Positions 1 through 64,000 of a DNA stretch of 64,000 nt are shown here, in pieces. How positions within the stretch are numbered: position 1 is the first letter of the stretch; every line of letters begins with the position of its first letter. The position numbers and the translations under genes were made by a program. This DNA comes from Pseudooceanicola antarcticus (lineage in GTDB: Bacteria; Pseudomonadota; Alphaproteobacteria; Rhodobacterales; Rhodobacteraceae). The stretch is taken from NCBI RefSeq assembly GCF_900215355.1, contig NZ_OBEA01000001.1, positions 124,001 through 188,000 on the forward strand, given 5' to 3'. The notes below the pieces were generated by a model, which ran no database searches, had not been told where the DNA came from, and worked only from the letters and a program-made list of their open reading frames with translations.

Positions 1-338
1 ATCGTCTCCATGTTGCCGGTATCCGGCGCAGAGCAGTTGAAGGGCTCGGACCCGATCGAGGACCGGCCCATCAGCTCGCAGAGCATCCCGTATTCGACAT
101 TGCTCAGCCCCATGCCCTCGTAGCCGGGCTTCGAGTGCGGCAGGAACATGTTCCACAGGCCCGCCGCGCGCGCCTTCTCCTTCAGCTCTTCCATCACCGG
201 CACGACGCACCAGCGTCCGCCTGCCTCGACCTGCTCGGCATAGGTGGCCTCGGCCGGGAACACATGGGCATCCATGAAGGCGATGAGCTTCTCGCGCAGC
301 TCCTTCGCCCGATCCGAAATCGGGAAATGATCGTACAT
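1..338 (-). CDS. Acyl-CoA dehydrogenase, ACAD10/11-like (N-terminal part; gene runs off window)
   Basis: Only the first 112 codons lie in the window. The protein begins MYDHFPISDRAKELREKL and contains the stretch GLWNMFLPHS near residue 65, which I recognise from the ACAD10/11-like branch of FAD-dependent acyl-CoA dehydrogenases. The start at 338 is preceded by an AGGAGGA-like ribosome binding site. In this branch the dehydrogenase fold can act on 4-phospho- or 4-hydroxyacyl-CoA rather than do simple alpha,beta-desaturation; that is known of the family and not shown here. It is divergent from an SDR/acyl-CoA synthetase pair across a 235-base region packed with TTCCGC/GCGGAA half-sites, so co-regulation with that pair is likely. 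The catalytic and FAD-binding parts are outside the window. Confidence 0.8.
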   Translation of the reverse strand, partial: MYDHFPISDRAKELREKLIAFMDAHVFPAEATYAEQVEAGGRWCVVPVMEELKEKARAAGLWNMFLPHSKPGYEGMGLSNVEYGMLCELMGRSSIGSEPFNCSAPDTGNMET

Positions 339-398
339 CTGGGGTCCTCCTCCACCTCTTGCCCTTTGATGCCCCTCCGCCCCGGCCCCGTCAAGATT

Positions 399-506
399 GC
401 GGAAGAATTTTCCGTAAAGCGGAATATTGACGAGATGTTCCGCTCCGTGGCAGGCTGTTCCGCAGTAAGGGAGAACTCCTGGGGAGGAGGATTCCGCGAA
501 ACGGAA
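399..506. promoter_or_regulatory. Cluster of TTCCGC/GCGGAA half-sites in divergent promoter
   Basis: Half-sites reading TTCCGC or GCGGAA (one mismatch allowed) begin at 399, 410, 419, 438, 458, 492 and 501. The pair at 410-424 forms a 15-base imperfect palindrome, TTCCGTAAAGCGGAA, flanked at 399 by another half-site exactly 11 bases away. The same architecture recurs at 5268-5352. This looks like an operator for a dimeric regulator that binds cooperatively. The IclR protein encoded at 3101 is the nearest candidate, and 15-base palindromes suit that family, but the link is inference. Confidence 0.6.
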
Positions 507-573
507 CTGGCAGGCGGCCCCTCGGGGCCGAACGGGAGCGCATGTCTGCCTCCCCCTGCGCAAGGGAGGTCGC

Positions 574-1344
574 ATGCGGCGCTACGACGGAAAATATGCC
601 CTGGTCACCGGGGCAGCCAGCGGCATCGGACGGGCCACGGCGGCAAGGCTGGCGGAAGAGGGCGCAAGGGTGCTGCTGCTGGACCGCGCCGAGGGGCTGG
701 AAGAGGCCCTGCCGGCCGGCGACCACCTCTGGCGCCATTGCGATGTCTCGGACGAGGCCCAGGTGGCCGAGGCCGTGGCCTATGCCATCAGCCAATTCGG
801 CCGCATCGACGCGCTGGCCAACAACGCCGGCATCATCTGCGACCGCTCGCCGATCACCGAGACCGACGCCGCCACCTGGCAGCGGGTGCTCTCGGTCAAC
901 CTGGTGGGCGCGGCGCTGATGGTGAAGCACGTGGGCCGGCAGATGCAGGCCCAGGGCGCGGGCGCCATCGTCAACACCGCCTCTGTCGCCGGCATCCGCT
1001 CGGGCGCGGGGGGCAATGCCTATTCGGCCTCGAAGGCCGGGGTGATCTCGCTGACCCAGACGGCGGCCTGCGACCTGGGCCAATACGGCGTGCGCGTCAA
1101 CGCGGTCTGCCCCGGCCTGATCGAGACCGGCATGACCAAGCCCGTCTTCGACTACGCCCGCGACGCCGGCAAGGAAGACCGGCTGGGCGCGCGCTGTGAG
1201 TTGCGCCGCTACGGCCACCCCTCCGAGATCGCCGCCGCCATCGCCTTCCTCGCCTCCGAGGACGCCTCCTTCATCACCGGGCAGGCCCTGCCGGTGGACG
1301 GCGGCAACACCGCCTCGCTCAACCTGCCGGGGATGAAGGTCTGA
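574..1344 (+). CDS. SDR family NAD(P)-dependent oxidoreductase
   Basis: This is a 256-residue classical short-chain dehydrogenase. The nucleotide-binding glycine motif TGAASGIG lies at residues 12-19, NNAG near 84, the catalytic serine in NTASVAG near 137, and the YSASK tyrosine/lysine pair at about 150-154. The C-terminal ITGQALPVDGG is typical of FabG-like enzymes. It probably oxidises a hydroxyacyl-CoA or a related alcohol to the ketone. The start is supported by GGGAGG about five bases upstream. Its stop codon shares one base with the start of the acyl-CoA synthetase, so the two are translationally coupled. The exact substrate cannot be read from the sequence. Confidence 0.88.
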   Translation: MRRYDGKYALVTGAASGIGRATAARLAEEGARVLLLDRAEGLEEALPAGDHLWRHCDVSDEAQVAEAVAYAISQFGRIDALANNAGIICDRSPITETDAATWQRVLSVNLVGAALMVKHVGRQMQAQGAGAIVNTASVAGIRSGAGGNAYSASKAGVISLTQTAACDLGQYGVRVNAVCPGLIETGMTKPVFDYARDAGKEDRLGARCELRRYGHPSEIAAAIAFLASEDASFITGQALPVDGGNTASLNLPGMKV

Positions 1345-3023
1345 TGCCGATGATCCCCCTGCCCCACTGGCCCGAAGAGCTGCCCCGAGAGACCCGTTTC
1401 GCCGACCACAACGTGGCGCTCAACCTCAAGGCCTCCGCCGCCCGCGTGCCCGAGCGCACCGCGCTGCATTTCCACGGCTTCTCGCTGAGCTACGCCGAAC
1501 TCTGGGACCAGGTCGAACGGTTGGCCGGCTGGCTGCAATCGCGCGGGATCACCCGTGGCGACCGGGTGCTGCTCTACATGCAGAACGCGCCGCATTACGT
1601 CATCGCCTATTACGCCATCCTGCGCGCCGATGCCGCCGTGGTGCCGGTGAACCCGATGAACCGCCAGGCCGAGCTGGAACATCTCGCCGCCGATACCGGC
1701 GCCCGCATCGCCATCGCAGGGACCGAGCTCCTGCCCCATGTCACCCCGCTGCTCGAGGCGGGCCTGCTCGACCAGGTGCTGGCCGGCGCCTATGCGGACA
1801 TGACCGAGCCGGGCGACGAGGTGCCGCTCTTCGAGGCGCTGCAGGGGCATACGGATGCCGATATCTCGGGCCCCGGCCTGACCGCCTTCCGCGCCGCGCT
1901 GGCCGAGGGTCACCCCCCCGGCCCCGTCACCACCGGGGCGGACGACCTGGCCGTCATCCCCTATTCCTCGGGCACCACGGGCCAGCCCAAGGGCTGCATG
2001 CACACCCATGCCTCAGTGCAGGCGACGATCCAGTGCGGCGCGATCTGGAACCCCGCCGATGGCGAGGACGAGGTGCATCTGACCACCCTGCCGCTCTTCC
2101 ATGTCACTGGCATGCAGAACGGCATGTCGATCCCGCTGATGAAGGGGCAGGAGATCGTCCTGCTCTGCCGCTGGAACCGCGAAGCCGCCTGCCGCCTCAT
2201 CGCCCGCCACCGGGTGACCCGCTGGCGCTCCATCGCCACCATGGCCATCGACCTGCTGCAAACCCCCGACATCGCCGGACATGACCTGGGCTCGCTGCGC
2301 GGCATCGGCGGCGGCGGCGCCGCCATGCCCGAGGCCGTGGCCGACCGGCTGCACGGGCTGACCGGGCTCGACTATATCGAAGGCTACGGCCTCTCCGAGA
2401 CCATGGCCGCCACCCACATCAACCCGGTGCACCGGCCCAAGCGGCAATGCCTCGGCATCCCGGTGATCTCGGTCGACAGCCGGATCATCGACCCGGTGAC
2501 GCTCGAGGAACTGCCCGCGGGCGAAACCGGCGAGATCGTCACCCACGGCCCGCAGGTCTTCCGCGGCTACTGGCAGCGCGAGGACGAGACCCGCGCCGCC
2601 TTCCTCGAGCTCGACGGCAAGACCTTCTTCCGCACCGGGGACCTCGGCTACCGCGACGAAGAGGGCTATTTCTTCATGGTCGACCGGGTGAAGCGGATGA
2701 TCAACGCGGCGGGCTTCAAGGTCTGGCCGGCCGAGGTCGAGGCGCTGATGCATGCCCACCCGGACCTGGCCGAGGTCTGCGTCATCGGCGCCGCCGATCC
2801 GCGCCGCGGCGAGACCGTCAAGGCAGTCGCCGTGCGCCGCGCCGGGGCCGAAGCACTGACCGAAGCGCAGGTGATCGACTGGTGCCACGGCCGCATGGCG
2901 GCCTATAAATGTCCGAAATCCGTGGAGTTTACCGCGGCCCTGCCGAAATCCGCCGCGGGCAAGGTGCTCTGGCGCGAGCTGGCGGAAAAAGAGGCGACCC
3001 GCGCCGCGCAGCCCGCGGGGTAA
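1344..3023 (+). CDS. AMP-binding acyl-CoA synthetase (FadD-like)
   Basis: This 559-residue ANL-superfamily ligase activates a carboxylic acid to its acyl-CoA through an acyl-adenylate. The ATP-binding P-loop YSSGTTGQPKG lies near residues 206-216, the A5 motif GYGLSET near 348, the hinge region FRTGDLGYRDEEGYFF near 430, and the C-terminal catalytic lysine in KSAAGK near 540. The length is typical of medium/long-chain or aromatic acid ligases. It begins within the stop codon of the SDR (TGATG) and precedes an IclR regulator, so it likely feeds the same catabolic pathway. The substrate is unknown. Confidence 0.88.
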   Translation: MPMIPLPHWPEELPRETRFADHNVALNLKASAARVPERTALHFHGFSLSYAELWDQVERLAGWLQSRGITRGDRVLLYMQNAPHYVIAYYAILRADAAVVPVNPMNRQAELEHLAADTGARIAIAGTELLPHVTPLLEAGLLDQVLAGAYADMTEPGDEVPLFEALQGHTDADISGPGLTAFRAALAEGHPPGPVTTGADDLAVIPYSSGTTGQPKGCMHTHASVQATIQCGAIWNPADGEDEVHLTTLPLFHVTGMQNGMSIPLMKGQEIVLLCRWNREAACRLIARHRVTRWRSIATMAIDLLQTPDIAGHDLGSLRGIGGGGAAMPEAVADRLHGLTGLDYIEGYGLSETMAATHINPVHRPKRQCLGIPVISVDSRIIDPVTLEELPAGETGEIVTHGPQVFRGYWQREDETRAAFLELDGKTFFRTGDLGYRDEEGYFFMVDRVKRMINAAGFKVWPAEVEALMHAHPDLAEVCVIGAADPRRGETVKAVAVRRAGAEALTEAQVIDWCHGRMAAYKCPKSVEFTAALPKSAAGKVLWRELAEKEATRAAQPAG

Positions 3024-3044
3024 GCCTGCACCGGGCCGGGGCGC

Positions 3045-3073
3045 TTGACCCCCTGCCCGGCGCTTAGTAGCTG
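3045..3073 (+). promoter_or_regulatory. Possible sigma-70 promoter of the IclR gene
   Basis: TTGACC at 3045-3050 is followed after 17 bases by TAGCTG at 3068-3073, about 28 bases before the IclR start codon. The -35 element is good and the -10 element is weak, so this is only a candidate. Confidence 0.35.
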
Positions 3074-3100
3074 CGCAGGCGAACATCGGGGAAGGATGTC

Positions 3101-3919
3101 ATGCGCAAACGGGTAAGCGATATCGCGGCGGAAGCCGAAAAGACGGACAACGACCGACAGTTCGTCACGGCCCTCCATCGCGGGCTGGAAATCCTCAAGG
3201 CCTTCCGCCCGGCGGACAAGGCCGGCCTTGGCAATTCCGAGCTGGCCGAACGCACCGGCCTGCCCAACTCGACCGTCTCGCGGCTGACCTTCACGCTGCT
3301 GAAGTCGGGCTACCTGGTCTATGACGACGGCACCGGACGCTACCGCATGGGCCTGCCCGTGCTGTCGCTGGGCTATGCCTGCCTCGCCGGCATGCAGGTG
3401 CGCGAAACCGCCCAGGTCTACATGCAGAAACTGGCCGATGAATGCGGCGACGGGGTGCTGGTGGCGCTTGGCGGCCGCGACGACATGGCGATGACCTATA
3501 TCGCCGCGGCGCGCTCCGAGGGCGTGATCTCGCTGCAGCTCAACGTCGGTTCGCGCATCTCGCTGGCGCGCTCCGCCATGGGCCGCGCCTATATCGCCGG
3601 CACTTCCGAGGCCGAGCGCAACGAGATCATCGACCGCATCCGCGACCGCTACGAGGGCGAGAAGCTGGACGATGCGCTGCGCGGCATCGAGGATGCCCAG
3701 GACCAGATCGCCACCAAGGGCTTCTACGCCAATATCGGCGAATGGCAGCGCGACGTGCATGCGGTCTCGGTCCCCTACCGCAGCCCCCAGCCCGACACGC
3801 CGATGCTGTCCTTCAACCTCGGCGGATACGCCTTCTCGCTGCCGAAGGACCGGCTGGAAAACGAGCTCGGCCCCAAGCTGGTCGAACTGTCGCGCATGGT
3901 CAGCCGCACCGGGTACTGA
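3101..3919 (+). CDS. IclR family transcriptional regulator
   Basis: This 272-residue protein has an N-terminal winged helix-turn-helix (about residues 25-85, with SELAERTGLPNSTVSRLTFT forming the recognition region) and an IclR effector-binding domain from about 95 to the end. IclR proteins bind small carboxylic or aromatic metabolites and repress or activate nearby catabolic operons. It follows the SDR/acyl-CoA synthetase pair with 77 bases between, and GGAAGG precedes its ATG. It is the best local candidate for binding the palindromes at 399-506 and 5268-5352, but nothing in the sequence proves this. Confidence 0.9.
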   Translation: MRKRVSDIAAEAEKTDNDRQFVTALHRGLEILKAFRPADKAGLGNSELAERTGLPNSTVSRLTFTLLKSGYLVYDDGTGRYRMGLPVLSLGYACLAGMQVRETAQVYMQKLADECGDGVLVALGGRDDMAMTYIAAARSEGVISLQLNVGSRISLARSAMGRAYIAGTSEAERNEIIDRIRDRYEGEKLDDALRGIEDAQDQIATKGFYANIGEWQRDVHAVSVPYRSPQPDTPMLSFNLGGYAFSLPKDRLENELGPKLVELSRMVSRTGY

Positions 3920-3930
3920 CCCCTTCTCAT

Positions 3931-4086
3931 TATCCGACGGCCCCAAATACTGCGGGGGAGTCAGCCGCAGGCTGACGGGGGCAGCGCCCCCCTTCCCGGT
4001 TGCCCGAAACTGCGACGTCGCGGGGGGGGCTCTGCCCCCGCCGCGCGCCGCGAGTCTCCCCCGCAGTATTTTCAGCCATCGGATAG
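3931..4086. repeat. Interspersed hairpin repeat, copy 1 (two inverted tails)
   Basis: This sits between the convergent IclR and MDR genes. Two oppositely oriented copies of a tail, ATCCGACGGCCCCAAATACT at 3932 and GCAGTATTTTCAGCCATCGG at 4063, flank internal GC hairpins. These include TCAGCC/GGCTGA at 3961-3975 and GGGGGGCTCTGCCCCC near 4023-4038. The same modules recur near 21311, 37110, 50689 and 59219. The convergent placement suggests a bidirectional terminator or a REP-like element. Confidence 0.75.
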
Positions 4087-4158
4087 GGAAAGAGGCGGAG
4101 CCCCTCAGACCGAAGCACTCCACCTGCGCAGGATGGGGTTTCACCCCATCACGCCCCC

Positions 4159-5124
4159 TCAGGGCACCAGCGCGATCTTCCCGGTCGCGCCGCGTGCCAG
4201 AACGCGGGTCAGCACCTCCGATGCCTCCGACAGCTTGTAGCGCCCCTCGATCACCGGCTTGACCCTGCCCTCCGCATACCAGCCCAGAAGCTCGGCCATA
4301 TTGGCCTTGTAGGCCTCGGGCTCGGCGCGGGTCCAGTTGCCCCAGAACACGCCGACCACGGAAAATTCCTTGACCAGGGCAAGGTTTACCGGGAATTTCG
4401 GGATCTCTCCGCTGGCAAATCCGATGACCAGCAGGCGCCCGTTTCGCGCCATGCAGCGGCAGGCGGCATCGAAGGCGGCACCGCCCACGACATCATAGAC
4501 CACGTCGACACCATGGCCGCCGGTCAGGTCCTTCACCTGTGCCTTCAGATCGTCATAGCCGATGGCGTGATCCGCGCCGGTCTCCAGCGCCAGCGCGCGC
4601 TTTTCCTCGGTCGAGCAGACGGCGATGACCTTCGCCCCCATCACCTTGCCGATCTGGATCGCCGCGACCCCGGTCGCCCCGGCGGCACCGAAGATCATCA
4701 GCCATTCGCCCGCCTTCAGCGCGCCGCGCTGCTTCAGCGCATGGTGCGAGGTGCCATAGGCCACCAGCAGCGCGCAGGCCTCGGCGGCATCCATGCCCTC
4801 GGGGATCTCCATCACCCGCGCCGCCGGGCAAACCGCCTTCTCCGCGTAGCCCCCGGTCGGGACCGCCGCCAGCACCCGCGTGCCGGGGGCAAGCGAGACG
4901 CCCTCGCCCACCGCCTCGATGCGTCCGGCGACCTCCATCCCCGGCGTGAAGGGGCGGTCGGGGCGCGATTGGTAGAGCCCCTGGACCAGCAGCCCGTCGG
5001 GGTAGTTCACCCCCGCCGCCTCGGTGGCGATCAGCACCTCGCCGGGGCCCGGCACCGGGTCCGCGGTCTCTTCCCAGGCAAGGTCGGTCAGCGGTCCGAA
5101 TTCATGGCAGATGATGGCTTTCAC
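4159..5124 (-). CDS. NADPH:quinone oxidoreductase family MDR protein
   Basis: This is a 321-residue medium-chain dehydrogenase/reductase of the zinc-independent quinone reductase type. It has the GroES-like N-terminal half (residues 1-120, with GMEVAGRIEAVG near 62) and a Rossmann half with the NADPH-binding motif GAAGATGVAAIQ at about 146-157. The cysteines that bind structural zinc in alcohol dehydrogenases are absent. The family reduces quinones or enoyl/enone substrates, including 2-enoyl-CoA-like compounds. It is divergent from the acyl-CoA synthetase at 5391 across an operator-rich region, which suggests a role in the same catabolic programme. Confidence 0.85.
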   Translation of the reverse strand: MKAIICHEFGPLTDLAWEETADPVPGPGEVLIATEAAGVNYPDGLLVQGLYQSRPDRPFTPGMEVAGRIEAVGEGVSLAPGTRVLAAVPTGGYAEKAVCPAARVMEIPEGMDAAEACALLVAYGTSHHALKQRGALKAGEWLMIFGAAGATGVAAIQIGKVMGAKVIAVCSTEEKRALALETGADHAIGYDDLKAQVKDLTGGHGVDVVYDVVGGAAFDAACRCMARNGRLLVIGFASGEIPKFPVNLALVKEFSVVGVFWGNWTRAEPEAYKANMAELLGWYAEGRVKPVIEGRYKLSEASEVLTRVLARGATGKIALVP

Positions 5125-5267
5125 GTCTCGTGCTCCCTCGTGATTCGCGTCGCCCCCTCCCTGGGGCGTCTCTGGCCATCAGGCTAGGCGGAATCACGGG
5201 ATATGCCATTGAAAACACTAGCGAATGAGTGAAATTTCGCGCATTAACCGCGCCGCAGCGCAGCATT

Positions 5268-5352
5268 TTCCGCGCTTCTTCCGAGGGGCGGAATTTACGC
5301 GGAAAAATATTCCGCAGACGCTGCGTCTCCCCTTGGGCCAGGGCGGTTCCGC
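5268..5352. promoter_or_regulatory. Second TTCCGC/GCGGAA operator cluster
   Basis: Half-sites begin at 5268 (TTCCGC), 5279 (TTCCGA), 5288 (GCGGAA), 5299 (GCGGAA), 5310 (TTCCGC) and 5347 (TTCCGC). The 5279/5288 pair makes the 15-base imperfect palindrome TTCCGAGGGGCGGAA, and 5299/5310 makes a perfect inverted pair around AAATA. Spacings of 11, 9, 11 and 11 bases place the half-sites about one helical turn apart. It lies in the divergent promoter of the MDR gene and the acyl-CoA synthetase and matches the cluster at 399-506. Confidence 0.65.
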
Positions 5353-5390
5353 GGCTACATTTCCACCAGGACTCTGGGAGGAGACAAGCC

Positions 5391-7031
5391 ATGGAAGGCA
5401 TGATGATGCACCGGCCGCTGCTGGTGTCGACGATTCTCGAACACGCGATGGAGGCCCACAAGAAGGGCCGCATCACCTCGGTCAGGACCGAGGGCGATAT
5501 CCATTCCTATACCTACCCCGAAGCGGGCGCCCGGATCGCCCAGCTGGCCAATGCGCTGCAGGGGATGGGGATCAAGCTGGGCGATCGGGTGGCGACCCTG
5601 GCCTGGAACGGCTACCGCCACTTCGAGCTCTACTACGCGATCTCGGGCATCGGGGCGGTCTGTCACACGATCAACCCCCGCCTCTCGGCCGAGCAGCTGA
5701 TCTATATCGTCAACCACGCCGAGGACCGGGTGCTGTTCCTCGACACCACCTTCGTGCCGATCATCGCCGCGGTGAAAGAGCACCTGCCCGAGGACATGAC
5801 CTATGTGATCATGACCGACCGGGCGCATATGCCCGACACCCCCTTCCCGGCGCTCTGCTATGAAGAGCTGCTCGAGGGTCAGCCTCAGACCATCGCCTGG
5901 CCCGAGTTCGACGAGAACACCGCCTGCGGTCTGTGCTACACCTCCGGCACCACCGGCCACCCGAAGGGCGCGCTCTATTCCCACCGCTCGACGGTGCTGC
6001 ATGCCTTCACCATCGCCATTTCCCAGCGTCACAGCTTCGGCGAGGGCAAGTCGATCCTGCCCGTGGTGCCGCTGTTCCACGTCAACGCCTGGGGCCTGCC
6101 CTATGCCGCGCCGCTCATCGGCGCCTCGCTGGTGATGCCGGGTCCGGCGATGGACGGGCCCAGCCTGTTCAAGCTGATGGACCAGGAAAAGGTCTATTCC
6201 GCCTGGGGCGTGCCCACGGTCTGGATGGGCCTGCTGGCCGAGATCAAGGCCCAGGGCCGCAAGCCCGACAACTTCTGCGACGTGGTGATCGGCGGCTCTG
6301 CGGCGCCGAAGTCGATGATCGAGAGCTTCGAGAAGATGGATATCGACGTCGGCCACGCCTGGGGCATGACCGAGATGTCGCCCGTCGGCACCCATGGCTG
6401 CCTGCCGCAGTGGATGGAGGAACTGCCCTTCGACGAACAGATCGCCGCCAAGGCCAAGCAGGGCCGCCGCGTCTTCGGCGTCGAGCTGAAGATCGTCGAC
6501 GATGACGGCAACCCACTGCCCCATGACGGCAAGGCCATCGGCGAGCTTTACGTGCGCGGCAATGCCGTGGTCTCGGGCTACTTCCGCAACGAGGAAGCGA
6601 CCGCCAAGGCGCTGGATGCCGAGGGCTGGTTCGGCACCGGCGACGTGGCCTCCATCGACACCGAGGGTTTCCTGGTCATCCAGGACCGCGCCAAGGACCT
6701 GATCAAGTCCGGCGGCGAATGGATCTCCTCGATCGACCTCGAGAACGCGGCCCTCTCGCTGCCCGGCATCGCCAATTGCGCCGCCATCGGCGTGCCGCAT
6801 CCCCGCTGGGACGAACGCCCGGTGCTGGTCGCCGTGGCCGCCGGCGACGAGAAGCCCTCGCTCGAGGCGATCCGCGACCATATCGCGCCCCACTTCGCCA
6901 AGTGGCAGCTGCCCGACGACGTGATCTGGGTCGAGGCCCTGCCGATGACCGCCACCGGCAAGGTCTCCAAGCTGAACCTGCGCAAGCAGCTGGCCGATTA
7001 CCAGCACCCCGAGCTGCGCCAGACCGCCTGA
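5391..7031 (+). CDS. Acyl-CoA synthetase, DmdB-like
   Basis: This 546-residue ANL ligase has the P-loop CYTSGTTGHPKGA near residues 181-193, GWGMTEMSP near 322-330 in the A5 region, the hinge WFGTGDVASIDTEGFL near 410, and the C-terminal lysine in TATGKVSK near 522. The start at 5391 follows GGGAGGAGA; the reading frame is open further upstream but runs through the operator cluster, so the shorter form is preferred. The N-terminal WNGYRHFELYYA region resembles the 3-methylmercaptopropionyl-CoA ligase (DmdB) group of marine alphaproteobacteria. That group also accepts other short- and medium-chain acids, so the call is family-level. Confidence 0.85.
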   Translation: MEGMMMHRPLLVSTILEHAMEAHKKGRITSVRTEGDIHSYTYPEAGARIAQLANALQGMGIKLGDRVATLAWNGYRHFELYYAISGIGAVCHTINPRLSAEQLIYIVNHAEDRVLFLDTTFVPIIAAVKEHLPEDMTYVIMTDRAHMPDTPFPALCYEELLEGQPQTIAWPEFDENTACGLCYTSGTTGHPKGALYSHRSTVLHAFTIAISQRHSFGEGKSILPVVPLFHVNAWGLPYAAPLIGASLVMPGPAMDGPSLFKLMDQEKVYSAWGVPTVWMGLLAEIKAQGRKPDNFCDVVIGGSAAPKSMIESFEKMDIDVGHAWGMTEMSPVGTHGCLPQWMEELPFDEQIAAKAKQGRRVFGVELKIVDDDGNPLPHDGKAIGELYVRGNAVVSGYFRNEEATAKALDAEGWFGTGDVASIDTEGFLVIQDRAKDLIKSGGEWISSIDLENAALSLPGIANCAAIGVPHPRWDERPVLVAVAAGDEKPSLEAIRDHIAPHFAKWQLPDDVIWVEALPMTATGKVSKLNLRKQLADYQHPELRQTA

Positions 7032-7051
7032 GCGCGGCCAACGGAACAGGA

Positions 7052-7082
7052 AAGGGCGCCCCCGTGGCGCCCTTTTTCTTTT
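7052..7082 (+). terminator. Rho-independent terminator after acyl-CoA synthetase
   Basis: AAGGGCGCC at 7052-7060 pairs perfectly with GGCGCCCTT at 7066-7074 around the loop CCCGT, followed by a T-rich run. It ends the transcript starting near 5391 and faces the convergent gene at 7096. Confidence 0.85.
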
Positions 7083-7095
7083 CGGATCAGGTAGT

Positions 7096-7896
7096 TCAGG
7101 GGAAGACCAGCAACGGGCCCGGATCGTCCTCGCTGCCCATGGCAGGTGCCTCGACCTCGGGCACCACCTTGGGCCCGGACAGGCAACGCCCCTGCATGTC
7201 GGTCGCCAGGTAGACCTCCCCCGGTGCGCCCTCCAGCACCATTTCCCCCTTCAGCCCGCCGTGCCAGACCACCCAGTCCTCGCCGATCAGCTGGTATATC
7301 AGCACGGGCGCCGCGCTTTCGTTGCGGAGGCGGAAGAAGGTCCAGCTTTCCGGGGTCACCTGGACCGAGGCCGGGTCGGGGCAGTTCTCGCCCAGCAGCG
7401 GCACCTCGGTCAGGTCGGCCTCGTAGGTTGGAAAATCAGCAGCCTCGGCGCATTCCGCCAGCCCCTTGCGGATCGCGGGCAGATCCGTCAGCCGGAAGAT
7501 GCCGCTGCCGCCCTCCCAGTCCGGGTGCAGGTCGATCCACGAGGCCCCCTCCAGCGCCGCCTGGAACGCCGCACCGCCCTCGATCTCCCAATCCCATTCT
7601 TCTCCGCCAAGGGTGATCGGATAGAGCGTGCCATCCACCGAAACCTGCTGGTCCACTTCGTCGCCGGAATAGGAATCCGTCGACAGGATCAGCCCCTCCG
7701 TGCCCTGCCGGATCGCCAGCGTCGGCCCGTCGAAAGAGCTGAAGGCGGTGCAGAGGAAATCTCCGCCATCGCCCCTCCAGTCGCCGCTGACCACCCAGGG
7801 CCCCATTTCCAGCCGCACGTGGGATTGCGCCCACGCCAGTTGCGGCCCCAGCGAAAGCACCACGCAAAGCGCGGCGGAAAGTCCTGAAGTCTTCAT
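7096..7896 (-). CDS. Secreted protein of unknown function with VHL-like beta domain
   Basis: This is a 266-residue protein whose N-terminus MKTSGLSAALCVVLSLG...AWAQ is a clear Sec signal peptide with probable cleavage after residue 24. The body is acidic and tryptophan-rich, with three cysteines at about 49, 149 and 172 and one at about 238. Residues 186-240 (TFFRLRNESAAPVLIYQLI onward to GRCL) follow the pattern of the von Hippel-Lindau beta domain: a strand with RN, a polar turn, a hydrophobic strand, then a G-rich strand ending in GRCL. I do not recognise the N-terminal domain. It is monocistronic, facing the terminator of the acyl-CoA synthetase gene. Its function is unknown; a periplasmic or extracellular location is likely. 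Confidence 0.7.
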   Translation of the reverse strand: MKTSGLSAALCVVLSLGPQLAWAQSHVRLEMGPWVVSGDWRGDGGDFLCTAFSSFDGPTLAIRQGTEGLILSTDSYSGDEVDQQVSVDGTLYPITLGGEEWDWEIEGGAAFQAALEGASWIDLHPDWEGGSGIFRLTDLPAIRKGLAECAEAADFPTYEADLTEVPLLGENCPDPASVQVTPESWTFFRLRNESAAPVLIYQLIGEDWVVWHGGLKGEMVLEGAPGEVYLATDMQGRCLSGPKVVPEVEAPAMGSEDDPGPLLVFP

Positions 7897-8062
7897 CCGT
7901 CATCTCCCCTCGATGCCCCCATCGAAGCGGAACGGCCCCGCGCCAGTCAAGCACGGGACCTGCGGGGAAGATGACAAGTTGCGTCACCCGCTGCGGCGCG
8001 CCGGTTTTGTCCCGTCCGGCGGGCAGCGCGCGCCGCTTTAACCCGGCCCGATGCGGTGCCGG

Positions 8063-8106
8063 ACACCGACGCGATACCGACGCAATACCGACGTGATACC
8101 GACATC
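8063..8106. repeat. Four tandem 11-base repeats
   Basis: Units at 8063 (ACACCGACGCG), 8074 (ATACCGACGCA), 8085 (ATACCGACGTG) and 8096 (ATACCGACATC) are arranged head to tail with no gap. The 11-base period puts each ACCGAC on the same face of the helix. No other copy was noticed in the window. Confidence 0.7.
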
Positions 8107-8204
8107 GGATTTCGGGCCCCAAGGCCCTGTTAACCTGTCCGAAATTGCCCCGATTCGCGGCGGGCGGCACCGAGGGGCCGCCCGCCGCTTCAGGAAAGAG
8201 TTAA

Positions 8205-8232
8205 CCCCGCCGCCTCGGGACAGGCGGCGGGG
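8205..8232 (-). terminator. Hairpin downstream of livF
   Basis: CCCCGCCGCC at 8205-8214 pairs perfectly with GGCGGCGGGG at 8223-8232, 37 bases beyond the livF stop. Read on the minus strand it is followed by TTAACTCTTTCC, a weak T tract, so it probably ends the liv operon. Confidence 0.55.
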
Positions 8233-8268
8233 CCCCGACAGTGATCACCCGCCGCGCGGGGACCAAGC

Positions 8269-8991
8269 TCAGACTTCGAGCCACTCCTTGCGGATGTCGT
8301 CGCGGGTGGCGAATTCGGCCGGAGTGCCGGAATAGACGATCTCTCCGTGACCCATCACATAGACCCGGTCGGCGATCTTCAGGGCAATCGACAGCTTCTG
8401 TTCCACCAGCAGGATCGAGACCCCGGCCTTGGCAATTTCGGCAATCATCTCGCCCACTTGCGTGACGATCAGCGGGGCCAGGCCCTCGGTCGGCTCGTCG
8501 ATGATGATCAGCTCCGGGTCGCCCATCAGGGTCCGGCACATGGTCAGCATCTGTTTCTCGCCGCCCGAAAGCACCCCCGCCGGATTGTCCGCGCGCCGCG
8601 CCAGGTTGGGGAACATCTCGAGCATCTGGTCGATGGACCAGCGGCCCGTCTTGCGCATGTTCTTGATCCCCAGCATGAGGTTCTGGCGCACCGTCATCGT
8701 CGGGAAGATGTCCCGACTTTCAGGCACATAGCCCAGGCCCATGCGTGCGATCTTGTGGTTCGGCAACCCCGCGATCTCCTGCCCACGGAAGCGGATGGAG
8801 CCCTGCGGCGCCACCTCTCCCATGATCGCCTTGGCGGTGGTCGAGCGCCCGACACCATTGCGTCCCAAGAGGGCGATGACCTCGCCCGGCATGATCTGCA
8901 TCTCGACCCCGTTCAGCACGTGGGACTTGCCGTAATAGGCATGCAGATCAGTGATTTGCAGCATCGGCTCCTGGTTGCTGTCGAAACTCAT
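8269..8991 (-). CDS. livF: Branched-chain amino acid-type ABC transporter ATPase LivF
   Basis: This 240-residue ATP-binding subunit powers the membrane pair LivH/LivM. It has the LivF length, the LSGGE signature near residue 137, and the Walker B IIIDEPTEG near 156-164. The Walker A reads GRNGVGRST at residues 43-51, so the usually invariant lysine is arginine (R49, codon at 8845-8847). Similar Arg variants may be a subfamily trait, because LivG supplies a canonical site. It overlaps the livG stop by four bases (ATGA). The operon lies beside acyl-CoA catabolic genes, so the cargo may be a carboxylic acid rather than leucine. Confidence 0.9.
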   Translation of the reverse strand: MSFDSNQEPMLQITDLHAYYGKSHVLNGVEMQIMPGEVIALLGRNGVGRSTTAKAIMGEVAPQGSIRFRGQEIAGLPNHKIARMGLGYVPESRDIFPTMTVRQNLMLGIKNMRKTGRWSIDQMLEMFPNLARRADNPAGVLSGGEKQMLTMCRTLMGDPELIIIDEPTEGLAPLIVTQVGEMIAEIAKAGVSILLVEQKLSIALKIADRVYVMGHGEIVYSGTPAEFATRDDIRKEWLEV

Positions 8992-9746
8992 GCCGCGTCC
9001 TCCGCCTCTTCGCCCAGGTAGGCTTCGCGCACCTTGGCATCGCCGCGGATCTCTTCCGGGGTGCCGGTGGCAATGATCTCGCCGTAGACCAGCACGGAAA
9101 TCCGGTCGGCAAGGTTGAAGACCACGCCCATGTCGTGCTCGACGATCAGCAGGGTCTTGCCCTTGCTGGCCTTTTCGATCAGCGCCACGGCGCGGTCGGT
9201 CTCGGAGTGGCTCATCCCCGCGGTCGGTTCATCCAGCAGGATCACATCCGCCCCGCCCGCGATGGTGATCGCGATCTCCAGCGTGCGCTGATCGGCGTAG
9301 GGCAGCAGCGCGGCCGGCAGGTTCGCCTTTTCGAGCAGCCCGACCTCGTCAAGGATATGTGCCGTCTTTTCAGAGACTTCCTTCAGGTTGCCGATATTGC
9401 GCCAGAAGCTGTAGCCGTAGCCCATGGAGTACAGGACCCCGCAGCGGACATTCTCGCGCACGGTCATGTTGGTGAAGATGTTCGACACCTGGAAGCTGCG
9501 GCTCAGGCCCATGCGGTTGATCTGGTAGGGCTTCTTGCCCGAGATCAGCTCTCCGCCCAGGCGCACCTCGCCAGAGGAGGGCATGAAGCGGCCCGAGATC
9601 AGGTTGAACAGGGTGGACTTGCCCGCCCCGTTCGGCCCGATGATCGCGTGACGCTCGCCTTTGCCGACGCTGAGGTCGACACCCTGGATGATCTTCGCCG
9701 GGCCGAAGCTCTTGCGCAGATCGGTCAGTTCAAGGGCCGGGGTCAT
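8988..9746 (-). CDS. livG: Branched-chain amino acid-type ABC transporter ATPase LivG
   Basis: This 252-residue ATPase has a canonical Walker A GPNGAGKST at residues 37-45 and Walker B VILLDEPTAGMS near 187. The signature helix reads LPYADQRTLEIA near 159 instead of LSGGQ, a known form of the LivG branch (which commonly has LSYGEQR). It also carries the LivG C-terminal extension ending YLGEEAEDAA. It overlaps livM by four bases at its start and livF by four at its end, so the five subunits are made from one transcript. Confidence 0.92.
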   Translation of the reverse strand: MTPALELTDLRKSFGPAKIIQGVDLSVGKGERHAIIGPNGAGKSTLFNLISGRFMPSSGEVRLGGELISGKKPYQINRMGLSRSFQVSNIFTNMTVRENVRCGVLYSMGYGYSFWRNIGNLKEVSEKTAHILDEVGLLEKANLPAALLPYADQRTLEIAITIAGGADVILLDEPTAGMSHSETDRAVALIEKASKGKTLLIVEHDMGVVFNLADRISVLVYGEIIATGTPEEIRGDAKVREAYLGEEAEDAA

Positions 9747-11002
9747 TTGCTCTCTCCCTTCGCGGATTTGAGGACCAGCAGGACGCCCAGCACCAGCGGC
9801 ACCACGCCCAGGACCCAGGTCAGCAGGTTGGTGGTATCCAGATGCAGGCCGAAAGGCTCGAAGACCTCGCCGTAGCCCTCGGACCAGCGGAAGGCGACTT
9901 CGACGATGGTGATCACCGAGGTGGCGATCAGCACCAGGCCCGCCAGCCGGATCAGCCAGCTCTGCCAGACCTCGCCCAGGCGACCGGCGCGGATGGTATC
10001 GGTGGTGCCGTAGACGATGCCCGCGATCCCGTTGGGCAGGAACATCACCACGCCTACGAACATCAGGCCGAGGTAGAGCAGCCAGCCCGCCGTGTAGTCC
10101 GACAGGTTGGACCCCATGTAAGTCATGATGATCGCCCCCATAATCGGGCCGGTGAAGTAGCGGATGCCGCCGACGTAGGTGGCGATCAGGATCGCCCCCG
10201 AGGGGATCAGCGACAGGTTCTCGGGGGTGAAGATCTCGTCCTGCACCGCCGACATGCCGCCGGCCATGCCCGCGAAGGCCCCGGCGAAGATGAAGACCAG
10301 GTAGCGCACGCGCTGCGGGCTGTAGCCGACGAACTCGACCCGTTCGGGGTTGTCGCGCGTCGCCTCAGACAGCTTGCCGAGCGGCGTGCGGGTGAAGGCA
10401 TAGGTGCCAAGCACGCCGATGAAGGTCCAGAAGGCGATGAACCAATAGACCTCGTCGACGGGACCCAGCGAGAGGCCCAGGAACTCGGGCCCCGACATGC
10501 GGTCACCCGAGATACCCATTTCGCCGCCGAAGAGGCTGTCGAACATGAAGCCCGCCGCCGCGACCAGCTCGGCCACACCGAGAGAGATCATGGCGAAGGG
10601 CGTGCCCGCGCGGCGGCACGACGGCCAGCCGATGACGGCCCCCGCCAGCGCGCCGGCGCCGAAGCCGAAGGCGGGCATCGTGAACACCGGCACGGCGCCC
10701 CAGAAGCCCGACCCATCGGCCACCCAGTTCATCACATGGACGGCGAAGTAGCCGCCAAGGCCCATGTAGACCGCGTGGCCGAAGCTCAAGAGGCCGGCGC
10801 GTCCCAGCAGCATGTTGTAGCTGAGCGCGAAGACGATGGTGATGCCCATGTGGTTCAGCAGCGTCACCATCGAGCGCGAAGGATTGAACAGCGGGATCAC
10901 CAGCAGCAGCACCGCGAAGGCGATCAGCGGCACCGTGCGCTGGCGGAATTTCTCGGCGCGGGAAGGCTCCAGCGCGGCATAGGTTGCAGTCATATCGGTC
11001 AT
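9743..11002 (-). CDS. livM: Branched-chain amino acid-type ABC transporter permease LivM
   Basis: This is a 419-residue polytopic inner-membrane permease. About ten hydrophobic segments are visible, beginning after a cytoplasmic N-terminus of some 25 residues. The LivM hallmarks FALSYNMLLGRAGLLSFGHA (near 60-80) and the later cytoplasmic coupling region with FTRTPLGKLSEATRDNPER (near 210) are present. It is longer than E. coli-type core regions because of a C-terminal extension with two further membrane segments. It overlaps livH and livG by four bases each. Confidence 0.92.
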   Translation of the reverse strand: MTDMTATYAALEPSRAEKFRQRTVPLIAFAVLLLVIPLFNPSRSMVTLLNHMGITIVFALSYNMLLGRAGLLSFGHAVYMGLGGYFAVHVMNWVADGSGFWGAVPVFTMPAFGFGAGALAGAVIGWPSCRRAGTPFAMISLGVAELVAAAGFMFDSLFGGEMGISGDRMSGPEFLGLSLGPVDEVYWFIAFWTFIGVLGTYAFTRTPLGKLSEATRDNPERVEFVGYSPQRVRYLVFIFAGAFAGMAGGMSAVQDEIFTPENLSLIPSGAILIATYVGGIRYFTGPIMGAIIMTYMGSNLSDYTAGWLLYLGLMFVGVVMFLPNGIAGIVYGTTDTIRAGRLGEVWQSWLIRLAGLVLIATSVITIVEVAFRWSEGYGEVFEPFGLHLDTTNLLTWVLGVVPLVLGVLLVLKSAKGESK

Positions 11003-11931
11003 ACTTCACGTTCCCCCATGAGCCCGCGCGGCCGGATCATCAGGATCAGGACCAGCAGCAGGAAGGGCAGCATCGGCGCCATGGAGGCGATGGTGATTTC
11101 TCCGACTTCGGTATGCGGCCCGAGGCCCAGGAAACCGAAGATGTCGGCCAGAGAGGCGTTGATCGAAATGGCAGAGGTCTGCAGCAGCCCGATCAACATG
11201 GCGGCGACGAAGGCGCCCTCAAGGCTGCCGAGGCCGCCGACGACCACCACCACGAAGACGATGGGACCCATCTGCACGGCCATGGCCGGGTCGGTGACGA
11301 AGTAGTTGCCCCCGATCACGCCAGCCAGGCCCGCCAGGGCGCAGCCGACACCGAAGACGCTCATGAAGATCAGCGGCACGTTGTGGCCCAGGCTGCCCAC
11401 CATGTGCGGATGGGTCAGCGCGGCCTGGATGATCAGACCGGCGCGGGTCCGCTTCAGCAGGTACCACAGGGCCACCAGCATGAAGGCCGCGACGAAGAGG
11501 ATGAAGATCCGGTAGGCCGGGTATTGCGCGCCGTAGAGGGTGAACAGCGGGAAATCCAGCAGCTCGGGCACGCGGTAGTTGACCGCGGTACGGCCCCAGA
11601 AGATCTTGACGACCTCGTCGATCAGATAGGCCAGACCGAAGGTGAAGAGCAGTTCCGCCACATGCCCCTGGGCATGGACGCGTCGCAGCCCGTAGCGCTC
11701 GACCACCATGCCCACGAGGCCCACCAGGACCGGAGCGAGGAAGAGCGCGATCCAGAAGGACGTGCCCTCCATGATCGTGAAGGCAAGGTAGGCGCCCAGC
11801 ATGTAGAAGCTGGCATGTGCGAAGTTCAGCACGCCCATCATGGAAAAGATCAGCGTCAGACCGCTGGACAACATGAAGAGCAGAAGCCCGTAGATCACGC
11901 CGTTGAGCAGCGCGAAGACCAGAGTTTCCAT
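10999..11931 (-). CDS. livH: Branched-chain amino acid-type ABC transporter permease LivH
   Basis: This 310-residue inner-membrane permease has about eight hydrophobic segments. The LivH features LLLFMLSSGLTLIFSMMGVL near the N-terminus (residues 15-34) and the coupling segment YLLKRTRAGLIIQAALTHP near 155-173 are present. It follows the livK binding-protein gene by about 90 bases and overlaps livM by four. That is the standard order K-H-M-G-F for hydrophobic and carboxylic-acid uptake systems. Confidence 0.92.
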   Translation of the reverse strand: METLVFALLNGVIYGLLLFMLSSGLTLIFSMMGVLNFAHASFYMLGAYLAFTIMEGTSFWIALFLAPVLVGLVGMVVERYGLRRVHAQGHVAELLFTFGLAYLIDEVVKIFWGRTAVNYRVPELLDFPLFTLYGAQYPAYRIFILFVAAFMLVALWYLLKRTRAGLIIQAALTHPHMVGSLGHNVPLIFMSVFGVGCALAGLAGVIGGNYFVTDPAMAVQMGPIVFVVVVVGGLGSLEGAFVAAMLIGLLQTSAISINASLADIFGFLGLGPHTEVGEITIASMAPMLPFLLLVLILMIRPRGLMGEREV

Positions 11932-12020
11932 GGTTCATTCCCGAAAATTAGGTCCACCCCAGGGGATGGCGGGTGCCACGGAGAGAGCCTCCGCGGCACC
12001 CGGTTTTCACGACAGGGGGC

Positions 12021-13259
12021 TTACTCGGGCCGCTCCATCTCGCAGGTGGTCGGCTCCATCGCGGCCTCGGCCGAGATCACGCCGCCTTCCACCAGCGCCC
12101 AGCCCAGGTCGGTGTTGTCGACCGGGAAGGTCACGTCGGGCGAGACCGTGGTGATGAACAGGGGCTGCTGCACCTGGTGGTCCTCGGCGCGCATGGTCGC
12201 GGTGCCGTAACCCCCTTCGACAGAAAGACCTTCCAGCGCATAGGCCACGTCGATCGGGTCGATGCTGCCGGCCTTCTCGGCGGCGGCGTCGAACATCTCG
12301 AGCGTCACGAAGGCGCGGTGGTAGTAGTAGTCGTAATCGGGGAACCGCTCCTTGTACTCGGCCACCAGGGCGTTCTGCTCATCGCTGATGCCCTCCTGGT
12401 TGGCCGCCAGTTCGGACACCTGGAACAGGGTCCCGACGGCGCCTTCACCCAGCGTGGCGACAGCACCGCTCGAACCGCCATAGAAAGTCAGGTATGGAAT
12501 TTCCTGGCCCGCATCGGCCGCGGCCTTGACCAGCAGGGTCATGTCCTGACCCCAGTTGCCGGTGATCACGGCATCGGCTTCAGAGCTGATGATCTTCTGC
12601 ACGTAAGGGGTGAAATCCTTCACCTTTGCCAGCGGGTGCAGTTCGTTGCCGACGATCTCGATATCGGGGCGCTTCTCTGCCAGCTGGCTCTCGGCGGCGG
12701 CGGCCACGGCCTCGCCGAAGACGTAGTCCTGACCGATCAGGTAGACCTTCTTGATGTCATCCCGCTTGGCGACCCAGTCCGTGATGCCGTTCATCTTCAT
12801 GTCGGCATGGGCGTCGAAACGGAAGTGCCAGAAGCTGCAGGCCTCGTTGGTGAAGGCAGGCGTGACCGCGGCATAGTTGAAGAAAAGAACTTCTTCGCCG
12901 GGGTTCCGCTGGTTGTGCTTGTTCACCGCGTCGATGATCGCCGAGGCCACGGACGAGCCGTTGCCCTGCAGGATGTAACGTGCACCCTGGTCGATCGCCT
13001 TCTGCAGCTGGACCAGCGATTCCTTGGGGCTGATCTTGTTGTCCAGACCCAGGATCTCGATCTCGTTGCCGTTCACACCGCCGTTGGCGTTGATGTGTTC
13101 AGCCGCAAGAATGAAGCTCTGGTACGCAGGTTCGCCCGAAGACGCCATCGCCCCCGACAGCGGATCGATGAATGCCATCTTGATCGTATCGGCCTGCGCG
13201 GCAGTGACAGCGCACAGGGACACGGCAGCCGCAAGCGCGGCCTTAACGGTCGATTTCAT
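12021..13259 (-). CDS. ABC transporter substrate-binding protein (LivK-like)
   Basis: This is a 412-residue periplasmic binding protein of the Leu/Ile/Val-binding family. Residues 1-23 (MKSTVKAALAAAVSLCAVTA followed by AQA) are a Sec signal peptide. The mature protein begins DTIKMAFIDPLSGAMASSG, the typical first strand that contacts ligand, followed by the two-lobed receptor-family domain. The sequence does not fix the ligand. The divergent acyl-CoA dehydrogenase operon suggests an organic acid. AGGAGGAGAA precedes the ATG. Its promoter region carries a TTGACA -35 and an operator-like sequence at 13363. Confidence 0.9.
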   Translation of the reverse strand: MKSTVKAALAAAVSLCAVTAAQADTIKMAFIDPLSGAMASSGEPAYQSFILAAEHINANGGVNGNEIEILGLDNKISPKESLVQLQKAIDQGARYILQGNGSSVASAIIDAVNKHNQRNPGEEVLFFNYAAVTPAFTNEACSFWHFRFDAHADMKMNGITDWVAKRDDIKKVYLIGQDYVFGEAVAAAAESQLAEKRPDIEIVGNELHPLAKVKDFTPYVQKIISSEADAVITGNWGQDMTLLVKAAADAGQEIPYLTFYGGSSGAVATLGEGAVGTLFQVSELAANQEGISDEQNALVAEYKERFPDYDYYYHRAFVTLEMFDAAAEKAGSIDPIDVAYALEGLSVEGGYGTATMRAEDHQVQQPLFITTVSPDVTFPVDNTDLGWALVEGGVISAEAAMEPTTCEMERPE

Positions 13260-13315
13260 AATGTTCTCCTCCCTAGATGGAAAACAGGGTATGCACGCCC
13301 CATTTCCCTGCCAAG

Positions 13316-13344
13316 AGGAAAAGGCCTCCGCAGCGGCTTGTCAA
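13316..13344 (-). promoter_or_regulatory. Candidate livK promoter
   Basis: On the minus strand a perfect TTGACA (13339-13344) is followed after 17 bases by TTTCCT (13316-13321), a poor -10. A weak -10 with a perfect -35 and an upstream palindrome suggests a regulated promoter. Confidence 0.45.
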
Positions 13345-13362
13345 GCAATGTGTGAAATTCTA

Positions 13363-13377
13363 TTCTGCAATGCGAAA
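13363..13377. promoter_or_regulatory. Operator-like sequence between livK and the acyl-CoA dehydrogenase operon
   Basis: TTCTGCAATGCGAAA at 13363-13377 is an imperfect inverted repeat. It lies 19 bases upstream of the livK -35 and just ahead of the divergent operon start at 13401. It resembles the perfect palindrome TTTCGCTATGCGAAA at 41710-41724, and ATTCTGCAA is also shared with the sequence next to that site. Confidence 0.5.
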
Positions 13378-13400
13378 GACAAACCGTTGGGGAGGACGGT

Positions 13401-14594
13401 ATGCTGGATCTCAGCGACGACCCGGAGGCCTTCCGGGCCAATGTTTCCACGTGGATAGAAGCGCATTGTGCAGAGAGCCTGAGGGCGATTCCCCAGGCCG
13501 AGCGCGAGATCTGCTGGGGCGGCAAGGGCTTCACCTTCGCCTCGCAGGCGCAGCACGACTGGATGAAGGCTGCGGCGGAAACCGGCATGAGCGCGCCGCG
13601 CTGGCCGGTGGAATACGGCGGCGCTGGCCTCAGCCGGGCGCAGGAGAAGATCTACCGCGAGGAACTGGCGCGGCTGAACGCCCCCACCCCGCTGGAAAGC
13701 TTCGGCCTGTGGATGCTGGGCCCAGCCCTGCTGCAGTTCGGCACGCACGAGCAGAAGCTGCACTACCTGCCGCAGATCACCCGCGGAGAGATTCGCTGGT
13801 GCCAGGGCTATTCCGAACCCGGAGCAGGCTCCGATCTGGCCTCGGTCCAGACCCGCGCCGAGGACATGGGCGATCACTGGCTGGTCAACGGCTCGAAGAT
13901 CTGGACCAGCTATGCCGACAAGGCCGATTGGATCTTTGCCCTGGTGCGGACGGACCGCGAGGCGCCGAAGCATCGCGGCATCTCCTTCATGCTCATCGAC
14001 ATGGAGGCGGAGGGCGTCACCACCCGACCAATCCGCCTGATCTCGGGCGCGTCGCCCTTCTGCGAGACCTTCTTCGAGAATGTGGTCGTCCCGAAAGAGG
14101 ACCCCGTCGGGCTGTCCCGAATCGTCGGAGAGCTGAATCGCGGCTGGGACGTGGCCAAGCACTTGCTGACCCACGAACGCGAGATGATCGGCGGCGGGGC
14201 GCAGGGGCTACTGGGCAGCCGCTCGCTTGGGGCCTTCCTGGCCGATCTCGATCCCGAGGTACTGGAGGACCCGGTGCTGAAGACCCGCGCCATGGCGCTG
14301 GAGATCGACAGCCTGGCCACCGCCATGACCCTCGAGCGCTACAAGGACATGGCGAAACAGGGCGGCGTCGGTCACGCCTCGGCGATGCTGAAATACGCCG
14401 GCACCGAGCTGAACAAGCGCCGCTACGAACTGCTGATGTCCGTCACCGGCTCTGATGGGCTGGAGTGGGACGGGCCACACGGCACGCTGGCGCAGGAATG
14501 GCTGCGTACCAAGGCCAACTCGATCGAGGGCGGCACCTCCGAGGTGATGCTCGACATCCTGGCCAAGCGCGTTCTCGACCTTCCGTCCCAATAG
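13401..14594 (+). CDS. Acyl-CoA dehydrogenase, large subunit type
   Basis: This 397-residue FAD-dependent acyl-CoA dehydrogenase introduces an alpha,beta double bond into an acyl-CoA. The substrate/FAD segment RWCQGYSEPGAGSDLAS lies near residues 133-149 and the C-terminal motif NSIEGGTSEVM near 373-383. At the position of the MCAD catalytic glutamate (YEGTS) this protein has glycine, with a glutamate one residue earlier, so the catalytic base may differ. It is the first gene of a nine-gene operon and lies nine bases ahead of an unlike, shorter dehydrogenase. Such adjacent pairs often form heteromeric enzymes. GGGGAGGA precedes the start. Confidence 0.9.
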   Translation: MLDLSDDPEAFRANVSTWIEAHCAESLRAIPQAEREICWGGKGFTFASQAQHDWMKAAAETGMSAPRWPVEYGGAGLSRAQEKIYREELARLNAPTPLESFGLWMLGPALLQFGTHEQKLHYLPQITRGEIRWCQGYSEPGAGSDLASVQTRAEDMGDHWLVNGSKIWTSYADKADWIFALVRTDREAPKHRGISFMLIDMEAEGVTTRPIRLISGASPFCETFFENVVVPKEDPVGLSRIVGELNRGWDVAKHLLTHEREMIGGGAQGLLGSRSLGAFLADLDPEVLEDPVLKTRAMALEIDSLATAMTLERYKDMAKQGGVGHASAMLKYAGTELNKRRYELLMSVTGSDGLEWDGPHGTLAQEWLRTKANSIEGGTSEVMLDILAKRVLDLPSQ

Positions 14595-14603
14595 GAGACG
14601 CAG

Positions 14604-15728
14604 ATGACACTTTCCCTTGTCCCGTCCGAGGACGAAACCATGCTGCGCGACGCGGCCCGCAGCTTCCTGGCAGAGGCCAGCCCGGTCTCTTCGCTGCGCA
14701 GAAACCGGGATCGCGGGATTCCATACGATACCGAACTTTGGAGCCAGATGGCGCAGCTCGGCTGGACCGGTGTTCTGCTGCCGGAAGAGGCCGGGGGTTC
14801 TGACATGGGGCACCGTGCGGCCGGCATTCTTGCCGAAGAGATGGGCGAGGTCCTGGCCGCCTCCCCCTTCCTTTCCACCGCGGTGATTGCCGCCACCGCC
14901 CTGCGGCAGGCCGGCAGTGACAGGCTCTCCCAGATCGCGGAAGGGGCGGTGACCTATGCCCTGGCCATTGATGAGAAAGCAAAATTCTCGCCTCGGGCCA
15001 GTGCCTTGCAGGCGGTGCGCCAAGGCAATTCATATCGCCTCTCGGGTCGCAAGTGCTTCGTCGCCGACGGAAGCTCCGCCAAGCGGCTACTGGTGCTCGC
15101 CCGCACCTCCGGCCGCGCCGGAGAGGCAGAGGGCCTAACGCTCTTCGATATCGACGCCGCCCGCGCGGGGGTAACGCCGCAGCGCAGCAATACCGTCGAC
15201 AGCCGCGACCACGCGACCCTGATCTTCGAGGATGTAGAGGCCACCGGGGCCGATATCCTTGGCGACATCGACAACGGGATGGCGGCGATACATACGGCAC
15301 TGAATGCAGGTCAGGCCAGCATGGCGGCAGAGCTTCTGGGCCTCACCTCGGGCGCCTTCTCGATGACTGCCGGCTACCTGCGCGAGCGCAAGCAGTTCGG
15401 CCGCACCATCGGCTCTTTCCAGGCGCTGCAGCATCGCGCCGCCCATCTCTGGGCGCAGATCGAGATCACCGCCTCCGCCGTCGCCAATGCCGGCCGGGTG
15501 CTGGACGAGAGCCCCGACGAGGCCGACCTGGCCGTCTCTGTCGCCAAGGCCCATGCCACCCAAACCGCACAGCTGGCCGTGCGCGAGGGCGTCCAGATGC
15601 ATGGCGGCATCGGCATGACCGATGAGTTCGACATGGGCTTCTACATGAAACGCGCCCGCGTCGGCGCCGAATGGCTGGGCGATTACGGCTATCACGCCGC
15701 CCGCGTGGCCGCTGCACGAGGTATCTGA
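14604..15728 (+). CDS. Acyl-CoA dehydrogenase, short subunit type
   Basis: This 374-residue member of the acyl-CoA dehydrogenase superfamily is diverged from its upstream neighbour. It has the N-terminal helical domain, a middle beta domain with weak conservation of the GSDLA loop, and the C-terminal AVREGVQMHGGIGMTDEFDM near 335-355, which lines the FAD/active-site region in this subfamily. It likely pairs with the 397-residue subunit as an alpha2beta2 enzyme, as described for steroid side-chain dehydrogenases in other bacteria; here that is inference. Its stop shares a base with the next start (TGATG). Confidence 0.86.
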   Translation: MTLSLVPSEDETMLRDAARSFLAEASPVSSLRRNRDRGIPYDTELWSQMAQLGWTGVLLPEEAGGSDMGHRAAGILAEEMGEVLAASPFLSTAVIAATALRQAGSDRLSQIAEGAVTYALAIDEKAKFSPRASALQAVRQGNSYRLSGRKCFVADGSSAKRLLVLARTSGRAGEAEGLTLFDIDAARAGVTPQRSNTVDSRDHATLIFEDVEATGADILGDIDNGMAAIHTALNAGQASMAAELLGLTSGAFSMTAGYLRERKQFGRTIGSFQALQHRAAHLWAQIEITASAVANAGRVLDESPDEADLAVSVAKAHATQTAQLAVREGVQMHGGIGMTDEFDMGFYMKRARVGAEWLGDYGYHAARVAAARGI

Positions 15729-16552
15729 TGTCACTGAAACCGAACGACCTTTTTGATCTGACCGGCAAGGTGGCCCTGGTCACCGGCGGTGCCACCGGCA
15801 TTGGCCGCATGGCCGCCGAGGGCTTGGCCTCCGCCGGGGCGCGCGTGCTCATCGCCTCGCGCAAGGCCGAGGCCTGCGAAGCCGCCAGCGCCGAGATCAA
15901 CGCAATGGATCTGCCCGGCTCAGCCGAGGGCTTTGCCGGCGACGTCGGCTCTGAGGCCGGGATCGAGGCCCTGGTGCAGGCCGTGGGCCAGCGCACCGAC
16001 AAGCTCGACATCCTGATGAACAATGCCGGGCGCACCTGGGGCGCCCCGATGGGAGAATTCCCCTACGAGGCCTGGACCAAAGTTCTTGGCCTCAATGTCA
16101 GCGGCATGTTCCACCTGACCCAATTGCTTCTGCCGCTTCTCCGCGCCGCAGCATCGCCCGAGGCACCGGCCCGCGTGGTCAACGTCGGTTCGGTCATGGG
16201 CGAGATCCCCAAGGGCCAGGGCGCCTATTCCTACGCGACCTCGAAGGGCGCCGTTCACCACATGACCCGCATCCTGGCGAATGAGCTAACCCCTGAACAT
16301 ATCACGGTAAACGCCATCGCCCCGGGGCCCTTCATGTCGAAGATGATGGCCTTTGCCATCGGTCACGACGAAGGCCGCCGCAAGACCGCCGCGACCGTAC
16401 CCCTCGGCAGGGTCGGCGCGGAAGAGGACGTGGCAGGGGTGATGCAATTCCTCTGCGGCAAGGGCGGCGCCTATGTCTCGGGCGCGGTGATTCCGCTGTC
16501 GGGCGGCATGCAGGTCGCCACCGCCAAGGCCGCCTTCCTGGAGGACGATTGA
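15728..16552 (+). CDS. SDR family oxidoreductase (hydroxyacyl-CoA/alcohol dehydrogenase type)
   Basis: This 274-residue short-chain dehydrogenase has the cofactor motif TGGATGIG at residues 21-28, NNAG near 100, and the catalytic S/Y/K set (NVGSVMG near 158, YSYATSK near 178-184). The start at 15728 overlaps the dehydrogenase stop by one base. The long insert before the catalytic serine (LLRAAASPEAPARVVNVGS) occurs in RhlG-like SDRs. Its likely role is oxidation of a hydroxyl on an acyl-CoA intermediate. It ends within the start of the MaoC gene. Confidence 0.85.
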   Translation: MSLKPNDLFDLTGKVALVTGGATGIGRMAAEGLASAGARVLIASRKAEACEAASAEINAMDLPGSAEGFAGDVGSEAGIEALVQAVGQRTDKLDILMNNAGRTWGAPMGEFPYEAWTKVLGLNVSGMFHLTQLLLPLLRAAASPEAPARVVNVGSVMGEIPKGQGAYSYATSKGAVHHMTRILANELTPEHITVNAIAPGPFMSKMMAFAIGHDEGRRKTAATVPLGRVGAEEDVAGVMQFLCGKGGAYVSGAVIPLSGGMQVATAKAAFLEDD

Positions 16553-17016
16553 TGAGCGTACTCAGCCGTACGGAATTCAAGGCCATGATCGGCCAGGAGC
16601 TCGGGCTTTCCGACTGGATCGAGGTCTCGCAGCAACGGATCGACGAATTCGCCCGCTGCACCGAGGACCTGCAGTATATCCATACGGACCCGTCTCGCGC
16701 TGCGCAGAGCCCCTTCGGCACGACCATCGCCCATGGTTTCCTGACGCTTTCGCTGCTGTCGAAGATGGTGCTGGACATGCCTCAGGTCGCGGGCACCACC
16801 ATGGCGGTGAACTACGGCATGAACCGCATGCGCTTCATTTCGCCGGTGCCTTCGGGTGCGCGCATTCGCGGGCGCTTCACCCTGAAATCGGTGGAAGAGA
16901 TCCGGCCCGGAGAGATCCAGACCACCACCGACGTGGTGGTCGAGATCGAAGGCAAGGACAAGCCCGCACTTGTCGCGGAATGGCTTGGCCGCAGATATTT
17001 TGGAGATAATTCATGA
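16552..17016 (+). CDS. MaoC-like enoyl-CoA hydratase
   Basis: This is a 154-residue single hot-dog protein of the R-specific enoyl-CoA hydratase family, which adds water across 2-enoyl-CoA to give the (R)-3-hydroxyacyl-CoA. The hydratase motif is visible as YIHTDPSRAAQSPFGTTIAH near residues 41-60, with the catalytic Asp and His in place. ATG at 16552 is preferred over the TTG three bases earlier. It overlaps the previous stop by one base and the next gene by four (ATGA). The following SDR is of the matching R-specific type. Confidence 0.9.
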   Translation: MSVLSRTEFKAMIGQELGLSDWIEVSQQRIDEFARCTEDLQYIHTDPSRAAQSPFGTTIAHGFLTLSLLSKMVLDMPQVAGTTMAVNYGMNRMRFISPVPSGARIRGRFTLKSVEEIRPGEIQTTTDVVVEIEGKDKPALVAEWLGRRYFGDNS

Positions 17017-17939
17017 GCATAAGCTTCAAGGGTCGCGTCGCAATCGTGACCGGCGCGGGCGTCGGGCTGGGCCGCAGCCATGCGCTTGGCCTGGCCGCAC
17101 GCGGCGCGAAGGTCGTGGTCAACGACCTCGGGACGGCGACCGACGGCACCGGCGCGAGTTCGGCCCAGGCGCAAGCCGTGGTCGAGGAAATCCGCGCGGC
17201 AGGGGGCGAGGCCATGGCCCATGGCGCCAATGTCACCGACGCCGCGCAGGTCCAGGACATGGTCGACCAGGCGATCTCGACCTGGGGCAAGGTGGATATC
17301 CTCGTCTGCAACGCGGGCATCCTGCGGGACAAGACCTTCGCCAAGATGACGCTCGACGACTTCTCATCGGTCGTCGATGTGCACCTGATGGGCTCCGTGG
17401 TGCCGACCAAGGCGCTCTGGGAGCATTTCCGTGCGCAAGAGTATGGTCGCATCGTCTACACGACCTCCGCCTCCGGCCTCTACGGCAACTTCGGGCAAAG
17501 CAACTACGGTGCAGCGAAGGCTGCCCTGCTCGGCCTGATGAATGTCCTCTGCCAGGAGGGCGCCAAGTACGATATCCGCGCCAACCTGCTGGCTCCGACC
17601 GCCGCGACCCGGATGACCGAAGGCCTTCTGCCGCAACAGGTTCTGGACCTCCTGCGCCCCGAAACCATCACCCCCGGCCTGCTCACGCTGCTGCACGAGG
17701 ATGCGCCCTCGCGGATGGTTCTCGGCGCCGGAGGAGGCTGCTTCACCGAAACCCGGATCTACGAAACCGAGGGCCAGGCCTTCGCGGACGCGGACCTCGA
17801 CCCCGACACCATCTGGAGCCGTATGGATCAGATCCGCAGCGAAGCGGGTCAGCAGGTCATGCCCGGCGCCTTCGCCCAGACCCGCAAGTACGCCAGCAAA
17901 GCCGCCGCGCTGCGCGGCATCGACCTCGAAAAGAAATGA
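17013..17939 (+). CDS. (R)-3-hydroxyacyl-CoA dehydrogenase-like SDR
   Basis: This 308-residue SDR closely follows the dehydrogenase domain of the peroxisomal multifunctional enzyme type 2 (HSD17B4). GRVAIVTGAGVGLGRSHALG opens the Rossmann fold, VVNDLG follows, NAGILRDKTFAKM lies near 92, and YGAAK near 166 carries the catalytic Tyr/Lys. That family oxidises (R)-3-hydroxyacyl-CoA to 3-ketoacyl-CoA, matching the product of the MaoC hydratase just upstream, with which it overlaps by four bases. The C-terminal extension past residue 250 is also family-typical. Confidence 0.88.
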   Translation: MSISFKGRVAIVTGAGVGLGRSHALGLAARGAKVVVNDLGTATDGTGASSAQAQAVVEEIRAAGGEAMAHGANVTDAAQVQDMVDQAISTWGKVDILVCNAGILRDKTFAKMTLDDFSSVVDVHLMGSVVPTKALWEHFRAQEYGRIVYTTSASGLYGNFGQSNYGAAKAALLGLMNVLCQEGAKYDIRANLLAPTAATRMTEGLLPQQVLDLLRPETITPGLLTLLHEDAPSRMVLGAGGGCFTETRIYETEGQAFADADLDPDTIWSRMDQIRSEAGQQVMPGAFAQTRKYASKAAALRGIDLEKK

Positions 17940-17960
17940 ATTTCCCGGAAGGATTTCCTA

Positions 17961-19163
17961 ATGCGTGACGCAGTCATCGTCTCTACCGCCCGCACCCCCA
18001 TCGGCAAGGCCTTTCGCGGTGCCTTCAACAATACCCAGGCACAGGCCCTGATCGGCCATGCGGTGCAGCATGCGGTCTCGCGCGCTGGCCTCGATGGCTC
18101 CGAGATCCAGGATTGCGTGATCGGGACTGCCCTGCAGCAGGGCTCGACCGGCGGCAATATCGGGCGCCAGGCTGCCATCCGTGCCGGCCTGCCGACCAAT
18201 GTGGCCGGCATGTCGCTGGACCGCCAATGCGCCTCGGGCATGATGGCCATCGCAACTGCCGCCAAGCAGATCACGCAGGACGGCATGCAGATCGCCATCG
18301 GTGGCGGCGTTGAGTCCATCTCTCTGGTACAGAACCAGAATATGCGCACCGACCGGGCCCGAGATCCCTGGATCCAGGAGCATCGCCCCGACCTCTACAT
18401 GTCCATGCTGGAAACCGCCGAGATCGTCGCCGAGCGCTATGGCGTCACCCGCGAAGACCAGGATGCCTATGCGCTCCGCAGCCAGCAGCGCACCGCCGCC
18501 GCGCAGGAGGCGGGCAAGTTCGACGACGAGATCGTGCCGATCACCGCCACCATGGGCGTCATGGACAAGGAGACCAAGGAGGTCTCTTTCCACGAGGTGA
18601 CCCTGGCCAAGGATGAAGGCAATCGCCCCTCGACCACGCTTGAGGGGCTGAACAGCCTGGCCCCGGTCTTCAAGGAAGGCCAGCAGGTCAAGGAAGGTAA
18701 ATACATCACCGCAGGGAATGCCTCTCAGCTGTCGGACGGGGCCTCTGCCTCGGTCCTGATGGAGGCCAAGGAGGCCGAGAAGCGCGGGCTGCAACCGCTG
18801 GGCCGCTATGTCGGCGTCATGGCCGCCGGGCTCGACCCCGACGAGATGGGCATCGGCCCGATCTACGCGGTGCCGAAGCTGCTGGAAGCCCATGGCCTGA
18901 AGATGGATGACATTGGCCTGTGGGAGCTGAACGAAGCCTTCGCCTGCCAGGTTCTGCATTCGGCCCGCGTTCTGGGCATCCCCGAGGAGATCCTGAACGT
19001 CAACGGCGGCGCGATCTCCGTCGGCCACCCCTATGGCATGTCCGGTGCCCGCATGGTTGGCCACGCGCTGATCGAGGGCAAGCGTCGCGGCGCCCGCTAC
19101 GTCGTCTGCACCATGTGCGTCGGCGGCGGCATGGGTGCGGCCGGTCTCTTCGAGGTGCTCTGA
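17961..19163 (+). CDS. Thiolase family protein (acetyl-CoA acyltransferase)
   Basis: This 400-residue thiolase cleaves 3-ketoacyl-CoA with CoA to release acetyl- or propionyl-CoA. The nucleophilic cysteine is C90 in [10 protein letters not shown], the catalytic histidine lies in [11 protein letters not shown] near 356, and the second cysteine is in [13 protein letters not shown] near 386. All are intact. It follows the dehydrogenase by 21 bases and completes a full beta-oxidation turn within the operon. Confidence 0.93.
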
Positions 19164-19169
19164 GCAAGA

Positions 19170-19832
19170 ATGGGCACGCTTTATCTCATCCGCCACGGGC
19201 AGGCCTCCTTCGGGGCCGCCGACTACGATGTCCTCTCGGAGACCGGCCATGCGCAGGCGAATGCCCTGGGCCGCTGGTTCGCGGCGCAGGGCATCGCTCC
19301 GGATCGGCTGGCCCATGGCGGGCTGCGCAGACAGCGCGAGACACTGGAGTCCATACTAAAAGGTATGGGCTCCGGCGGAGAGCCGGACAGTCACCCCGGC
19401 CTCAGCGAGTTCGACTTCAAGGCGCTGCTCGATGCGCGCTTCGCCGAGGCGCCTGCACCCCAGGGCCTGCACGACGACCGGCGCAGCCATTTCCGCACCC
19501 TGCGCGACACGGTGCTGATGTGGCAGCGCGGAGAGATCCTGAACCCGCCGGAGACCTGGGAGAGTTTCACCAGCCGCGTCGAAGCGGCCCGCGCGCACCT
19601 CATGCGCGAGGGTGCCGAGACGGTCTTCGCCGTCTCGTCCGGCGGGGCGATCAGCCAGATGATCGCCGCCACGCTCGGCGCCCCCGGACAGGCCCAGATC
19701 GAGCTGCAGTTGCAGACCCGGAACTGCGCTGTCGCCCGCTTCGTCTTCGGGCGAAACCGCCACTTCCTGAACGGCTTCAACGAGACGCCCTTCCTGACTT
19801 CGCCCGACGATCCGCTGCTCACCTATTCCTGA
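19170..19832 (+). CDS. Histidine phosphatase family protein
   Basis: This 220-residue protein of the phosphoglycerate mutase/acid phosphatase superfamily has the phosphohistidine motif LIRHGQASF at residues 5-13. The second-half general acid and histidine are less clear, though FAVSSGGAISQM near 154 stands in for the usual SHGG, so the second catalytic histidine may be a serine. It sits between thiolase and an APH-type kinase with gaps of under 10 bases. It may dephosphorylate an intermediate made by the kinase, or have lost activity. Confidence 0.82.
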   Translation: MGTLYLIRHGQASFGAADYDVLSETGHAQANALGRWFAAQGIAPDRLAHGGLRRQRETLESILKGMGSGGEPDSHPGLSEFDFKALLDARFAEAPAPQGLHDDRRSHFRTLRDTVLMWQRGEILNPPETWESFTSRVEAARAHLMREGAETVFAVSSGGAISQMIAATLGAPGQAQIELQLQTRNCAVARFVFGRNRHFLNGFNETPFLTSPDDPLLTYS

Positions 19833-19841
19833 GAGGCCGCC

Positions 19842-20873
19842 ATGACCAGTGACACCCAGACCCTCGATCTGCATGCCGTGGAGCGCTGGCTGAAGGACAA
19901 GCTTCCGGGCTTCCAGGGCCCTGTCACCGCAGAGAAATTCAACGTCGGGCAGTCCAACCCGACCTTCCGGCTGACCACGCCGTCGCACCGCTACGTGCTG
20001 CGCCGCAAGCCGCCGGGGGTGCTCTTGAAATCCGCCCATGCGGTGGACCGCGAATTCCGCGTGCAGAAGGCCCTGCTGGGCACCGATGTGCCGGTGGCCA
20101 AGGTCCACGTGCTCTGCGAGGACCCCGCGGTGATCGGCTCGGAATTCTATGTCATGGACGAGGTCGAGGGGCGGCATTTCAACCTGCCCGACCTGCCGGA
20201 GCTGGAGCGCGAGGCGCGGCGACCGATCCAGCAGGAGATGTCCCGCGTGCTGGCCGCGATCCATGGCGTCGACCTGGCCGCGACGGGGCTTGCGGACTAC
20301 GGCCCCGAGGGCAACTACTACCGGCGCCAGATCGACCGCTGGACCAAGCAGTACCGCGCCGCCGAGACCGAGACCCGCCCCGAGATGGACGCCCTGATGG
20401 ACTGGCTCGACCACAACATCCCCGCGGACGACGGATTACGTACGCTGGCGCATGGAGACTACCGGATCGACAACATGCTCTTCGAGAAGGACAGCCCCCG
20501 CATCGCCGCGGTGCTGGACTGGGAGCTCTCGACCACCGGGCATCCATATGCCGACGTCGCCGCGGTGATCATGCAATGGTCGATGCCGGCGGGTCCCGAC
20601 GGGCGCGGGCTGAAGGGGGTCGACCGGCAGGCGCAGGGGCTGATGGAGGACGAGGAATTCATCGCCGACTATTGCGCCCGCGCCGGGCTGCCCGGCATCG
20701 AGGGCTTCGGCTTCTACCTGGCCTTCACCTTCTTCCGCATGGCTGGCATCATCCAGGGCGTCTACAAGCGCGCGCTCGATGGCAATGCCTCGAACCCGGA
20801 ACGCGGTCGGCAGATGGGGGCGCTGGTGCCCCGCTTTGCCCGCGCCGGACTGGACGCCGCACATACTGTCTGA
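19842..20873 (+). CDS. APH-family phosphotransferase, ACAD10/11 kinase-like
   Basis: This 343-residue kinase-like protein is of the aminoglycoside phosphotransferase/choline kinase fold. The N-lobe opens with NVGQSNPTFRLTT (near 29-41); YVLRRKPPG near 46-54 carries the ATP-binding lysine; HGDYRIDNM near 204-212 is the catalytic Brenner motif; DWELSTTGHPYADVA near 226 is the metal-binding DFG equivalent. This is the subgroup fused to a dehydrogenase in mammalian ACAD10/11 and represented by LvaA in levulinate catabolism, where it phosphorylates 4-hydroxyacyl-CoA. All catalytic residues are present. Its place in a beta-oxidation operon supports a hydroxyacyl-CoA kinase role, which is inference. 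Confidence 0.87.
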   Translation: MTSDTQTLDLHAVERWLKDKLPGFQGPVTAEKFNVGQSNPTFRLTTPSHRYVLRRKPPGVLLKSAHAVDREFRVQKALLGTDVPVAKVHVLCEDPAVIGSEFYVMDEVEGRHFNLPDLPELEREARRPIQQEMSRVLAAIHGVDLAATGLADYGPEGNYYRRQIDRWTKQYRAAETETRPEMDALMDWLDHNIPADDGLRTLAHGDYRIDNMLFEKDSPRIAAVLDWELSTTGHPYADVAAVIMQWSMPAGPDGRGLKGVDRQAQGLMEDEEFIADYCARAGLPGIEGFGFYLAFTFFRMAGIIQGVYKRALDGNASNPERGRQMGALVPRFARAGLDAAHTV

Positions 20874-20881
20874 GAGGCCCG

Positions 20882-21283
20882 ATGGACCCGAACCTGGTCG
20901 AAGACCCCTATCCGCTGCAATCCCACCTGGGCTTCCGGATAACCGAGTGGCGCGAGAACTACGCCCGTTTCGAGCTGCCGATGGAAGAATTTCTGATGAA
21001 CCGCTACGGCATCCTGCACGGCGGGGTGCATTCGATGATGTGCGACACTGCCATGGGCTTCGCAGGCTGCTACACCGGCGACCCCGAGGCGCGCAACCTG
21101 GCGATGACCCTGAACCTCAGCGTGAATTTCCTGGCCCAGACAAGGGGCAAGCTGCTGATCGCGGAAGGGTTCCGCACCGGCGGCGGCGCGAAAACCTTCT
21201 TTGCCGAGGCGAAGATCAGCGACGAGACCGGCGTGCTGGCCGCAACCGGAACGGGGGTCTTCCGCCTCCGGCAGGGGGGCTGA
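20882..21283 (+). CDS. PaaI-type acyl-CoA thioesterase
   Basis: This 133-residue hot-dog thioesterase hydrolyses acyl-CoA and probably releases CoA from stalled intermediates. NRYGILHGGVHSMMCDTAMG near 40-59 holds the HGG motif and catalytic Asp of the PaaI family; LNLSVNFLAQTRGKLLIAEG follows the second strand pattern. The ATG at 20882 lies eight bases after the kinase stop. It is the last gene of the operon, followed by an interspersed hairpin repeat that may terminate transcription. Confidence 0.88.
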   Translation: MDPNLVEDPYPLQSHLGFRITEWRENYARFELPMEEFLMNRYGILHGGVHSMMCDTAMGFAGCYTGDPEARNLAMTLNLSVNFLAQTRGKLLIAEGFRTGGGAKTFFAEAKISDETGVLAATGTGVFRLRQGG

Positions 21284-21310
21284 TTTCGGCCTCGCGGCCG
21301 AAGCCTCCGG

Positions 21311-21416
21311 CGGCAGTATTTCGGGCCGTCGGATGGGGAAAGAGCCTCTTCCATCCATCCGATGGCTGAAAATACTGCGGGGGAGTCCGCCTTGGCGGAC
21401 GGGGGCAGAGCCCCCT
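21311..21416. repeat. Interspersed hairpin repeat, copy 2
   Basis: A first tail, GCAGTATTTCGGGCCGTCGG (21313 onward), is followed about 20 bases later by an inverted full unit. The inverted unit carries CCATCCGATGGCTGAAAATA near 21355, then the hairpin GTCCGCC/GGCGGAC, then GGGGGCAGAGCCCCC ending near 21416. It lies at the convergent junction of the thioesterase and the FAD oxidoreductase. Confidence 0.75.
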
Positions 21417-21424
21417 CCCCTGTC

Positions 21425-22459
21425 TCAGAAAAGCGCCTCGGCCCGGAACCCTTCCGGGATCGCGTCGTGGCCTTCCAGCACCAGATCCGCCATCACCTGG
21501 CCGACCTTCGGCCCCATGCCGAAACCGATCTTGAAGCCGCCGTTGGCGATGAAATGGCCGGGGCGCTCGGGCCAGGGGCCCAGCATCGGGGCGCGGCTGC
21601 GGGCGCGGGGGCGCAACCCGGCCCAGCGTTCGATCACCTCGGCCCCCTGCAGCACCAGCACGGCGGCACGGGCGGCGGCGATGACCTCGTCGAGCTGCGC
21701 ATCGGTGCCCAGCCCCTCGAACTCGCGCTCTGAGGTCGAGCCGATGGCCACCGTCCCATCCGCATGGGGCACCACGTGGACGCCGCCGGCGAAGATCTGC
21801 GGCACCTGGCCCGCAGTGTGGCGCAACACCGCCGCCTGGCCTTTCACCGGCACGCCGATCTGGCGGCCGGCCATCGCGCTCATCTCTTCCAGACCGGCGG
21901 CGCCGGTGGCCCAGATGACGGACCCTGCATCAGGCGCCTCCCCGACGATCCGGGCACCCCGCGCACGACAGGCCGCCGCCAGCGCCTCGCAGGCCTGGCG
22001 GGGATGCATGCGGGCGGTCAGCGTGTCGTGAACCAGGTAGCCCGAGGGGCTGACGGGCTCCCACGGGGTGCCGGTCGCCGCGATCACCTGCCAGCTGGCG
22101 TGCCCCTGCCAGAGCTCCGCGGCCGTGGCCTCCCGGCCTCGGGCCAGCTCGACGGCGCGGTCATCTGCGAGGGGTTGCAGACGGCCCGAGCGGGCGTAGC
22201 CCGGCGAGAGGCCCGAGACCTCCTGCACCTCGGTCCAGAACTCCTCGGCCATCAGCAGGCTGTCCAGCTGGAAGGCCTTCTTGTCGTTCCAGTTCTCGGG
22301 AACATGGGGCGCCAGCGCGCCGACGACGCCGCCGGAACTGCCCGCCCCCACGCCGTGGGGGTCGACGATGGTCACCCGCGCGCCGCGTTGCAGGCAGGCC
22401 CAGGCGCAGCTCAGACCGAAGATCCCCGCGCCGCGTATCGTGACCTCTGTGCTTGCCAT
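21425..22459 (-). CDS. FAD-dependent oxidoreductase, MnmC C-domain/DAO-like
   Basis: This 344-residue D-amino-acid-oxidase-fold protein has an N-terminal dinucleotide motif GAGIFGLSCAWACLQRGA at residues 11-28 and the DAO C-terminal motif RWAGLRPRARSRAPMLG near 283, with HFIANGGFKIGFGMGP near 307. It lies 43 bases from and divergent to mnmD. In E. coli these two activities are fused in MnmC, so the likely role is oxidative removal of the carboxymethyl group from cmnm5U34 in tRNA. A glycine/amino acid oxidase is the alternative. Confidence 0.75.
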   Translation of the reverse strand: MASTEVTIRGAGIFGLSCAWACLQRGARVTIVDPHGVGAGSSGGVVGALAPHVPENWNDKKAFQLDSLLMAEEFWTEVQEVSGLSPGYARSGRLQPLADDRAVELARGREATAAELWQGHASWQVIAATGTPWEPVSPSGYLVHDTLTARMHPRQACEALAAACRARGARIVGEAPDAGSVIWATGAAGLEEMSAMAGRQIGVPVKGQAAVLRHTAGQVPQIFAGGVHVVPHADGTVAIGSTSEREFEGLGTDAQLDEVIAAARAAVLVLQGAEVIERWAGLRPRARSRAPMLGPWPERPGHFIANGGFKIGFGMGPKVGQVMADLVLEGHDAIPEGFRAEALF

Positions 22460-22502
22460 TCCCGTGCCCTCACCTCATCTTCGCGCCGAACTCCTAGAGG
22501 AT

Positions 22503-23189
22503 ATGACGATGCAGGGCCAGCAGCCTGAAAAGTCGCAGCCTGAGCTTGCGTGGAAAGAGGGCGATGTCCCCGTGGCCACCCGTTTCGACGACCCCTATTT
22601 CAGCCTCGGCAACGGGCTGGCCGAGACCCACCATGTCTTCCTGGCCGGCAATGACCTGCCCGCGCGCTTCCGCGATGGCTTCCATATCGCCGAGCTGGGC
22701 TTCGGCACCGGGCTGAACCTGCTGGCGGCCTGGAAGCTCTGGCGCGAGACCGGGCAGGCGGGCACCCTGCGTTTCACCACCTTCGAGGCCTACCCCATGG
22801 CCCCCGCCGACATGGCCCGCGCCCAGGCCGCCTTCCCCGAGATCGCCGCAGAGGCCGCCCTCATGGCGCCGCACCTGGGCGACGAGGCCTTCGATCTGCC
22901 GGGCCTGAGCTTCCGCATGATCACGGGCGATGCGCGCCAGACCCTGCCCGCATGGGCCGCGCAGACGGATGCCTGGTTCCTCGACGGCTTCTCGCCCGCC
23001 AAGAACCCCGAGCTCTGGGGAGAGGCGCTGATGCAGGCGGTGCATGATCACACCGCGACGGGCGGCACGGCCGCGACCTACACGGCGGCGGGGCATGTGC
23101 GTCGCGGGCTCGAGGCGGCAGGCTTTGACGTTTCCCGCGAGCCGGGATACGGGCGCAAGAGACATATGACGAAAGCCCGGCGCAGATGA
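22503..23189 (+). CDS. mnmD: tRNA 5-(aminomethyl)-2-thiouridine-methyltransferase MnmD
   Basis: This 228-residue SAM-dependent methyltransferase is of the MnmC N-terminal type (DUF752). The SAM loop IAELGFGTGLNLLAAW lies near residues 62-77 and the catalytic DAWFLDGFSPAKNPELW near 156-172. It methylates nm5(s2)U34 to mnm5(s2)U34 in tRNA. The start at 22503 was chosen because the open frame further upstream runs back over the divergent oxidoreductase gene. It overlaps the transporter start by four bases. Confidence 0.87.
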   Translation: MTMQGQQPEKSQPELAWKEGDVPVATRFDDPYFSLGNGLAETHHVFLAGNDLPARFRDGFHIAELGFGTGLNLLAAWKLWRETGQAGTLRFTTFEAYPMAPADMARAQAAFPEIAAEAALMAPHLGDEAFDLPGLSFRMITGDARQTLPAWAAQTDAWFLDGFSPAKNPELWGEALMQAVHDHTATGGTAATYTAAGHVRRGLEAAGFDVSREPGYGRKRHMTKARRR

Positions 23190-24052
23190 CCGAACAGAAT
23201 ACCCGGCGCGGCATCGCGCTGATGATCTTCACCACCTTCGTGTTCGCCTGCCAGGACGCGCTCTCGCGCCATCTGGCGGGAACGTACAACGTCTGGATGG
23301 TGGTGATGATCCGCTACTGGTTCTTCGCCGCCTTCGTGCTGATGGTGGCCAGCCGCCGCCCCGGGGGCATCCGGGCCAGCGCGAAGACCAGCCAGCCCAT
23401 CCTGCAAAGCTTCCGGGGCGCCCTGCTGGCGCTCGAGGTCTGCGTCATGGTGCTGGGCTTCACCTACCTCGGCATCATCGAGAGCCAGGCCATCTTCATC
23501 GCCTACCCGCTGATCATCGCCGCCCTCTCGGGCCCGGTGCTGGGCGAGAAGGTCGGCTGGCGGCGCTGGAGCGCCATCGGCGTCGGCTTCGTGGGGGTCA
23601 TGGTGATCCTGCAGCCGGGGGTCGGCGTCTTCGCCCCCGCCGCGATCCTGCCGCTGGTCTCGGCGCTGATGTTCGCGGGCTACGGGCTGGCCAACCGCTA
23701 CGTGGCGCGCAAGGACAGCGCCGCCACCTCGTTCTTCTGGACCGGCACCGTCGGGGCCGTGGTGATGACCGCGATCGGCGTCTGGTTCTGGGAGCCGATG
23801 ATCGCCTCCGACTGGGCCTGGATGTGCCTGCTCTGCGCCACCGGCGTGCTGGGCCATTTCACCCTGATCAAGGCCTACGAGCTGGCCGAGGCCTCGGCCG
23901 TGCAGCCCTTCGCCTATTTCCAGCTGGCCTTCGGCGCCATGGTCGCCATCCCGATCTTCGGAGAGACCATCCGCCTGAACGTCGCCGCCGGCGCCGCGCT
24001 GATCATCGCCGCGGGCCTATTCACCTTCTGGCGCGAGCGGCATCAGCGTTGA
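23186..24052 (+). CDS. EamA/DMT family transporter
   Basis: This is a 288-residue inner-membrane protein with about ten hydrophobic segments in two five-helix EamA repeats. The N-terminal repeat begins GIALMIFTTFVFACQDALSR and the second near 150. PVLGEKVGWRRWSAIGVGFVG near 115-135 is the usual loop motif closing the first repeat. The family exports metabolites; the substrate is unknown. It is translationally coupled to mnmD (ATGA), and its last 36 bases overlap the convergent slt gene. Confidence 0.87.
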   Translation: MTEQNTRRGIALMIFTTFVFACQDALSRHLAGTYNVWMVVMIRYWFFAAFVLMVASRRPGGIRASAKTSQPILQSFRGALLALEVCVMVLGFTYLGIIESQAIFIAYPLIIAALSGPVLGEKVGWRRWSAIGVGFVGVMVILQPGVGVFAPAAILPLVSALMFAGYGLANRYVARKDSAATSFFWTGTVGAVVMTAIGVWFWEPMIASDWAWMCLLCATGVLGHFTLIKAYELAEASAVQPFAYFQLAFGAMVAIPIFGETIRLNVAAGAALIIAAGLFTFWRERHQR

Positions 24053-26023
24053 GCCCCGCAGCTCTTCGGTGAAGCTGACCGGCAGCGGTTCGCGGCCCAG
24101 CCGGGCGCGGTAGACGGGCAGGCTCTCGGCCACGCGCTGGACGTAGTTGCGGGTCTCACGGAAGGGGATCGCCTCGATCCAGTCGACGATATCGACGCTC
24201 GCGTCGCGCGGGTCCCCGTTGCGCTCGATCCAGGCACGGGCGCGATGCGGCCCGGCGTTGTAGCCCACCGACATCAGCGCGACATTGCCCGAGAACTCCT
24301 GCGCCAGCTCGGCCAGGTAGGCCGATCCGAGGGTCACGTTGTGGCGCCAGTCACGGGTCAGCATCTCCTGCTCGTGCTCGACCCCCAGCCCTTCGGCGAC
24401 ATTGATCGCGGTCTGCGGCATCAGCTGCATCAGCCCCGAGGCCCCGACCGGAGAGCGCACCACCGGGTCGAACTCGCTCTCGCGCCGGGCGATGGAAAGC
24501 GCCATCTCCATGGGCACGGGCAGGGCAAGATCGCTCATCGGATGCATGGGGAAATAGGCGCGCGGCAGGATCTGGTTGTTGTAGGCGGCCATCTTGCCCA
24601 GGCGGACCGACAAATGCGCCTCGCCACGGGCCTCCAGCAGCGCCGCGAGCTGCGCCTGTTCCGCCGTATCCAGACCTGCCGCGTAGTGCAGCAGGAACAT
24701 CTCGGCCAGGGTCGACTGGCCCGAGGCCTCGAGCAGCAGCGCAAGCCGGCGCAGCGGCGCGCCCTCCACCTCGGAGCCCTGCCAGGCCGGCTGCGGCCCC
24801 ATGGCCGCAAGCGATGGGTCGAAGGGCACCCCGGCCTTCTCGGCCGCCAGCATCCCGTAGTAGGTCGTCTGGTGCTCGGCCCCGGCCAGGTAGGCCGCCT
24901 GTGCGGCCTCGGCATTGCCGAGCGCCTCATGGGCGCGGCCCACCCAGTAGTGGCCCCGCGCCAGCGATATGGGCGTGCCCACCCCGTCACGCAGGGTCTG
25001 GAAATGGCCGAGGGCGGTTTCGGGATCGTCCAGAAGCCGCAGTGAGACATAGCCCGCCAGCCACTCCAGATCGGCAAAATTGGCCCCGCTGGTCAGCTGG
25101 TGATGGGCAGAGAGCTGATAGGCCAGCTTCGGGTCGCCGTCCCACATCTCCTCGCGCGCCCAGAGGCGGCGCTCACCGGCCCAGAGATCGCCCCGGCCCA
25201 GGCCTTCGGGGATCTCGCTCTGGCGCAGCAGGATCTGGCGGGCGTCCTCGTCGCGGTCGTCGTTCATCGCCGCGCGGAAACGGGCGTAGCTGAGCGCGGG
25301 ATCGCCGCGCAGCGCCTCGGGCAGCGCCGCGATCAGCGCCGTGGCTCCGTCTTCGCCTGCATAGGCCAGGCGACGCGCCTCCGAGAGCCGGGCGGCCTCG
25401 CCCGACATCAGCGCGGTCACCCGCTTCTGGTCATCCGCCGCGCCGGCCCAGAACATCGCCTCGGCGCGCTCTGCGTGATGGTCCGAGAGCAGCGCGGCGT
25501 GATCGGCCAGATAGGCCGCTTCCAGGCTCTCGCCCATGGGCATCCCGGTCCAGGCGCGCACCAGCTGCGCCTCGGCATCGGCCTGGCGTCCCTCGGCCAG
25601 CAGGGCGCGGGCATAGCGCAGCGCGCCCTCGGGGCTGCCGGGGGGCGAGCCGTCGAAGAAGGCCAGCACCTGGGCGTCGCTGGCGGCCTCGAAGGCGGGC
25701 TCGCTCTGGCGGCGCAGGGGGCCCAGGCCGGGCCAGGTGGGATGGGCCGCGAGGAACACCAGCACATCGGTGGCAGTACCCTCTCCGGCGCGCAGGCGCT
25801 GCCACTCGACAAGCTCGACCGCCAGCGGCCCGTCGCGGCGGGCAATGTCGCGCGCGCGCTCCCAGTCGCCCCGCGCCATGGCCGAAAAGGCCCAGGCCAG
25901 CGGCCGCGGCATGATCCGCGAGGGCGCCTCGGCACTGGTCTCGGCAGCCAGGGGCAGGCCCGAAACGGACATGGAAATCGCCATGAGAACGGCGAAAACC
26001 GGCGTAATTCGTCGCGCTATCAC
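24017..26023 (-). CDS. slt: Soluble lytic murein transglycosylase
   Basis: This 668-residue periplasmic enzyme cleaves peptidoglycan glycosidic bonds with formation of 1,6-anhydromuramic ends. A GTG start at 26023 gives a complete signal peptide ([20 protein letters not shown] then GLPLAA); an ATG at 25984 is the alternative but would remove the basic n-region. The long alpha-helical superhelix region fills residues 30-480. The SLT domain near 500-640 has the catalytic glutamate in [18 protein letters not shown], followed by [10 protein letters not shown] and [10 protein letters not shown]. It is divergent from dapA. Confidence 0.88.
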
Positions 26024-26052
26024 TTGTTTTGGCCCCGTTCCAAGGATATTCG
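26024..26052 (+). promoter_or_regulatory. Possible dapA promoter
   Basis: TTGTTT at 26024-26029 and TATTCG at 26047-26052 are separated by 17 bases, about 115 bases before the dapA start. The elements are only partial matches. Confidence 0.3.
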
Positions 26053-26168
26053 ATCCCGACGATAATGCGCCGAGCCTGTGTCTCAACTCACATATCAGAC
26101 AGGACGGTATTTCCCACGGGTCCGTGCGGTTTTCCGCCGCCGCCCGCCACGATGAAAAGGAGCGTGTC

Positions 26169-27056
26169 ATGTTCAAAGGGTCCATCCCTGCCCTGGTCAC
26201 GCCGTTCAAGGACGGCGAGCTGGATCTGGATACGCTGAAGAAACTCGTGGACTGGCATGTGGCTGAGGGCTCGAACGGGCTGGTGCCCGTCGGCACCACC
26301 GGCGAGTCGCCCACCCTGTCGCTGCGCGAGCATGAGATCGTGGTGGAAGAGGTGGTGAAGTATGCCGCGGGCCGCATCCCGGTGATCGCCGGTGCCGGTG
26401 CCAACAACACCGCCGAGGGCATCCGCCTGATCAAGCATGCCGCCGAGGTGGGGGCCGATGCCGCGCTGGTGGTGACGCCCTATTACAACAAGCCGACCCA
26501 GGCCGGCCTGATTGCCCATTACACCGCGATGCATGACGCGGCCGAGCTGCCGATCATCATCTACAACATCCCCGGTCGTTCGGTGATCGACATGCTGCCC
26601 GAGACCATGGCCGTGCTGTCGAAGCTGCCGCGGATCGCAGGCGTCAAGGATGCCACCGGCAAGCTGGATCGCGTAGCCTTCACGCGCATGCTCTGCGGCG
26701 CCGATTTCTGCCAGCTCTCGGGCGAGGACGCCACCGCCGTCGGCTTCAACGCCATGGGCGGCGTCGGCTGTATCTCGGTCACCGCCAACGTGGCGCCGAA
26801 GCTCTGCGCCGAGATGCAGCAGGCGACGCTGGACGGCGATTATGCCAAGGCGCTGGAGTACCAGGACCTGCTGCTGCCCCTGCACGAGGCGATCTTCCTG
26901 GAACCCGGTCTGGCCGGTGCCAAGTTCGCCATGTCCGAGCTGGGCCTGTGCAGCCCCGAGGTGCGCCTGCCGCTGCTCGAGGTCACCGAGCCGGTGAAGG
27001 AAAAGATCCGGGCCGCCATGCAGCACGCGGGCCTCTACGAGACCGCCGCCGCCTGA
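26169..27056 (+). CDS. dapA: 4-hydroxy-tetrahydrodipicolinate synthase
   Basis: This 295-residue TIM-barrel lyase condenses pyruvate with aspartate semialdehyde in the lysine and diaminopimelate pathway. [10 protein letters not shown] near 43-52 binds pyruvate, [10 protein letters not shown] near 107-116 carries the catalytic tyrosine, YNIPGRSV near 133 the second tyrosine, and [11 protein letters not shown] near 159-169 the Schiff-base lysine. AAAAGGAG precedes the ATG at 26169; the open frame extending upstream lies in the divergent promoter and is not coding. A strong terminator follows. Confidence 0.95.
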
Positions 27057-27079
27057 GCGCCCATGGCGTGACAGATTTC

Positions 27080-27108
27080 AGGGCCGTCCCTTGCGGGGCG
27101 GCCCTTCT
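27080..27108 (+). terminator. Terminator after dapA
   Basis: AGGGCCGTCCC at 27080-27090 pairs with GGGGCGGCCCT at 27095-27105 around TTGC (one G-T pair), followed by TCTTG. It separates dapA from the convergent DUF302 gene. Confidence 0.7.
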
Positions 27109-27118
27109 TGCATTCCGC

Positions 27119-27505
27119 TCAGGCGGCCTCGACGGCGCGCGCCAGCATGTCGCGCACCGAACCCGCAACCGCCTGCAATTCGTCATTGTCGATCGCCTGC
27201 ATCGAGGCCACCGGGTCGATGGCCGAGACCTCGACCCCGCCCTCGACCTCGCGCAGGATCACGTTGCAGGGCAGCATGACACCGACGCGGGGCTCTGCCC
27301 CGATCGCCTGGAAGGCCAGCTTGGGATTGCAGGCGCCTAGGATCGTGTAGCCCGCCATGTCCTCGTCGATCTTCTTCTTCATCGTCGCCTTCACGTCGAT
27401 CTCGGTCAGCACGCCGAAGCCCACCTCGGCAAGCGCGGCGCGGACGCGCTGGTCCGCCTCGGCAAGCGTGACATCGCTCAGCAGTCGGTCGTGGGTATAG
27501 CTCAT
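27119..27505 (-). CDS. DUF302 domain-containing protein
   Basis: This 128-residue soluble protein matches the DUF302 pattern: ADQRVRAALAEVGFGVLTEI near 17-36, then YTILGACNPKLAFQAI near 53-68, then a C-terminal VGVMLPCNVILRE segment. The family is often encoded with redox or metal-handling genes, but its biochemical role is unknown. It is a single gene between the dapA terminator and a divergent peptidase gene. Confidence 0.85.
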   Translation of the reverse strand: MSYTHDRLLSDVTLAEADQRVRAALAEVGFGVLTEIDVKATMKKKIDEDMAGYTILGACNPKLAFQAIGAEPRVGVMLPCNVILREVEGGVEVSAIDPVASMQAIDNDELQAVAGSVRDMLARAVEAA

Positions 27506-27628
27506 CTGAGTTCTCCCTTGATGGCTTGGTAGCGCCGGCCCCCAGGGGGTGGGCGCGGGTCACAGTGTAGGCCCAGGCCATGGCAGATCAACGGAACTAT
27601 TTGTCCGGGTCATCCGCCACCCTGCGCT

Positions 27629-27657
27629 TTGTCATTGCCGGTCGGGATGACTAGGTA
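27629..27657 (+). promoter_or_regulatory. Sigma-70-like promoter of mtfA-type gene
   Basis: TTGTCA (27629-27634), a 17-base spacer and TAGGTA (27652-27657) lie 27 bases ahead of the start codon at 27684. Confidence 0.6.
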
Positions 27658-27683
27658 GGGGAAAGACCCTTCCGAGGCCCTGC

Positions 27684-28502
27684 ATGACCACCTTCCTGCT
27701 TTTCGTCCTGATTCTCGTCGCGGCCTTCGCCTCGTGGAGCTTTGCCCGCCAGAAGGCCCGCCAGCTGCGCCGCGAGGCGGGGCTGAGCGATGCGGAGCGC
27801 GCCATCGTCGCAGACCAGGTGCCCCTGTCGCGTGCCCTGCCCGCCCCCCTGCGCGCGGGCTTCGAGGCGCAGATCACCGATTTCCTCGACCAGGTGGATT
27901 TCATCGGCTGCGACGGGCTGGAGGTGACCGAGGAGATGCGCCTGTCCATCGCCGCCCAGGCCTGCCTTCTGGTGGCCAATTCCGGCACCTGGTACGACAC
28001 GCTGCGCAGCGTGCTGGTCTATCCCGGCGCCTTCCGCTCGCGCATGAAGGATCACAATGGCTACGTCGTGACCGAGCGCATGACCGTGCGCACCGGCGAG
28101 AGCTGGTCGCGGGGGCCGGTGGTGCTGTCCTGGGCGGATACGCAGGCGGGTGCGGACCGGCCCCATGACGGGCACAACGTGGTCTTCCACGAGTTCGCGC
28201 ACCAGCTGGACGATCTTTCCGGGGCCACCGACGGCATGCCCGACCTGGCCCCCGGACAGGACCCGGCCGAATGGCGTCATGTCTTTGAAGAGGCCTACGC
28301 CCAGCACCTCTACCGGGTCGAAAACCACCGCAAGACGCTGTTCGATCCCTATGGCGCCGAGGGCCCGCAGGAGTTCTTCGCCGTCGCCGTGGAGGCCTTC
28401 TTCGAGACGCCCGAGCGCATCCGGGACCATGCGCCCGAGGTCTATGCCCAGCTCAGCCGGTTCTTCGCGCTGGACCCGGCGGAATGGGCTCAGCCCCGGT
28501 AA
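27684..28502 (+). CDS. MtfA-type zinc-dependent peptidase (M90)
   Basis: This 272-residue protein begins with one N-terminal membrane anchor (residues 3-20, TFLLFVLILVAAFASWSF) followed by a metallopeptidase domain. The zinc motif HEFAHQLD lies at about 169-176 and a glutamate-containing helix EFFAVAVEAFFETPE near 231 supplies the third ligand. E. coli MtfA binds the glucose-PTS repressor Mlc, but this family exists widely in bacteria without that system, so the physiological substrate here is open. It has its own promoter and is monocistronic. Confidence 0.87.
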   Translation: MTTFLLFVLILVAAFASWSFARQKARQLRREAGLSDAERAIVADQVPLSRALPAPLRAGFEAQITDFLDQVDFIGCDGLEVTEEMRLSIAAQACLLVANSGTWYDTLRSVLVYPGAFRSRMKDHNGYVVTERMTVRTGESWSRGPVVLSWADTQAGADRPHDGHNVVFHEFAHQLDDLSGATDGMPDLAPGQDPAEWRHVFEEAYAQHLYRVENHRKTLFDPYGAEGPQEFFAVAVEAFFETPERIRDHAPEVYAQLSRFFALDPAEWAQPR

Positions 28503-28503
28503 A

Positions 28504-29091
28504 TCAGCGGCTGTAGGGGTCGGCGGGCGCGCGGCTGCTCGACAGGGTGGCGGTGGAGCGTTCCACGATCAGCTCGATGGCATCGGCCAGGTGCTCTTCG
28601 GCAATGTTGTAATCGCCGCGGGCGACGCGGATCTTGTGGGCTTCCAGCAGCACCTCGGCATGGGTCGAGCCTTCGGGCGGGAAGAACTTGTAGGCGGCGA
28701 GCTCGATCAGCAGGCCCAGGGGGTCCTTGAAGTAGATCGAATCCATGAAGCCCCGGTCCTTGATGCCCGAGTGCTCGATGCCGCGTTCATCCAGTCGCTT
28801 GACGGTCTGGGCGAAGGTGGCGGCAGAGACGTTGAAGGCCAGGTGGTGGACGCAGCCAGGATCCATCGGCGTGCGGTCGTGGACCCGCTTGCGGTCTTCA
28901 TTGGTGAAGATGGTGATCAGCCGCCCGTCGCCGGGATCGAAGTAGAGATGGCCCTGGTTCGGGTCATCCAGGTTGGGCTGGTCGAAGACGAAGGGCATGC
29001 CCAGCACACCTTCCCAGAAGTCGATGCTGGTCTGGCGGTCGGCCCCGGTGAGGGTGATGTGATGCACCCCCTGAACTTGCAACTTGCGCAT
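28504..29091 (-). CDS. VOC family protein (glyoxalase/ring-cleaving dioxygenase-like)
   Basis: This 195-residue vicinal oxygen chelate fold protein begins VQGVHHITLTGADRQTSIDF, with the first metal-ligand histidine near position 10. CVHHLAFNVSA near 81 supplies the second and a C-terminal DPLGLLIELA near 127 the glutamate. All three look present, so a divalent metal is likely bound. The ATG at 29091 follows GGGGGAG and is preferred to an upstream in-frame start. The substrate is unknown. It converges on the M90 peptidase gene with a one-base gap. Confidence 0.83.
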   Translation of the reverse strand: MRKLQVQGVHHITLTGADRQTSIDFWEGVLGMPFVFDQPNLDDPNQGHLYFDPGDGRLITIFTNEDRKRVHDRTPMDPGCVHHLAFNVSAATFAQTVKRLDERGIEHSGIKDRGFMDSIYFKDPLGLLIELAAYKFFPPEGSTHAEVLLEAHKIRVARGDYNIAEEHLADAIELIVERSTATLSSSRAPADPYSR

Positions 29092-29150
29092 GAAACTCCC
29101 CCTCTGTTCACGGGGGATGGTCGACCGAAGCGCGCGCGCGGTCAAGTATC

Positions 29151-29177
29151 AGGGCTCCACAGCCACTGTGGAGCCCT
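29151..29177. terminator. Perfect 12-bp hairpin between aminotransferase and VOC gene
   Basis: AGGGCTCCACAG at 29151-29162 pairs perfectly with CTGTGGAGCCCT at 29166-29177 around the loop CCA, just past the aminotransferase stop. No T tract follows on the minus strand, so termination is likely but imperfect; it could also be a processing hairpin. Confidence 0.6.
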
Positions 29178-29184
29178 GCAGGGT

Positions 29185-30369
29185 TCAGACGCCGGCGTCG
29201 ACGATGGCTCGGGCCAGGATCGGCACGGTCTGGCTGTTCAGACCCGCGATGTTCATGCGCGAATCGCCGACCATGTAGATCGCGCTGTCCTCGCGCATCT
29301 TCTCGACCAGCTCGGGCGTGGTGCCGAGGCGCGAGAACATGCCGCGGTGCTCGGCCAGGAAGGCGAAGCGGTCGGAGTTGGTCAGGCGCGCCAGCTCACC
29401 GGCCAGCTGCTTGCGCAGCTCCAGCATGCCCAGGCGGGTCTCTTCCAGCTCGGCGGCCCAGTCGGCGCGCAGGGCGGGATCACCGAGGATCGTCGCCACG
29501 ACGCGGGCGCCATGGTCGGGCGGGAACGAGTAGTTCTGGCGGTTGAGGAAGTTCAGCGTGCCCTGCGCCACCTTGGTCTTGCCCGCATCGGCAGAGACCG
29601 CCATCAGCAGGCCGGTGCGCTCGCGGTAGATGCCGAAGTTCTTCGAGCAGGACGCCGCGATCAGGCATTCCGGCACCGAGGAGGCCACGAGGCGGGTGCC
29701 CGCCGCATCCTCGTCGAGGCCGTCACCGAAGCCCTGGTAGGCGATGTCGATCATCGGCATGGCGCCGGCCTTCAGCAGGCAATCGACCACTTCCTGCCAC
29801 TGCGCCATGTCAAGGTTGGCGCCCGTGGGGTTGTGGCAGCAGCCGTGCAGCAGCACCACGTCGCCCTGCTTCAGCTGGCCCAGGTCTTCCATCATGCCCG
29901 AGAAGTTCACACCGCCGGTCTCGCTGTCGAAATAGCGGTAGGTGACCACCGGCATGTCCATGAACTTGAGGATGGACAGGTGGTTGGGCCAGGTCGGATC
30001 AGAGACGAAGATCCGCGCCTCGGGGTTGGCAAGACGGATCATCTCGAAGGCCTGGCGCACGGCACCGGTGCCGCCCGGCGTGGCGGCAGCCGCCACCTGG
30101 CCGCGCTCGACCGCGTCGCCCAGGACCAGGTCGACCATGGCGTCGGCGAAGGCCGGATCACCGGCGAGACCGACATAGGATTTCGAGCTCTGCTCTTCCC
30201 AGATCTTCTTCTCGGCGGCCTTCACGGCACGCATCACCGGGGTCACGCCCTCGGCGTTCTTGTAGACACCCACGCCCAGGTCGATCTTCTCGGCACGGGG
30301 GTCGGCCTTGTAGAACTCCATCAGCTGGAGGATCTTGTCGGCGGGTTGTTCCTTGAGGTTCTCGAACAT
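29185..30369 (-). CDS. Aspartate/aromatic amino acid aminotransferase
   Basis: This is a 394-residue PLP-dependent class I aminotransferase of the AspC/TyrB type, recognised by MFENLKEQPADKILQLMEF at the N-terminus, the IDLGVGVYKNAEG segment, CCHNPTGANLDMAQW near 181, and the PLP lysine in SCSKNFGIYRERTG near 245. It transfers amino groups between aspartate or aromatic amino acids and 2-oxoglutarate. The ATG at 30369 is preceded by GAGAGA and lies just after the upstream sulfurtransferase gene, making a two-gene operon. Confidence 0.9.
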   Translation of the reverse strand: MFENLKEQPADKILQLMEFYKADPRAEKIDLGVGVYKNAEGVTPVMRAVKAAEKKIWEEQSSKSYVGLAGDPAFADAMVDLVLGDAVERGQVAAAATPGGTGAVRQAFEMIRLANPEARIFVSDPTWPNHLSILKFMDMPVVTYRYFDSETGGVNFSGMMEDLGQLKQGDVVLLHGCCHNPTGANLDMAQWQEVVDCLLKAGAMPMIDIAYQGFGDGLDEDAAGTRLVASSVPECLIAASCSKNFGIYRERTGLLMAVSADAGKTKVAQGTLNFLNRQNYSFPPDHGARVVATILGDPALRADWAAELEETRLGMLELRKQLAGELARLTNSDRFAFLAEHRGMFSRLGTTPELVEKMREDSAIYMVGDSRMNIAGLNSQTVPILARAIVDAGV

Positions 30370-30373
30370 TCTC

Positions 30374-31225
30374 TCACTCTCCAGTGGCAACTGGCAGCGT
30401 GGGGAAGGCCCCCCACTCGGCCCAGGAGCCGTCGTAAATCGCGTGGTCGGTCTTGCCCATGCGCTCAAGCGCCAGCGCCAGGATGCAGGCGGTCACGCCC
30501 GATCCGCAGGAGGCGATGACGGGCTTCGACAGGTCGACCCCGGCGCCCTCAAAGACCTTGCGCAGCTCTTCAGGGCTCTTCAGGGTCTGTCCCTTCACCA
30601 GCAGGTCACCGAAGGGCACGTTCTTCGAGCCGGGAATATGCCCCGAGCGCAGACCTGCGCGCGGCTCGGGCGTCTTGCCGCTGAAGCGGTCGGCGGGGCG
30701 GGCATCTACGATCTCGTAGTCGCCCAGCTTGGCGGCCGCGCTGACCTGGGTCACGTCCTTCAGCATCTGGTTCTGGCGGCGCACGGTCATGTGGCGGTCG
30801 CGGATCACCGGCTCCTGGTCCTCGACCGGGCGGCCCTCCTTCACCCACTTGGGCAGGCCGCCATCCAGCACGGCCACGTCGAACTGGCCCATCAGGCGGA
30901 AGTTCCACCAGACCCGCGCCGCCGAGAAGATCCCGGCGCCGTCGTAGATCACCACCTGGTGGCCATCGCCGACGCCCATGGCGCGCAGGCGCGACATGAA
31001 TTTCTCGGTGGTGGGGGCCATGTGCGGCAGCTCGGAGCGCTGGTCGCTGATCTCGTCGATATCGAAGAACCGCGCGCCGGGGATATGCGCATCGTCATAT
31101 TCGCGCTTCGCGTCCCGGTTCATCGCAGGCAGATACCAGCTGGCATCCAGCACCCGCAGATCGGGGTCCTTGAGATGTTCTGCCAGCCAGTCGGTCGAGA
31201 CCAAGACCCGAGGATCGTCCTGCAT
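30374..31225 (-). CDS. sseA: 3-mercaptopyruvate sulfurtransferase
   Basis: This 283-residue tandem-rhodanese protein has domain 1 at residues 5-130 and domain 2 at 160-275. The catalytic cysteine loop CGSGVTACILAL near 237 is the mercaptopyruvate type (CGSGVTA) rather than the thiosulfate type. RVWWNFRLMGQFDVAVLDGG marks the first domain. It transfers sulfur from 3-mercaptopyruvate to a thiol acceptor. It sits four bases upstream of the aminotransferase gene, which could supply mercaptopyruvate by transaminating cysteine, a sensible functional pair. Confidence 0.92.
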   Translation of the reverse strand: MQDDPRVLVSTDWLAEHLKDPDLRVLDASWYLPAMNRDAKREYDDAHIPGARFFDIDEISDQRSELPHMAPTTEKFMSRLRAMGVGDGHQVVIYDGAGIFSAARVWWNFRLMGQFDVAVLDGGLPKWVKEGRPVEDQEPVIRDRHMTVRRQNQMLKDVTQVSAAAKLGDYEIVDARPADRFSGKTPEPRAGLRSGHIPGSKNVPFGDLLVKGQTLKSPEELRKVFEGAGVDLSKPVIASCGSGVTACILALALERMGKTDHAIYDGSWAEWGAFPTLPVATGE

Positions 31226-31303
31226 GGGATCGCCTTTCCGTAGAAAACCGCCGATTCCCTAGCCTTCCAGCCCCGCAAGCGCAAGGAAAAGCCCGAGAAA
31301 GCC

Positions 31304-31777
31304 CTAGCCCTGTTCCTTCAGCAGCCGCTGCTTCTGCCGGTTCCAGTCCCGCTTGGCCTCGGTGGCGCGCTTGTCGTGGTTCTTCTTGCCCTTGGCGATG
31401 CCCAGCTTGATCTTGGCGATGCCACGGTGGTTGAAATACATCACCAGCGGGACCAGCGTCATGCCCTTGCGCTGCGTCGAGTTCCACAGATCCGCCAGTT
31501 CTTTCTTGGAAACCAGCAGCTTGCGGCGACGGCGCGGCTCGTGGCCGAACATGGCGCGCTCGTAGGGGGCGATGTAGGAATTGACCAGCCAGAGCTCTCC
31601 ATCCTCGACCGCCGCGTAGCTCTCGGCGATGTTGGACTGGCCGATGCGCAGCGATTTCACCTCGGAGCCGCCGAGCTGGATACCGCATTCGATATCGTCC
31701 TCGATGGCGTAGTCGAAGCGCGCCCGGCGGTTCTCTGCCACCACCTTGTAGTTCGGGTTTTCTGGTTTCTTGGCCAT
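31304..31777 (-). CDS. smpB: SsrA-binding protein SmpB
   Basis: This 157-residue tmRNA-binding protein is needed for ribosome rescue by trans-translation. [20 protein letters not shown] and [20 protein letters not shown] form the core oligonucleotide-binding fold. The C-terminal [16 protein letters not shown] is the helical tail that enters the mRNA channel. The gene is alone, divergent from the CurA-like reductase. Confidence 0.96.
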
Positions 31778-31825
31778 GATCGCGCCTCTTTAATCGGTTC
31801 CGGCAGGCCCGTCCACCAATGCCGC

Positions 31826-31853
31826 TTGCCCCTGCGCCGGAAGCGCCTAACCT
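31826..31853 (+). promoter_or_regulatory. Candidate promoter of CurA-like reductase
   Basis: TTGCCC (31826-31831) and TAACCT (31848-31853) are 16 bases apart and end 24 bases before the start codon. Confidence 0.45.
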
Positions 31854-31877
31854 GTGGCTGAATGGGAGGAATTCAAG

Positions 31878-32900
31878 ATGACAGAGACGATGAAACGCTG
31901 GGTGCTGGCACGGCGCCCCAATGGTTTCCCGGTGGATGCCGACTTCCGGCTGGAAGAGGTGCCCATGCCCGAACCCGCAGAGGGAGAGATCCTGGTCGCC
32001 GTCAGCCACCTGTCGCTCGACCCCTACATGCGCGGCCGCATGGACGACGTGGCCAGCTACACCGCCCCTCAGGAGCTGGACCGGACCATGGGCGGCGGCG
32101 CGGCGGGCCTGGTGATCGCCTCGCGCTCGGACAAGTTCAAGGAGGGCGACCTGGCCTTCGGCATGTTCGGCTGGGCCACCCATGGCGCTCTGCCCGCAAG
32201 TGAATGCCGCAAGCTGGACCCGGCGCTGTCGCCCTCGACCTCGCTCGGGGTGCTGGGCATGCCCGGCTTCACCGCCTGGGCGGGCCTCGAGGCCTACGCC
32301 CGCATGAAAGAAGGAGAGACCCTGGCCGTCGCCGCCGCCACCGGCCCCGTGGGCTCGATGGTCGGCCAGCTGGCGCAGCGCAAGGGGCTGCGCGCGGTCG
32401 GAATCGCCGGCGGGCCCGAGAAATGCGGCCTGCTGACCGATCGTTTCGGCTTCGACGCCGCCGTCGATCACCGCGCCCATGGCTCGGCCAAGGAGATGCG
32501 CGCGGCGCTGGCCGAGGTCTGCCCCGATGGCATCGACATCTACTTCGAGAACGTCGGCGGCCCGGTCCTGGGCGGCGCGCTGCCGCTGATGAACCTGCAT
32601 GGGCGCATCATCATCTGCGGCATGATCGCCTGGTACTCGGGCGAGAGCGACGAGACCGGCGCGATCCCGCTGCAGAAGCTCTGGCGCCTGGCGCTGGTCA
32701 AGCGGCTGACCGTGCAGGGCCTGCTGCAGACCGACCACGTGGCGCGCTTCCGGGACTTCGCCGCCGAGGTCACCCCGCTGGTGAAGGAAGGCAAGATTGC
32801 CTACCTCGAAGATGTCTCCGAAGGGTTCGAGACCATGCCCGCGGCCTTCTTCTCGATGCTGAAGGGCGGCAATACCGGCAAGCAGGTGGTGAAGGTCTGA
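31878..32900 (+). CDS. NADPH-dependent 2-alkenal/CurA-like reductase
   Basis: This 340-residue zinc-independent MDR protein is of the leukotriene-B4-dehydrogenase/CurA branch, which saturates enones and 2-alkenals with NADPH. The N-terminal LDPYMRGRMDD segment, the cofactor loop AAATGPVGSMVGQLAQRKG near 152-170, and IDIYFENVGGPVLGGALP near 216 are characteristic. The ATG at 31878 follows GGGAGGAATTC. It is monocistronic with its own promoter. Confidence 0.88.
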   Translation: MTETMKRWVLARRPNGFPVDADFRLEEVPMPEPAEGEILVAVSHLSLDPYMRGRMDDVASYTAPQELDRTMGGGAAGLVIASRSDKFKEGDLAFGMFGWATHGALPASECRKLDPALSPSTSLGVLGMPGFTAWAGLEAYARMKEGETLAVAAATGPVGSMVGQLAQRKGLRAVGIAGGPEKCGLLTDRFGFDAAVDHRAHGSAKEMRAALAEVCPDGIDIYFENVGGPVLGGALPLMNLHGRIIICGMIAWYSGESDETGAIPLQKLWRLALVKRLTVQGLLQTDHVARFRDFAAEVTPLVKEGKIAYLEDVSEGFETMPAAFFSMLKGGNTGKQVVKV

Positions 32901-32925
32901 GGCACGGAACGCCGTCGCCCCCGGC

Positions 32926-32946
32926 GCGGGCCGGTCACCGGCCCGC
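32926..32946. terminator. Hairpin between convergent reductase and cupin genes
   Basis: GCGGGCC and GGCCCGC form a perfect 7-bp stem around GGTCACC, 25 bases after the reductase stop. There is no T tract; its position between convergent genes supports a bidirectional terminator. Confidence 0.45.
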
Positions 32947-32960
32947 CCTCATCTCAGCCG

Positions 32961-33299
32961 TCAGGCCTCTTGCCGGTCCCCCCGGCTGGTCGGGGCAGAG
33001 ATCACCAGGAAGACCACCTCCTGCGCGCTGTCGTTCCGGGCCTGGTGTGCCTGCCCACGACCGACGGGCAGCCCCGAGCCCGCCGGGATCGCCTGCGGGG
33101 TGCCATCGAGCTCGATCGTCAGCATGCCGCTCAACACGTAGAAGAACTGCTCCGCCCGCGCGTGGAAATGCCGGACCTCCCGCGTTCCGGGCGGCATGCG
33201 CTCTTCGATGACCAGCAGGTTGTCGCCCGGACGCAGCACCCAGCCGTCACAGGTGCCACCCCAGGTGTAGTGATCGGAGGTCTCGCGGTTCGCAATCAT
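32961..33299 (-). CDS. Cupin domain-containing protein
   Basis: This 112-residue single-domain cupin has the first motif EVRHFHARAEQFFYVLSG near residues 41-58 (metal-type His-x-His and Glu) and the second motif near PVGRGQAHQARND (78-90) with a histidine. Small cupins of this kind bind a metal and often act as isomerases, dioxygenases or sensors; this one cannot be assigned. The ATG at 33299 was chosen because the open frame beyond it is antisense to dsbA and lacks a binding site. Confidence 0.82.
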   Translation of the reverse strand: MIANRETSDHYTWGGTCDGWVLRPGDNLLVIEERMPPGTREVRHFHARAEQFFYVLSGMLTIELDGTPQAIPAGSGLPVGRGQAHQARNDSAQEVVFLVISAPTSRGDRQEA

Positions 33300-33381
33300 G
33301 GCATCTTTCCTTGCTTCGCCGTCCAGCTGCACCATCCGGCAGCCTGCTTGCAAGGGACGGGCGCTCCCGCATCCCGGCGCG

Positions 33382-33416
33382 GAACGAAAACACCCCCGCG
33401 GTTGCCCGCGGGGGTG
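33382..33416 (-). terminator. Terminator after dsbA-like gene
   Basis: CACCCCCGCGG (33391-33401) pairs perfectly with CCGCGGGGGTG (33406-33416) around TTGC. On the minus strand it is followed by TTTTCGTT. It ends the DciA-DsbA transcript before the cupin gene. Confidence 0.85.
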
Positions 33417-33439
33417 CCTAGAGCGGGAACCGGAAGGCC

Positions 33440-34108
33440 TCAGCCCGCCAGCTTGGCGTCCAGGATCTTCTTCAGATCGGTCCAGTTCATGTTCGAGTGC
33501 TTCTCGCCGTCGATAATGAGTGTCGGCGTGCCGGTCACGTCGTCGGCGGTGGCGTTCTTCTGGTACCAGGCGGTCAGGGTCTTGGCCGTCTCGACGTCGT
33601 TGAGGCAGGCCTCCATGGTCGCATCGTCCATGCCCGCCACGCGGTTGATCTTGCGCAGGTTGTCGGCGATCTGCGCCTCGGAGTTGGCACCGCGCAGCCA
33701 GGTGTTCTGCTGCTCGTAGTACATCGAGGCCAGGCCGAAGAACTTGTCGGGACCGGCGCAGCGGGCCAGCATTGCCGCCCAGAGGCCGTAGCGGTCGAAG
33801 TAGACGTCGCGGTAGACGAACTTCACCTTGCCGGTGTCGATATACTCGGCCTTCAGCTTGCCGAAGACGCGCTCGTGGAAGTCGGCGCAATGCGGGCAGG
33901 TGAAGGAGGCATATTCCACCAGCGTCACCGGGGCATCATCTGCGCCCAGCGTCATCTCCACCACCGAGGAGGTGTCGACCTCGCCCGCGGCGCCGGTCTC
34001 GGCAGCGGAGGCAGGCGTTTCGGCACCCTGCTGTGCGTACCAGTAGCCGCCCCCCGCCACTACCGCGACGGCTGCGGCAGCGCCGCCAATGAGGAACCTG
34101 CGATCCAT
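33440..34108 (-). CDS. DsbA family thioredoxin-fold protein
   Basis: This 222-residue exported disulfide oxidoreductase begins MDRRFLIGGAAAAVAVVAGG, a signal sequence or anchor with an RR pair that could also be a weak Tat signal. The thioredoxin domain starts near residue 48. The active site is CPHC in EYASFTCPHCADFHERVF near 70, and the cis-proline loop VTGTPTLIIDG lies near 190-200. It probably introduces disulfides into periplasmic proteins or protects cytochrome/outer-membrane assembly. It follows the DciA-like gene by 17 bases, a pairing common in Rhodobacterales. Confidence 0.9.
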   Translation of the reverse strand: MDRRFLIGGAAAAVAVVAGGGYWYAQQGAETPASAAETGAAGEVDTSSVVEMTLGADDAPVTLVEYASFTCPHCADFHERVFGKLKAEYIDTGKVKFVYRDVYFDRYGLWAAMLARCAGPDKFFGLASMYYEQQNTWLRGANSEAQIADNLRKINRVAGMDDATMEACLNDVETAKTLTAWYQKNATADDVTGTPTLIIDGEKHSNMNWTDLKKILDAKLAG

Positions 34109-34125
34109 GTCGTTCCTGTCCTTTC

Positions 34126-34635
34126 TCAAGTCCGTGTCTTCATGATGTTCTGTCCCAGCTTCTCGAGCGCTTCGCGCAGAGAGCCGTCCTGCACCCCGTC
34201 CGCCACATCCCTGGCGCGGGCGCATGTCTCGGGGTCGGGCGCGGGTGGCGCCTTGGGGGCCGGCTTGCGGGTGAAGCTGACCTGCCCGTCGCTGAAGCCC
34301 GTCGGCGCGGTCTGGGTGATGCGCACCTTCGAGATCGCGCTGTAGCCATAAACCGCGTTGACCCTGTCCTTCAGGCGCTCCTTCTCCATCTCCAGCACCG
34401 GCGCGTGCGCGCCCGTGGTCAGCACCACCAGCGTCGCCCCCATGTTGCCACCGCGCCCGTACTTGACCTCGACCGGGCGGGCCATGGCGGCGATGTCGCT
34501 GCCGGCGATCTCTTCCCAATGGGTCAGCAGCCGCGACACGGCAAAGCCCCGCGCCTCACCCGCCTTGCGGATGCGCGTCTCGAGCAGACCGTAGGTCCGC
34601 TTGAAGCCATAGGTAGAGGTCGCGCGTCGCGCCAT
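34126..34635 (-). CDS. DUF721/DciA-like protein
   Basis: This 169-residue DUF721 protein has the conserved core SRLLTHWEEIAGSDIAAMARP near residues 33-53. It also has the KH-like fold part TLVVLTTGAHAPVLEMEKER near 66-85. Members include DciA, which loads the replicative helicase in bacteria that lack DnaC. The proline/lysine-rich stretch at 125-140 is a probable linker. The ATG at 34635 follows AGAAAGGCTCCAGAG. It is the first gene of the pair with dsbA and is divergent from mutY. Confidence 0.82.
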   Translation of the reverse strand: MARRATSTYGFKRTYGLLETRIRKAGEARGFAVSRLLTHWEEIAGSDIAAMARPVEVKYGRGGNMGATLVVLTTGAHAPVLEMEKERLKDRVNAVYGYSAISKVRITQTAPTGFSDGQVSFTRKPAPKAPPAPDPETCARARDVADGVQDGSLREALEKLGQNIMKTRT

Positions 34636-34763
34636 CTCTGGAGCCTTTCTGCTGGCCCATTTCGGGCCGGAGGGTTGCAACCTGTCTTGTGGCGCTATTC
34701 TAGTCAGCACAAGCGGGCACACCAGCACAAAGGCGGCAGGCCCTTACTGACGAGGCATAAAGT

Positions 34764-35828
34764 ATGCGTGAAACAGCGCAAGCGGCGGATCTTCTCTCCT
34801 GGTACGACGTGCATGCGCGGCAGATGCCCTGGCGCACCGGTCCGGCCGAGCGCGCCGCGGGGGCGCGTCCGAACCCCTACCACGTCTGGCTGTCCGAGGT
34901 GATGCTTCAGCAGACCACCGTGGCGGCGGTGCGCGAGTACTTCACCCGCTTCACCGCGCTCTGGCCCACGGTCGGCGATCTTGCCGCCGAGGAAGACGCC
35001 CGCGTCATGGGGGAATGGGCGGGTCTTGGCTACTACGCCCGCGCCCGCAACCTGCTGAAATGCGCACGGGTCGTGGTCTCGGACCACGACGGCACCTTCC
35101 CCGACACCCGCGAGGCGCTGCTCAAGCTGCCCGGCATCGGGCCCTATACCGCCGCGGCCATCGCCTCGATCGCCTTCGACCGGCCCGAGGTGGTGGTGGA
35201 TGGCAACGTCGAGCGGGTCATGGCCCGCCTGCACGACGTCCACACCCCCCTGCCTGCCGCCAAGCCAGAGCTGACGGCGTTGGCCGCCACCCTGACGCCC
35301 GAGGACCGGCCCGGAGACTACGCCCAGGCCGTCATGGATCTTGGTGCCACCATCTGCACGCCGCGCAACCCCGCCTGCGGAATCTGCCCCTGGCGCGCGC
35401 CCTGCGCCGCGCGAGCCGCCGGCACCGCGCCGGAGCTGCCGAAGAAGACGCCGAAGAAACCCAAGCCAACCCGCCAGGGCGTGGCCTACCTGGCGCTGCG
35501 CGAGGATGGCGCCTGGCTGCTGGAGACGCGCCCCGACAAGGGGCTGCTTGGCGGCATGCTGGGCTGGCCCGGCTCGGGTTGGGCCGAAGAGGTCCCGCCG
35601 CATGAGCCTCCGCTGGAGGCCGACTGGCGCGATCCGGGCGGCGAGGCGTTGCATACCTTCACCCATTTCCACCTGCGCCTCTCGGTGCGGGTGGCACGGG
35701 TGCCCATGGGGGCCAATCCGCGCGCCGGCGCCTTCCTGCCCGCTGCGACCTTCCGCCCCTCGGATCTGCCGACGGTGATGCGGAAGGCATTTGACCTGGC
35801 ACGTGGCGCCTTCGTAGACATGGAGTGA
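34764..35828 (+). CDS. mutY: A/G-specific adenine glycosylase MutY
   Basis: This 354-residue base-excision repair enzyme removes adenine mispaired with 8-oxoguanine. SEVMLQQTTVAAV near 43-55 carries the catalytic glutamate. LPGIGPYTAAAIASIAF near 121-137 is the helix-hairpin-helix, followed by the catalytic Asp in VVDGNVERV. The 4Fe-4S ligands are CTPRNPACGICPWRAPC near 197-213 (C-x6-C-x2-C-x5-C). The C-terminal Nudix-like domain (from about 235) recognises 8-oxoG. All key residues are intact. Confidence 0.95.
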   Translation: MRETAQAADLLSWYDVHARQMPWRTGPAERAAGARPNPYHVWLSEVMLQQTTVAAVREYFTRFTALWPTVGDLAAEEDARVMGEWAGLGYYARARNLLKCARVVVSDHDGTFPDTREALLKLPGIGPYTAAAIASIAFDRPEVVVDGNVERVMARLHDVHTPLPAAKPELTALAATLTPEDRPGDYAQAVMDLGATICTPRNPACGICPWRAPCAARAAGTAPELPKKTPKKPKPTRQGVAYLALREDGAWLLETRPDKGLLGGMLGWPGSGWAEEVPPHEPPLEADWRDPGGEALHTFTHFHLRLSVRVARVPMGANPRAGAFLPAATFRPSDLPTVMRKAFDLARGAFVDME

Positions 35829-35849
35829 CCAGAGCCGCCGGAGGGGACC

Positions 35850-36986
35850 ATGCAGGACATGTCGCAGATCAGCCAGTTTTCCCGCGCCGCGCCCTTCTGG
35901 CTGTCGCTGCTTATGGTGCCGCTGATCCTGATCGGCGCGACGGTCGGCGGCTGGACCGTGCTGCTGGTGCCGCTCTACGGCTTCGGGCTGTTTTCCGTGC
36001 TCGACAGGTTGCTGGGTCTGAACACCGACAACGCGGATCCCCAGACCGAAGAGTCCGAGCTCTTCTGGTATCGCGCCATCACGATGATCTGGGCGCCGGT
36101 GCAGTTTCTGACGCTCTTCTGGGTGATCTGGTACACCACCCACACCGACACGCTGGGCCTGCTGGAGGTCATCGTGCTGTTCTACGGAGTCGGCACCATG
36201 TGCGGCGCCATCGGCATCGTCTACAGCCACGAGCTGATGCATCAGCGCAATGACCGAGAGCGCTGGCTGGGGGATATCCTGCTGTCGATGGTGCTTTATT
36301 CGCACTTCCGCAGCGAGCATCTGCTGGTCCACCATGTCGCGGTCGGCACGCCGAAGGACGCGGTGACTGCCCGCTACAACGAGAGCTTCCCGCGTTTTTT
36401 CTGGCGCGTGTTGCGCGACTGCCCGCGTTCGGCCTGGAACGCCGAGGTGGCGCGGCTGAAGCGCAAGGACCTGCCCGCCACCGACCTGCGCAACCCCTTC
36501 TGGCGCTACGGCGCGCTTCAGCTCGGCATGCTGCTTCTGGCGCTGATCGTCGGAGGTCTGCCGGGGCTCTTCCTCTTCCTCTACCAGGCCCTCATCGCCG
36601 TCTGGATGCTGGAGCTGACCAATTACGTCGAGCACTACGGGCTGACGCGAAAGTACCTGGGCCAGGGCAAGTTCGAGCATGTGAAGCCGCATCACAGCTG
36701 GAACGCCGCGCATCGGGCGACGAACTGGCTGCTGATCAACCTGCAGCGCCATTCGGATCACCACACCCGGCCCGACCGGCGCTTCCCGCTCTTGCAGACC
36801 TACCACGACGGCGAGGCGCCGCAGCTGCCGCATGGCTACCCGGCGATGACCGTCATGGCGATGATCCCGCCGCTCTGGCGGCGCAAGATGAATCCTCGCG
36901 TGCGCAACTGGCGCAAGATGTACTATCCCGAGATCACCGACTGGGGCCCCTACAAGGCTGGTCGCCACGAGGGGCTGGCCGGCTAA
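35850..36986 (+). CDS. AlkB-like membrane alkane hydroxylase
   Basis: This 378-residue integral-membrane di-iron monooxygenase hydroxylates terminal methyl groups in the alkane hydroxylase family. Four to six hydrophobic segments are visible. The histidine clusters are HELMH near 127-131, HFRSEHLLVHH near 151-161, NYVEHYG near 258-264, and LQRHSDHHTRPDRRF near 299-313, which carries the AlkB HYG/NLQRHSDHH signature. All expected histidines are present. It lies 21 bases after mutY and no rubredoxin or rubredoxin reductase gene is visible nearby. Alkane substrate is therefore family-based inference. Confidence 0.87.
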   Translation: MQDMSQISQFSRAAPFWLSLLMVPLILIGATVGGWTVLLVPLYGFGLFSVLDRLLGLNTDNADPQTEESELFWYRAITMIWAPVQFLTLFWVIWYTTHTDTLGLLEVIVLFYGVGTMCGAIGIVYSHELMHQRNDRERWLGDILLSMVLYSHFRSEHLLVHHVAVGTPKDAVTARYNESFPRFFWRVLRDCPRSAWNAEVARLKRKDLPATDLRNPFWRYGALQLGMLLLALIVGGLPGLFLFLYQALIAVWMLELTNYVEHYGLTRKYLGQGKFEHVKPHHSWNAAHRATNWLLINLQRHSDHHTRPDRRFPLLQTYHDGEAPQLPHGYPAMTVMAMIPPLWRRKMNPRVRNWRKMYYPEITDWGPYKAGRHEGLAG

Positions 36987-37000
36987 AGAAGCTCTGCCCC

Positions 37001-37106
37001 CGTCGCCTGAGAGCGACGAGTGGGAGGGCAAGGGGGTTCTGCCCCCCCGTCGCCGGAGGGCGACAAATAGAAGGGCCCCGTCGCCGGAGGGCGACAAATG
37101 GAAAGG
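37001..37106. repeat. Tandem GTCGCC hairpin repeats downstream of alkB
   Basis: Three units carrying the hairpin GTCGCCxGAGxGCGAC begin at 37001, 37048 and 37079. The last two, GTCGCCGGAGGGCGACAAAT, are almost identical and 31 bases apart. A GGGGGTTCTGCCCCC hairpin lies between the first and second. They abut interspersed repeat copy 3 and look like local amplification of its hairpin module. Confidence 0.7.
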
Positions 37107-37107
37107 T

Positions 37108-37173
37108 AAGGGGGGCTCCGCCCCCCGCCTTCGGCTCCCCCCGCAGTATTTTCAGCCATCGGATAGAGAAAGG
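37108..37173. repeat. Interspersed hairpin repeat, copy 3
   Basis: The order is GGGGGGCTCCGCCCCCC, a short GCCTTCGGC hairpin, CCCCC, then the tail GCAGTATTTTCAGCCATCGG. It lies between the convergent alkB and acyl-CoA dehydrogenase genes and has the same module order as copies 1, 2 and 4. Confidence 0.75.
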
Positions 37174-37272
37174 GACCCGCGCATCTGGCGGGCCCCTGCT
37201 CTTCGGCTTGCCGGACATTGACCGGGGGGGACGTCCTCGCAGGAGGCGGGAGCGGAGCCCCCGCCCTCCGTG

Positions 37273-38334
37273 TCAGGCGGCCATGACGCGGGACAGGTGG
37301 TAATCCGTATCGCCCAGCTGGGCGTCGATCATCACCAGCCGCTTGGCGTAATGCGAGCCGGGGTATTCCCAGGTCATGGCGATGCCGCCGTGCATCTGGA
37401 TCGCCTCTTCGGCCACCAGCCGACCGGCGCGGCCGATCAGGTTCTTGGCCATCGAGGCATAGCGCGCCGCCTCGGGGCCACCCAGCTCTGCCGCCGCCTT
37501 GATGGTGATCGAACGCGCCTGTTCGATCTCGGTCAGCATGTCCACCGCGCGGTGCTGCAGCACCTGGAACTTGCCGATGGCGACGCCGAATTGCTTGCGG
37601 GTGCGCAGGTATTCGACGGTCATCGCCTGCAGCACATCCATGGCGCCGACCGCCTCGGCGCAGAGCGCAACGATGCCGGCGTTGGCCGCATCCGCCAGCG
37701 CTTCGGCGGCATCGGCGAGCAGCAGGGTGCCGGGGGTGTCTTCCAGCACGACCTCTGCCGCGCCGCCGCCGTCCATCATGCCATAGCCGGTGACAGAGGC
37801 CGCATCGGCGGCCACCTGGAAGAGCGCCACCTTGCCGTCGAGCTTCGCCGCCACCAGCAGCTGGTCCGCCACCTGGCCGCCGTAGACGACGCTCTTGCGG
37901 CCCGACAGGGCGTAGCCGTCACCGCTGGCCTTCGCCTGCGTTCCGATGGCGTCCAGCCCGTACCAGGCGTCGATCTCGCCAGTGGCCACGGCGTATTTCT
38001 GCACGCCCGACAAGAGCGCCTCCTGGTCCGCACCCGCCGCCGACAGCAGGCGGGAGGCCATGAGCGCGCCCAGCACCGGCTCGGGGCAGAGGGCACCGCC
38101 CAGGGCCTCGAAGACCACCGAGATGTCGAAACCGGTGCCGCCGAAGCCGCCGGCCTCTTCCGGGGCCAGGGCATAGAGCGCCCCCAGTTCCGACAGGGCC
38201 TCCCAATGGGATTGCGAATGGTAGGGCGCCTCGTAGGCGGCCTTGTTGCGGGCCTCGAAGGGGTACTTTTCGCGCAGGTAGCGGGTCAGGCTGTCCGACA
38301 GCATCTGCCGGTCTTCGGTCAGATCGAAATCCAT
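37273..38334 (-). CDS. Acyl-CoA dehydrogenase, short subunit type
   Basis: This 353-residue acyl-CoA dehydrogenase superfamily protein begins MDFDLTEDRQMLSDSLTRYL. The FAD-proximal AEEAIQMHGGIAMTWEYPGS lies near residues 311-330, matching the short partner in the 13401 operon. A GTG at 38340 overlapping the upstream stop (GTGA) is an alternative start. It is the last of three genes in a beta-oxidation operon and follows an unlike 394-residue dehydrogenase, with which it may form a heteromer. Other members of this subgroup occur in pathways for bulky or branched acids. Confidence 0.87.
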   Translation of the reverse strand: MDFDLTEDRQMLSDSLTRYLREKYPFEARNKAAYEAPYHSQSHWEALSELGALYALAPEEAGGFGGTGFDISVVFEALGGALCPEPVLGALMASRLLSAAGADQEALLSGVQKYAVATGEIDAWYGLDAIGTQAKASGDGYALSGRKSVVYGGQVADQLLVAAKLDGKVALFQVAADAASVTGYGMMDGGGAAEVVLEDTPGTLLLADAAEALADAANAGIVALCAEAVGAMDVLQAMTVEYLRTRKQFGVAIGKFQVLQHRAVDMLTEIEQARSITIKAAAELGGPEAARYASMAKNLIGRAGRLVAEEAIQMHGGIAMTWEYPGSHYAKRLVMIDAQLGDTDYHLSRVMAA

Positions 38335-38336
38335 GG

Positions 38337-39521
38337 TCACAGCTCCAGCATGGTCTTGGTCAGGATGTTCCGCTGGATCTCGTTCGATCCGCCGAAGATC
38401 GAGGTCTTGCGGTTGTTGAAGTAGCGGGCGGCATTATGCGCCGCATCTTCGGGCGCGGGATCGAGGTTGGCCGAGAGCAGGCCGGGGAATGGCGCGGCAG
38501 AGGGGCCGAGCGCCCGGCGGGCGAGGTCCTTCAGCTCCTGCCCGATGACCGTGCCCTTGATCTTGAGGATCGAGGTCTCGGGCCCCGGCGCGCCCTGCTT
38601 CTGGGCCTTGTAGAGCATCCGCAGGTTGGTCAGCTTCATCGCCTCGAGGTCGATTTCCACCTGCGCCACGCGGGCGGCAAAGAGCGGGTCCTCGATCAGC
38701 GGACGGCCATTGCGCATCACCTTGCGGGCCAGCGCCTTGACCTCTTCCAGCGACTGCATCGAGAAGCCGACCCCGGCGATATTGGTGCGCTCGTGGGTCA
38801 GCAGGAACTTGGCGATGGTCCAGCCCTGGTTCTCTTCGCCGACGAGGTTCTCGGCCGGAACGCGGACATCGGTGAAGAAGACCTCGTTCACCTCGTGGCC
38901 GCCTTCGATCAGCTTGATCGGGCGCATCTCGATGCCGGGGGTATCGAGATCGACGAGGATGAAGCTGATGCCCTTCTGCTGCTTAACATCCGGGTCGGTA
39001 CGGACCAGGCAGAAGATCTTGTTGGCGTGCTGGCCAAGCGTGGTCCAGGTCTTCTGACCGTTGATCACGTAGTCGTCGCCATCGCGCACGGCGCGGGTCT
39101 TGAGGCTGGCAAGGTCGGAGCCGGCGCCGGGCTCGGAGTAACCCTGGCACCACCAGTCCTCTCCCGAGAGGATACGCGGCAGGTAGTAGTCCTGCTGCGC
39201 CTTGCTGCCGAACTGCTGCAGCACCGGGCCCAGCATGGCCAGGCCGAAGGGCACGATGCGCGGCGCATAGGCGCGACAGGCTTCCTCTTCGAAGATATGC
39301 CGCTGCACCGGCGACCAGCCGGGGCCGCCGAACTCTTCGGGCCAGGTGGTTGCCAGCCAGCCCTTGTCATTCAGCAGCGCATGGTAGCGGTCCATGATGT
39401 CTTTGGTCAGCTCGCCGCCAGCACGGACGGCATCGGACATCTCCTTGGGCAGGTTCTCGGCGAAGAAGGCGCGGACCTCCTCGCGGAAGGCCTGCTCTTC
39501 AGGCGTGAAACTCAGATCCAT
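38337..39521 (-). CDS. Acyl-CoA dehydrogenase, large subunit type
   Basis: This 394-residue FAD-dependent acyl-CoA dehydrogenase has WCQGYSEPGAGSDLASLKTRA near 133-153 and the C-terminal NRKTSIFGGSNEIQRNI near 370-386. The position of the MCAD catalytic glutamate is glycine, as in the FadE-type large subunits that use another base. It lies three bases after the FadB/FadJ-type gene stop and just before the short dehydrogenase. Likely role: the first oxidation step for the acyl-CoA whose later steps are done by the upstream multifunctional protein. Confidence 0.9.
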   Translation of the reverse strand: MDLSFTPEEQAFREEVRAFFAENLPKEMSDAVRAGGELTKDIMDRYHALLNDKGWLATTWPEEFGGPGWSPVQRHIFEEEACRAYAPRIVPFGLAMLGPVLQQFGSKAQQDYYLPRILSGEDWWCQGYSEPGAGSDLASLKTRAVRDGDDYVINGQKTWTTLGQHANKIFCLVRTDPDVKQQKGISFILVDLDTPGIEMRPIKLIEGGHEVNEVFFTDVRVPAENLVGEENQGWTIAKFLLTHERTNIAGVGFSMQSLEEVKALARKVMRNGRPLIEDPLFAARVAQVEIDLEAMKLTNLRMLYKAQKQGAPGPETSILKIKGTVIGQELKDLARRALGPSAAPFPGLLSANLDPAPEDAAHNAARYFNNRKTSIFGGSNEIQRNILTKTMLEL

Positions 39522-39524
39522 GTC

Positions 39525-41618
39525 TTACCCCTTGTTCAAATCGGCGAAGCTGGTGCCATCGGCGGCCATACGGTGCAGGATGTCAGGCACCTGCCAGTAA
39601 TGCGGGTCTTCCTCGGCGTAGCGCTCGATGCGGGCCACCAGCTCTGCGGCGCCGAGCGTATCGGCGTAGTGCAGCGGGCCGCCGCGGAAGCGCGGGAAGC
39701 CGTAGCCGAAGAGGAAGACCATATCGACGTCGAGCGGCCGCTTGGCGGTGCCGTCCTCGACCACGCGCGCGGCCTCCGAGATCATCGCGGTCATGTAGCG
39801 CTCGACGATCTCGTCATCGGTGAAGCTCTTCGGCGTGATGCCCTGCTCGGCGCGCACCTCGTCGATGATCGTGGCGACCTCGGGGTTGGGCACCGGAGCG
39901 CCCCCCTCGTAGAGGTAGTACCCCTTGCCCGTCTTGCGCCCGAACCAGCCGTTTTCGCAGATGCGATCAGGGATCTGGCCAGCGTATCGCTCGGCGGGGT
40001 CGCGGGTCGCGGCCTTGCGCTTGCGGGTCATCCAGCCGATGTCGAGACCAGCCAGGTCGCCCACCTTGTGCGGGCCCATGGCGAAGCCGAAGCCCTCAAG
40101 CGCCGCGTCCACCTGCGCAGGGCTTGCGCCATCCAGCACCAGATAGCCGGAACACAGCGCGTAATGCGCCAGGATGCGGTTGCCGATGAAGCCGTCACAG
40201 ACCTGTGCCAGCACGCCGACCTTGCGCAGACGCTTGGCCAGGGCAAAGCCCGTGGCCAGCACATCCGGCGCCGTCTGCTTGCCCTGCACGATCTCGAGCA
40301 GGCGCATCACATGGGCGGGAGAGAAGAAATGCAGCCCCAGCACGTCGCCGGGCCGGGAGGTGCTCTCGGCGATCTCGTTCACATCCAGGTAGGAAGTATT
40401 GGAGGCCAGCACCGCGTCCGGCTTGCAGATCGCATCCAGCTTGCCGAAGATCTCGCGCTTGACGCCCATGTCCTCGAAGACCGCCTCGATCACCAGGTCG
40501 ACATCGGCCAGCGCATCGAGCTCGAGCGCCGGGCTCAGCGAGGCCAGCGCGGCCTCCTTCTTCGCTTCGCTCATCTTGCCGCGCGACACGGCGCCTTCGA
40601 GGTTCTTGGTGATCGTGGCCACGCCGCGATCCAGCCCCTCCTGCGCCACTTCGACCAAGGTCACCGGCAGACCGGCCAGCAGGCAGGCAGTGGCGATGCC
40701 CGAGCCCATGGTACCGCCGCCGATCACGCCGACGGACTGGATATCGCGCGTCTCGCCCTTGGCTTCGGGGATGTTCGACACCGCGCGCTCGCCGAAGAAG
40801 GCATGGATGAGACCGGCGCGCTGCGGGGTCTCCATGCAGTCAAGGAAGCACTGGCGTTCGACCTTCAGGCCCTCGGCAATGGGCTGATCGGCCGCCGCGA
40901 TGGCGTCGATGCACTTCAGCGGATTGACCAGGTGCGGGGACTTTTTCTGCGTCGCAGCGCGAATTCCGTCCAGGGCCGTATGGTCAATCTCGATGGAGAT
41001 CTCTGAGGTGCGGCGCGTGGGCAGGGTGCCCGCAACGACCTCCTGCGCCATCGACAGCGCCACGTCACGGGGGTTGCCTTCGACCACCCGGTCGATGGCG
41101 CCTGCGGCCTGGGCCTCCTCGACCGAGACCTGCCGGCCCGAGAGGGACATGTCGAGCGCGAAGTCCACGCCCGCCAGACGCGGGAGGCGCTGCGTGCCAC
41201 CGGCACCGGGCAGCAGGCCGATCAGCACTTCGGGCAGGCCGACCTTCGATCCGGCAATCGCCACGCGGGCATGGGCCGCTAGGCCCAGCTCGAAGCCGCC
41301 GCCTAGGGCTGTGCCATGCATCACGGCGACCACCGGGATCTCGGAGGCTTCGAGGATATTGTAGACCTCGGGCAGCACCGGCTCTTTCGAGGGCTTGCCG
41401 AATTCACGGATATCCGCACCCGCCATGAAGGTCCGCCCGGCGCACCAGATGGCGATCGCCTTGACGCCTGCCTCTGCGTTCAGCGCCTCGATGGCCCCGA
41501 CCAGCCCGACACGCACCGCGTGACCGCTGGCATTCACCGGCGGATTGTCGATGCAAACCAGCGCCACATCGCCCACGACCTCGGTCGTGACGACCTCTCC
41601 CACAACACCATCCGGCAT
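39525..41618 (-). CDS. 3-hydroxyacyl-CoA dehydrogenase/enoyl-CoA hydratase (FadB/FadJ-type)
   Basis: This 697-residue bifunctional beta-oxidation protein has an N-terminal enoyl-CoA hydratase/isomerase domain (about 1-190), with the oxyanion segment GTALGGGFELGLAAHARVA near 94-112 and LPEVLIGLLPGAGGTQRLPR near 120-139. It is followed by the NAD domain with VIGGGTMGSGIATACLLAG near 300-318 and two C-terminal helical domains (SGYLVLDGASPAQVDAALE near 500). It hydrates enoyl-CoA and oxidises the (S)-3-hydroxyacyl-CoA. The ATG at 41618 follows GGGGAGGGCTCC. It heads the operon, driven by the promoter at 41665-41693. Confidence 0.93.
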   Translation of the reverse strand: MPDGVVGEVVTTEVVGDVALVCIDNPPVNASGHAVRVGLVGAIEALNAEAGVKAIAIWCAGRTFMAGADIREFGKPSKEPVLPEVYNILEASEIPVVAVMHGTALGGGFELGLAAHARVAIAGSKVGLPEVLIGLLPGAGGTQRLPRLAGVDFALDMSLSGRQVSVEEAQAAGAIDRVVEGNPRDVALSMAQEVVAGTLPTRRTSEISIEIDHTALDGIRAATQKKSPHLVNPLKCIDAIAAADQPIAEGLKVERQCFLDCMETPQRAGLIHAFFGERAVSNIPEAKGETRDIQSVGVIGGGTMGSGIATACLLAGLPVTLVEVAQEGLDRGVATITKNLEGAVSRGKMSEAKKEAALASLSPALELDALADVDLVIEAVFEDMGVKREIFGKLDAICKPDAVLASNTSYLDVNEIAESTSRPGDVLGLHFFSPAHVMRLLEIVQGKQTAPDVLATGFALAKRLRKVGVLAQVCDGFIGNRILAHYALCSGYLVLDGASPAQVDAALEGFGFAMGPHKVGDLAGLDIGWMTRKRKAATRDPAERYAGQIPDRICENGWFGRKTGKGYYLYEGGAPVPNPEVATIIDEVRAEQGITPKSFTDDEIVERYMTAMISEAARVVEDGTAKRPLDVDMVFLFGYGFPRFRGGPLHYADTLGAAELVARIERYAEEDPHYWQVPDILHRMAADGTSFADLNKG

Positions 41619-41664
41619 GGAGCCCTCCCCTTTGTTCGGCGCAACGGCGCCTCCTCCGGGCCCG

Positions 41665-41693
41665 ACGTTAGGCGCTCCGGAGGGGAGGGTCAA
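41665..41693 (-). promoter_or_regulatory. Sigma-70 promoter of fadJ-type operon
   Basis: On the minus strand TTGACC (41688-41693) and TAACGT (41665-41670) are separated by exactly 17 bases, 47 bases upstream of the start codon. The palindrome at 41710-41724 lies directly upstream. Confidence 0.7.
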
Positions 41694-41709
41694 GTTTTGC
41701 AGAATTTGT

Positions 41710-41724
41710 TTTCGCTATGCGAAA
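41710..41724. promoter_or_regulatory. Perfect palindrome upstream of fadJ-type operon
   Basis: TTTCGCTATGCGAAA is a perfect 6-3-6 inverted repeat placed 17 bases upstream of the -35. A second element, ATTCTGCAA on the minus strand, lies between it and the -35; that same string occurs in the livK/acyl-CoA dehydrogenase divergent region at 13362-13370. Confidence 0.65.
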
Positions 41725-41729
41725 CCGGC

Positions 41730-43430
41730 TCAGGAGATGATTTCAAACTTCGTGACGTCGACCATGCCCCGGTCGGTGATCTTCAGCGCCGGAATCACCG
41801 GCAGGGCGAGGAAGGCGAGCTGCAGGAAGGGCTCTTCCAGCGTCACGCCCAGCCCCTTGGCGGCGGCGCGCAGATCGACGAGCGAATCGCGCACCACCTC
41901 GAAGGGCTCAAGACTCATCAGGCCCGCGACAGGCAGGGCCAGCTCTGCCAGCACGCGGCCGCCCTCGACCACGACGAAGCCGCCTTCGATCTCGCCCAGC
42001 CGGGTCGCGGCGAGGGCCATGTCGTCGTAATCCGCGCCGACGCAGGCGATGTTGTGGTGGTCGTGGCAGACGGTCGAGGCAATGGCGCCGCGTTCCAGCC
42101 CGAAGCCCTTCACGAAACCGGTGGCGATATTGCCGTTCTTGCCGTGCCGTTCGACCACGGCGATCTTCACCAGATCGCGCGCGGGGTCGGGGCGCTTGTC
42201 GCCGCTCTCGATGGGAATCACCTCGTGCAGATGCTGGGTGATTATCTTGCCTTCCATGATGCCGATCACGTCGGTTTCTTCGCGGTTGGCAGAGCTGCGG
42301 AAGCTGGCCCCCGTGACCACCGGCGCCTTGACCGAGTTGCGGCCCACCGGGTCGATCACTTCACGCGCGGCGAAGGCCGCGTCCCCGACGACGACACCGC
42401 CGGCCAGAACCATTTCGGCCTCGCACTTCGCCGGATCGTCGATCACCACGATATCCGCGCGCTTGCCCGGCGCGACCTGGCCGCGATCCTTCAGCCCGAA
42501 AGCCTCGGCGGCAGACAGGGATGCCGCGCGGTAGACCGCCAGCGGCGAGCAGCCCATGCGGATCAGCTCCCGGATCATGAAGTCCAGGTGCCCGTGTTCG
42601 CCGATATCCAGCGGGTTCCGGTCGTCGGTGCACAGGCACATGTAGGCCGAGGTGATGTCGTTGAGCAGCGGTTGCAGCGCAACCATGTCCTTGGAGACCG
42701 AGCCCTCGCGGATCAGCACCCGCATCCCCTTCTGCAGCTTCTCGCGCGCCTCTTCGGCGGTGGTCGCCTCGTGTTCGGTGCGGATACCGGCAGAGACATA
42801 GGCGTTCAGGTCGCGGCCAAGCAGCTGCGGGCAATGGCCGTCGATATGGCCGCCACGGAACAGCTCGAGTTTCTCGAGGCAACCGGGGTCGCGGAAGATC
42901 ACGCCGGGGTAGTTCATGAACTCGGCCAGCCCCGTCACCTGCGGGTGGTCGCGCAGGGGCGCGAGGTCGGCGGCCCCGATCTCGGCGCCGGCGGTCTCCA
43001 TGTGGCTGGAGGGGACGCAGGACGAGAGGTTCACCCGGATATCCATCAGGGTGCGGCTGGCGCAGGCCAGGAAATACTCGATCCCCGGCACGCCGATGAC
43101 ATTGGCGATCTCGTGGGGGTCACAGATGGCGGTGGTGACACCGCGCGGGCCCACGCAGCGGTCGAACTCGTAGGGGGTCACCATCGAGCTCTCGATATGC
43201 AGGTGGGTGTCGATGAACCCCGGCACCAGCAGCTTGCCGGTGACGTCGATGACCTGCGCGCCCTCGTAGTCGGCACCGATGCCGACGATCCACTTGCCGC
43301 GAATGGCCACGTCGCCGGGGATCTCGATCCCGGTCACCATGTCCCAGACGCGACCGCCGCGCAGGACGATGTCGGCGGGGGCATCGCCACGGCCGGCGGC
43401 AATCAGATCGGACAGGCTGGGCTGGGTCAT
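41730..43430 (-). CDS. ade: Adenine deaminase
   Basis: This 566-residue metal-dependent amidohydrolase converts adenine to hypoxanthine in purine salvage. The N-terminal small domain leads into the metal motif [16 protein letters not shown] with H76 and H78. [18 protein letters not shown] near 195-212 and [19 protein letters not shown] near 267 carry further ligands and substrate contacts. The C-terminal Ade-type domain is complete. The length matches the Bacillus/alphaproteobacterial Ade family. The start lies 100 bases from the divergent FAH gene. Confidence 0.93.
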
Positions 43431-43476
43431 CGGGCACCTCCTTGGCTTTGGCTCAGAAGGCCCGATCGCCCGCCGC

Positions 43477-43505
43477 TTGTCCAGCCGCAGCGCCCCGGCT
43501 AGGGT
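43477..43505 (+). promoter_or_regulatory. Candidate promoter of FAH-family gene
   Basis: TTGTCC (43477-43482) and TAGGGT (43500-43505) are 17 bases apart and end 25 bases before the ATG at 43531. Confidence 0.5.
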
Positions 43506-43530
43506 CCGCCGGAACCAACTGGAGGACCCG

Positions 43531-44220
43531 ATGTCTCTGTTCGATCTGCCTGCCGTTCCCGATGTGCCCGTGGCCGGTGAAACCGAAGGCTACCCGGTGC
43601 GCCGGATCTTCTGTGTCGGGCGTAACTACGCCGCCCATGCTGCCGAGATGGGCAACGCGGTCCCCGAGGTGCCCTTCTACTTCACCAAGTCCCCGGCCCA
43701 CATGATCCTGACCGGAGAGACCATCCCCTACCCGCCCGGCACCGAGAATTTTCACTACGAGATCGAGCTGGTCGTGGCCCTCGGCGCGCCGCTCTTCAAG
43801 GCCCGCCCCGAAGAGACCATGGCCGCCGTCTACGGCTATGCCACGGGCCTCGACATGACCCGCCGCGACCTTCAGGCGATCTCGAAGAAGGGCGGGCTGC
43901 CCTGGGACATCGCCAAGGACGTCGAGAACACCGCCGTGGTCGGCCCGATGACCAGGGCCTCGGACTTCGGTCCGCTGGGGACGCAGTCGATCAGCCTGAG
44001 CGTGGACTGCGAGACCCGGCAGAGCTCGACCCTCGACAAGATGCTGAATGACGTGCCCGCGCTGCTTTCGCACCTGTCGGGCTATTACCACCTGCAGCCC
44101 GGAGACCTGATCTTTACCGGCACCCCCGAGGGTGTTGGCGCCGTCACCTCCGGGGCCGTGCTGCGCGGCGAGGTGGAAGGCCTCGCCCCGGTTGAGCTGA
44201 CCCTCTCCGAGGCGGAATAG
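43531..44220 (+). CDS. Fumarylacetoacetate hydrolase family protein
   Basis: This 229-residue FAH-fold hydrolase is of the acylpyruvase/fumarylpyruvate hydrolase size class. [17 protein letters not shown] near 27-43, [12 protein letters not shown] near 49-60, the metal glutamates in [12 protein letters not shown] near 72-83, and [13 protein letters not shown] near 192-204 are family motifs. It would cleave a C-C bond in a 2,4-dioxo acid such as fumarylpyruvate, or hydrolyse oxaloacetate-like compounds. The ATG follows GGAGGACCCG. No aromatic ring-cleavage operon is nearby, so the substrate is open. Confidence 0.88.
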
Positions 44221-44236
44221 ACTCACCCCGCGTCAA

Positions 44237-44292
44237 CGCCCTGCCCTGCATGGGCCCGAGGCACCCTGTTTCTTCGGGAGCAGGGCGCTTTT
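44237..44292 (+). terminator. Possible terminator after FAH gene
   Basis: CGCCCTGCCCTGC (44237-44249) can pair with GCAGGGCG (44280-44287) over a roughly 30-base loop, followed by CTTTTCT. The long loop makes this uncertain. Confidence 0.4.
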
Positions 44293-44423
44293 CTGCGTCG
44301 CTCAGGTCAGATAAGCGGCATTTCGCTCAATCTATGGTGGAATTGGCATCCCCCCGCCGGTCGCCCGGTGATCGGCCCTTTGTCTTGATTGCTGCGCTGC
44401 GGCGCCTCCGTTAACTTTGTCTT

Positions 44424-44957
44424 ATGAGTAAACGGTCCCGCCTTTCCCCAGACGACTGGCTCCGCGCCGGTCTGGACGCCCTCTCTGCCTCGGGTCCCGA
44501 GGCTTTGAAGGCCGAAGCCCTTGCCCGTAATCTCGAGACCACCAAGGGCTCGTTCTACTGGCATTTCCCCGATGTTCCCGCCTACCGGCAGGCCTTGCTC
44601 CGGTTCTGGGGCAGCGAGGCGGCAGAGGTCGGCGAAACGCCGGCCGACCGCCAGGAGGCTGTCACGCGGCTGCATCAGATCATCCGCGAGGGTTTCGGCC
44701 AGGATCGCGGCGCCGAAGGTGCCATGCGGGCCTGGGCGCGCACCGACCCCGCCGCCGCCGAGACCCTGGCCGAGATCGACTCCAACCGCCTGGCTCAGAT
44801 GGAAGACCTGCTGGTCAAGGTTGGCGTGACCAACCCCTCGATTGCCCGACTGCTCTATGCTGCCCAGATCGGCATGGCCCAGGTCAGCGGCACCGACGAG
44901 ACCCAGGGCCAGGAAGCCCTCGATACGCTCGTCGACCTGGTTCTGGCGCTGCGCTAG
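44424..44957 (+). CDS. TetR/AcrR family transcriptional regulator
   Basis: This 177-residue repressor-type protein has an N-terminal TetR helix-turn-helix: [20 protein letters not shown] for the first helices and [20 protein letters not shown] near 38-57 for the recognition helix. The C-terminal ligand domain (60-177) is short and unassigned. The gene stands alone, converging on recO with a four-base overlap of their ends. No obvious palindrome with a divergent target gene was found, so its regulon is unknown. Confidence 0.88.
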
Positions 44958-45685
44958 CCCCCCACCCTCTTGCCAATCAGACGCACCAGCCGCGCCCGAG
45001 CTTCGGGCAGCGGCTTGGTGCCCAATTCGGGCGCCAGGTGGTTTTCCAGGAAATGCCCGGTGACCCGCAGCGCCGCGACCACCTCGGCATCGGGCGCATC
45101 GCCCTCGCCGCGCAGAACGGGCGGCAGGGGCAGCAGGCGATCCGCGTAATCCCCCGCCCCCGCCTGCGTCACCGCCCGCCCCGTGCGCGGAGAGACATAG
45201 GCCAGCCCCTCGGTCGCGCCGGTCACCGCGCAGGCGGTCAGGTCAAGGCCGAAGCCGGTATCCTCGAGCAGCGACATTTCCCACCGAAGGTAGGCCAGGG
45301 GCCAGAGATCGCCCTGCTCCAGCAAGTCCAGCAACTGTTCGGTCTGACGGTAGAGCCTGGGATGGGTCTCGCGCTCGGGCAGGCTGAAGGACAGGAGCGC
45401 GCAGACCGCGCCAAGCCCCGCCAGCGCCAGCCGGTCGCCCAGGCTGACGGCGGCGCGCGAGCGGATGGGTTCGACGGTGAAATTGCCCAGGTGATCTTCC
45501 AGCCGCGCCCGCCAGGCGATGTCCAGCTGCGCCCCCGGTTGCAGCACCGGCGCCAGCTTGCGCGAGGCCCCGCCGCGCACAAGCCCGGCATGGCGGCCAT
45601 GGCCGGGGGTGAAGACCTCGGCGATGACCGCACTTTCGCCGTGCGGACGCACCGCCAGCAATATTCCCTCGTCGCGCCATTCCAT
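44954..45685 (-). CDS. recO: DNA repair protein RecO
   Basis: This 243-residue recombination mediator helps RecA load on SSB-coated gaps. The N-terminal OB fold starts [20 protein letters not shown] and continues [18 protein letters not shown] near 22-39. The C-terminal helical domain holds [20 protein letters not shown] near 132, a RecO hallmark. The zinc-finger cysteines of some orthologues are not evident; a single cysteine follows that motif. The ATG at 45685 is chosen over one four codons upstream. It ends the lepB-rnc-era-DUF1491-recO group. Confidence 0.92.
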
Positions 45686-45740
45686 GCCGACGATCATCAC
45701 CGGGCTTGCGACCGGGGACAAGATCGCACAGTTTCCAGAC

Positions 45741-46361
45741 ATGGATTTTCGCAGCAACGCCCTCTCGTCGCCTGCCAGGGTCTCTGCACGGTTCGTCGCC
45801 CTGCTGGCCTTCGCCGCGCTGGTTGCCCAGGTGATGGCCACCGCCGCCAGTCACCCCGAGGACAGCCTGCTCGAGGTGATCTGGAACCGTGCGCGCTACT
45901 TCACCAATCTCACCGCCCTGCTGACCCTGCTCTCGTTCCTCGGGATGAGCGCGACAGGTCGCGGCGTTCACAGGCTGTGGATCGGCGGCCTGGCGCTGTG
46001 GGAGGCGATGACCGGGCTCATCTACCACGTGCTGCTGGCCGCACCGCTTGCCGGCATCGACTTCTGGGCCAGCCACGGGCTGCACACGGCGCTGCCGATC
46101 GCGGTCATGCTGTGGTGGCTCTGTTTCGGGCGCAAGACCCCGCTGCGGGTCGGCGCCGCCATCGCCTGGCTGGTCTGGCCCACGATCTACATCACCTATG
46201 CGCTGTTGCGCGGAAAGGCGGACGGCAAGTATCCCTACTTCTTCCTCGACCCCGGAGAAGTCCGCTGGGATGGCGTGGCGGTCTGGTCGGGCATCATCGG
46301 CGGCGCCTTCTTCCTGGGCGGCCTGATGCTGATCCTCGTCGCAAGGCTGTTCCGTCGCTGA
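45741..46361 (+). CDS. Pr6Pr-like integral membrane protein
   Basis: This 206-residue protein has about six hydrophobic segments. It resembles the Pr6Pr/FAR-17a group of membrane proteins, with [19 protein letters not shown] near 53-71 and [19 protein letters not shown] near 148 as the recognisable conserved loops. No biochemical function is known for bacterial members. It is inserted, on the opposite strand, between recO and the DUF1491 gene, and ends immediately before the DUF1491 stop. Confidence 0.75.
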
Positions 46362-46691
46362 TCAGTCGGAGAGGCCCGGCTCGTCCAGAAGGTGGCGGCC
46401 CTGCCGGTCCTCGACCTCGATCACCCAGAGATCCGGGTCATAGCCCTGCTGACGCTGCGCAGCCGCGTCGACCTCGACCTCCGAGCCCTCGGCCAGCACC
46501 ATCCAGCGGCGATCCCCGGTCATCAGGTCAAAGCGCCGCTCGAAGAGCTGGCTCGTGCCGTCCAGTGTGTTCATCTTGATCAGCACCGCGCCCGCGTTGT
46601 CATCGCCATGGGAGGTCACGAAGGCAGGGATCTCATGCAGCCTGAGGCGTGTGAGATAGGCATCGACCCAGAAACGCGTCGTCAGGCGCAT
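46362..46691 (-). CDS. DUF1491 family protein
   Basis: This 109-residue soluble protein begins MRLTTRFWVDAYLTRLRLHE, the standard opening of DUF1491, an alphaproteobacterial family found next to era and recO. IPAFVTSHGDDNAGAVLIKM and DLWVIEVEDRQGRHLLDEP close the domain. The function is unknown. It keeps the conserved era-DUF1491-recO order, although two opposite-strand genes have been placed around it. Confidence 0.88.
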   Translation of the reverse strand: MRLTTRFWVDAYLTRLRLHEIPAFVTSHGDDNAGAVLIKMNTLDGTSQLFERRFDLMTGDRRWMVLAEGSEVEVDAAAQRQQGYDPDLWVIEVEDRQGRHLLDEPGLSD

Positions 46692-46808
46692 CTTAACCCT
46701 CCTTGCAGCACGCAGATCCGTGCCATTCTTTCGCCGAACTCGACCCCTAGCCTGCCGGGGACCGACGCAAGACCGCCGCCGCCGACCGAACCGAAAGACG
46801 GAGCCCAC

Positions 46809-46997
46809 ATGCCCCTGCCCGCCCTGATCCTGATCGCCCTGGGCCTCGCCGCCACTGTCGCCTTCTTCGCCGGGATCGTCTCGGGCGTGACCGGCGCGGG
46901 GCTCAACGCAATCGGAGCGCTGCTGATGATCCTCGGCGTCCTCTGGTCCGCCGTGGCCCGCAGCCGGGCCCGCAAGAAGGCCAGCCGCGAGGCCTGA
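46809..46997 (+). CDS. Small two-helix membrane protein, hypothetical
   Basis: This 62-residue protein has two predicted membrane helices (about 4-26 and 32-50) separated by GVTGAGLNAIG, then a very basic C-terminus (SRARKKASREA) that would lie in the cytoplasm. ATG at 46809 follows GGAG eight bases upstream. It is divergent from DUF1491 and convergent with era. I do not recognise a family. The codon use and topology favour a real gene. Confidence 0.6.
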   Translation: MPLPALILIALGLAATVAFFAGIVSGVTGAGLNAIGALLMILGVLWSAVARSRARKKASREA

Positions 46998-47027
46998 GGC
47001 CTAGCGGCAACCGTCTCGGCGCAGGTC

Positions 47028-47936
47028 TCAGCGATTGCCGTCCTTGAAGTCCAGGCCCATCTCGGAATAGCGCTCGGCCTCTTCCAGCCAGTTCTCACGC
47101 AGCTTCACCTGCAGGAAGAGGTGAACCTTGCGGCCCAGGAATTCTTCCAGCTCTTCGCGCGCCAGCTTCGAGATCGCCTTGATCGTCTCGCCCTTCTTGC
47201 CAAGGATGATCCCCTTGTGGCCATCGCGGGCGACGTAGATCATCTGGTCGATGCGGGCGGAACCATCCTTGCGCTCTTCCCAGTTCTCGGTCTCGACCGT
47301 CAGCTGGTAGGGCAGCTCCTGGTGCAGGCGCAGGGTCAGCTTCTCGCGGGTCATCTCGGCGGCGATCATGCGCATGGGCAGATCGGCAATCTGGTCCTCG
47401 GGGTAGAGCCAGGGGCCCTCGGGCATCTCGCCCGCCAGCCATTCGCGCAGGTCCTGCACGCCAAAGCCCTTCTCGGCCGAGATCATGAAGGTGCGCTCGA
47501 AGGCGTAGCGCTCATTCATCTCGCTGGTCAGCGCCAGCAGCACCTGGCTTTCCACGCGGTCGATCTTGTTGATCGCCAAGGCCACGCGGCGGCCCTTGGG
47601 CAGCGCGTTCAGGCCCTCGAGGATCTTCTCGACGCCATCGGTGATGCCCCGGTGGGCTTCGATCAGCAGGACGATCACATCGGCATCGGCAGCGCCACCC
47701 CAGGCGGCGGCAACCATGGCCCGGTCCAGCCGGCGGCGCGGCTTGAAGAGACCGGGGGTGTCGACGAAGACCAGCTGCGAGTCGCCCTCCAGGGCCACGC
47801 CCCGGATACGTGCCCGGGTCGTCTGCACCTTGTGGGTGACGATCGAGACCTTTGCCCCGACCATGCGATTGGTCAGGGTGGACTTGCCCGCATTGGGCTC
47901 TCCGATCAGGGCGACGAAACCGGCCTTGGTACTCAT
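47028..47936 (-). CDS. era: GTPase Era
   Basis: This 302-residue ribosome-associated GTPase is needed for 16S rRNA 3' end maturation. The G1 motif GEPNAGKST is at about 11-19, G2 THKVQTTRARI near 34-44, G3 DTPGLF near 59, G4 NKID near 123, and the C-terminal KH domain with GKKGETIKAISKLAREELEE near 239-258. The ATG at 47936 is preferred over 47945 because AAGGA lies at the right distance. A transporter gene separates it from rnc. Confidence 0.95.
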   Translation of the reverse strand: MSTKAGFVALIGEPNAGKSTLTNRMVGAKVSIVTHKVQTTRARIRGVALEGDSQLVFVDTPGLFKPRRRLDRAMVAAAWGGAADADVIVLLIEAHRGITDGVEKILEGLNALPKGRRVALAINKIDRVESQVLLALTSEMNERYAFERTFMISAEKGFGVQDLREWLAGEMPEGPWLYPEDQIADLPMRMIAAEMTREKLTLRLHQELPYQLTVETENWEERKDGSARIDQMIYVARDGHKGIILGKKGETIKAISKLAREELEEFLGRKVHLFLQVKLRENWLEEAERYSEMGLDFKDGNR

Positions 47937-48001
47937 GTGCTGCATCCTTGAAGCGAAGTGCGCTCTCTACGGCCTTTTACCGCAGCGCGCCAGCCCTGTC
48001 T

Positions 48002-48877
48002 TTACTGGCGTTTGGCCGCGACCCGCCCCGAGCGGATCAGCGTGTAGCTGCCGGATACGACGATCAACAGGCCTCCAGCCAGGGTCCAGAGGTCCGGGCG
48101 CTCTCCGAAGAAGACATAGGCCAGCCCCAGGGCCACCAGCAGGCGCGAATAGCGGAAGGGCGCCACGACCGAGACCTCGCCCGAGCGCATGGCCACGGTC
48201 AGCGCCGTGTAGGCCGAGACCCCGACCAGCGCCAGCAGCAGCACCGACAGCGCCTCGTCCGGTTGCGGCAGACGTGGCGGGGCGGCGTCGAAGGACATGA
48301 AGATCAGCCCCGCGAGGATGATCACCAGGAAGCCCAGCATGCCAAGCTGGCGGCCCGAGACGCTGGGCGGCGCCATGCGCGTGGCCAGGTCGCGGCCGGC
48401 AAAGCCGATCATGCCCAGCAGGGCGAAGATCGAGGCGGGCTCGAAGGCATCCGGGGTCGGTTTGATGATCAGCAGCACGCCCGCGAATCCCACGGCCATG
48501 GCGGTCCAGCGGCGCGGACCGACCTTCTCTCCCAGCAGCAGGGCGGCGCCGAAGGTGACCACCAGCGGCGCCGCCTGCAGGATGGCCGAGGTCGAGGAAA
48601 GCGGAGTGAAGGCCAGCGCCAGGGCGAAGAAGAGCCGGCCCACCAGTTCGATCACCGAGCGGATCAGCAGGCGGGGGCGCAGGGCGTCACGGGTCAGCGG
48701 CGCCTCGCCGCGCGCCAGGCAGAGCCCGGCAAAGAGGATCGAGCCGGTGATCCCGAAGAGCAGCGTGGTGAACCCCGGCGGCAGGCTGGAGGAGACGGAT
48801 TTGAAGAGCGCGTCCTCGACGGCGAAGCCCAGCATGGCAAGGACCATGAAGAGGCTGCCCTTGACGTTGGGGCTCAA
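48002..48877 (-). CDS. EamA/DMT family transporter inserted between rnc and era
   Basis: This 291-residue membrane protein has about ten helices in two EamA repeats, with [20 protein letters not shown] near 113-132 between them and [20 protein letters not shown] near 241. A TTG start at 48877 overlaps the rnc stop (TTGA), and GGAAGGG lies about ten bases upstream inside rnc, so translation is coupled. ATG at 48847 is the alternative. The substrate is unknown. Confidence 0.84.
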
Positions 48878-49563
48878 GCGGATTTCCCTTCCAGCCGCGC
48901 CAGCAGCGCGGTCGCGGCGGCCTGTTCGGCGGCGCGTTTCGAGGCGGCGGTGGCGCTGGCCTCTTCCCCCGTCTTCAGGCGTGCCGAGATGGTGAAGACC
49001 GGCGCGTGGTCCGGCCCCTTGCGGTCGGTCTCGACATAGGCGGGCGGCGGCAGGCGGCGGGCCTGGGCCCATTCCTGCAACGCGGTCTTGGCATCGCGGG
49101 CGTCATCCTCGACCTCGGCGATGCGGCGGCCCCAGAGCCGCAGGATCATCGCCTGGGCGGTCTCGAAACCGGCATCCAGGTAGACGGCGGCAATCACCGC
49201 CTCCATGGCGTCGCCCAGCAGGGCCTGCTTGCGGCGTCCGCCCGACATCTGTTCCGAGCGGCCCAGCTTCAGCACGTCGCCCAGCTCGATCTCGCGGGCG
49301 ATATCGGCGCAGGTCTCCTTGCGCACCAGCGCGTTGAAGCGCGGCGCCAGAAGCCCCTCGGAGGCGCCACGGTCCTCCTTCAGCAGCGCCTCGGCCATGA
49401 CCAGGCCAAGCACGCGGTCGCCCAGGAATTCCAGCCGCTGGTTGTCGGGCCGGGTCGGCGAGGACATCGAGGAATGGGTGACGGCGCGCAGCATCAGCTC
49501 GGGCCGGGCAAATTCATGGCCCAGCTTCGCCTGAAAGGCCTTCAGCTCTGCGGATATCTTCAT
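48874..49563 (-). CDS. rnc: Ribonuclease III
   Basis: This 229-residue double-strand-specific endoribonuclease processes rRNA and regulatory RNAs. The catalytic signature [20 protein letters not shown] lies at about 42-61, [18 protein letters not shown] near 116-133 gives the second set of metal-binding acids, and the C-terminal double-stranded RNA-binding domain occupies 158-225. The gene starts 45 bases beyond the hairpin following lepB, and its end overlaps a transporter start. Confidence 0.95.
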
Positions 49564-49607
49564 GACTGCCTCGGGGGTGCTGCGGATGTCGCCCTAGAAA
49601 GCGCAAA

Positions 49608-49638
49608 GCCGCGGCAGGTGCAAGGGCACCGCCGCGGC
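49608..49638 (-). terminator. Hairpin between lepB and rnc
   Basis: GCCGCGGC (49608-49615) and GCCGCGGC (49631-49638) enclose GGTGC/GCACC, giving a near-continuous 14-bp stem around AAG. On the minus strand it is followed by TTTGCGCTTTCT. It may partly terminate the lepB transcript ahead of rnc. Confidence 0.55.
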
Positions 49639-49664
49639 ACAGGTGGGCTCGGCCCCTGGTCGGA

Positions 49665-50513
49665 TCAGGTGATCGGTTCCAGGAAACGGTCCTTGCGCCA
49701 GTCCCAGAAGAACAACAGCGAGCGCCCGCCCGAGGAGAAGACCACGCGGTCGGCGCGGCCGATCAGGTTCTCGTAGGGCACGAAGCCCACGCCGTCGCGC
49801 GAGCGGGCGAAGCGCGAGTCGGTGGAATTGTCGCGGTTGTCGCCCATCATGAAATACTCGCCCTCGGGCACCTCGAAGACGCCGGTATCGTCGGCGGCCG
49901 AGGAATAGCCGATGTTGAGGATCGAATGGGTCAGACCATTTGGCAGGGTCTCGAGGTAGCGTTCCTTCTCGCATTCGCCACCGGCACCGATCACCGCACC
50001 GTTGAAGCAGCGCGGAAGGCGACCCTGGGGGCCCTGCGGGGCGTAGGTCTCGATGAACATGCCGGCGGGCTCCATCTTCACGGCCTCGCCGTTGATGTGC
50101 AGCACCGAGTCGATCATCTGGATCTTGTCGCCGGGCAGGCCGATGACGCGCTTGATGTAATCCTCACCGGTGACCGGGTGACGGAAGACCGCCACGTCGC
50201 CGCGCTCGGGCTCGGAGCCCAGCAGGCGGGTGTTGTCATTGTCGAGGAAGCCGCAGATGTCGCGGGCATCGAGGTCGATGCCGAAGCGGCGGATCTTGAT
50301 GTTGGGGCAGGAGGCGTAGGAATAGCCGTAGGACATCTTGTTGACGAAGAGGAAGTCTCCGACCAGCAGCGTGTCCTTCATCGAGCCGGAGGGAATCCAG
50401 AAGGGCTGGAAGAAGAGCGACCGGAAGACGCCGGCGATCACCAGTGCCCAGAAGATCGTCTTGATGGTTTCCCAGATGAAGCTGCCTTCGCCGCTGCTGC
50501 TGCTCCGCGCCAT
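49665..50513 (-). CDS. lepB: Signal peptidase I
   Basis: This 282-residue inner-membrane protease cleaves Sec signal peptides. One hydrophobic anchor (about 14-30) precedes box B with the catalytic serine in FWIPSGSMKDTLLVGDFLFV near 32-51. The catalytic lysine lies in YIKRVIGLPGDKIQM near 116-130, and MMGDNRDNSTDSR near 222-234 is box E. It lies in the conserved acpS-lepB-rnc-era order. Confidence 0.95.
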   Translation of the reverse strand: MARSSSSGEGSFIWETIKTIFWALVIAGVFRSLFFQPFWIPSGSMKDTLLVGDFLFVNKMSYGYSYASCPNIKIRRFGIDLDARDICGFLDNDNTRLLGSEPERGDVAVFRHPVTGEDYIKRVIGLPGDKIQMIDSVLHINGEAVKMEPAGMFIETYAPQGPQGRLPRCFNGAVIGAGGECEKERYLETLPNGLTHSILNIGYSSAADDTGVFEVPEGEYFMMGDNRDNSTDSRFARSRDGVGFVPYENLIGRADRVVFSSGGRSLLFFWDWRKDRFLEPIT

Positions 50514-50688
50514 GACGCCCGATCCTTCTGCCTGTTAACCGCGCCCCTTCGCCGGGCAGCCTTGGCTACATGCGGGGGCGCGGATGCCAAGTCAACAGAG
50601 GCGCGGGGATTTCCGCCGTCCGGTATCGGGATCGTGTTGCAAAGGGCTCAGGCTCGGTCGGGGGGTGGTCAACACAGGCGGTCCGGGG

Positions 50689-50780
50689 AGGGGGCTCTGC
50701 CCCCCTCCGCTGCGCGGAGTCCCCCGCAGTATTTTCAGCCATCGGATGGGACAAGGGTCTCTTGCAACCGTCCGACGGCC
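50689..50780. repeat. Interspersed hairpin repeat, copy 4
   Basis: AGGGGGCTCTGCCCCCCT (50689-50706), the hairpin CTCCGCTGCGCGGAG (50705-50719), then CCCCC and the tail GCAGTATTTTCAGCCATCGG (50726 onward). A remnant of the inverted tail, CCGTCCGACGGCC, follows at 50768-50780. It lies between acpS and lepB, on the same strand as neither terminator, inside an otherwise conserved operon. Confidence 0.75.
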
Positions 50781-50821
50781 ACACGTCATGCCGCCGGAGA
50801 CATCCGGCATCGCAGCTTGCC

Positions 50822-51226
50822 CTAGTCCCTGACCGGACGCGCCTCGATCACCACGAAGGCCTGGGCCCAGGGGTGGTCGTCGGTGAGGGTGACATGGACG
50901 ATGGCCTCATGGCCCTCGGGTGTCAGCTCGGCCAGGCGCTCGGCGGCCCAACCGGTCAGATGCATGACGGGCTGGCCGGTCCTGAGGTTGGTCACCGCCA
51001 TGTCCTTCCAGGCGATGCCCATGGCAAGCCCGGTGCCAAGCGCCTTCGAGCAGGCCTCTTTCGCGGCCCAGCGTTTGGCATAGGTCCCGGCCTCGTCCTT
51101 GCGGCGCGATGCCTTGGCCTGTTCGATCTCGGTGAAGACACGATTGCGGAAGCGGTCGCCATGGCGATCGAGGACGCCTTGAATGCGCTCGATATTGGCC
51201 AGGTCCGTTCCGATTCCGATGATCAT
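50822..51226 (-). CDS. acpS: Holo-[acyl-carrier-protein] synthase
   Basis: This 134-residue enzyme transfers 4'-phosphopantetheine from CoA to apo-[18 protein letters not shown] at residues 2-16 carries the magnesium-binding Asp, and [17 protein letters not shown] near 49-65 carries the catalytic Glu and Lys. It lies between pdxJ and lepB in the alphaproteobacterial core block, with a LysR gene and a 65-codon gene inserted before it. Confidence 0.95.
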
Positions 51227-51325
51227 CTCCGCGCCCCTTTCCGCTGGTCTCCCCGCCTTAGCGCGAAACGCGGGCCTGGGAAACACTGCCCCCGGCAGGG
51301 GCCTGTCGGAAAGTGCGGGGAGGGG

Positions 51326-51523
51326 TCAGGCGCCGCAGGCGACCTGGGACGCGCGCCGGCCCATGGCCGGAACGGAGGATGCCACGGAGGACATCGGGTG
51401 GGTCAGCGGCAGGTCGGCGAGTTGCGCCGGGTTCATGGCCGCGATCCGCGGATCAGCGAAGGGGTCGTCGCGCCGTGCGGCGGGGGCCCTGCCTCCGAAG
51501 AGTTTGCTGAAAAGGTCTTTCAT
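51326..51523 (-). CDS. Small protein of 65 residues, unknown function
   Basis: The 65-residue frame begins MKDLFSKLFGGRAPAARRDD and ends RRASQVACGA. AGAAGGA lies seven bases before the ATG, and codon use resembles the neighbours. There is no signal peptide or membrane helix; the N-terminus could form a short amphipathic helix. A lone cysteine is third from the end. It is divergent from a LysR regulator across about 100 bases, the usual placement of a LysR target. I do not recognise the family. Confidence 0.6.
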   Translation of the reverse strand: MKDLFSKLFGGRAPAARRDDPFADPRIAAMNPAQLADLPLTHPMSSVASSVPAMGRRASQVACGA

Positions 51524-51623
51524 TGTTTTTATCCTTCTCTAGGGTTTCAGATATCCCCAATATAGTGGCTCCTGCGGCCTTTAAAACTTCACAAGAACTG
51601 AAAGCGTGTTTAGGAACGCTGAA

Positions 51624-52517
51624 ATGCACCCACTGCAAACCGCCCCCCTGAACGCCCTGCGCGCCGCCGAGGCCACGGCCCGTCTCGGCTCGCTTCGTGC
51701 CGCGGCCCAAGAGCTGGGCGTCAGCCCCGGTGCGGTGAGCCAGCAGATCGCGCGGGCCGAATCCGCCCTGGGCCGTCCGCTGTTCGACCGCCGCCCCGGA
51801 GGCCTGCGCCCCGCCGAGGGCACCGAAGAGATCTTCCTGCATCTGCGCGAAGGTTTCTCGCGGCTGACCGCCGCGGTCGAGCTGACCCGCCGTGACCGGG
51901 CGCATATCCTGACCATCTCGGTGGCGCCGATCTTCGCCGCGCGCTGGCTGATCTGGCGCCTGCCCGAGTTCACCCGCGCCCACCCCGAGATCAAGGTCCG
52001 CCTCGACAGCTCCATCCAGCTAGTCGATCCGAATGCCGGAGACGTGGATTTCGCCATCCGCATCGGCCCCGGTGGCTACCAGGGGCTGACGGTCGAGCGC
52101 CTGCTGGAGCAGAGGGTGATCCCCGTCTGCTCTGCCGATTGGGCGGCGAAGCTCCAGACCCCCGCCGATCTTGCCCATGTGCCGATCATTCGCGACGCGC
52201 GGGCGATGTTCGACTGGGATGTCTGGCTGGGCCCCGAGGGGTTGTCGCGGCAGATCCTGGGCGAGGGGCCGGAGTTCAACGAGGCCTCGCTGGGGCTCGA
52301 TTCGGCCATGGCCGGAGAGGGCGTACTGCTGGCCTTCGAGACCCTCTGCCATGACGCGCTGGAACGCGGCCAGGTGGCCGCCCCCTTCCCGCGCTATCAC
52401 CCCACCGGGCTCAGCTACTGGCTGGTCTCGGCGCGGGACCGCTCGCTCTCGCTGCCGCAGCGACGGTTTCGGAGCTGGCTGAAGGATAGCCTCGCCAGCT
52501 CCGGGATGGGGAGTTAG
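51624..52517 (+). CDS. LysR family transcriptional regulator (GcvA-like)
   Basis: This 297-residue regulator has an N-terminal winged helix, ATARLGSLRAAAQELGVSPG through AVSQQIARAESALGRPLFDR (residues 14-54), and a periplasmic-binding-protein-like effector domain from about 92. LDSSIQLVDPNAGDVDFAIR is characteristic of the GcvA/AmpR branch. The ATG at 51624 follows AGGAACG. It is divergent from the 65-codon gene, which is the most likely target, and separates pdxJ from acpS. Confidence 0.9.
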   Translation: MHPLQTAPLNALRAAEATARLGSLRAAAQELGVSPGAVSQQIARAESALGRPLFDRRPGGLRPAEGTEEIFLHLREGFSRLTAAVELTRRDRAHILTISVAPIFAARWLIWRLPEFTRAHPEIKVRLDSSIQLVDPNAGDVDFAIRIGPGGYQGLTVERLLEQRVIPVCSADWAAKLQTPADLAHVPIIRDARAMFDWDVWLGPEGLSRQILGEGPEFNEASLGLDSAMAGEGVLLAFETLCHDALERGQVAAPFPRYHPTGLSYWLVSARDRSLSLPQRRFRSWLKDSLASSGMGS

Positions 52518-52527
52518 GCGCGGGCGC

Positions 52528-53277
52528 TCAGGTCCGGGCCTCGTCCATCAGGCGGCGCATTTCGGCGATGGCCGGTTGCAGGCCCAGGAAGATCGCCTCT
52601 CCGACCAGGAAGTGGCCGATGTTCAGCTCGCGCAGCTCGGGGAAGGCGGCGACGGGCTGCACGGTTTCGTAGGTCAGCCCGTGGCCCGCGTGGACTTCCA
52701 GCCCCAGGGAATGGCCGAAGCTGGCCATCTCGCGCAGGCGCTCGAGCTCGGCGTCGCGTTCGGCGAAACGGCCCTCGGCATGGGCGTCGCAATAGGCGCC
52801 GGTGTGAAGCTCGATCACCTCGGCGCCGATGCGATGCGCGGCCTCGATCTGGGCGCGGTCGGCGGCGATGAAGATCGACACCCGGCAGCCCGCCTCGCGC
52901 AGCGGCGCGATGAAATGGGCCAGCCGGTTCTCGTCCCTGGCCACTTCCAGCCCGCCCTCGGTCGTGCGCTCTTCGCGCTTCTCGGGCACGATGCAGACCG
53001 CGTGCGGCTTGTGACGCAGCGCGATGGCCTGCATCTCGTCCGTGGCGGCCATTTCGAAGTTGAGCGGCACGGTCAGCGCCTCGGCCAGGGCTTCGATATC
53101 GGCATCCGAGATATGGCGGCGGTCTTCGCGCAGATGCGCGGTAATCCCGTCGGCGCCGGCCTCCTCGGCCAGTTTCGCCGCGCGCAACGGATCGGGATAG
53201 GCACCGCCGCGGGCATTCCGCACGGTGGCCACATGGTCGATATTCACACCCAGACGCAGTTTCGGCTGTTCACTCAT
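52528..53277 (-). CDS. pdxJ: Pyridoxine 5'-phosphate synthase
   Basis: This 249-residue TIM-barrel enzyme makes pyridoxine 5'-phosphate from 1-deoxy-D-xylulose 5-phosphate and aminoacetone 3-phosphate. [19 protein letters not shown] near 6-24, HLREDRRHI near 48, [15 protein letters not shown] near 99-113 and HAGHGLTYE near 193 carry the conserved His, Glu and phosphate-binding residues. It is upstream of acpS in the core block. Confidence 0.96.
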
Positions 53278-53417
53278 GGCGCGGCTCCTTCAACACGCGC
53301 CTATCAATGCCGCAAGCCTTCTCGCTTCGCCACCCCCCAAGCGGCCAATTTCCCTGCTGAGGGATATCAACGGATGGAATGGGCGAAGAGGCCCCAGCCT
53401 GCGCCCGGTCCCCGTCC

Positions 53418-54086
53418 CTAGCCCTTGCGGGCGGACTTGGCGGCGGACTTGGCGCGCAGCGCCGCCAGCTTGGCCTTCAGCGCGCCCTTGCGGCGGGCCT
53501 GGTAGGCCCGGATCAGCGGCACCGAGATGTAATAGGCGACCAGCCCGGCAATCACGCCGGGGATCACGCCGCCGATCATGTAGGGGAAGAAGATCTCGTT
53601 GTAGAAGGCGACGAGCCCGTGCCAATTGGCATCCACATCGGTGAAGAGCGCCCAGATATTGTCCTTCAGGTCATCCGCCGCGGCCAGGAACTTGCCACCG
53701 AAGCCATGGGCGATGCCGTCGTAGTGATGCGGCGGGCCCGCGTGCTGCGACATGCCGAGAATCCAGTACCCCAGCTGCAGAGAGAGCACGCCGATCGGCA
53801 CATAGGTCAGCGGATTTCCGACGAAGGTGGCCAAGAGCGCGGCCAGGATATTGCCGCGCAGGATCAGCGCGATCAGCGCGGCGACCATGAAATGCATGCC
53901 GAAGAACGGCGTGAAGGTGGTGAAGACCCCGGCGAAAATCCCCCGAGCGATGGTCTCGGGCGTGTCGGGCAGCCGGCGCAGCCGGTGTTTCACGTAATGA
54001 AAAGCCCGTGTCCAGCCGCCACGCGGCCAGAAGAACTCGAAGATGATCCTCCAGTATGGCCGTCTGTCGCGCCGTTTAAAGACCAA
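53418..54086 (-). CDS. DUF2062 domain-containing membrane protein
   Basis: This 222-residue protein of the DUF2062 family has three or four hydrophobic segments. PETIARGIFAGVFTTFTPFF near 41-60 and GNPLTYVPIGVLSLQLGY near 88-105 are the family core; the C-terminal KGALKAKLAALRAKSAAKSA is lysine/alanine-rich and cytoplasmic. No ATG fits, so a TTG at 54086 that overlaps the end of relA/spoT by 11 bases is proposed, with CGAGGA upstream. The function is unknown. Confidence 0.8.
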   Translation of the reverse strand: MVFKRRDRRPYWRIIFEFFWPRGGWTRAFHYVKHRLRRLPDTPETIARGIFAGVFTTFTPFFGMHFMVAALIALILRGNILAALLATFVGNPLTYVPIGVLSLQLGYWILGMSQHAGPPHHYDGIAHGFGGKFLAAADDLKDNIWALFTDVDANWHGLVAFYNEIFFPYMIGGVIPGVIAGLVAYYISVPLIRAYQARRKGALKAKLAALRAKSAAKSARKG

Positions 54087-56262
54087 GTCGGTCGTCCTCG
54101 GGGCCGGGGGAGGGTGCCGCTGGCGGCTCCTCGGGTTTGCGATGACGCGAGACAGACGCAACATCCGCCTCGGCCTCGAGCGCCGAGATGAGATTGTGCA
54201 GATGCTCCGCGTCCCGCAGCTCCACGTCTACCAGCACCCGGTAAAAATCCGGCTTCCGGTCGAGGAACTCAAGGTCCGAGATATTGGCCTTCTGCTCGCC
54301 GATCAATGTGCAAATCCGCCCCAGCACCCCAGGATCGTTCGCCAGCACCAGATCGAGCGTAACTGCGTAAATTGCAGCATGTCGTCCGGTCTGCCAGTGC
54401 AGGTCGACCCAGCGGTCGGGCTGATCCTCGTAGGCCGAGAGGGCTTCGCAGTCGATGGCATGGACCTGCAGCGGGCGGCCACGCCAGGTGATGCCGACGA
54501 TTCGCTCGCCCGGCAGGGGGCGGCAGCAGGTGGCGCGCTTGAAGCTCTGGCCCTTTTCCAGGCCGATCAGGGCGCGTTCGCGCTTCACGGCGTCGCCGTC
54601 CTCGGCCACCATCAGCTCGGGGTAGAGCACGTTGACCACCCGCGCCACGCGCAGCTCGGCCCGGCCCAGCTGGGCCAGAAGCTCGTCCTTGCCGTCCTCG
54701 ATGCGCAGCTTGCGGGCGGCGGTTTCCAGCACCTTGTCGGTGGCCTTCTTGCCCACGTGCTCGAAGCCCGAGCGCGCCAGCTCGCGGCCCAGTTTCACGT
54801 AGCGCTCGCGGTCCACTTCGCGCAGGGCGCGGCGGATGGCAGCCTTGGCGCGGCCCGTGGTGGCGATCTCCAGCCAGGTGGCCTGGGGCTCCTGCCCCTC
54901 GGCAGTGATGATCTCGATCGACTGGCCGTTCTTGATCCGCGTCCACAGCGGCACCCGCATGCCGTCGATCTTGGCCCCGACGCAGGCAGAGCCGATGCGG
55001 GTGTGGATCGCATAGGCGAAGTCGATGGGGGTCGCGCCACGGGGCAGCTTCACAACTTCGCCCTTGGGGGTGAAGCAGAAGACCTTGTCCGAGTACATCT
55101 CGAGCTTCACGGCTTCCAGAAAGTCCTCGTGATCCTCGTCGGCACCCATCTGTTCGGTCAGCGCGGCGATCCAGCGGCCCGGATCGACGGCGAAGGGGTT
55201 CTCGGCCTTCACGCCGTCCTTGTAGGACCAATGCGCGGCAACGCCGGCCTCGGCGACCTCGTGCATGGCGCGGGTGCGGATCTGCACCTCGACCCGCTTG
55301 CCGTCACGGCCCGAGACGGTGGTGTGGATCGAGCGATAGCCGTTGGACTTGGGCTGGCTGATGTAATCCTTGAAGCGACCGGGGATGGACTTCCAGCGCT
55401 GGTGGATGACGCCCAGGGCGCGGTAGCAATCCTCTTCGCTCTCGGTCAGGATGCGGAAGCCGTAGATATCCGACAGACGAGAGAAGCTCTGCTTCTTCTC
55501 CTCCATCTTGCGCCAGATCGAATAGGGCTTCTTGGCCCGGCCCTTGACCTCGGCCGCGACCCCCGCTTCCGCCAGCTCCTTGCGCATGTCCTTGGTGATG
55601 CGTTCGATCACGTCGCCCGCATCGTCCTTGAGAGAGACGAAACGGCGCAGGATCGACTGACGGCCCTCGGGGTTGAGCACCTTGAAGGCCAGGTCCTCCA
55701 GCTCTTCGCGCATCCACTGCATACCCATGCGCCCGGCCAGCGGGGCGAAGATATCCATCGTCTCGCGGGCCTTCTGCACCTGCTTCTCGGGCTTCATCGC
55801 CTTGATGGTGCGCATGTTGTGCAGGCGGTCGGCCAGCTTGACCAGGATCACCCGCATGTCGCGGGACATCGCCATGAAGAGCTTGCGGAAGTTCTCGGCC
55901 TGCTTGGTCTCGGTGCTGGAGAGCTGCAGGTTGGTCAGCTTGGTCACGCCATCGACCAGCTCGGCCACGTCGCTGCCGAAGAGCTCGACCAGCTGGGCAT
56001 AGGTGGCGCGGGTGTCCTCGACCGTGTCGTGCAGCAGGGCGGTGACGATGGTGGCATCGTCCAGGTGCTGCTCGGCCAGGATCATGGCCACGGCGATGGG
56101 ATGGGTGAAATAGGGTTCGCCAGAGCGGCGGAACTGCCCCTCGTGCATCTCGCGCCCGAAGTCATAGGCGCGGCGCAGCATCTTGGTGTTGGACTTGGGA
56201 TTGTAGGCGGTGACTAGCGCGATGAGCTCGTCCACCGGCATCATTTCGGCAGCCTCGGCCAT
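54076..56262 (-). CDS. Bifunctional (p)ppGpp synthetase/hydrolase (RSH)
   Basis: This 728-residue RelA/SpoT homologue makes and degrades the alarmone (p)ppGpp. The HD hydrolase domain near 25-180 keeps ALLHDTVEDT and LADRLHNMRT. The synthetase domain keeps RFKDYISQPKSNGYRSIHTT near 305, with the RxKD form typical of bifunctional enzymes. TGS lies near 390-450 and ACT at the C-terminus from about 655. ATG at 56262 is chosen for its GGAAGAGGGGG site; 56316 and 56244 are alternatives. It follows rpoZ as in most proteobacteria. Confidence 0.94.
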   Translation of the reverse strand: MAEAAEMMPVDELIALVTAYNPKSNTKMLRRAYDFGREMHEGQFRRSGEPYFTHPIAVAMILAEQHLDDATIVTALLHDTVEDTRATYAQLVELFGSDVAELVDGVTKLTNLQLSSTETKQAENFRKLFMAMSRDMRVILVKLADRLHNMRTIKAMKPEKQVQKARETMDIFAPLAGRMGMQWMREELEDLAFKVLNPEGRQSILRRFVSLKDDAGDVIERITKDMRKELAEAGVAAEVKGRAKKPYSIWRKMEEKKQSFSRLSDIYGFRILTESEEDCYRALGVIHQRWKSIPGRFKDYISQPKSNGYRSIHTTVSGRDGKRVEVQIRTRAMHEVAEAGVAAHWSYKDGVKAENPFAVDPGRWIAALTEQMGADEDHEDFLEAVKLEMYSDKVFCFTPKGEVVKLPRGATPIDFAYAIHTRIGSACVGAKIDGMRVPLWTRIKNGQSIEIITAEGQEPQATWLEIATTGRAKAAIRRALREVDRERYVKLGRELARSGFEHVGKKATDKVLETAARKLRIEDGKDELLAQLGRAELRVARVVNVLYPELMVAEDGDAVKRERALIGLEKGQSFKRATCCRPLPGERIVGITWRGRPLQVHAIDCEALSAYEDQPDRWVDLHWQTGRHAAIYAVTLDLVLANDPGVLGRICTLIGEQKANISDLEFLDRKPDFYRVLVDVELRDAEHLHNLISALEAEADVASVSRHRKPEEPPAAPSPGPEDDRLGL

Positions 56263-56327
56263 GCCCCCCTCTTCCTTGCGCGGATCGCGGTCCGCTTCGG
56301 CATCTCGGGGGGTCATGGGTGTCCGCC

Positions 56328-56684
56328 TCAGTCCTGGCGCTGAGCCTCGACGAGAGCGCGCAGCAGCTTCTCTTCGCTCATGTCGTCGTCGGCCGGCTTG
56401 TCAGCGGCCTCTGCCCCCATGAGCAGCGCCATGCTGTCCTCTTCGGGCTCATCGACCTCGATCTGGGTCTGATGCGATTCGATCAGACGCTCACGCAGTT
56501 CCTCTGCCGACTGGGTCTCTTCGGCGATCTCGCGCAGGGCGACGACGGGGTTCTTGTCGTTGTCGCGGTCCACGGTGATCTGCGAGCCGGAGCTGACTTC
56601 GCGCGCACGGTGTGCGGCAAGCATGACCAGTTCGAACCGGTTCGGAACCTTGTCGACGCAATCTTCAACGGTAACGCGGGCCAT
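56328..56684 (-). CDS. rpoZ: RNA polymerase omega subunit
   Basis: This 118-residue omega subunit helps assemble the beta' subunit and is part of the (p)ppGpp binding site in proteobacteria. [20 protein letters not shown] and [17 protein letters not shown] at the start, then [12 protein letters not shown] near 45, are the family signature. The ATG at 56684 follows AGGAGAG. The C-terminal half is acidic. It heads the operon with the RSH gene under the promoter at 56739-56767. Confidence 0.95.
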
Positions 56685-56738
56685 CTGGTACTCTCCTGCT
56701 CTTGGGATCAAGCGTGTTGAGATGAGGTTGAGAGCGTG

Positions 56739-56767
56739 TATCTAAGCGCTCTCCCCCTTGTTGACAA
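56739..56767 (-). promoter_or_regulatory. Sigma-70 promoter of rpoZ-relA/spoT operon
   Basis: TTGTCA (56762-56767) and TAGATA (56739-56744) on the minus strand are exactly 17 bases apart, 55 bases upstream of the rpoZ start. Confidence 0.75.
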
Positions 56768-56791
56768 GTCGATTCTCCCCCGCCCGCCGCG

Positions 56792-57382
56792 TCACGGCAA
56801 GGGGGTAAGGGCGTCCCGGTCGGCCTGTGGCAGATCCCCGCACATCTCGGCGACGCTGCGATGCAGCAGCGGATGCACCCAGTCCGGCGCAACCTCGGCG
56901 AGTGGCACCAGCACGAAGGCGCGGTCCTGGATGCGCGGATGCGGCAGGATCAGGTGCTCGGGCGCCTCGGTCATCTGCCGCTCGAGCGGCAAGTGGCGCC
57001 AGGCTTCCTGGGTTTCGGAATCGGGCAGCACCCGGCCATCGCAGGCCAGCAGATCCAGGTCCAGGACGCGGGCGCCCCAGCGAGTTTCCCGTTCCCTGCC
57101 ATGCAGATGCTCGATCCGGTGCAACCGGGCCAGGAATTCCTGCGGCGTCTCCGGGCTCTCCATCGCCAGGGCGGCGTTGACATAGTCCGGGCCGACCCCG
57201 GCCGGGAAGGCCGGGGACCGGAAGAAACGGCTCACGGAGGTGATTCGTCCGGGCCCTTCGGAGAGCTCCGAAATGGCCGAACGCAGGATTTCCGCGGTCT
57301 GGAGCAGCGTAGGTTCCAGGTTTCCCCCCAGGGCAACGAGGAAATTGTGGCTTACGTAGGTGTCATTCGGATATTTGGACAT
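56792..57382 (-). CDS. folK: 2-amino-4-hydroxy-6-hydroxymethyldihydropteridine diphosphokinase
   Basis: This 196-residue folate-pathway kinase transfers pyrophosphate from ATP to the pterin alcohol. FLVALGGNLEPT near 14-25, VSRFFRSPAFPAGVGPDYVN near 50-69, and the magnesium/ATP motif RWGARVLDLDLLACDG near 100-115 with LILPHPRIQDRAFVLVPLAE near 138-157 are all present. It is divergent from the NYN-domain gene. Confidence 0.93.
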   Translation of the reverse strand: MSKYPNDTYVSHNFLVALGGNLEPTLLQTAEILRSAISELSEGPGRITSVSRFFRSPAFPAGVGPDYVNAALAMESPETPQEFLARLHRIEHLHGRERETRWGARVLDLDLLACDGRVLPDSETQEAWRHLPLERQMTEAPEHLILPHPRIQDRAFVLVPLAEVAPDWVHPLLHRSVAEMCGDLPQADRDALTPLP

Positions 57383-57430
57383 GGTCCGTCACTTGATGCA
57401 TGCTTTCGCAACATTTATTTTTAAGGATCT

Positions 57431-57470
57431 ACCCGGATCGGGTTTCACTCTCCCTTGTTTGGATCCGGGT
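57431..57470. promoter_or_regulatory. Inverted repeat upstream of NYN-domain gene
   Basis: ACCCGGATC (57431-57439) and its exact reverse complement GATCCGGGT (57462-57470) flank a 22-base spacer, ending 23 bases before the NYN start. TACAAT at 57473-57478 could be a -10. It may be an operator or a leader hairpin. Confidence 0.45.
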
Positions 57471-57493
57471 GGTACAATTGGAAAGGCATTTTG

Positions 57494-58066
57494 ATGTTCT
57501 ACAAAGACGAACGGCTTGCGCTGTTCATTGATGGGTCCAACCTGTACGCGGCTGCAAAGTCGCTCGGGTTCGACATCGACTACAAGCTCCTCCGCCAGGA
57601 ATTCATGCGCCGTGGCAAACTGCTGCGCGCGTTCTACTACACGGCGCTGCTGGAGAATGACGAGTATTCCCCGATCCGGCCGCTTGTTGATTGGCTTCAC
57701 TACAACGGGTTCACCATGGTCACCAAGCCCGCCAAGGAGTTCACCGATAGCCAGGGCCGCCGGAAGGTCAAGGGGAACATGGATATCGAACTGACCGTCG
57801 ATGCCATGGAACTGGCGCCGCGCGTCGATCATATCGTGCTGTTCTCCGGCGATGGCGACTTCCGCCCGCTGGTCGAGAGCCTGCAACGCCAAGGCGTTCG
57901 GGTTTCTGTCGTCTCGACCATCCGCAGCCAGCCGCCGATGATCGCCGATGAACTGCGCCGCCAGGCCGACAACTTCATCGAGCTCGACGAGCTGCGCGAA
58001 GTCATTGGCCGTCCCCCGCGCGAGACCCCGGCGGAAGACCGCACCGTCAGCCGCGCCACGGTCTGA
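57494..58066 (+). CDS. NYN domain-containing protein (LabA/DUF88-like)
   Basis: This 190-residue PIN-fold protein is of the NYN/LabA family. [20 protein letters not shown] near 6-25 contains the first catalytic Asp and Asn; [16 protein letters not shown] near 95-110 and [19 protein letters not shown] near 115-133 carry the remaining acids. The family is predicted to act as metal-dependent RNases. All acidic residues of the active site are present. The ATG at 57494 follows GGAAAGG. Confidence 0.9.
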
Positions 58067-58247
58067 CCTTCTCGAACTGATCCCGGCCGGGCCCGTCTGT
58101 CCCATGTCTCCGTCCCGAGGCATCGGCGGGCCCCGCCACCCCACCCTCCCCAGAGAGAGAGGGCCCGGCCCCGCGCCGCTCTGGACCTCGGCCCGACACT
58201 CCCCTACCTGTTGTCACAGCAGGAGCTGCCCGAGGATCGAGACCCAG

Positions 58248-59213
58248 ATGAATGCCCCCGGAACCCCCAAGCCGCCACTGACGCTCTACCTCGCCGCCCC
58301 GCGCGGGTTCTGCGCCGGTGTGGATCGCGCGATCAAGATCGTCGAGATGGCGCTCGAGAAATGGGGCGCGCCGGTCTACGTGCGGCACGAGATCGTCCAC
58401 AACAAGTTCGTCGTCGACGGGCTGCGCGACAAGGGCGCGGTCTTCGTGGAAGAGCTGGACGAATGCCCCCCGGACCGCCCGGTGATCTTCTCGGCCCACG
58501 GCGTGCCGAAGGCCGTCCCCGCCGAGGCCGCCCGGCGCGAGATGGTCTATGTCGACGCCACCTGCCCGCTGGTCTCCAAGGTCCATATCGAGGCCGAAAG
58601 GCACTCCGAGGAAGGGCTGCAGATCGTCATGATCGGCCATGCCGGCCACCCCGAGACCATCGGCACCATGGGCCAGCTGCCCGAGGGCGAAGTGCTGCTG
58701 GTCGAGACCGAGGCCGATGTGGCGACGCTGGAGGTCCGCGACCCCGGTCAGCTGGCCTTCGTGACCCAGACCACGCTTTCGGTCGATGACACGGCGGGCA
58801 TCGTCGCCGCGCTGAAGGCGCGCTTCCCGGCCATCGTCGGCCCTCACAAGGAAGACATCTGCTACGCCACCACCAACCGCCAGGAATCGGTGAAGGCCAT
58901 GGCAGGCAAGATCGACGCCATGCTAGTGGTCGGCGCCCCCAATTCCTCGAACTCCCGCAGGCTGGTGGAAGTGGCTTCGCGCAATGGCTGCGGCTACGCC
59001 CAGCTGGTGCAGCGCGCCACCGATATCGACTGGCGCGCGCTGGAAGGCATCCGCTCGATCGGCATCACCGCCGGCGCCTCGGCCCCCGAGGTGCTGGTGA
59101 ACGAGGTCATCGACGCGCTGAAGGCCCGCTACGATGTCACCGAAGAGCTGGTCGAGACGGCGAAAGAGAACGTCGAGTTCAAGGTCCCCCGCGTCCTGCG
59201 TCAACCGGCCTGA
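58248..59213 (+). CDS. ispH: 4-hydroxy-3-methylbut-2-enyl diphosphate reductase
   Basis: This 321-residue 4Fe-4S enzyme carries out the last step of the MEP isoprenoid pathway, making IPP and DMAPP. The three cluster cysteines are C22 in [13 protein letters not shown], about C106 in [11 protein letters not shown], and about C205 in [11 protein letters not shown]. The catalytic TTLSVDD segment and [11 protein letters not shown] near 229 are present. The ATG at 58248 is preceded by CGAGGATCGAGA. The 180 bases upstream of it contain nothing recognisable. Confidence 0.95.
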
Positions 59214-59218
59214 CGGGT

Positions 59219-59400
59219 GGGGGCTCTGCCCCCGTCTCCTTCGGAGACTCCCCCGGAGTACTTTCAGCCTGGTGATGATGCAGCAGGTCCCGCCTGAATT
59301 GCGGCCTCCCTTTACTGCATGGGCGTGGCACGCTCCTCATTGCGAAAGTCGGCCGCCCGGAAAGGCGCTTGTCCCGCATCATCACCAGGCCTGAAATACT
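59219..59400. repeat. Interspersed hairpin repeat, copy 5 (variant tail) with inverted arm
   Basis: GGGGGCTCTGCCCCC (59219-59233), hairpin GTCTCC-TTC-GGAGAC (59234-59248), then a divergent tail running AGTACTTTCAGCCTGG and on to GATGATGC at 59281. An inverted arm begins GCATCATCACCAGGCC at 59376 and runs to ACT at 59400, pairing with the first tail over about 25 positions with few mismatches. It fills the ispH-rnhA gap and differs from copies 1-4 in its outer sequence. Confidence 0.7.
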
Positions 59401-59489
59401 CTCGCCGAAGGCAAACGCCAGTCAGGGCGGTATCCCTTGACCTTCGGGCTGCCACATGGTGTCTCGCCGGCAATTCAACGGAGGTTTCC

Positions 59490-59942
59490 ATGGCCAAGTT
59501 CTACGCCTTCACCGATGGCGCCTGCTCCGGCAATCCCGGACCGGGAGGCTGGGGCGTGCTGATGCAGGCGCGCGAAGGGGAAGAGGTGCTGAAGGAGCGC
59601 GAGCTCAAGGGCGGCGAGGCCAATACCACCAACAACCGGATGGAGCTGATGGCCGCGATCTCGGCGCTGGAGGCGCTCGGCCGTCCGACCGCGATCACCG
59701 TGGTCACCGACAGCCAATATGTGAAGAACGGCGTGACCGGCTGGATTCACGGCTGGAAGCGCAATGGCTGGAAGACCGCGGCCAAGAAGCCGGTGAAGAA
59801 TGCCGAGCTCTGGCAGCAGCTCGACGAGGCCGCCAAGCGGCACCAGGTGACCTGGGAATGGGTCAAGGGCCATGCGGGCCACCCCGAGAACGAACGCGCC
59901 GACGAGCTGGCGCGGGCCGGGATGGCACCCTTCAAGAGCTAG
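59490..59942 (+). CDS. rnhA: Ribonuclease HI
   Basis: This 150-residue enzyme degrades RNA in RNA-DNA hybrids. The DEDD active site is complete: [16 protein letters not shown] near 7-22 (Asp), [16 protein letters not shown] near 47-62 (Glu), [14 protein letters not shown] near 70-83 (Asp), and [12 protein letters not shown] near 130-141 (Asp). The ATG at 59490 follows GGAGGT. It converges on the sugar isomerase gene. Confidence 0.95.
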
Positions 59943-59953
59943 CGTCGCAGGGG

Positions 59954-60050
59954 GTGGCGGGGTGACCCCCGCCCTGTGGGCCCTGTGCCGGCCCACGCCT
60001 TGCCCCGGCCCGTGCAGCCTGGGCAGGGTGGGTGCCAACCCACCTACCCC
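59954..60050. terminator. GC hairpins between convergent rnhA and isomerase genes
   Basis: GGCGGGG-TGA-CCCCCGCC near 59957-59974 and GGGTGGGTGCCAACCCACC near 60026-60046 are two stem-loops in the 115-base convergent gap. Neither has a clear T tract. Confidence 0.4.
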
Positions 60051-60057
60051 CGGCCGA

Positions 60058-60741
60058 TCAGAGCTTCGCGTCGTAGTCGGAGACCAGCAGGTGCAGCGGG
60101 TCGCTGTCTTCCTCGATGCTGGAGAACCGCCCGATGGGCGCCTCGAAGATATTGTCCGTGCGGTCGTCGTTCACCGTCGAGACCTCGCCGATGCAGACCC
60201 GACCACCCTCGCCCCAGAAGGCGTGCCAGATGTCAGGCGTCAGGGTCACGCTCTCGCCCGGCATCAGCTTCAGCTTGCCACCGGCGGGCAGTTCCCGCCA
60301 CAGGCCATCGGTCATCACCCGCACCGGCGCCTCGCGGTCGATGCCATCGGCACCATCCATCCAGAGCTCCAGCACCAGCGGCGCCCCGCCGCGGTTGATG
60401 ATGTCCTCGGTCTTCACGATGTGGCGGTGCATCGGAGAGATCTGCTCGTCTCCCGAGATCAGCAGCTTCTCGGCATAGACCCGGCCACCCTTCGGGTTGC
60501 CCAGGTCCGCCGCATTGCCGTTGCGCACGGTGAAGAGGAAGAGCCCCAGCGTGTCGTAGTGGCCATCGCCGTAGTCGGTGACATCCCAGCCCAGGCCCTG
60601 TTCGACGATCAGCGAGGCATCGCCCTTGCGGGCGCGGAATTCCTCCGGGCTCCAATAGGCGAAGGGCGGCAGGGTGAAGCCGTATTGGCGGAAGAAGGCA
60701 TCGCCTTCGCGGATTAGTTCGTTGACCTCGGATCGCAGCAT
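60058..60741 (-). CDS. D-lyxose isomerase family protein
   Basis: This 227-residue cupin-fold sugar isomerase resembles D-lyxose/D-mannose isomerase. Metal ligands are visible in EQISPMHRHIVKTEDIINRG near 101-120 (two histidines and a glutamate) and in LTPDIWHAFWGEGG near 169-182 (histidine), with GEVSTVNDDRTDNIF near 189 closing the site. It interconverts aldoses and ketoses such as D-lyxose/D-xylulose. It starts one base after the fmt stop, an unusual partner, and no sugar transport genes are near. The substrate is therefore uncertain. Confidence 0.82.
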   Translation of the reverse strand: MLRSEVNELIREGDAFFRQYGFTLPPFAYWSPEEFRARKGDASLIVEQGLGWDVTDYGDGHYDTLGLFLFTVRNGNAADLGNPKGGRVYAEKLLISGDEQISPMHRHIVKTEDIINRGGAPLVLELWMDGADGIDREAPVRVMTDGLWRELPAGGKLKLMPGESVTLTPDIWHAFWGEGGRVCIGEVSTVNDDRTDNIFEAPIGRFSSIEEDSDPLHLLVSDYDAKL

Positions 60742-60742
60742 G

Positions 60743-61657
60743 TCAGCCTCCCAATTTCGTGCCTGCGGGCAGCGGATGACCCCGCAGGAAGACCTCCGCC
60801 TCCTGCGCGCCCTTGCCGGCGCGTTGCAGCACCAGCAGCTCCACGGCGCCAGAGCCGCAGGCCACCACAAGTCCCTCTGCCTCAAGCACCTCTCCGGGCG
60901 CACCCTGCACCGGGGCCAGGCGCGATGCCAGCAGTTTCAGCCGCTGGCCGTCATGCTCGATCCAGGCACCCGGAAAGGGCGAAAGACCCCGGATCTGGCG
61001 GTCGACTTCCGTGGCCGGACGTGTGAAATCCACCCGCGCCTCGGCCTTGTCGATCTTGGCGGCATAGGTGACGCCCTCTTCGGGCTGCGGCTCGGGGGTC
61101 AGCTCGGGCAGGTGCTCCAGCGCCTGGGTGATCATCCGTGCGCCCATCACCGAAAGCCGGTCATGCAGCTGGGAGGTCAGCTCTTCGGCACCGATCGGCG
61201 TGGCCTCGCGCAGCAGCACGGGGCCGGTATCCAGCCCGGCTTCCATCTGCATGATGCAGATGCCGGTCTCGGCATCGCCCGACAGGATCGCCCGGTGGAT
61301 CGGTGCCGCCCCGCGCCAGCGCGGCAGCAGCGAGGCATGGATATTGAGGCAACCGAAGCGCGGCGCATCCAGCACCGGCTGCGGCAGGATCAGGCCATAG
61401 GCCACGACCACGGCCACATCGGCGTCGAGCGCGGCGAAGGCCGCCTGCTCGTCCTCGCCCTTCAGGCGGACCGGGTGGCGCACCTCTAGCCCCAGCTCGA
61501 GCGCCCGGGCATGGACGGGGGTGGGACGGTCCTTCTTGCCGCGCCCCGCGGGGCGGGGCGGCTGGCAATAGACCGCGGCGATCTCGTGACCGGCCTCGAC
61601 CAGCGCATCCAGCACCGGCACCGAGAACTCGGGCGTTCCCATGAAAATAACGCGCAT
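60743..61657 (-). CDS. fmt: Methionyl-tRNA formyltransferase
   Basis: This 304-residue enzyme formylates initiator Met-t[23 protein letters not shown] opens the Rossmann domain, and [20 protein letters not shown] near 108-127 carries the catalytic Asn/His and the loop that contacts tRNA, with [19 protein letters not shown] near 134. The C-terminal OB domain begins near 205. It follows three deformylase genes, the standard functional partners. Confidence 0.95.
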
Positions 61658-61715
61658 CGCCCTGCCTTTCCTCTCGCCAATAGCTTGCCCCGGCGCGGCG
61701 CCGGGAGGCCGCGTC

Positions 61716-62210
61716 TCAGCGCAGCTTCTTCGCCTTCCGCAGCAGCATGTCCCGCTTCATCTTGCTCAGGTGGTCGAAATACATCTTCCCCGCAAGGTGG
61801 TCGATCTGGTGCTGCACGCTGGTCGCCCAGAGGCTGACGAAATCCTTTTCCTCGACCTCTCCATCCGCGTTCAGGAAGCGCACCGTCACCGCGCGGGGAC
61901 GCGAGATCTTCGCCGAGACGCCGGGCAGGTTCGGGCTGGCCTCTTCATGCTCGCGCAGCTGCACGCTGGCATGGAGCACTTCGGGATTGGCCATCAGAAC
62001 CACCTTTCCGCGCTCTTCCGAGGCATCGACCACGGCGAGACGCTGCATCACGCCGATCTGCGTGGCCGCAAGGCCGACGCCGGGCATGGCCTCCATGGTG
62101 TCGACCATGTCGGCCCAGATGGCACGCACCTCGTCGGTGATCTCGGGCACATCGGCGGCGGCGGTGCGCAGGCGCTTGTCGGGCCAGGGCAGGCAGGTCC
62201 GCGCGGTCAT
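61716..62210 (-). CDS. Degenerate peptide deformylase paralogue
   Basis: This 164-residue protein has the deformylase fold and keeps motif 1, GVGLAATQ (residues 44-51). Motif 2, normally EGCLS, reads EASPN at 90-94, so the metal-binding cysteine is replaced by serine. Motif 3, normally HExDH, reads HQIDH at 134-138, so the catalytic glutamate is glutamine. It is probably inactive as a deformylase or has changed function, perhaps as a binding or regulatory protein. It overlaps the preceding deformylase gene by four bases and is intact, with no stops or frameshifts. Confidence 0.87.
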
Positions 62211-62704
62211 TGCGCGGCCTCGTAGGCGGCCAGCAGGTCGGTGCGCTGCCCGTCCGACAGGTAATCCAGGTAGACCCGCCCATCCAGGTGATCCAGCTCG
62301 TGCTGGGCGCAGGTGGCCTCGAAGCCCGAAAGCTTCTCTTCGTGCTCCACCCAGTTCTCGTCATGCCAGCGCATCACCACTTCGGCGGGGCGGGCGATCT
62401 CGGCCAGAACGCCGGGGATCGACAGGCAGCCCTCTTCGCGGGTCACCAGTTCATCAGAGCGCCAGGTGATCTGGGGGTTCAGGCAGGCACGGGGCGTTTT
62501 TTCGCCTTCCTTCCAGGTGCAATCCATGACGAAGAGGCGCTTCAGCACCCCCACTTGCGGCCCGGCAAGGCCACGGCCCGGCGCGGCATACATCGTGTCG
62601 AACATGTCCGCGACCAGGGCGCGCAGGTCGGCACCGGGGTCGATCCGGCCCGCCATGGTCGCCAGCACGGGGTCGGGCCAGTGCAGGATCTTCATCACCG
62701 CCAT
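62207..62704 (-). CDS. Peptide deformylase, second copy
   Basis: This 165-residue deformylase has complete catalytic motifs EGCLS (91-95) and HELDH (135-139). Motif 1 reads GRGLAGPQ (44-51), with glycine for the usual second alanine and arginine at the variable position. It should remove N-terminal formyl groups but may differ in substrate range from the canonical copy just upstream, with which it overlaps by one base. Its end overlaps the degenerate copy by four bases. Confidence 0.9.
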   Translation of the reverse strand: MAVMKILHWPDPVLATMAGRIDPGADLRALVADMFDTMYAAPGRGLAGPQVGVLKRLFVMDCTWKEGEKTPRACLNPQITWRSDELVTREEGCLSIPGVLAEIARPAEVVMRWHDENWVEHEEKLSGFEATCAQHELDHLDGRVYLDYLSDGQRTDLLAAYEAAQ

Positions 62705-63222
62705 CAGCCGCGCGCCCTCTCGCGCTTCAGCTTCTGGCTCTTGCGGGTGATCATCTGGCGCCGCATCGGAGAGACATAGTCGATGAAGAGCTTGCCCTCG
62801 AGGTGGTCGATCTCGTGCTGCACGCAGGTCGCCCAGAGCTTGTCGAAGCTCTCTTCCTGCGCATTGCCGTCACGGTCCATCCAGCGCACGGTGACCTCGG
62901 CGGGGCGTGTCACCTCGGCGTATTGCTCGGGGATCGACAGGCAGCCCTCTTCGTAGACGCTGGTCTCGTCCGAGGCCGCGACGATCTCGGGGTTGAACAT
63001 GACCAGCGGGCGCGGGGTCTCGCCCTCTTCCTTGACGCAATCCAGCACGATCAGCCTTTGCAGGATGCCGATCTGCGGCGCGGCCAGGCCGATGCCGGGC
63101 GCGTCATACATGGTTTCCAGCATGTCGTCCGACAGCTTGCGCAGCTCGTCCGAGATATCCTCGACAGGAGCGGCGACCTTCTTCAGACGCGGATCGGGGT
63201 GGATCAGGATGGGGCGTTTCAT
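62704..63222 (-). CDS. def: Peptide deformylase (canonical copy)
   Basis: This 172-residue deformylase has all three motifs in standard form: GIGLAAPQ (44-51), EGCLS (92-96) and HEIDH (136-140). The metal is held by the cysteine and two histidines. The ATG at 63222 begins MKRPILIHPDPRLKK, the typical N-terminus; the open frame further upstream is not needed. It follows the FAD-linked oxidase gene by 25 bases and heads the deformylase-fmt series. Confidence 0.95.
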   Translation of the reverse strand: MKRPILIHPDPRLKKVAAPVEDISDELRKLSDDMLETMYDAPGIGLAAPQIGILQRLIVLDCVKEEGETPRPLVMFNPEIVAASDETSVYEEGCLSIPEQYAEVTRPAEVTVRWMDRDGNAQEESFDKLWATCVQHEIDHLEGKLFIDYVSPMRRQMITRKSQKLKRERARG

Positions 63223-63247
63223 GGCAGACGATCTAAGCCAAGCAATG

Positions 63248-64000
63248 TCACTTCGCAACTGCGCCCGAGGCCTCGGGCAGCAGCTTTCCGGGGTTGAGGA
63301 TGCCCTTGGGATCAAGCGCGGCCTTGATCGCCCGCATCGCCGCCAGCGCGCCGGGGTCCTTGCGCCGGGCCATGGTGTTCAGCTTGTGGGTGCCCACACC
63401 GTGCTCGGCCGAGAAGGCGCCGCGCAGATCAGCCACGATATCCTCGATCGCCTCGACCACCCGGTCCTTCTCGGATTTCGGCAGGGTGGGGAAGATGGTG
63501 TAGTGGATATTGCCGTCGCCCAGATGCGCCACCACCGAGGTGGCTGAGCCCGGCGCCAGCCCTTCCAGCATCTCGTCGGCACGGGACAGGAACTCAGCCA
63601 CCCGGTCCACCGGCACGGCGACATCCATGATGATCTGGTCGGGCCGCATCGAGGCCACCTCGGAGGCCGCCTCCCGCAGGGCCCACATCTCGCGCCGCTG
63701 CGCTTCCGAGGCGGCGATGACCGCATCGTCGATCTCGCCATCCTCCAGCATCCGGCCCAGCACCTCTTCCAGGTAGGCGGCCACCGGCAGCACCCCGTCC
63801 TCGCCCGCCACGCAGTCGCGCGGGCTCAGGGCGCCGATTTCCAGCAGGATGTTGACCTCGTGCCGCGCCTCGAAGGGGGCGCGGGTGCCGGGGCGCAGCC
63901 TGGCGTAATCGTCGACATAGCTGGCGGGCATGTACTCGAAGGCCTCGACCGCGCCGCCGGTGGCCTCTTGCAGGCGGTTCAGCAGGTCCAGCGCCGGCGG
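63248..64000 (-). CDS. FAD-linked oxidase C-terminal domain protein (GlcD/Dld-like), partial
   Basis: The C-terminal 250 residues of a larger flavoprotein lie in the window; the frame stays open to the window edge. VVAHLGDGNIHYTIF near the middle and FSAEHGVGTHKLNTM near the C-terminus, followed by IKAALDPKGILNPGKLLP, are diagnostic of the FAD-linked oxidase C-terminal family, which includes glycolate oxidase GlcD and D-lactate dehydrogenase. The histidines in these motifs bind substrate and metal. It likely oxidises a 2-hydroxy acid. The N-terminal FAD-binding domain is outside the window. Confidence 0.88.
   Translation of the reverse strand, partial: PPALDLLNRLQEATGGAVEAFEYMPASYVDDYARLRPGTRAPFEARHEVNILLEIGALSPRDCVAGEDGVLPVAAYLEEVLGRMLEDGEIDDAVIAASEAQRREMWALREAASEVASMRPDQIIMDVAVPVDRVAEFLSRADEMLEGLAPGSATSVVAHLGDGNIHYTIFPTLPKSEKDRVVEAIEDIVADLRGAFSAEHGVGTHKLNTMARRKDPGALAAMRAIKAALDPKGILNPGKLLPEASGAVAK

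Follow-up and report, generated by a model that had tools for sequence, protein, structure and literature searches.

The window, by which we mean the whole 64,000-nucleotide stretch that was analysed, contains nine closely spaced genes on a single strand, with intergenic gaps of -4 to +21 bases (Table 1). By Pfam, these genes encode two acyl-CoA dehydrogenases, an SDR, a MaoC protein, a further SDR, a thiolase, a histidine phosphatase, an APH-type kinase and a hotdog thioesterase. The original prediction of a nine-gene beta-oxidation operon was thus confirmed, and the order of the genes is retained in many relatives. The neighbouring ABC transporter that had been proposed was also found, is of the Liv type with its own binding protein, and is syntenic in many relatives.

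Table 1. Genes of the operon and its surroundings, in window coordinates, with the matches on which their assignments rest.
Feature	Position	Strand	Basis
LvaC/ACAD11-type 4-phosphoacyl-CoA dehydrogenase (predicted), 5' part of gene	1..338	-	Full gene at contig C5:123118-124338, extends beyond window
SDR, divergent from LvaC-type gene	574..1344	+	Pfam PF13561
Acyl-CoA synthetase	1344..3023	+	Pfam PF00501
IclR-type regulator	3101..3919	+	Pfam
Second acyl-CoA synthetase	5229..7031	+	Pfam
Liv-type ABC transporter (two ATPases, two permeases, binding protein)	8269..13259	-	Pfam
Acyl-CoA dehydrogenase, alpha subunit of predicted alpha2beta2 enzyme	13401..14594	+	Tcur3483 best PDB match, E 3.7e-47, then 4x28 chain A
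Acyl-CoA dehydrogenase, predicted beta subunit	14604..15728	+	Tcur3481, E 1.4e-34 (second match; best 4l1f); 4x28 chain D, E 6.3e-19
SDR oxidoreductase	15728..16552	+	Pfam PF00106, hit on longer ORF 15671-16552
MaoC-type enoyl-CoA hydratase	16549..17016	+	Pfam PF01575
SDR, PRK07791-like	17013..17939	+	NCBIfam NF005861, 236 bits, below cut-off 373
Acetyl-CoA acyltransferase (thiolase)	17961..19163	+	NF005494, 565 bits (cut-off 615, not reached); TIGR01930, 413 bits (above cut-off)
Histidine phosphatase fold, branch 1	19170..19832	+	Pfam PF00300; model pLDDT 88.6
APH-fold kinase, ACAD10/11 kind, predicted 4-hydroxyacyl-CoA kinase	19842..20873	+	Matches to ACAD11 8v3v and 3dxp; residues; clade
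Hotdog (PaaI-like) thioesterase	20882..21283	+	TIGR00369, 53 bits, above cut-off, on longer ORF 20576-21283

Some gene starts were adjusted. The first operon SDR most likely begins at 15728, where it overlaps the preceding gene's stop codon, the MaoC gene starts at either 16549 (TTG) or 16552 (ATG), and the thioesterase start was refined to 20882. The second operon SDR is a candidate (R)-3-hydroxyacyl-CoA dehydrogenase, while the SDR next to the LvaC-type gene is a candidate 4-oxoacyl-CoA reductase with an LvaD-like role; SDRs are repeatedly found beside kinase/LvaC cassettes in other genomes. An IclR-type regulator also adjoins some related operons, and the second acyl-CoA synthetase is a neighbour of many related loci. 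Before the LvaC-type gene lie genes of the FBPase, epimerase, hydrolase and luciferase types.

The kinase, the only one of the ACAD10/11 kind in the genome, matched the solved structures of ACAD11 (8v3v, E 1.8e-76) and 3dxp (E 3.9e-103), with 50% identity to 3dxp and 42% over 317 residues to the kinase domain of ACAD11. (For LvaA, the corresponding identity is given in PMC11342911 as 29%.) The motifs HGDYRIDNM and DWE, which had been noted at the outset, were both read in the translation. Residues D206 and N211 are equivalent to the catalytic Asp and Asn of ACAD11 (D220 and N225), and R162 to the CoA-contacting R176; a second CoA-contacting residue, R86, falls by count on F72, while R70, beside the αC Glu, is kept. 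With this identity and the catalytic residues in place, the assignment to the ACAD10/11 kind held. In a sequence tree, made by a quick method with no bootstrap, with a long ACAD11 branch (1.43) and with P. putida LvaA absent from its rows, an 89-row clade (SH-aLRT 99) united the window kinase with ACAD11, 3dxp and many LvaC-adjacent kinases, so that the kinase did not fall outside the ACAD11 clade. A separate 18-row clade outside this one also had LvaC and phosphatase neighbours, showing that such neighbours are not confined to the clade of the window kinase. Six APH kinases from DUF6285 loci fell apart from the 89-row clade (support 100). DUF6285 was considered as LvaB and rejected, since its genes lie near that distant APH clade and it had no match in the genome itself. 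An identity as an antibiotic-resistance kinase was also rejected (APH(3') 32.6 bits, cut-off 205).

The original prediction had further placed an ACAD10/11-like dehydrogenase at the edge of the window, and this gene matched ACAD11 (8v3u) with an E value of 2.5e-141. The equivalents of the phosphate-binding residues R626, R631, H634 and R637 of ACAD11 and of its catalytic D753 are all kept. The genome has no second strong copy, its other matches staying below about 133 bits, and this enzyme, rather than the two dehydrogenases of the operon, is the likely partner of the kinase. The LvaC-type enzyme had a match at E≤1e-90 in 37 of 38 genomes searched, and in 36 of these the match reached 400 bits or more; the 38 genomes were drawn from 39 of 80 named loci. 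At one locus (L060) the equivalent operon includes an LvaC-type gene, and at another (L245) a histidine phosphatase-LvaC-kinase set has next to it divergent genes for alpha/beta dehydrogenases, MaoC, SDR and thiolase. In a survey of the class, an LvaC-type gene was found within 6.5 kb of only 42 of the 108 kinases counted. Kinase and dehydrogenase are separate genes here, as had been pointed out; this is not special, however, but the usual bacterial state, as in the lva operon, and no kinase, LvaC-type or phosphatase fusions occurred among 534 ORFs with a match above 60 bits.

A phosphorylated hydroxyacyl-CoA route for the operon, as originally suggested, is plausible. We put a probability of roughly 0.7 on a pathway in which the kinase and the LvaC-type enzyme would phosphorylate a 4-hydroxyacyl-CoA and eliminate the phosphate, followed by (R)-specific beta-oxidation. 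Read from gene content, residues and clade, the operon would break down a carboxylic acid carrying a 4-hydroxyl (or 4-oxo) group that blocks its beta-oxidation. The acid would be activated by the two acyl-CoA synthetases, and its acyl chain shortened by the heterotetrameric dehydrogenase with the hydratase, SDR and thiolase, an SDR reducing the 4-oxo group where needed. The kinase would then phosphorylate the 4-hydroxyacyl-CoA, the LvaC-type enzyme would convert it to the 2-enoyl-CoA, and MaoC, the second SDR and the thiolase would complete the breakdown by the (R)-route. A counterpoint to this pathway is the location of the LvaC-type gene, which is divergently oriented and lies outside the operon, at a distance of 19.5 kb from the kinase.

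Enzymes were assigned to the 4-hydroxyacyl-CoA route only in 2017 in bacteria and in 2024-2025 in mammals. The bacterial case is the lva operon of Pseudomonas putida KT2440, which Rand et al. (2017) reportedly showed to encode the kinase LvaA and the dehydrogenase LvaC. The window resembles it in having separate kinase and LvaC-type genes, an SDR and acyl-CoA synthetase, and in the predicted phosphorylation and elimination, but differs in its more ACAD11-like kinase, in its phosphatase-fold partner and in the hydratase, SDR, thiolase and dehydrogenase pair of its operon. We considered whether the operon might be no more than a levulinate (lva) pathway. The kinase, LvaC-type enzyme, SDR and acyl-CoA synthetases are all present, and the lva cluster described for Pseudomonas citronellolis LA18T likewise has a histidine phosphatase close to its kinase, LvaC-type dehydrogenase and SDR, with LvaB not found there (PMC6692424). 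However, the α2β2-type pair, Liv transporter, MaoC and thiolase would suggest larger or other substrates, making a plain levulinate pathway improbable. The cluster table in PMC6692424 has no dehydrogenase pair, MaoC or thiolase.

The two operon dehydrogenases are adjacent, unlike subunits that match two chains of one solved complex. Read by eye, the first has a Glu at the classical site (IEGG) and the second has none. The same arrangement links them to Tcur3481-Tcur3483 (6wy8, 6wy9) and the 4x28 dehydrogenases, which we take to be α2β2 enzymes going by the names FadE26/27 and ChsE4-ChsE5; these are only distant relatives of the window pair, and the α2β2 assembly here is predicted. The R-HHCMR segment and the GPDEVH motif (with the catalytic Asp) of the LvaC-type gene were absent, by eye, from both translations, which thus appear from sequence to be not of the LvaC type but to resemble chains of α2β2 enzymes. 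That the kinase acts with these two dehydrogenases, which would take off the phosphorylated hydroxyl, is therefore very improbable, even though they share its operon, since both lack the LvaC-type segments and are closest to other dehydrogenases, including α2β2 ones.

The catalytic quartet of histidine phosphatases consists of two Arg and two His residues. In the operon protein, R8, H9, R54 and E80 are kept, but the second catalytic His is replaced by S157, so that the quartet described for branch 1 of the superfamily (PMC10218301) is incomplete. The Ser was present in 90 of 90 distinct relatives examined, which keep the first His, the two Arg and the Glu, whereas a paralogue in the same genome (L288) has His at this position, in a weak alignment. 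The original description of the phosphatase did not include the replacement. A Foldseek search with the model gave a phosphoserine phosphatase as the best match (E 1.1e-11), while by sequence the best match to a solved structure had an E value of only 0.45. No NCBIfam name scored over its cut-off for the window protein; among 37 relatives, the best E was 4.6e-15, to alpha-ribazole phosphatase.

The phosphatase had been described as an addition to the known systems. It is indeed part of the operon, but it is not peculiar to it, and recurs in Deinococcus as well as across the Pseudomonadota. A search of 398 Pseudomonadota genomes gave 63 relatives scoring 69 bits or more (a limit chosen after the list was seen), of which at least 30 had the kinase within 6 kb on the same strand, or at least 32 when weaker kinases at two loci (L255, L275) were added. 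All 36 phosphatase-kinase pairs over the 76 rows used were on the same strand. Named cases come from Azoarcus, Caballeronia, Deinococcus and Sulfitobacter. The kinase was present in 61 of 61 genomes with the phosphatase, and the LvaC-type enzyme in 60 of them at 400 bits or more. The Fisher value for co-occurrence was 2e-35, with the relatedness of the genomes ignored. In the class survey, the phosphatase was near only 2 of the 108 kinases counted. One kinase-phosphatase cluster, that of P. citronellolis, is already in print; its description in PMC6692424 includes neither the replacement of His by Ser nor the wide recurrence. HAD phosphatases were also considered as kinase neighbours, but no HAD or histidine phosphatase was among the 25 of 108 families listed for 104 ORFs near phosphatase-less kinases, a list outside which families of at most two members may fall. 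(These ORFs, some of which may not be genes, were 120 sampled from 158 mechanical picks, minus 16 tandem kinases, near-copies and long ORFs.)

Our preferred, though tentative, reading of these data is that the phosphatase-fold protein is a degenerate accessory of the kinase and not an ordinary phosphatase. It may act by binding the kinase and restraining or stabilising it, or as a sensor of the phospho-intermediate. The model for such an accessory would be the phosphatase-fold part of ACAD10, a HAD domain with an incomplete motif that restrains its kinase, as set out in PMC11342911 and PMC12440821. ACAD10 and ACAD11 share with the window the kind of kinase and the dehydrogenase residues, but in them kinase and dehydrogenase are fused, and the phosphatase fold of ACAD10 is HAD instead of histidine phosphatase (PMC11342911, PMC12440821). 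By extension, and with somewhat less than even confidence, the Ser-for-His proteins may form a separate subfamily, dedicated to bacterial 4-hydroxyacyl-CoA kinases as a non-classical partner and working at the point where P. putida uses LvaB; this kinase would then have acquired a degraded phosphatase fold at least twice, as HAD in ACAD10 and as histidine phosphatase in the operon. If such a partner is common, genes labelled "histidine phosphatase family protein" gain a testable role, and the puzzling degraded domain of ACAD10 gains a bacterial parallel open to study in simple strains.

Almost as likely as a degenerate accessory is an active repair phosphatase, hydrolysing phosphoacyl-CoAs whose isomer or phosphate position makes them unusable for the LvaC-type enzyme, and so giving back the hydroxyacyl-CoA. 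The invariant nucleophile His9, Arg8, Arg54 and Glu80 and the pairing with the kinase are consistent with such activity, removal of phosphate from 4-PV-CoA is raised as a possibility for P. citronellolis in PMC6692424, and at L260 a related kinase has, about 0.5 kb away, a histidine phosphatase whose motifs are intact, which favours real phosphatase activity at that locus. Against repair are the uniform loss of the second His and the absence of a match at E≤0.001 in 12 of the 25 related, kinase-bearing genomes searched (from 35 named loci without the gene nearby), which shows that the protein is dispensable.

It is unlikely that the phosphatase-fold protein has some other role (in CoA, cobamide or phosphohistidine metabolism, for example) and is a mere member of the gene set. 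The NCBIfam matches were to CobC, SixA and mutase models, all far below cut-off for the window protein, and 31 of the 63 relatives lie away from the kinase, among the matches listed. However, every one of the 61 sampled genomes with the phosphatase has the kinase, and same-strand cassettes occur in several families and in Deinococcus.

The operon comprises nine genes on one strand, with intergenic gaps of -4 to +21 bases, in a genome of 4.23 Mb in which the window is C5:124001-188000. Pfam assignments agree with the gene content of the original prediction: two dehydrogenases, SDR, MaoC, SDR, thiolase, histidine-phosphatase-fold protein, kinase and thioesterase. As to the phosphorylated hydroxyacyl-CoA route suggested there, good support exists for reading the system as a new, predicted form of the 4-hydroxyacyl-CoA pathway that includes a recurring phosphatase-fold partner. 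Among open-licence PubMed Central papers, PMC6692424 is apparently the only one with a kinase and a histidine phosphatase together in such a setting, the others being judged by title and abstract.

Features of the operon and its surroundings in the window
Feature	Position	Strand
LvaC-type (ACAD11/LvaC-like) dehydrogenase (C5:123118-124338)	1-338, runs off the window	-
Two acyl-CoA synthetases, one SDR, one IclR regulator	all within 574-7031	
Liv-type ABC transporter	8269-13259	opposite to operon
Nine-gene operon	13401-21283	+
Dehydrogenase pair	13401-15728	+
Histidine-phosphatase-fold protein	19170-19832	+
APH-fold kinase	19842-20873	+

The solved structures closest to the kinase were 3dxp (E = 3.9e-103) and ACAD11 (E = 1.8e-76), with 160/317 and 134/317 (42%) identical residues, respectively, counted on those alignments. 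Using the ACAD11 residues named in PMC12440821, equivalents of the catalytic D220 and N225 and of R176 were present in the alignment, and R86 had no clean counterpart position. A single copy was found in the genome, whose closest named relatives by kinase belong to the Rhodobacteraceae, an Oceanicola and Pseudooceanicola among them. A tree of 122 kinases, with SH-aLRT as the sole support measure, united the window kinase, 3dxp and ACAD11, the last on a long branch, in an 89-row clade (SH-aLRT 99). Judged against ACAD11 and 3dxp, the tree is consistent with an assignment to the ACAD10/11 type. P. putida LvaA is given as 29% identical to ACAD10/11 kinase domains in PMC11342911. An 18-row clade outside the 89, from Deinococcus and several Pseudomonadota families, also had LvaC-type and phosphatase neighbours. 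Six APH kinases from DUF6285 loci fell apart from the 89-row clade. DUF6285 genes are found close to kinases of this distant clade in Alphaproteobacteria (L203-L221), sometimes with other acyl-CoA dehydrogenases, and these kinases perhaps belong to a second, separate kinase-dehydrogenase system.

The two operon dehydrogenases correspond to one chain each of the complexes Tcur3483/Tcur3481 and 4x28, the top match of the second being another enzyme, 4l1f; when their translations were read by eye, neither had an ACAD11-type segment. The LvaC-type gene, 19.5 kb from the kinase, has equivalents of ACAD11 R626, R631, H634, R637 and D753, and was the only match in its own genome among the matches listed (down to ≈133 bits). 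Genes before or after it on the same strand encode a luciferase-type monooxygenase, an alpha/beta hydrolase, a ribulose-phosphate epimerase and an FBPase (L001:14934-18611). Relatives were searched in 38 genomes, from 39 asked of the 80 named loci (L008 left out): 37 had an LvaC-type match at E ≤ 1e-90, the exception being the genome of L015, and 36 had one of ≥400 bits. Coordinates were compatible with a place ≈20-24 kb from the kinase, if on the same contig, for L003, L005, L006, L007 and L009, and incompatible with it in many other genomes. The gene lies within the same 21 kb locus in L036 and L058, and inside the operon itself in L060.

Gene order was retained in many of the 80 named loci, and the phosphatase was present in 45. 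In most Roseibium and Marivita loci the LvaC-type gene stands immediately 5' of the kinase and the phosphatase is absent, except in L073. In a class-wide sample of 190 genomes, 100 regions around the better kinase matches were examined and 108 kinases counted; an LvaC-type gene (≥400 bits) lay ≤6.5 kb from 42 of them. The phosphatase was near two, one in the window's own family, and is therefore rare in this class outside that family.

The phosphatase alone was also searched against 398 genomes of the phylum, giving 63 places in 61 genomes at ≥69 bits, a threshold set after the results were seen. Among the matches listed, a kinase lay ≤6 kb away at no fewer than 30 places (at least 32 once two kinases scoring below that listing, at L255 and L275, are counted), and a kinase or LvaC-type gene was nearby at 32 or more; the LvaC-type search covered the 61 phosphatase-bearing genomes. 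In the 76 rows used, a kinase was ≤6 kb away in at least 36, on the same strand in 36/36, and both partners were present in 19, against a rough chance rate of such proximity of ≈0.3% per place. A strong kinase occurred in all 61 phosphatase genomes and in 131/398 of the sample as a whole; of the 267 genomes lacking one, none carried the phosphatase at ≥69 bits; these counts ignore kinship and share the post hoc threshold.

Cassettes ran thiolase-HisP-kinase-SDR-dehydrogenase in Azoarcus KH32C, HisP-kinase-SDR-dehydrogenase in Caballeronia NK8 and SDR-MaoC-thioesterase-hypothetical-dehydrogenase-kinase-HisP in Deinococcus radiodurans, the dehydrogenase of the last being LvaC-type; HisP is the phosphatase-fold protein. 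At L245, HisP-LvaC-kinase is next to divergent genes for alpha/beta dehydrogenase, MaoC, SDR and thiolase, an arrangement that links both halves of the system in a further family of this phylum. Sulfitobacter CB2047 carries most of the window operon on plasmid pSpoCB-1 (L283, 57887-78531), with IclR and a Liv transporter and no LvaC-type gene close by; several Sulfitobacter plasmids match it. Sulfitobacter pontiacus is another roseobacter that carries the operon. On a Haematobacter massiliensis plasmid (L284), a Ser-type phosphatase has a nitronate monooxygenase-like gene on one side and a thioesterase on the other; an APH kinase lies 5.6 kb away on the opposite strand. The Ser-type phosphatases of L263-L268, L271 and L272 are distant from kinase and LvaC genes, both of which are present in those genomes.

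The phosphatase model (pLDDT 88.6) has a branch-1 fold; in structure comparison phosphoserine phosphatases were its nearest matches, and PGAM5 likewise ranked high. R8, H9, R54 and E80 were found in all 91 rows (90 distinct) aligned to one profile, as was Ser at position 157. The profile was built from Ser-bearing members, so the rows were not selected independently of this residue, but their identity to the window protein falls as low as 27%. The equivalent residue is His in CobC (6e4b; taken alone, this alignment is not significant) and in the own-genome paralogue L288 (a weak alignment). The catalytic quartet is termed invariant in the review PMC10218301.

For the Ser-type protein we lean slightly towards an accessory function, because the HAD domain of ACAD10, with one of two motif Asp and negligible phosphatase activity, restrains its kinase (PMC11342911), and because LvaB is required together with LvaA in P. 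putida, and P. citronellolis has a histidine phosphatase and LvaB was not found there (PMC6692424). Only slightly less favored is an active repair phosphatase; phosphate removal is the role that the P. citronellolis authors suggested for their histidine phosphatase. A strict need for a degraded partner is spoken against by 12 of 25 related genomes, in which the phosphatase had no match, and by the intact-motif histidine phosphatase of locus L260 (9843-10802, minus strand), which carries the motifs RHG and LHGG, is separated by ≈0.5 kb from a kinase of the ACAD11 type and is unlike the Ser-type family.
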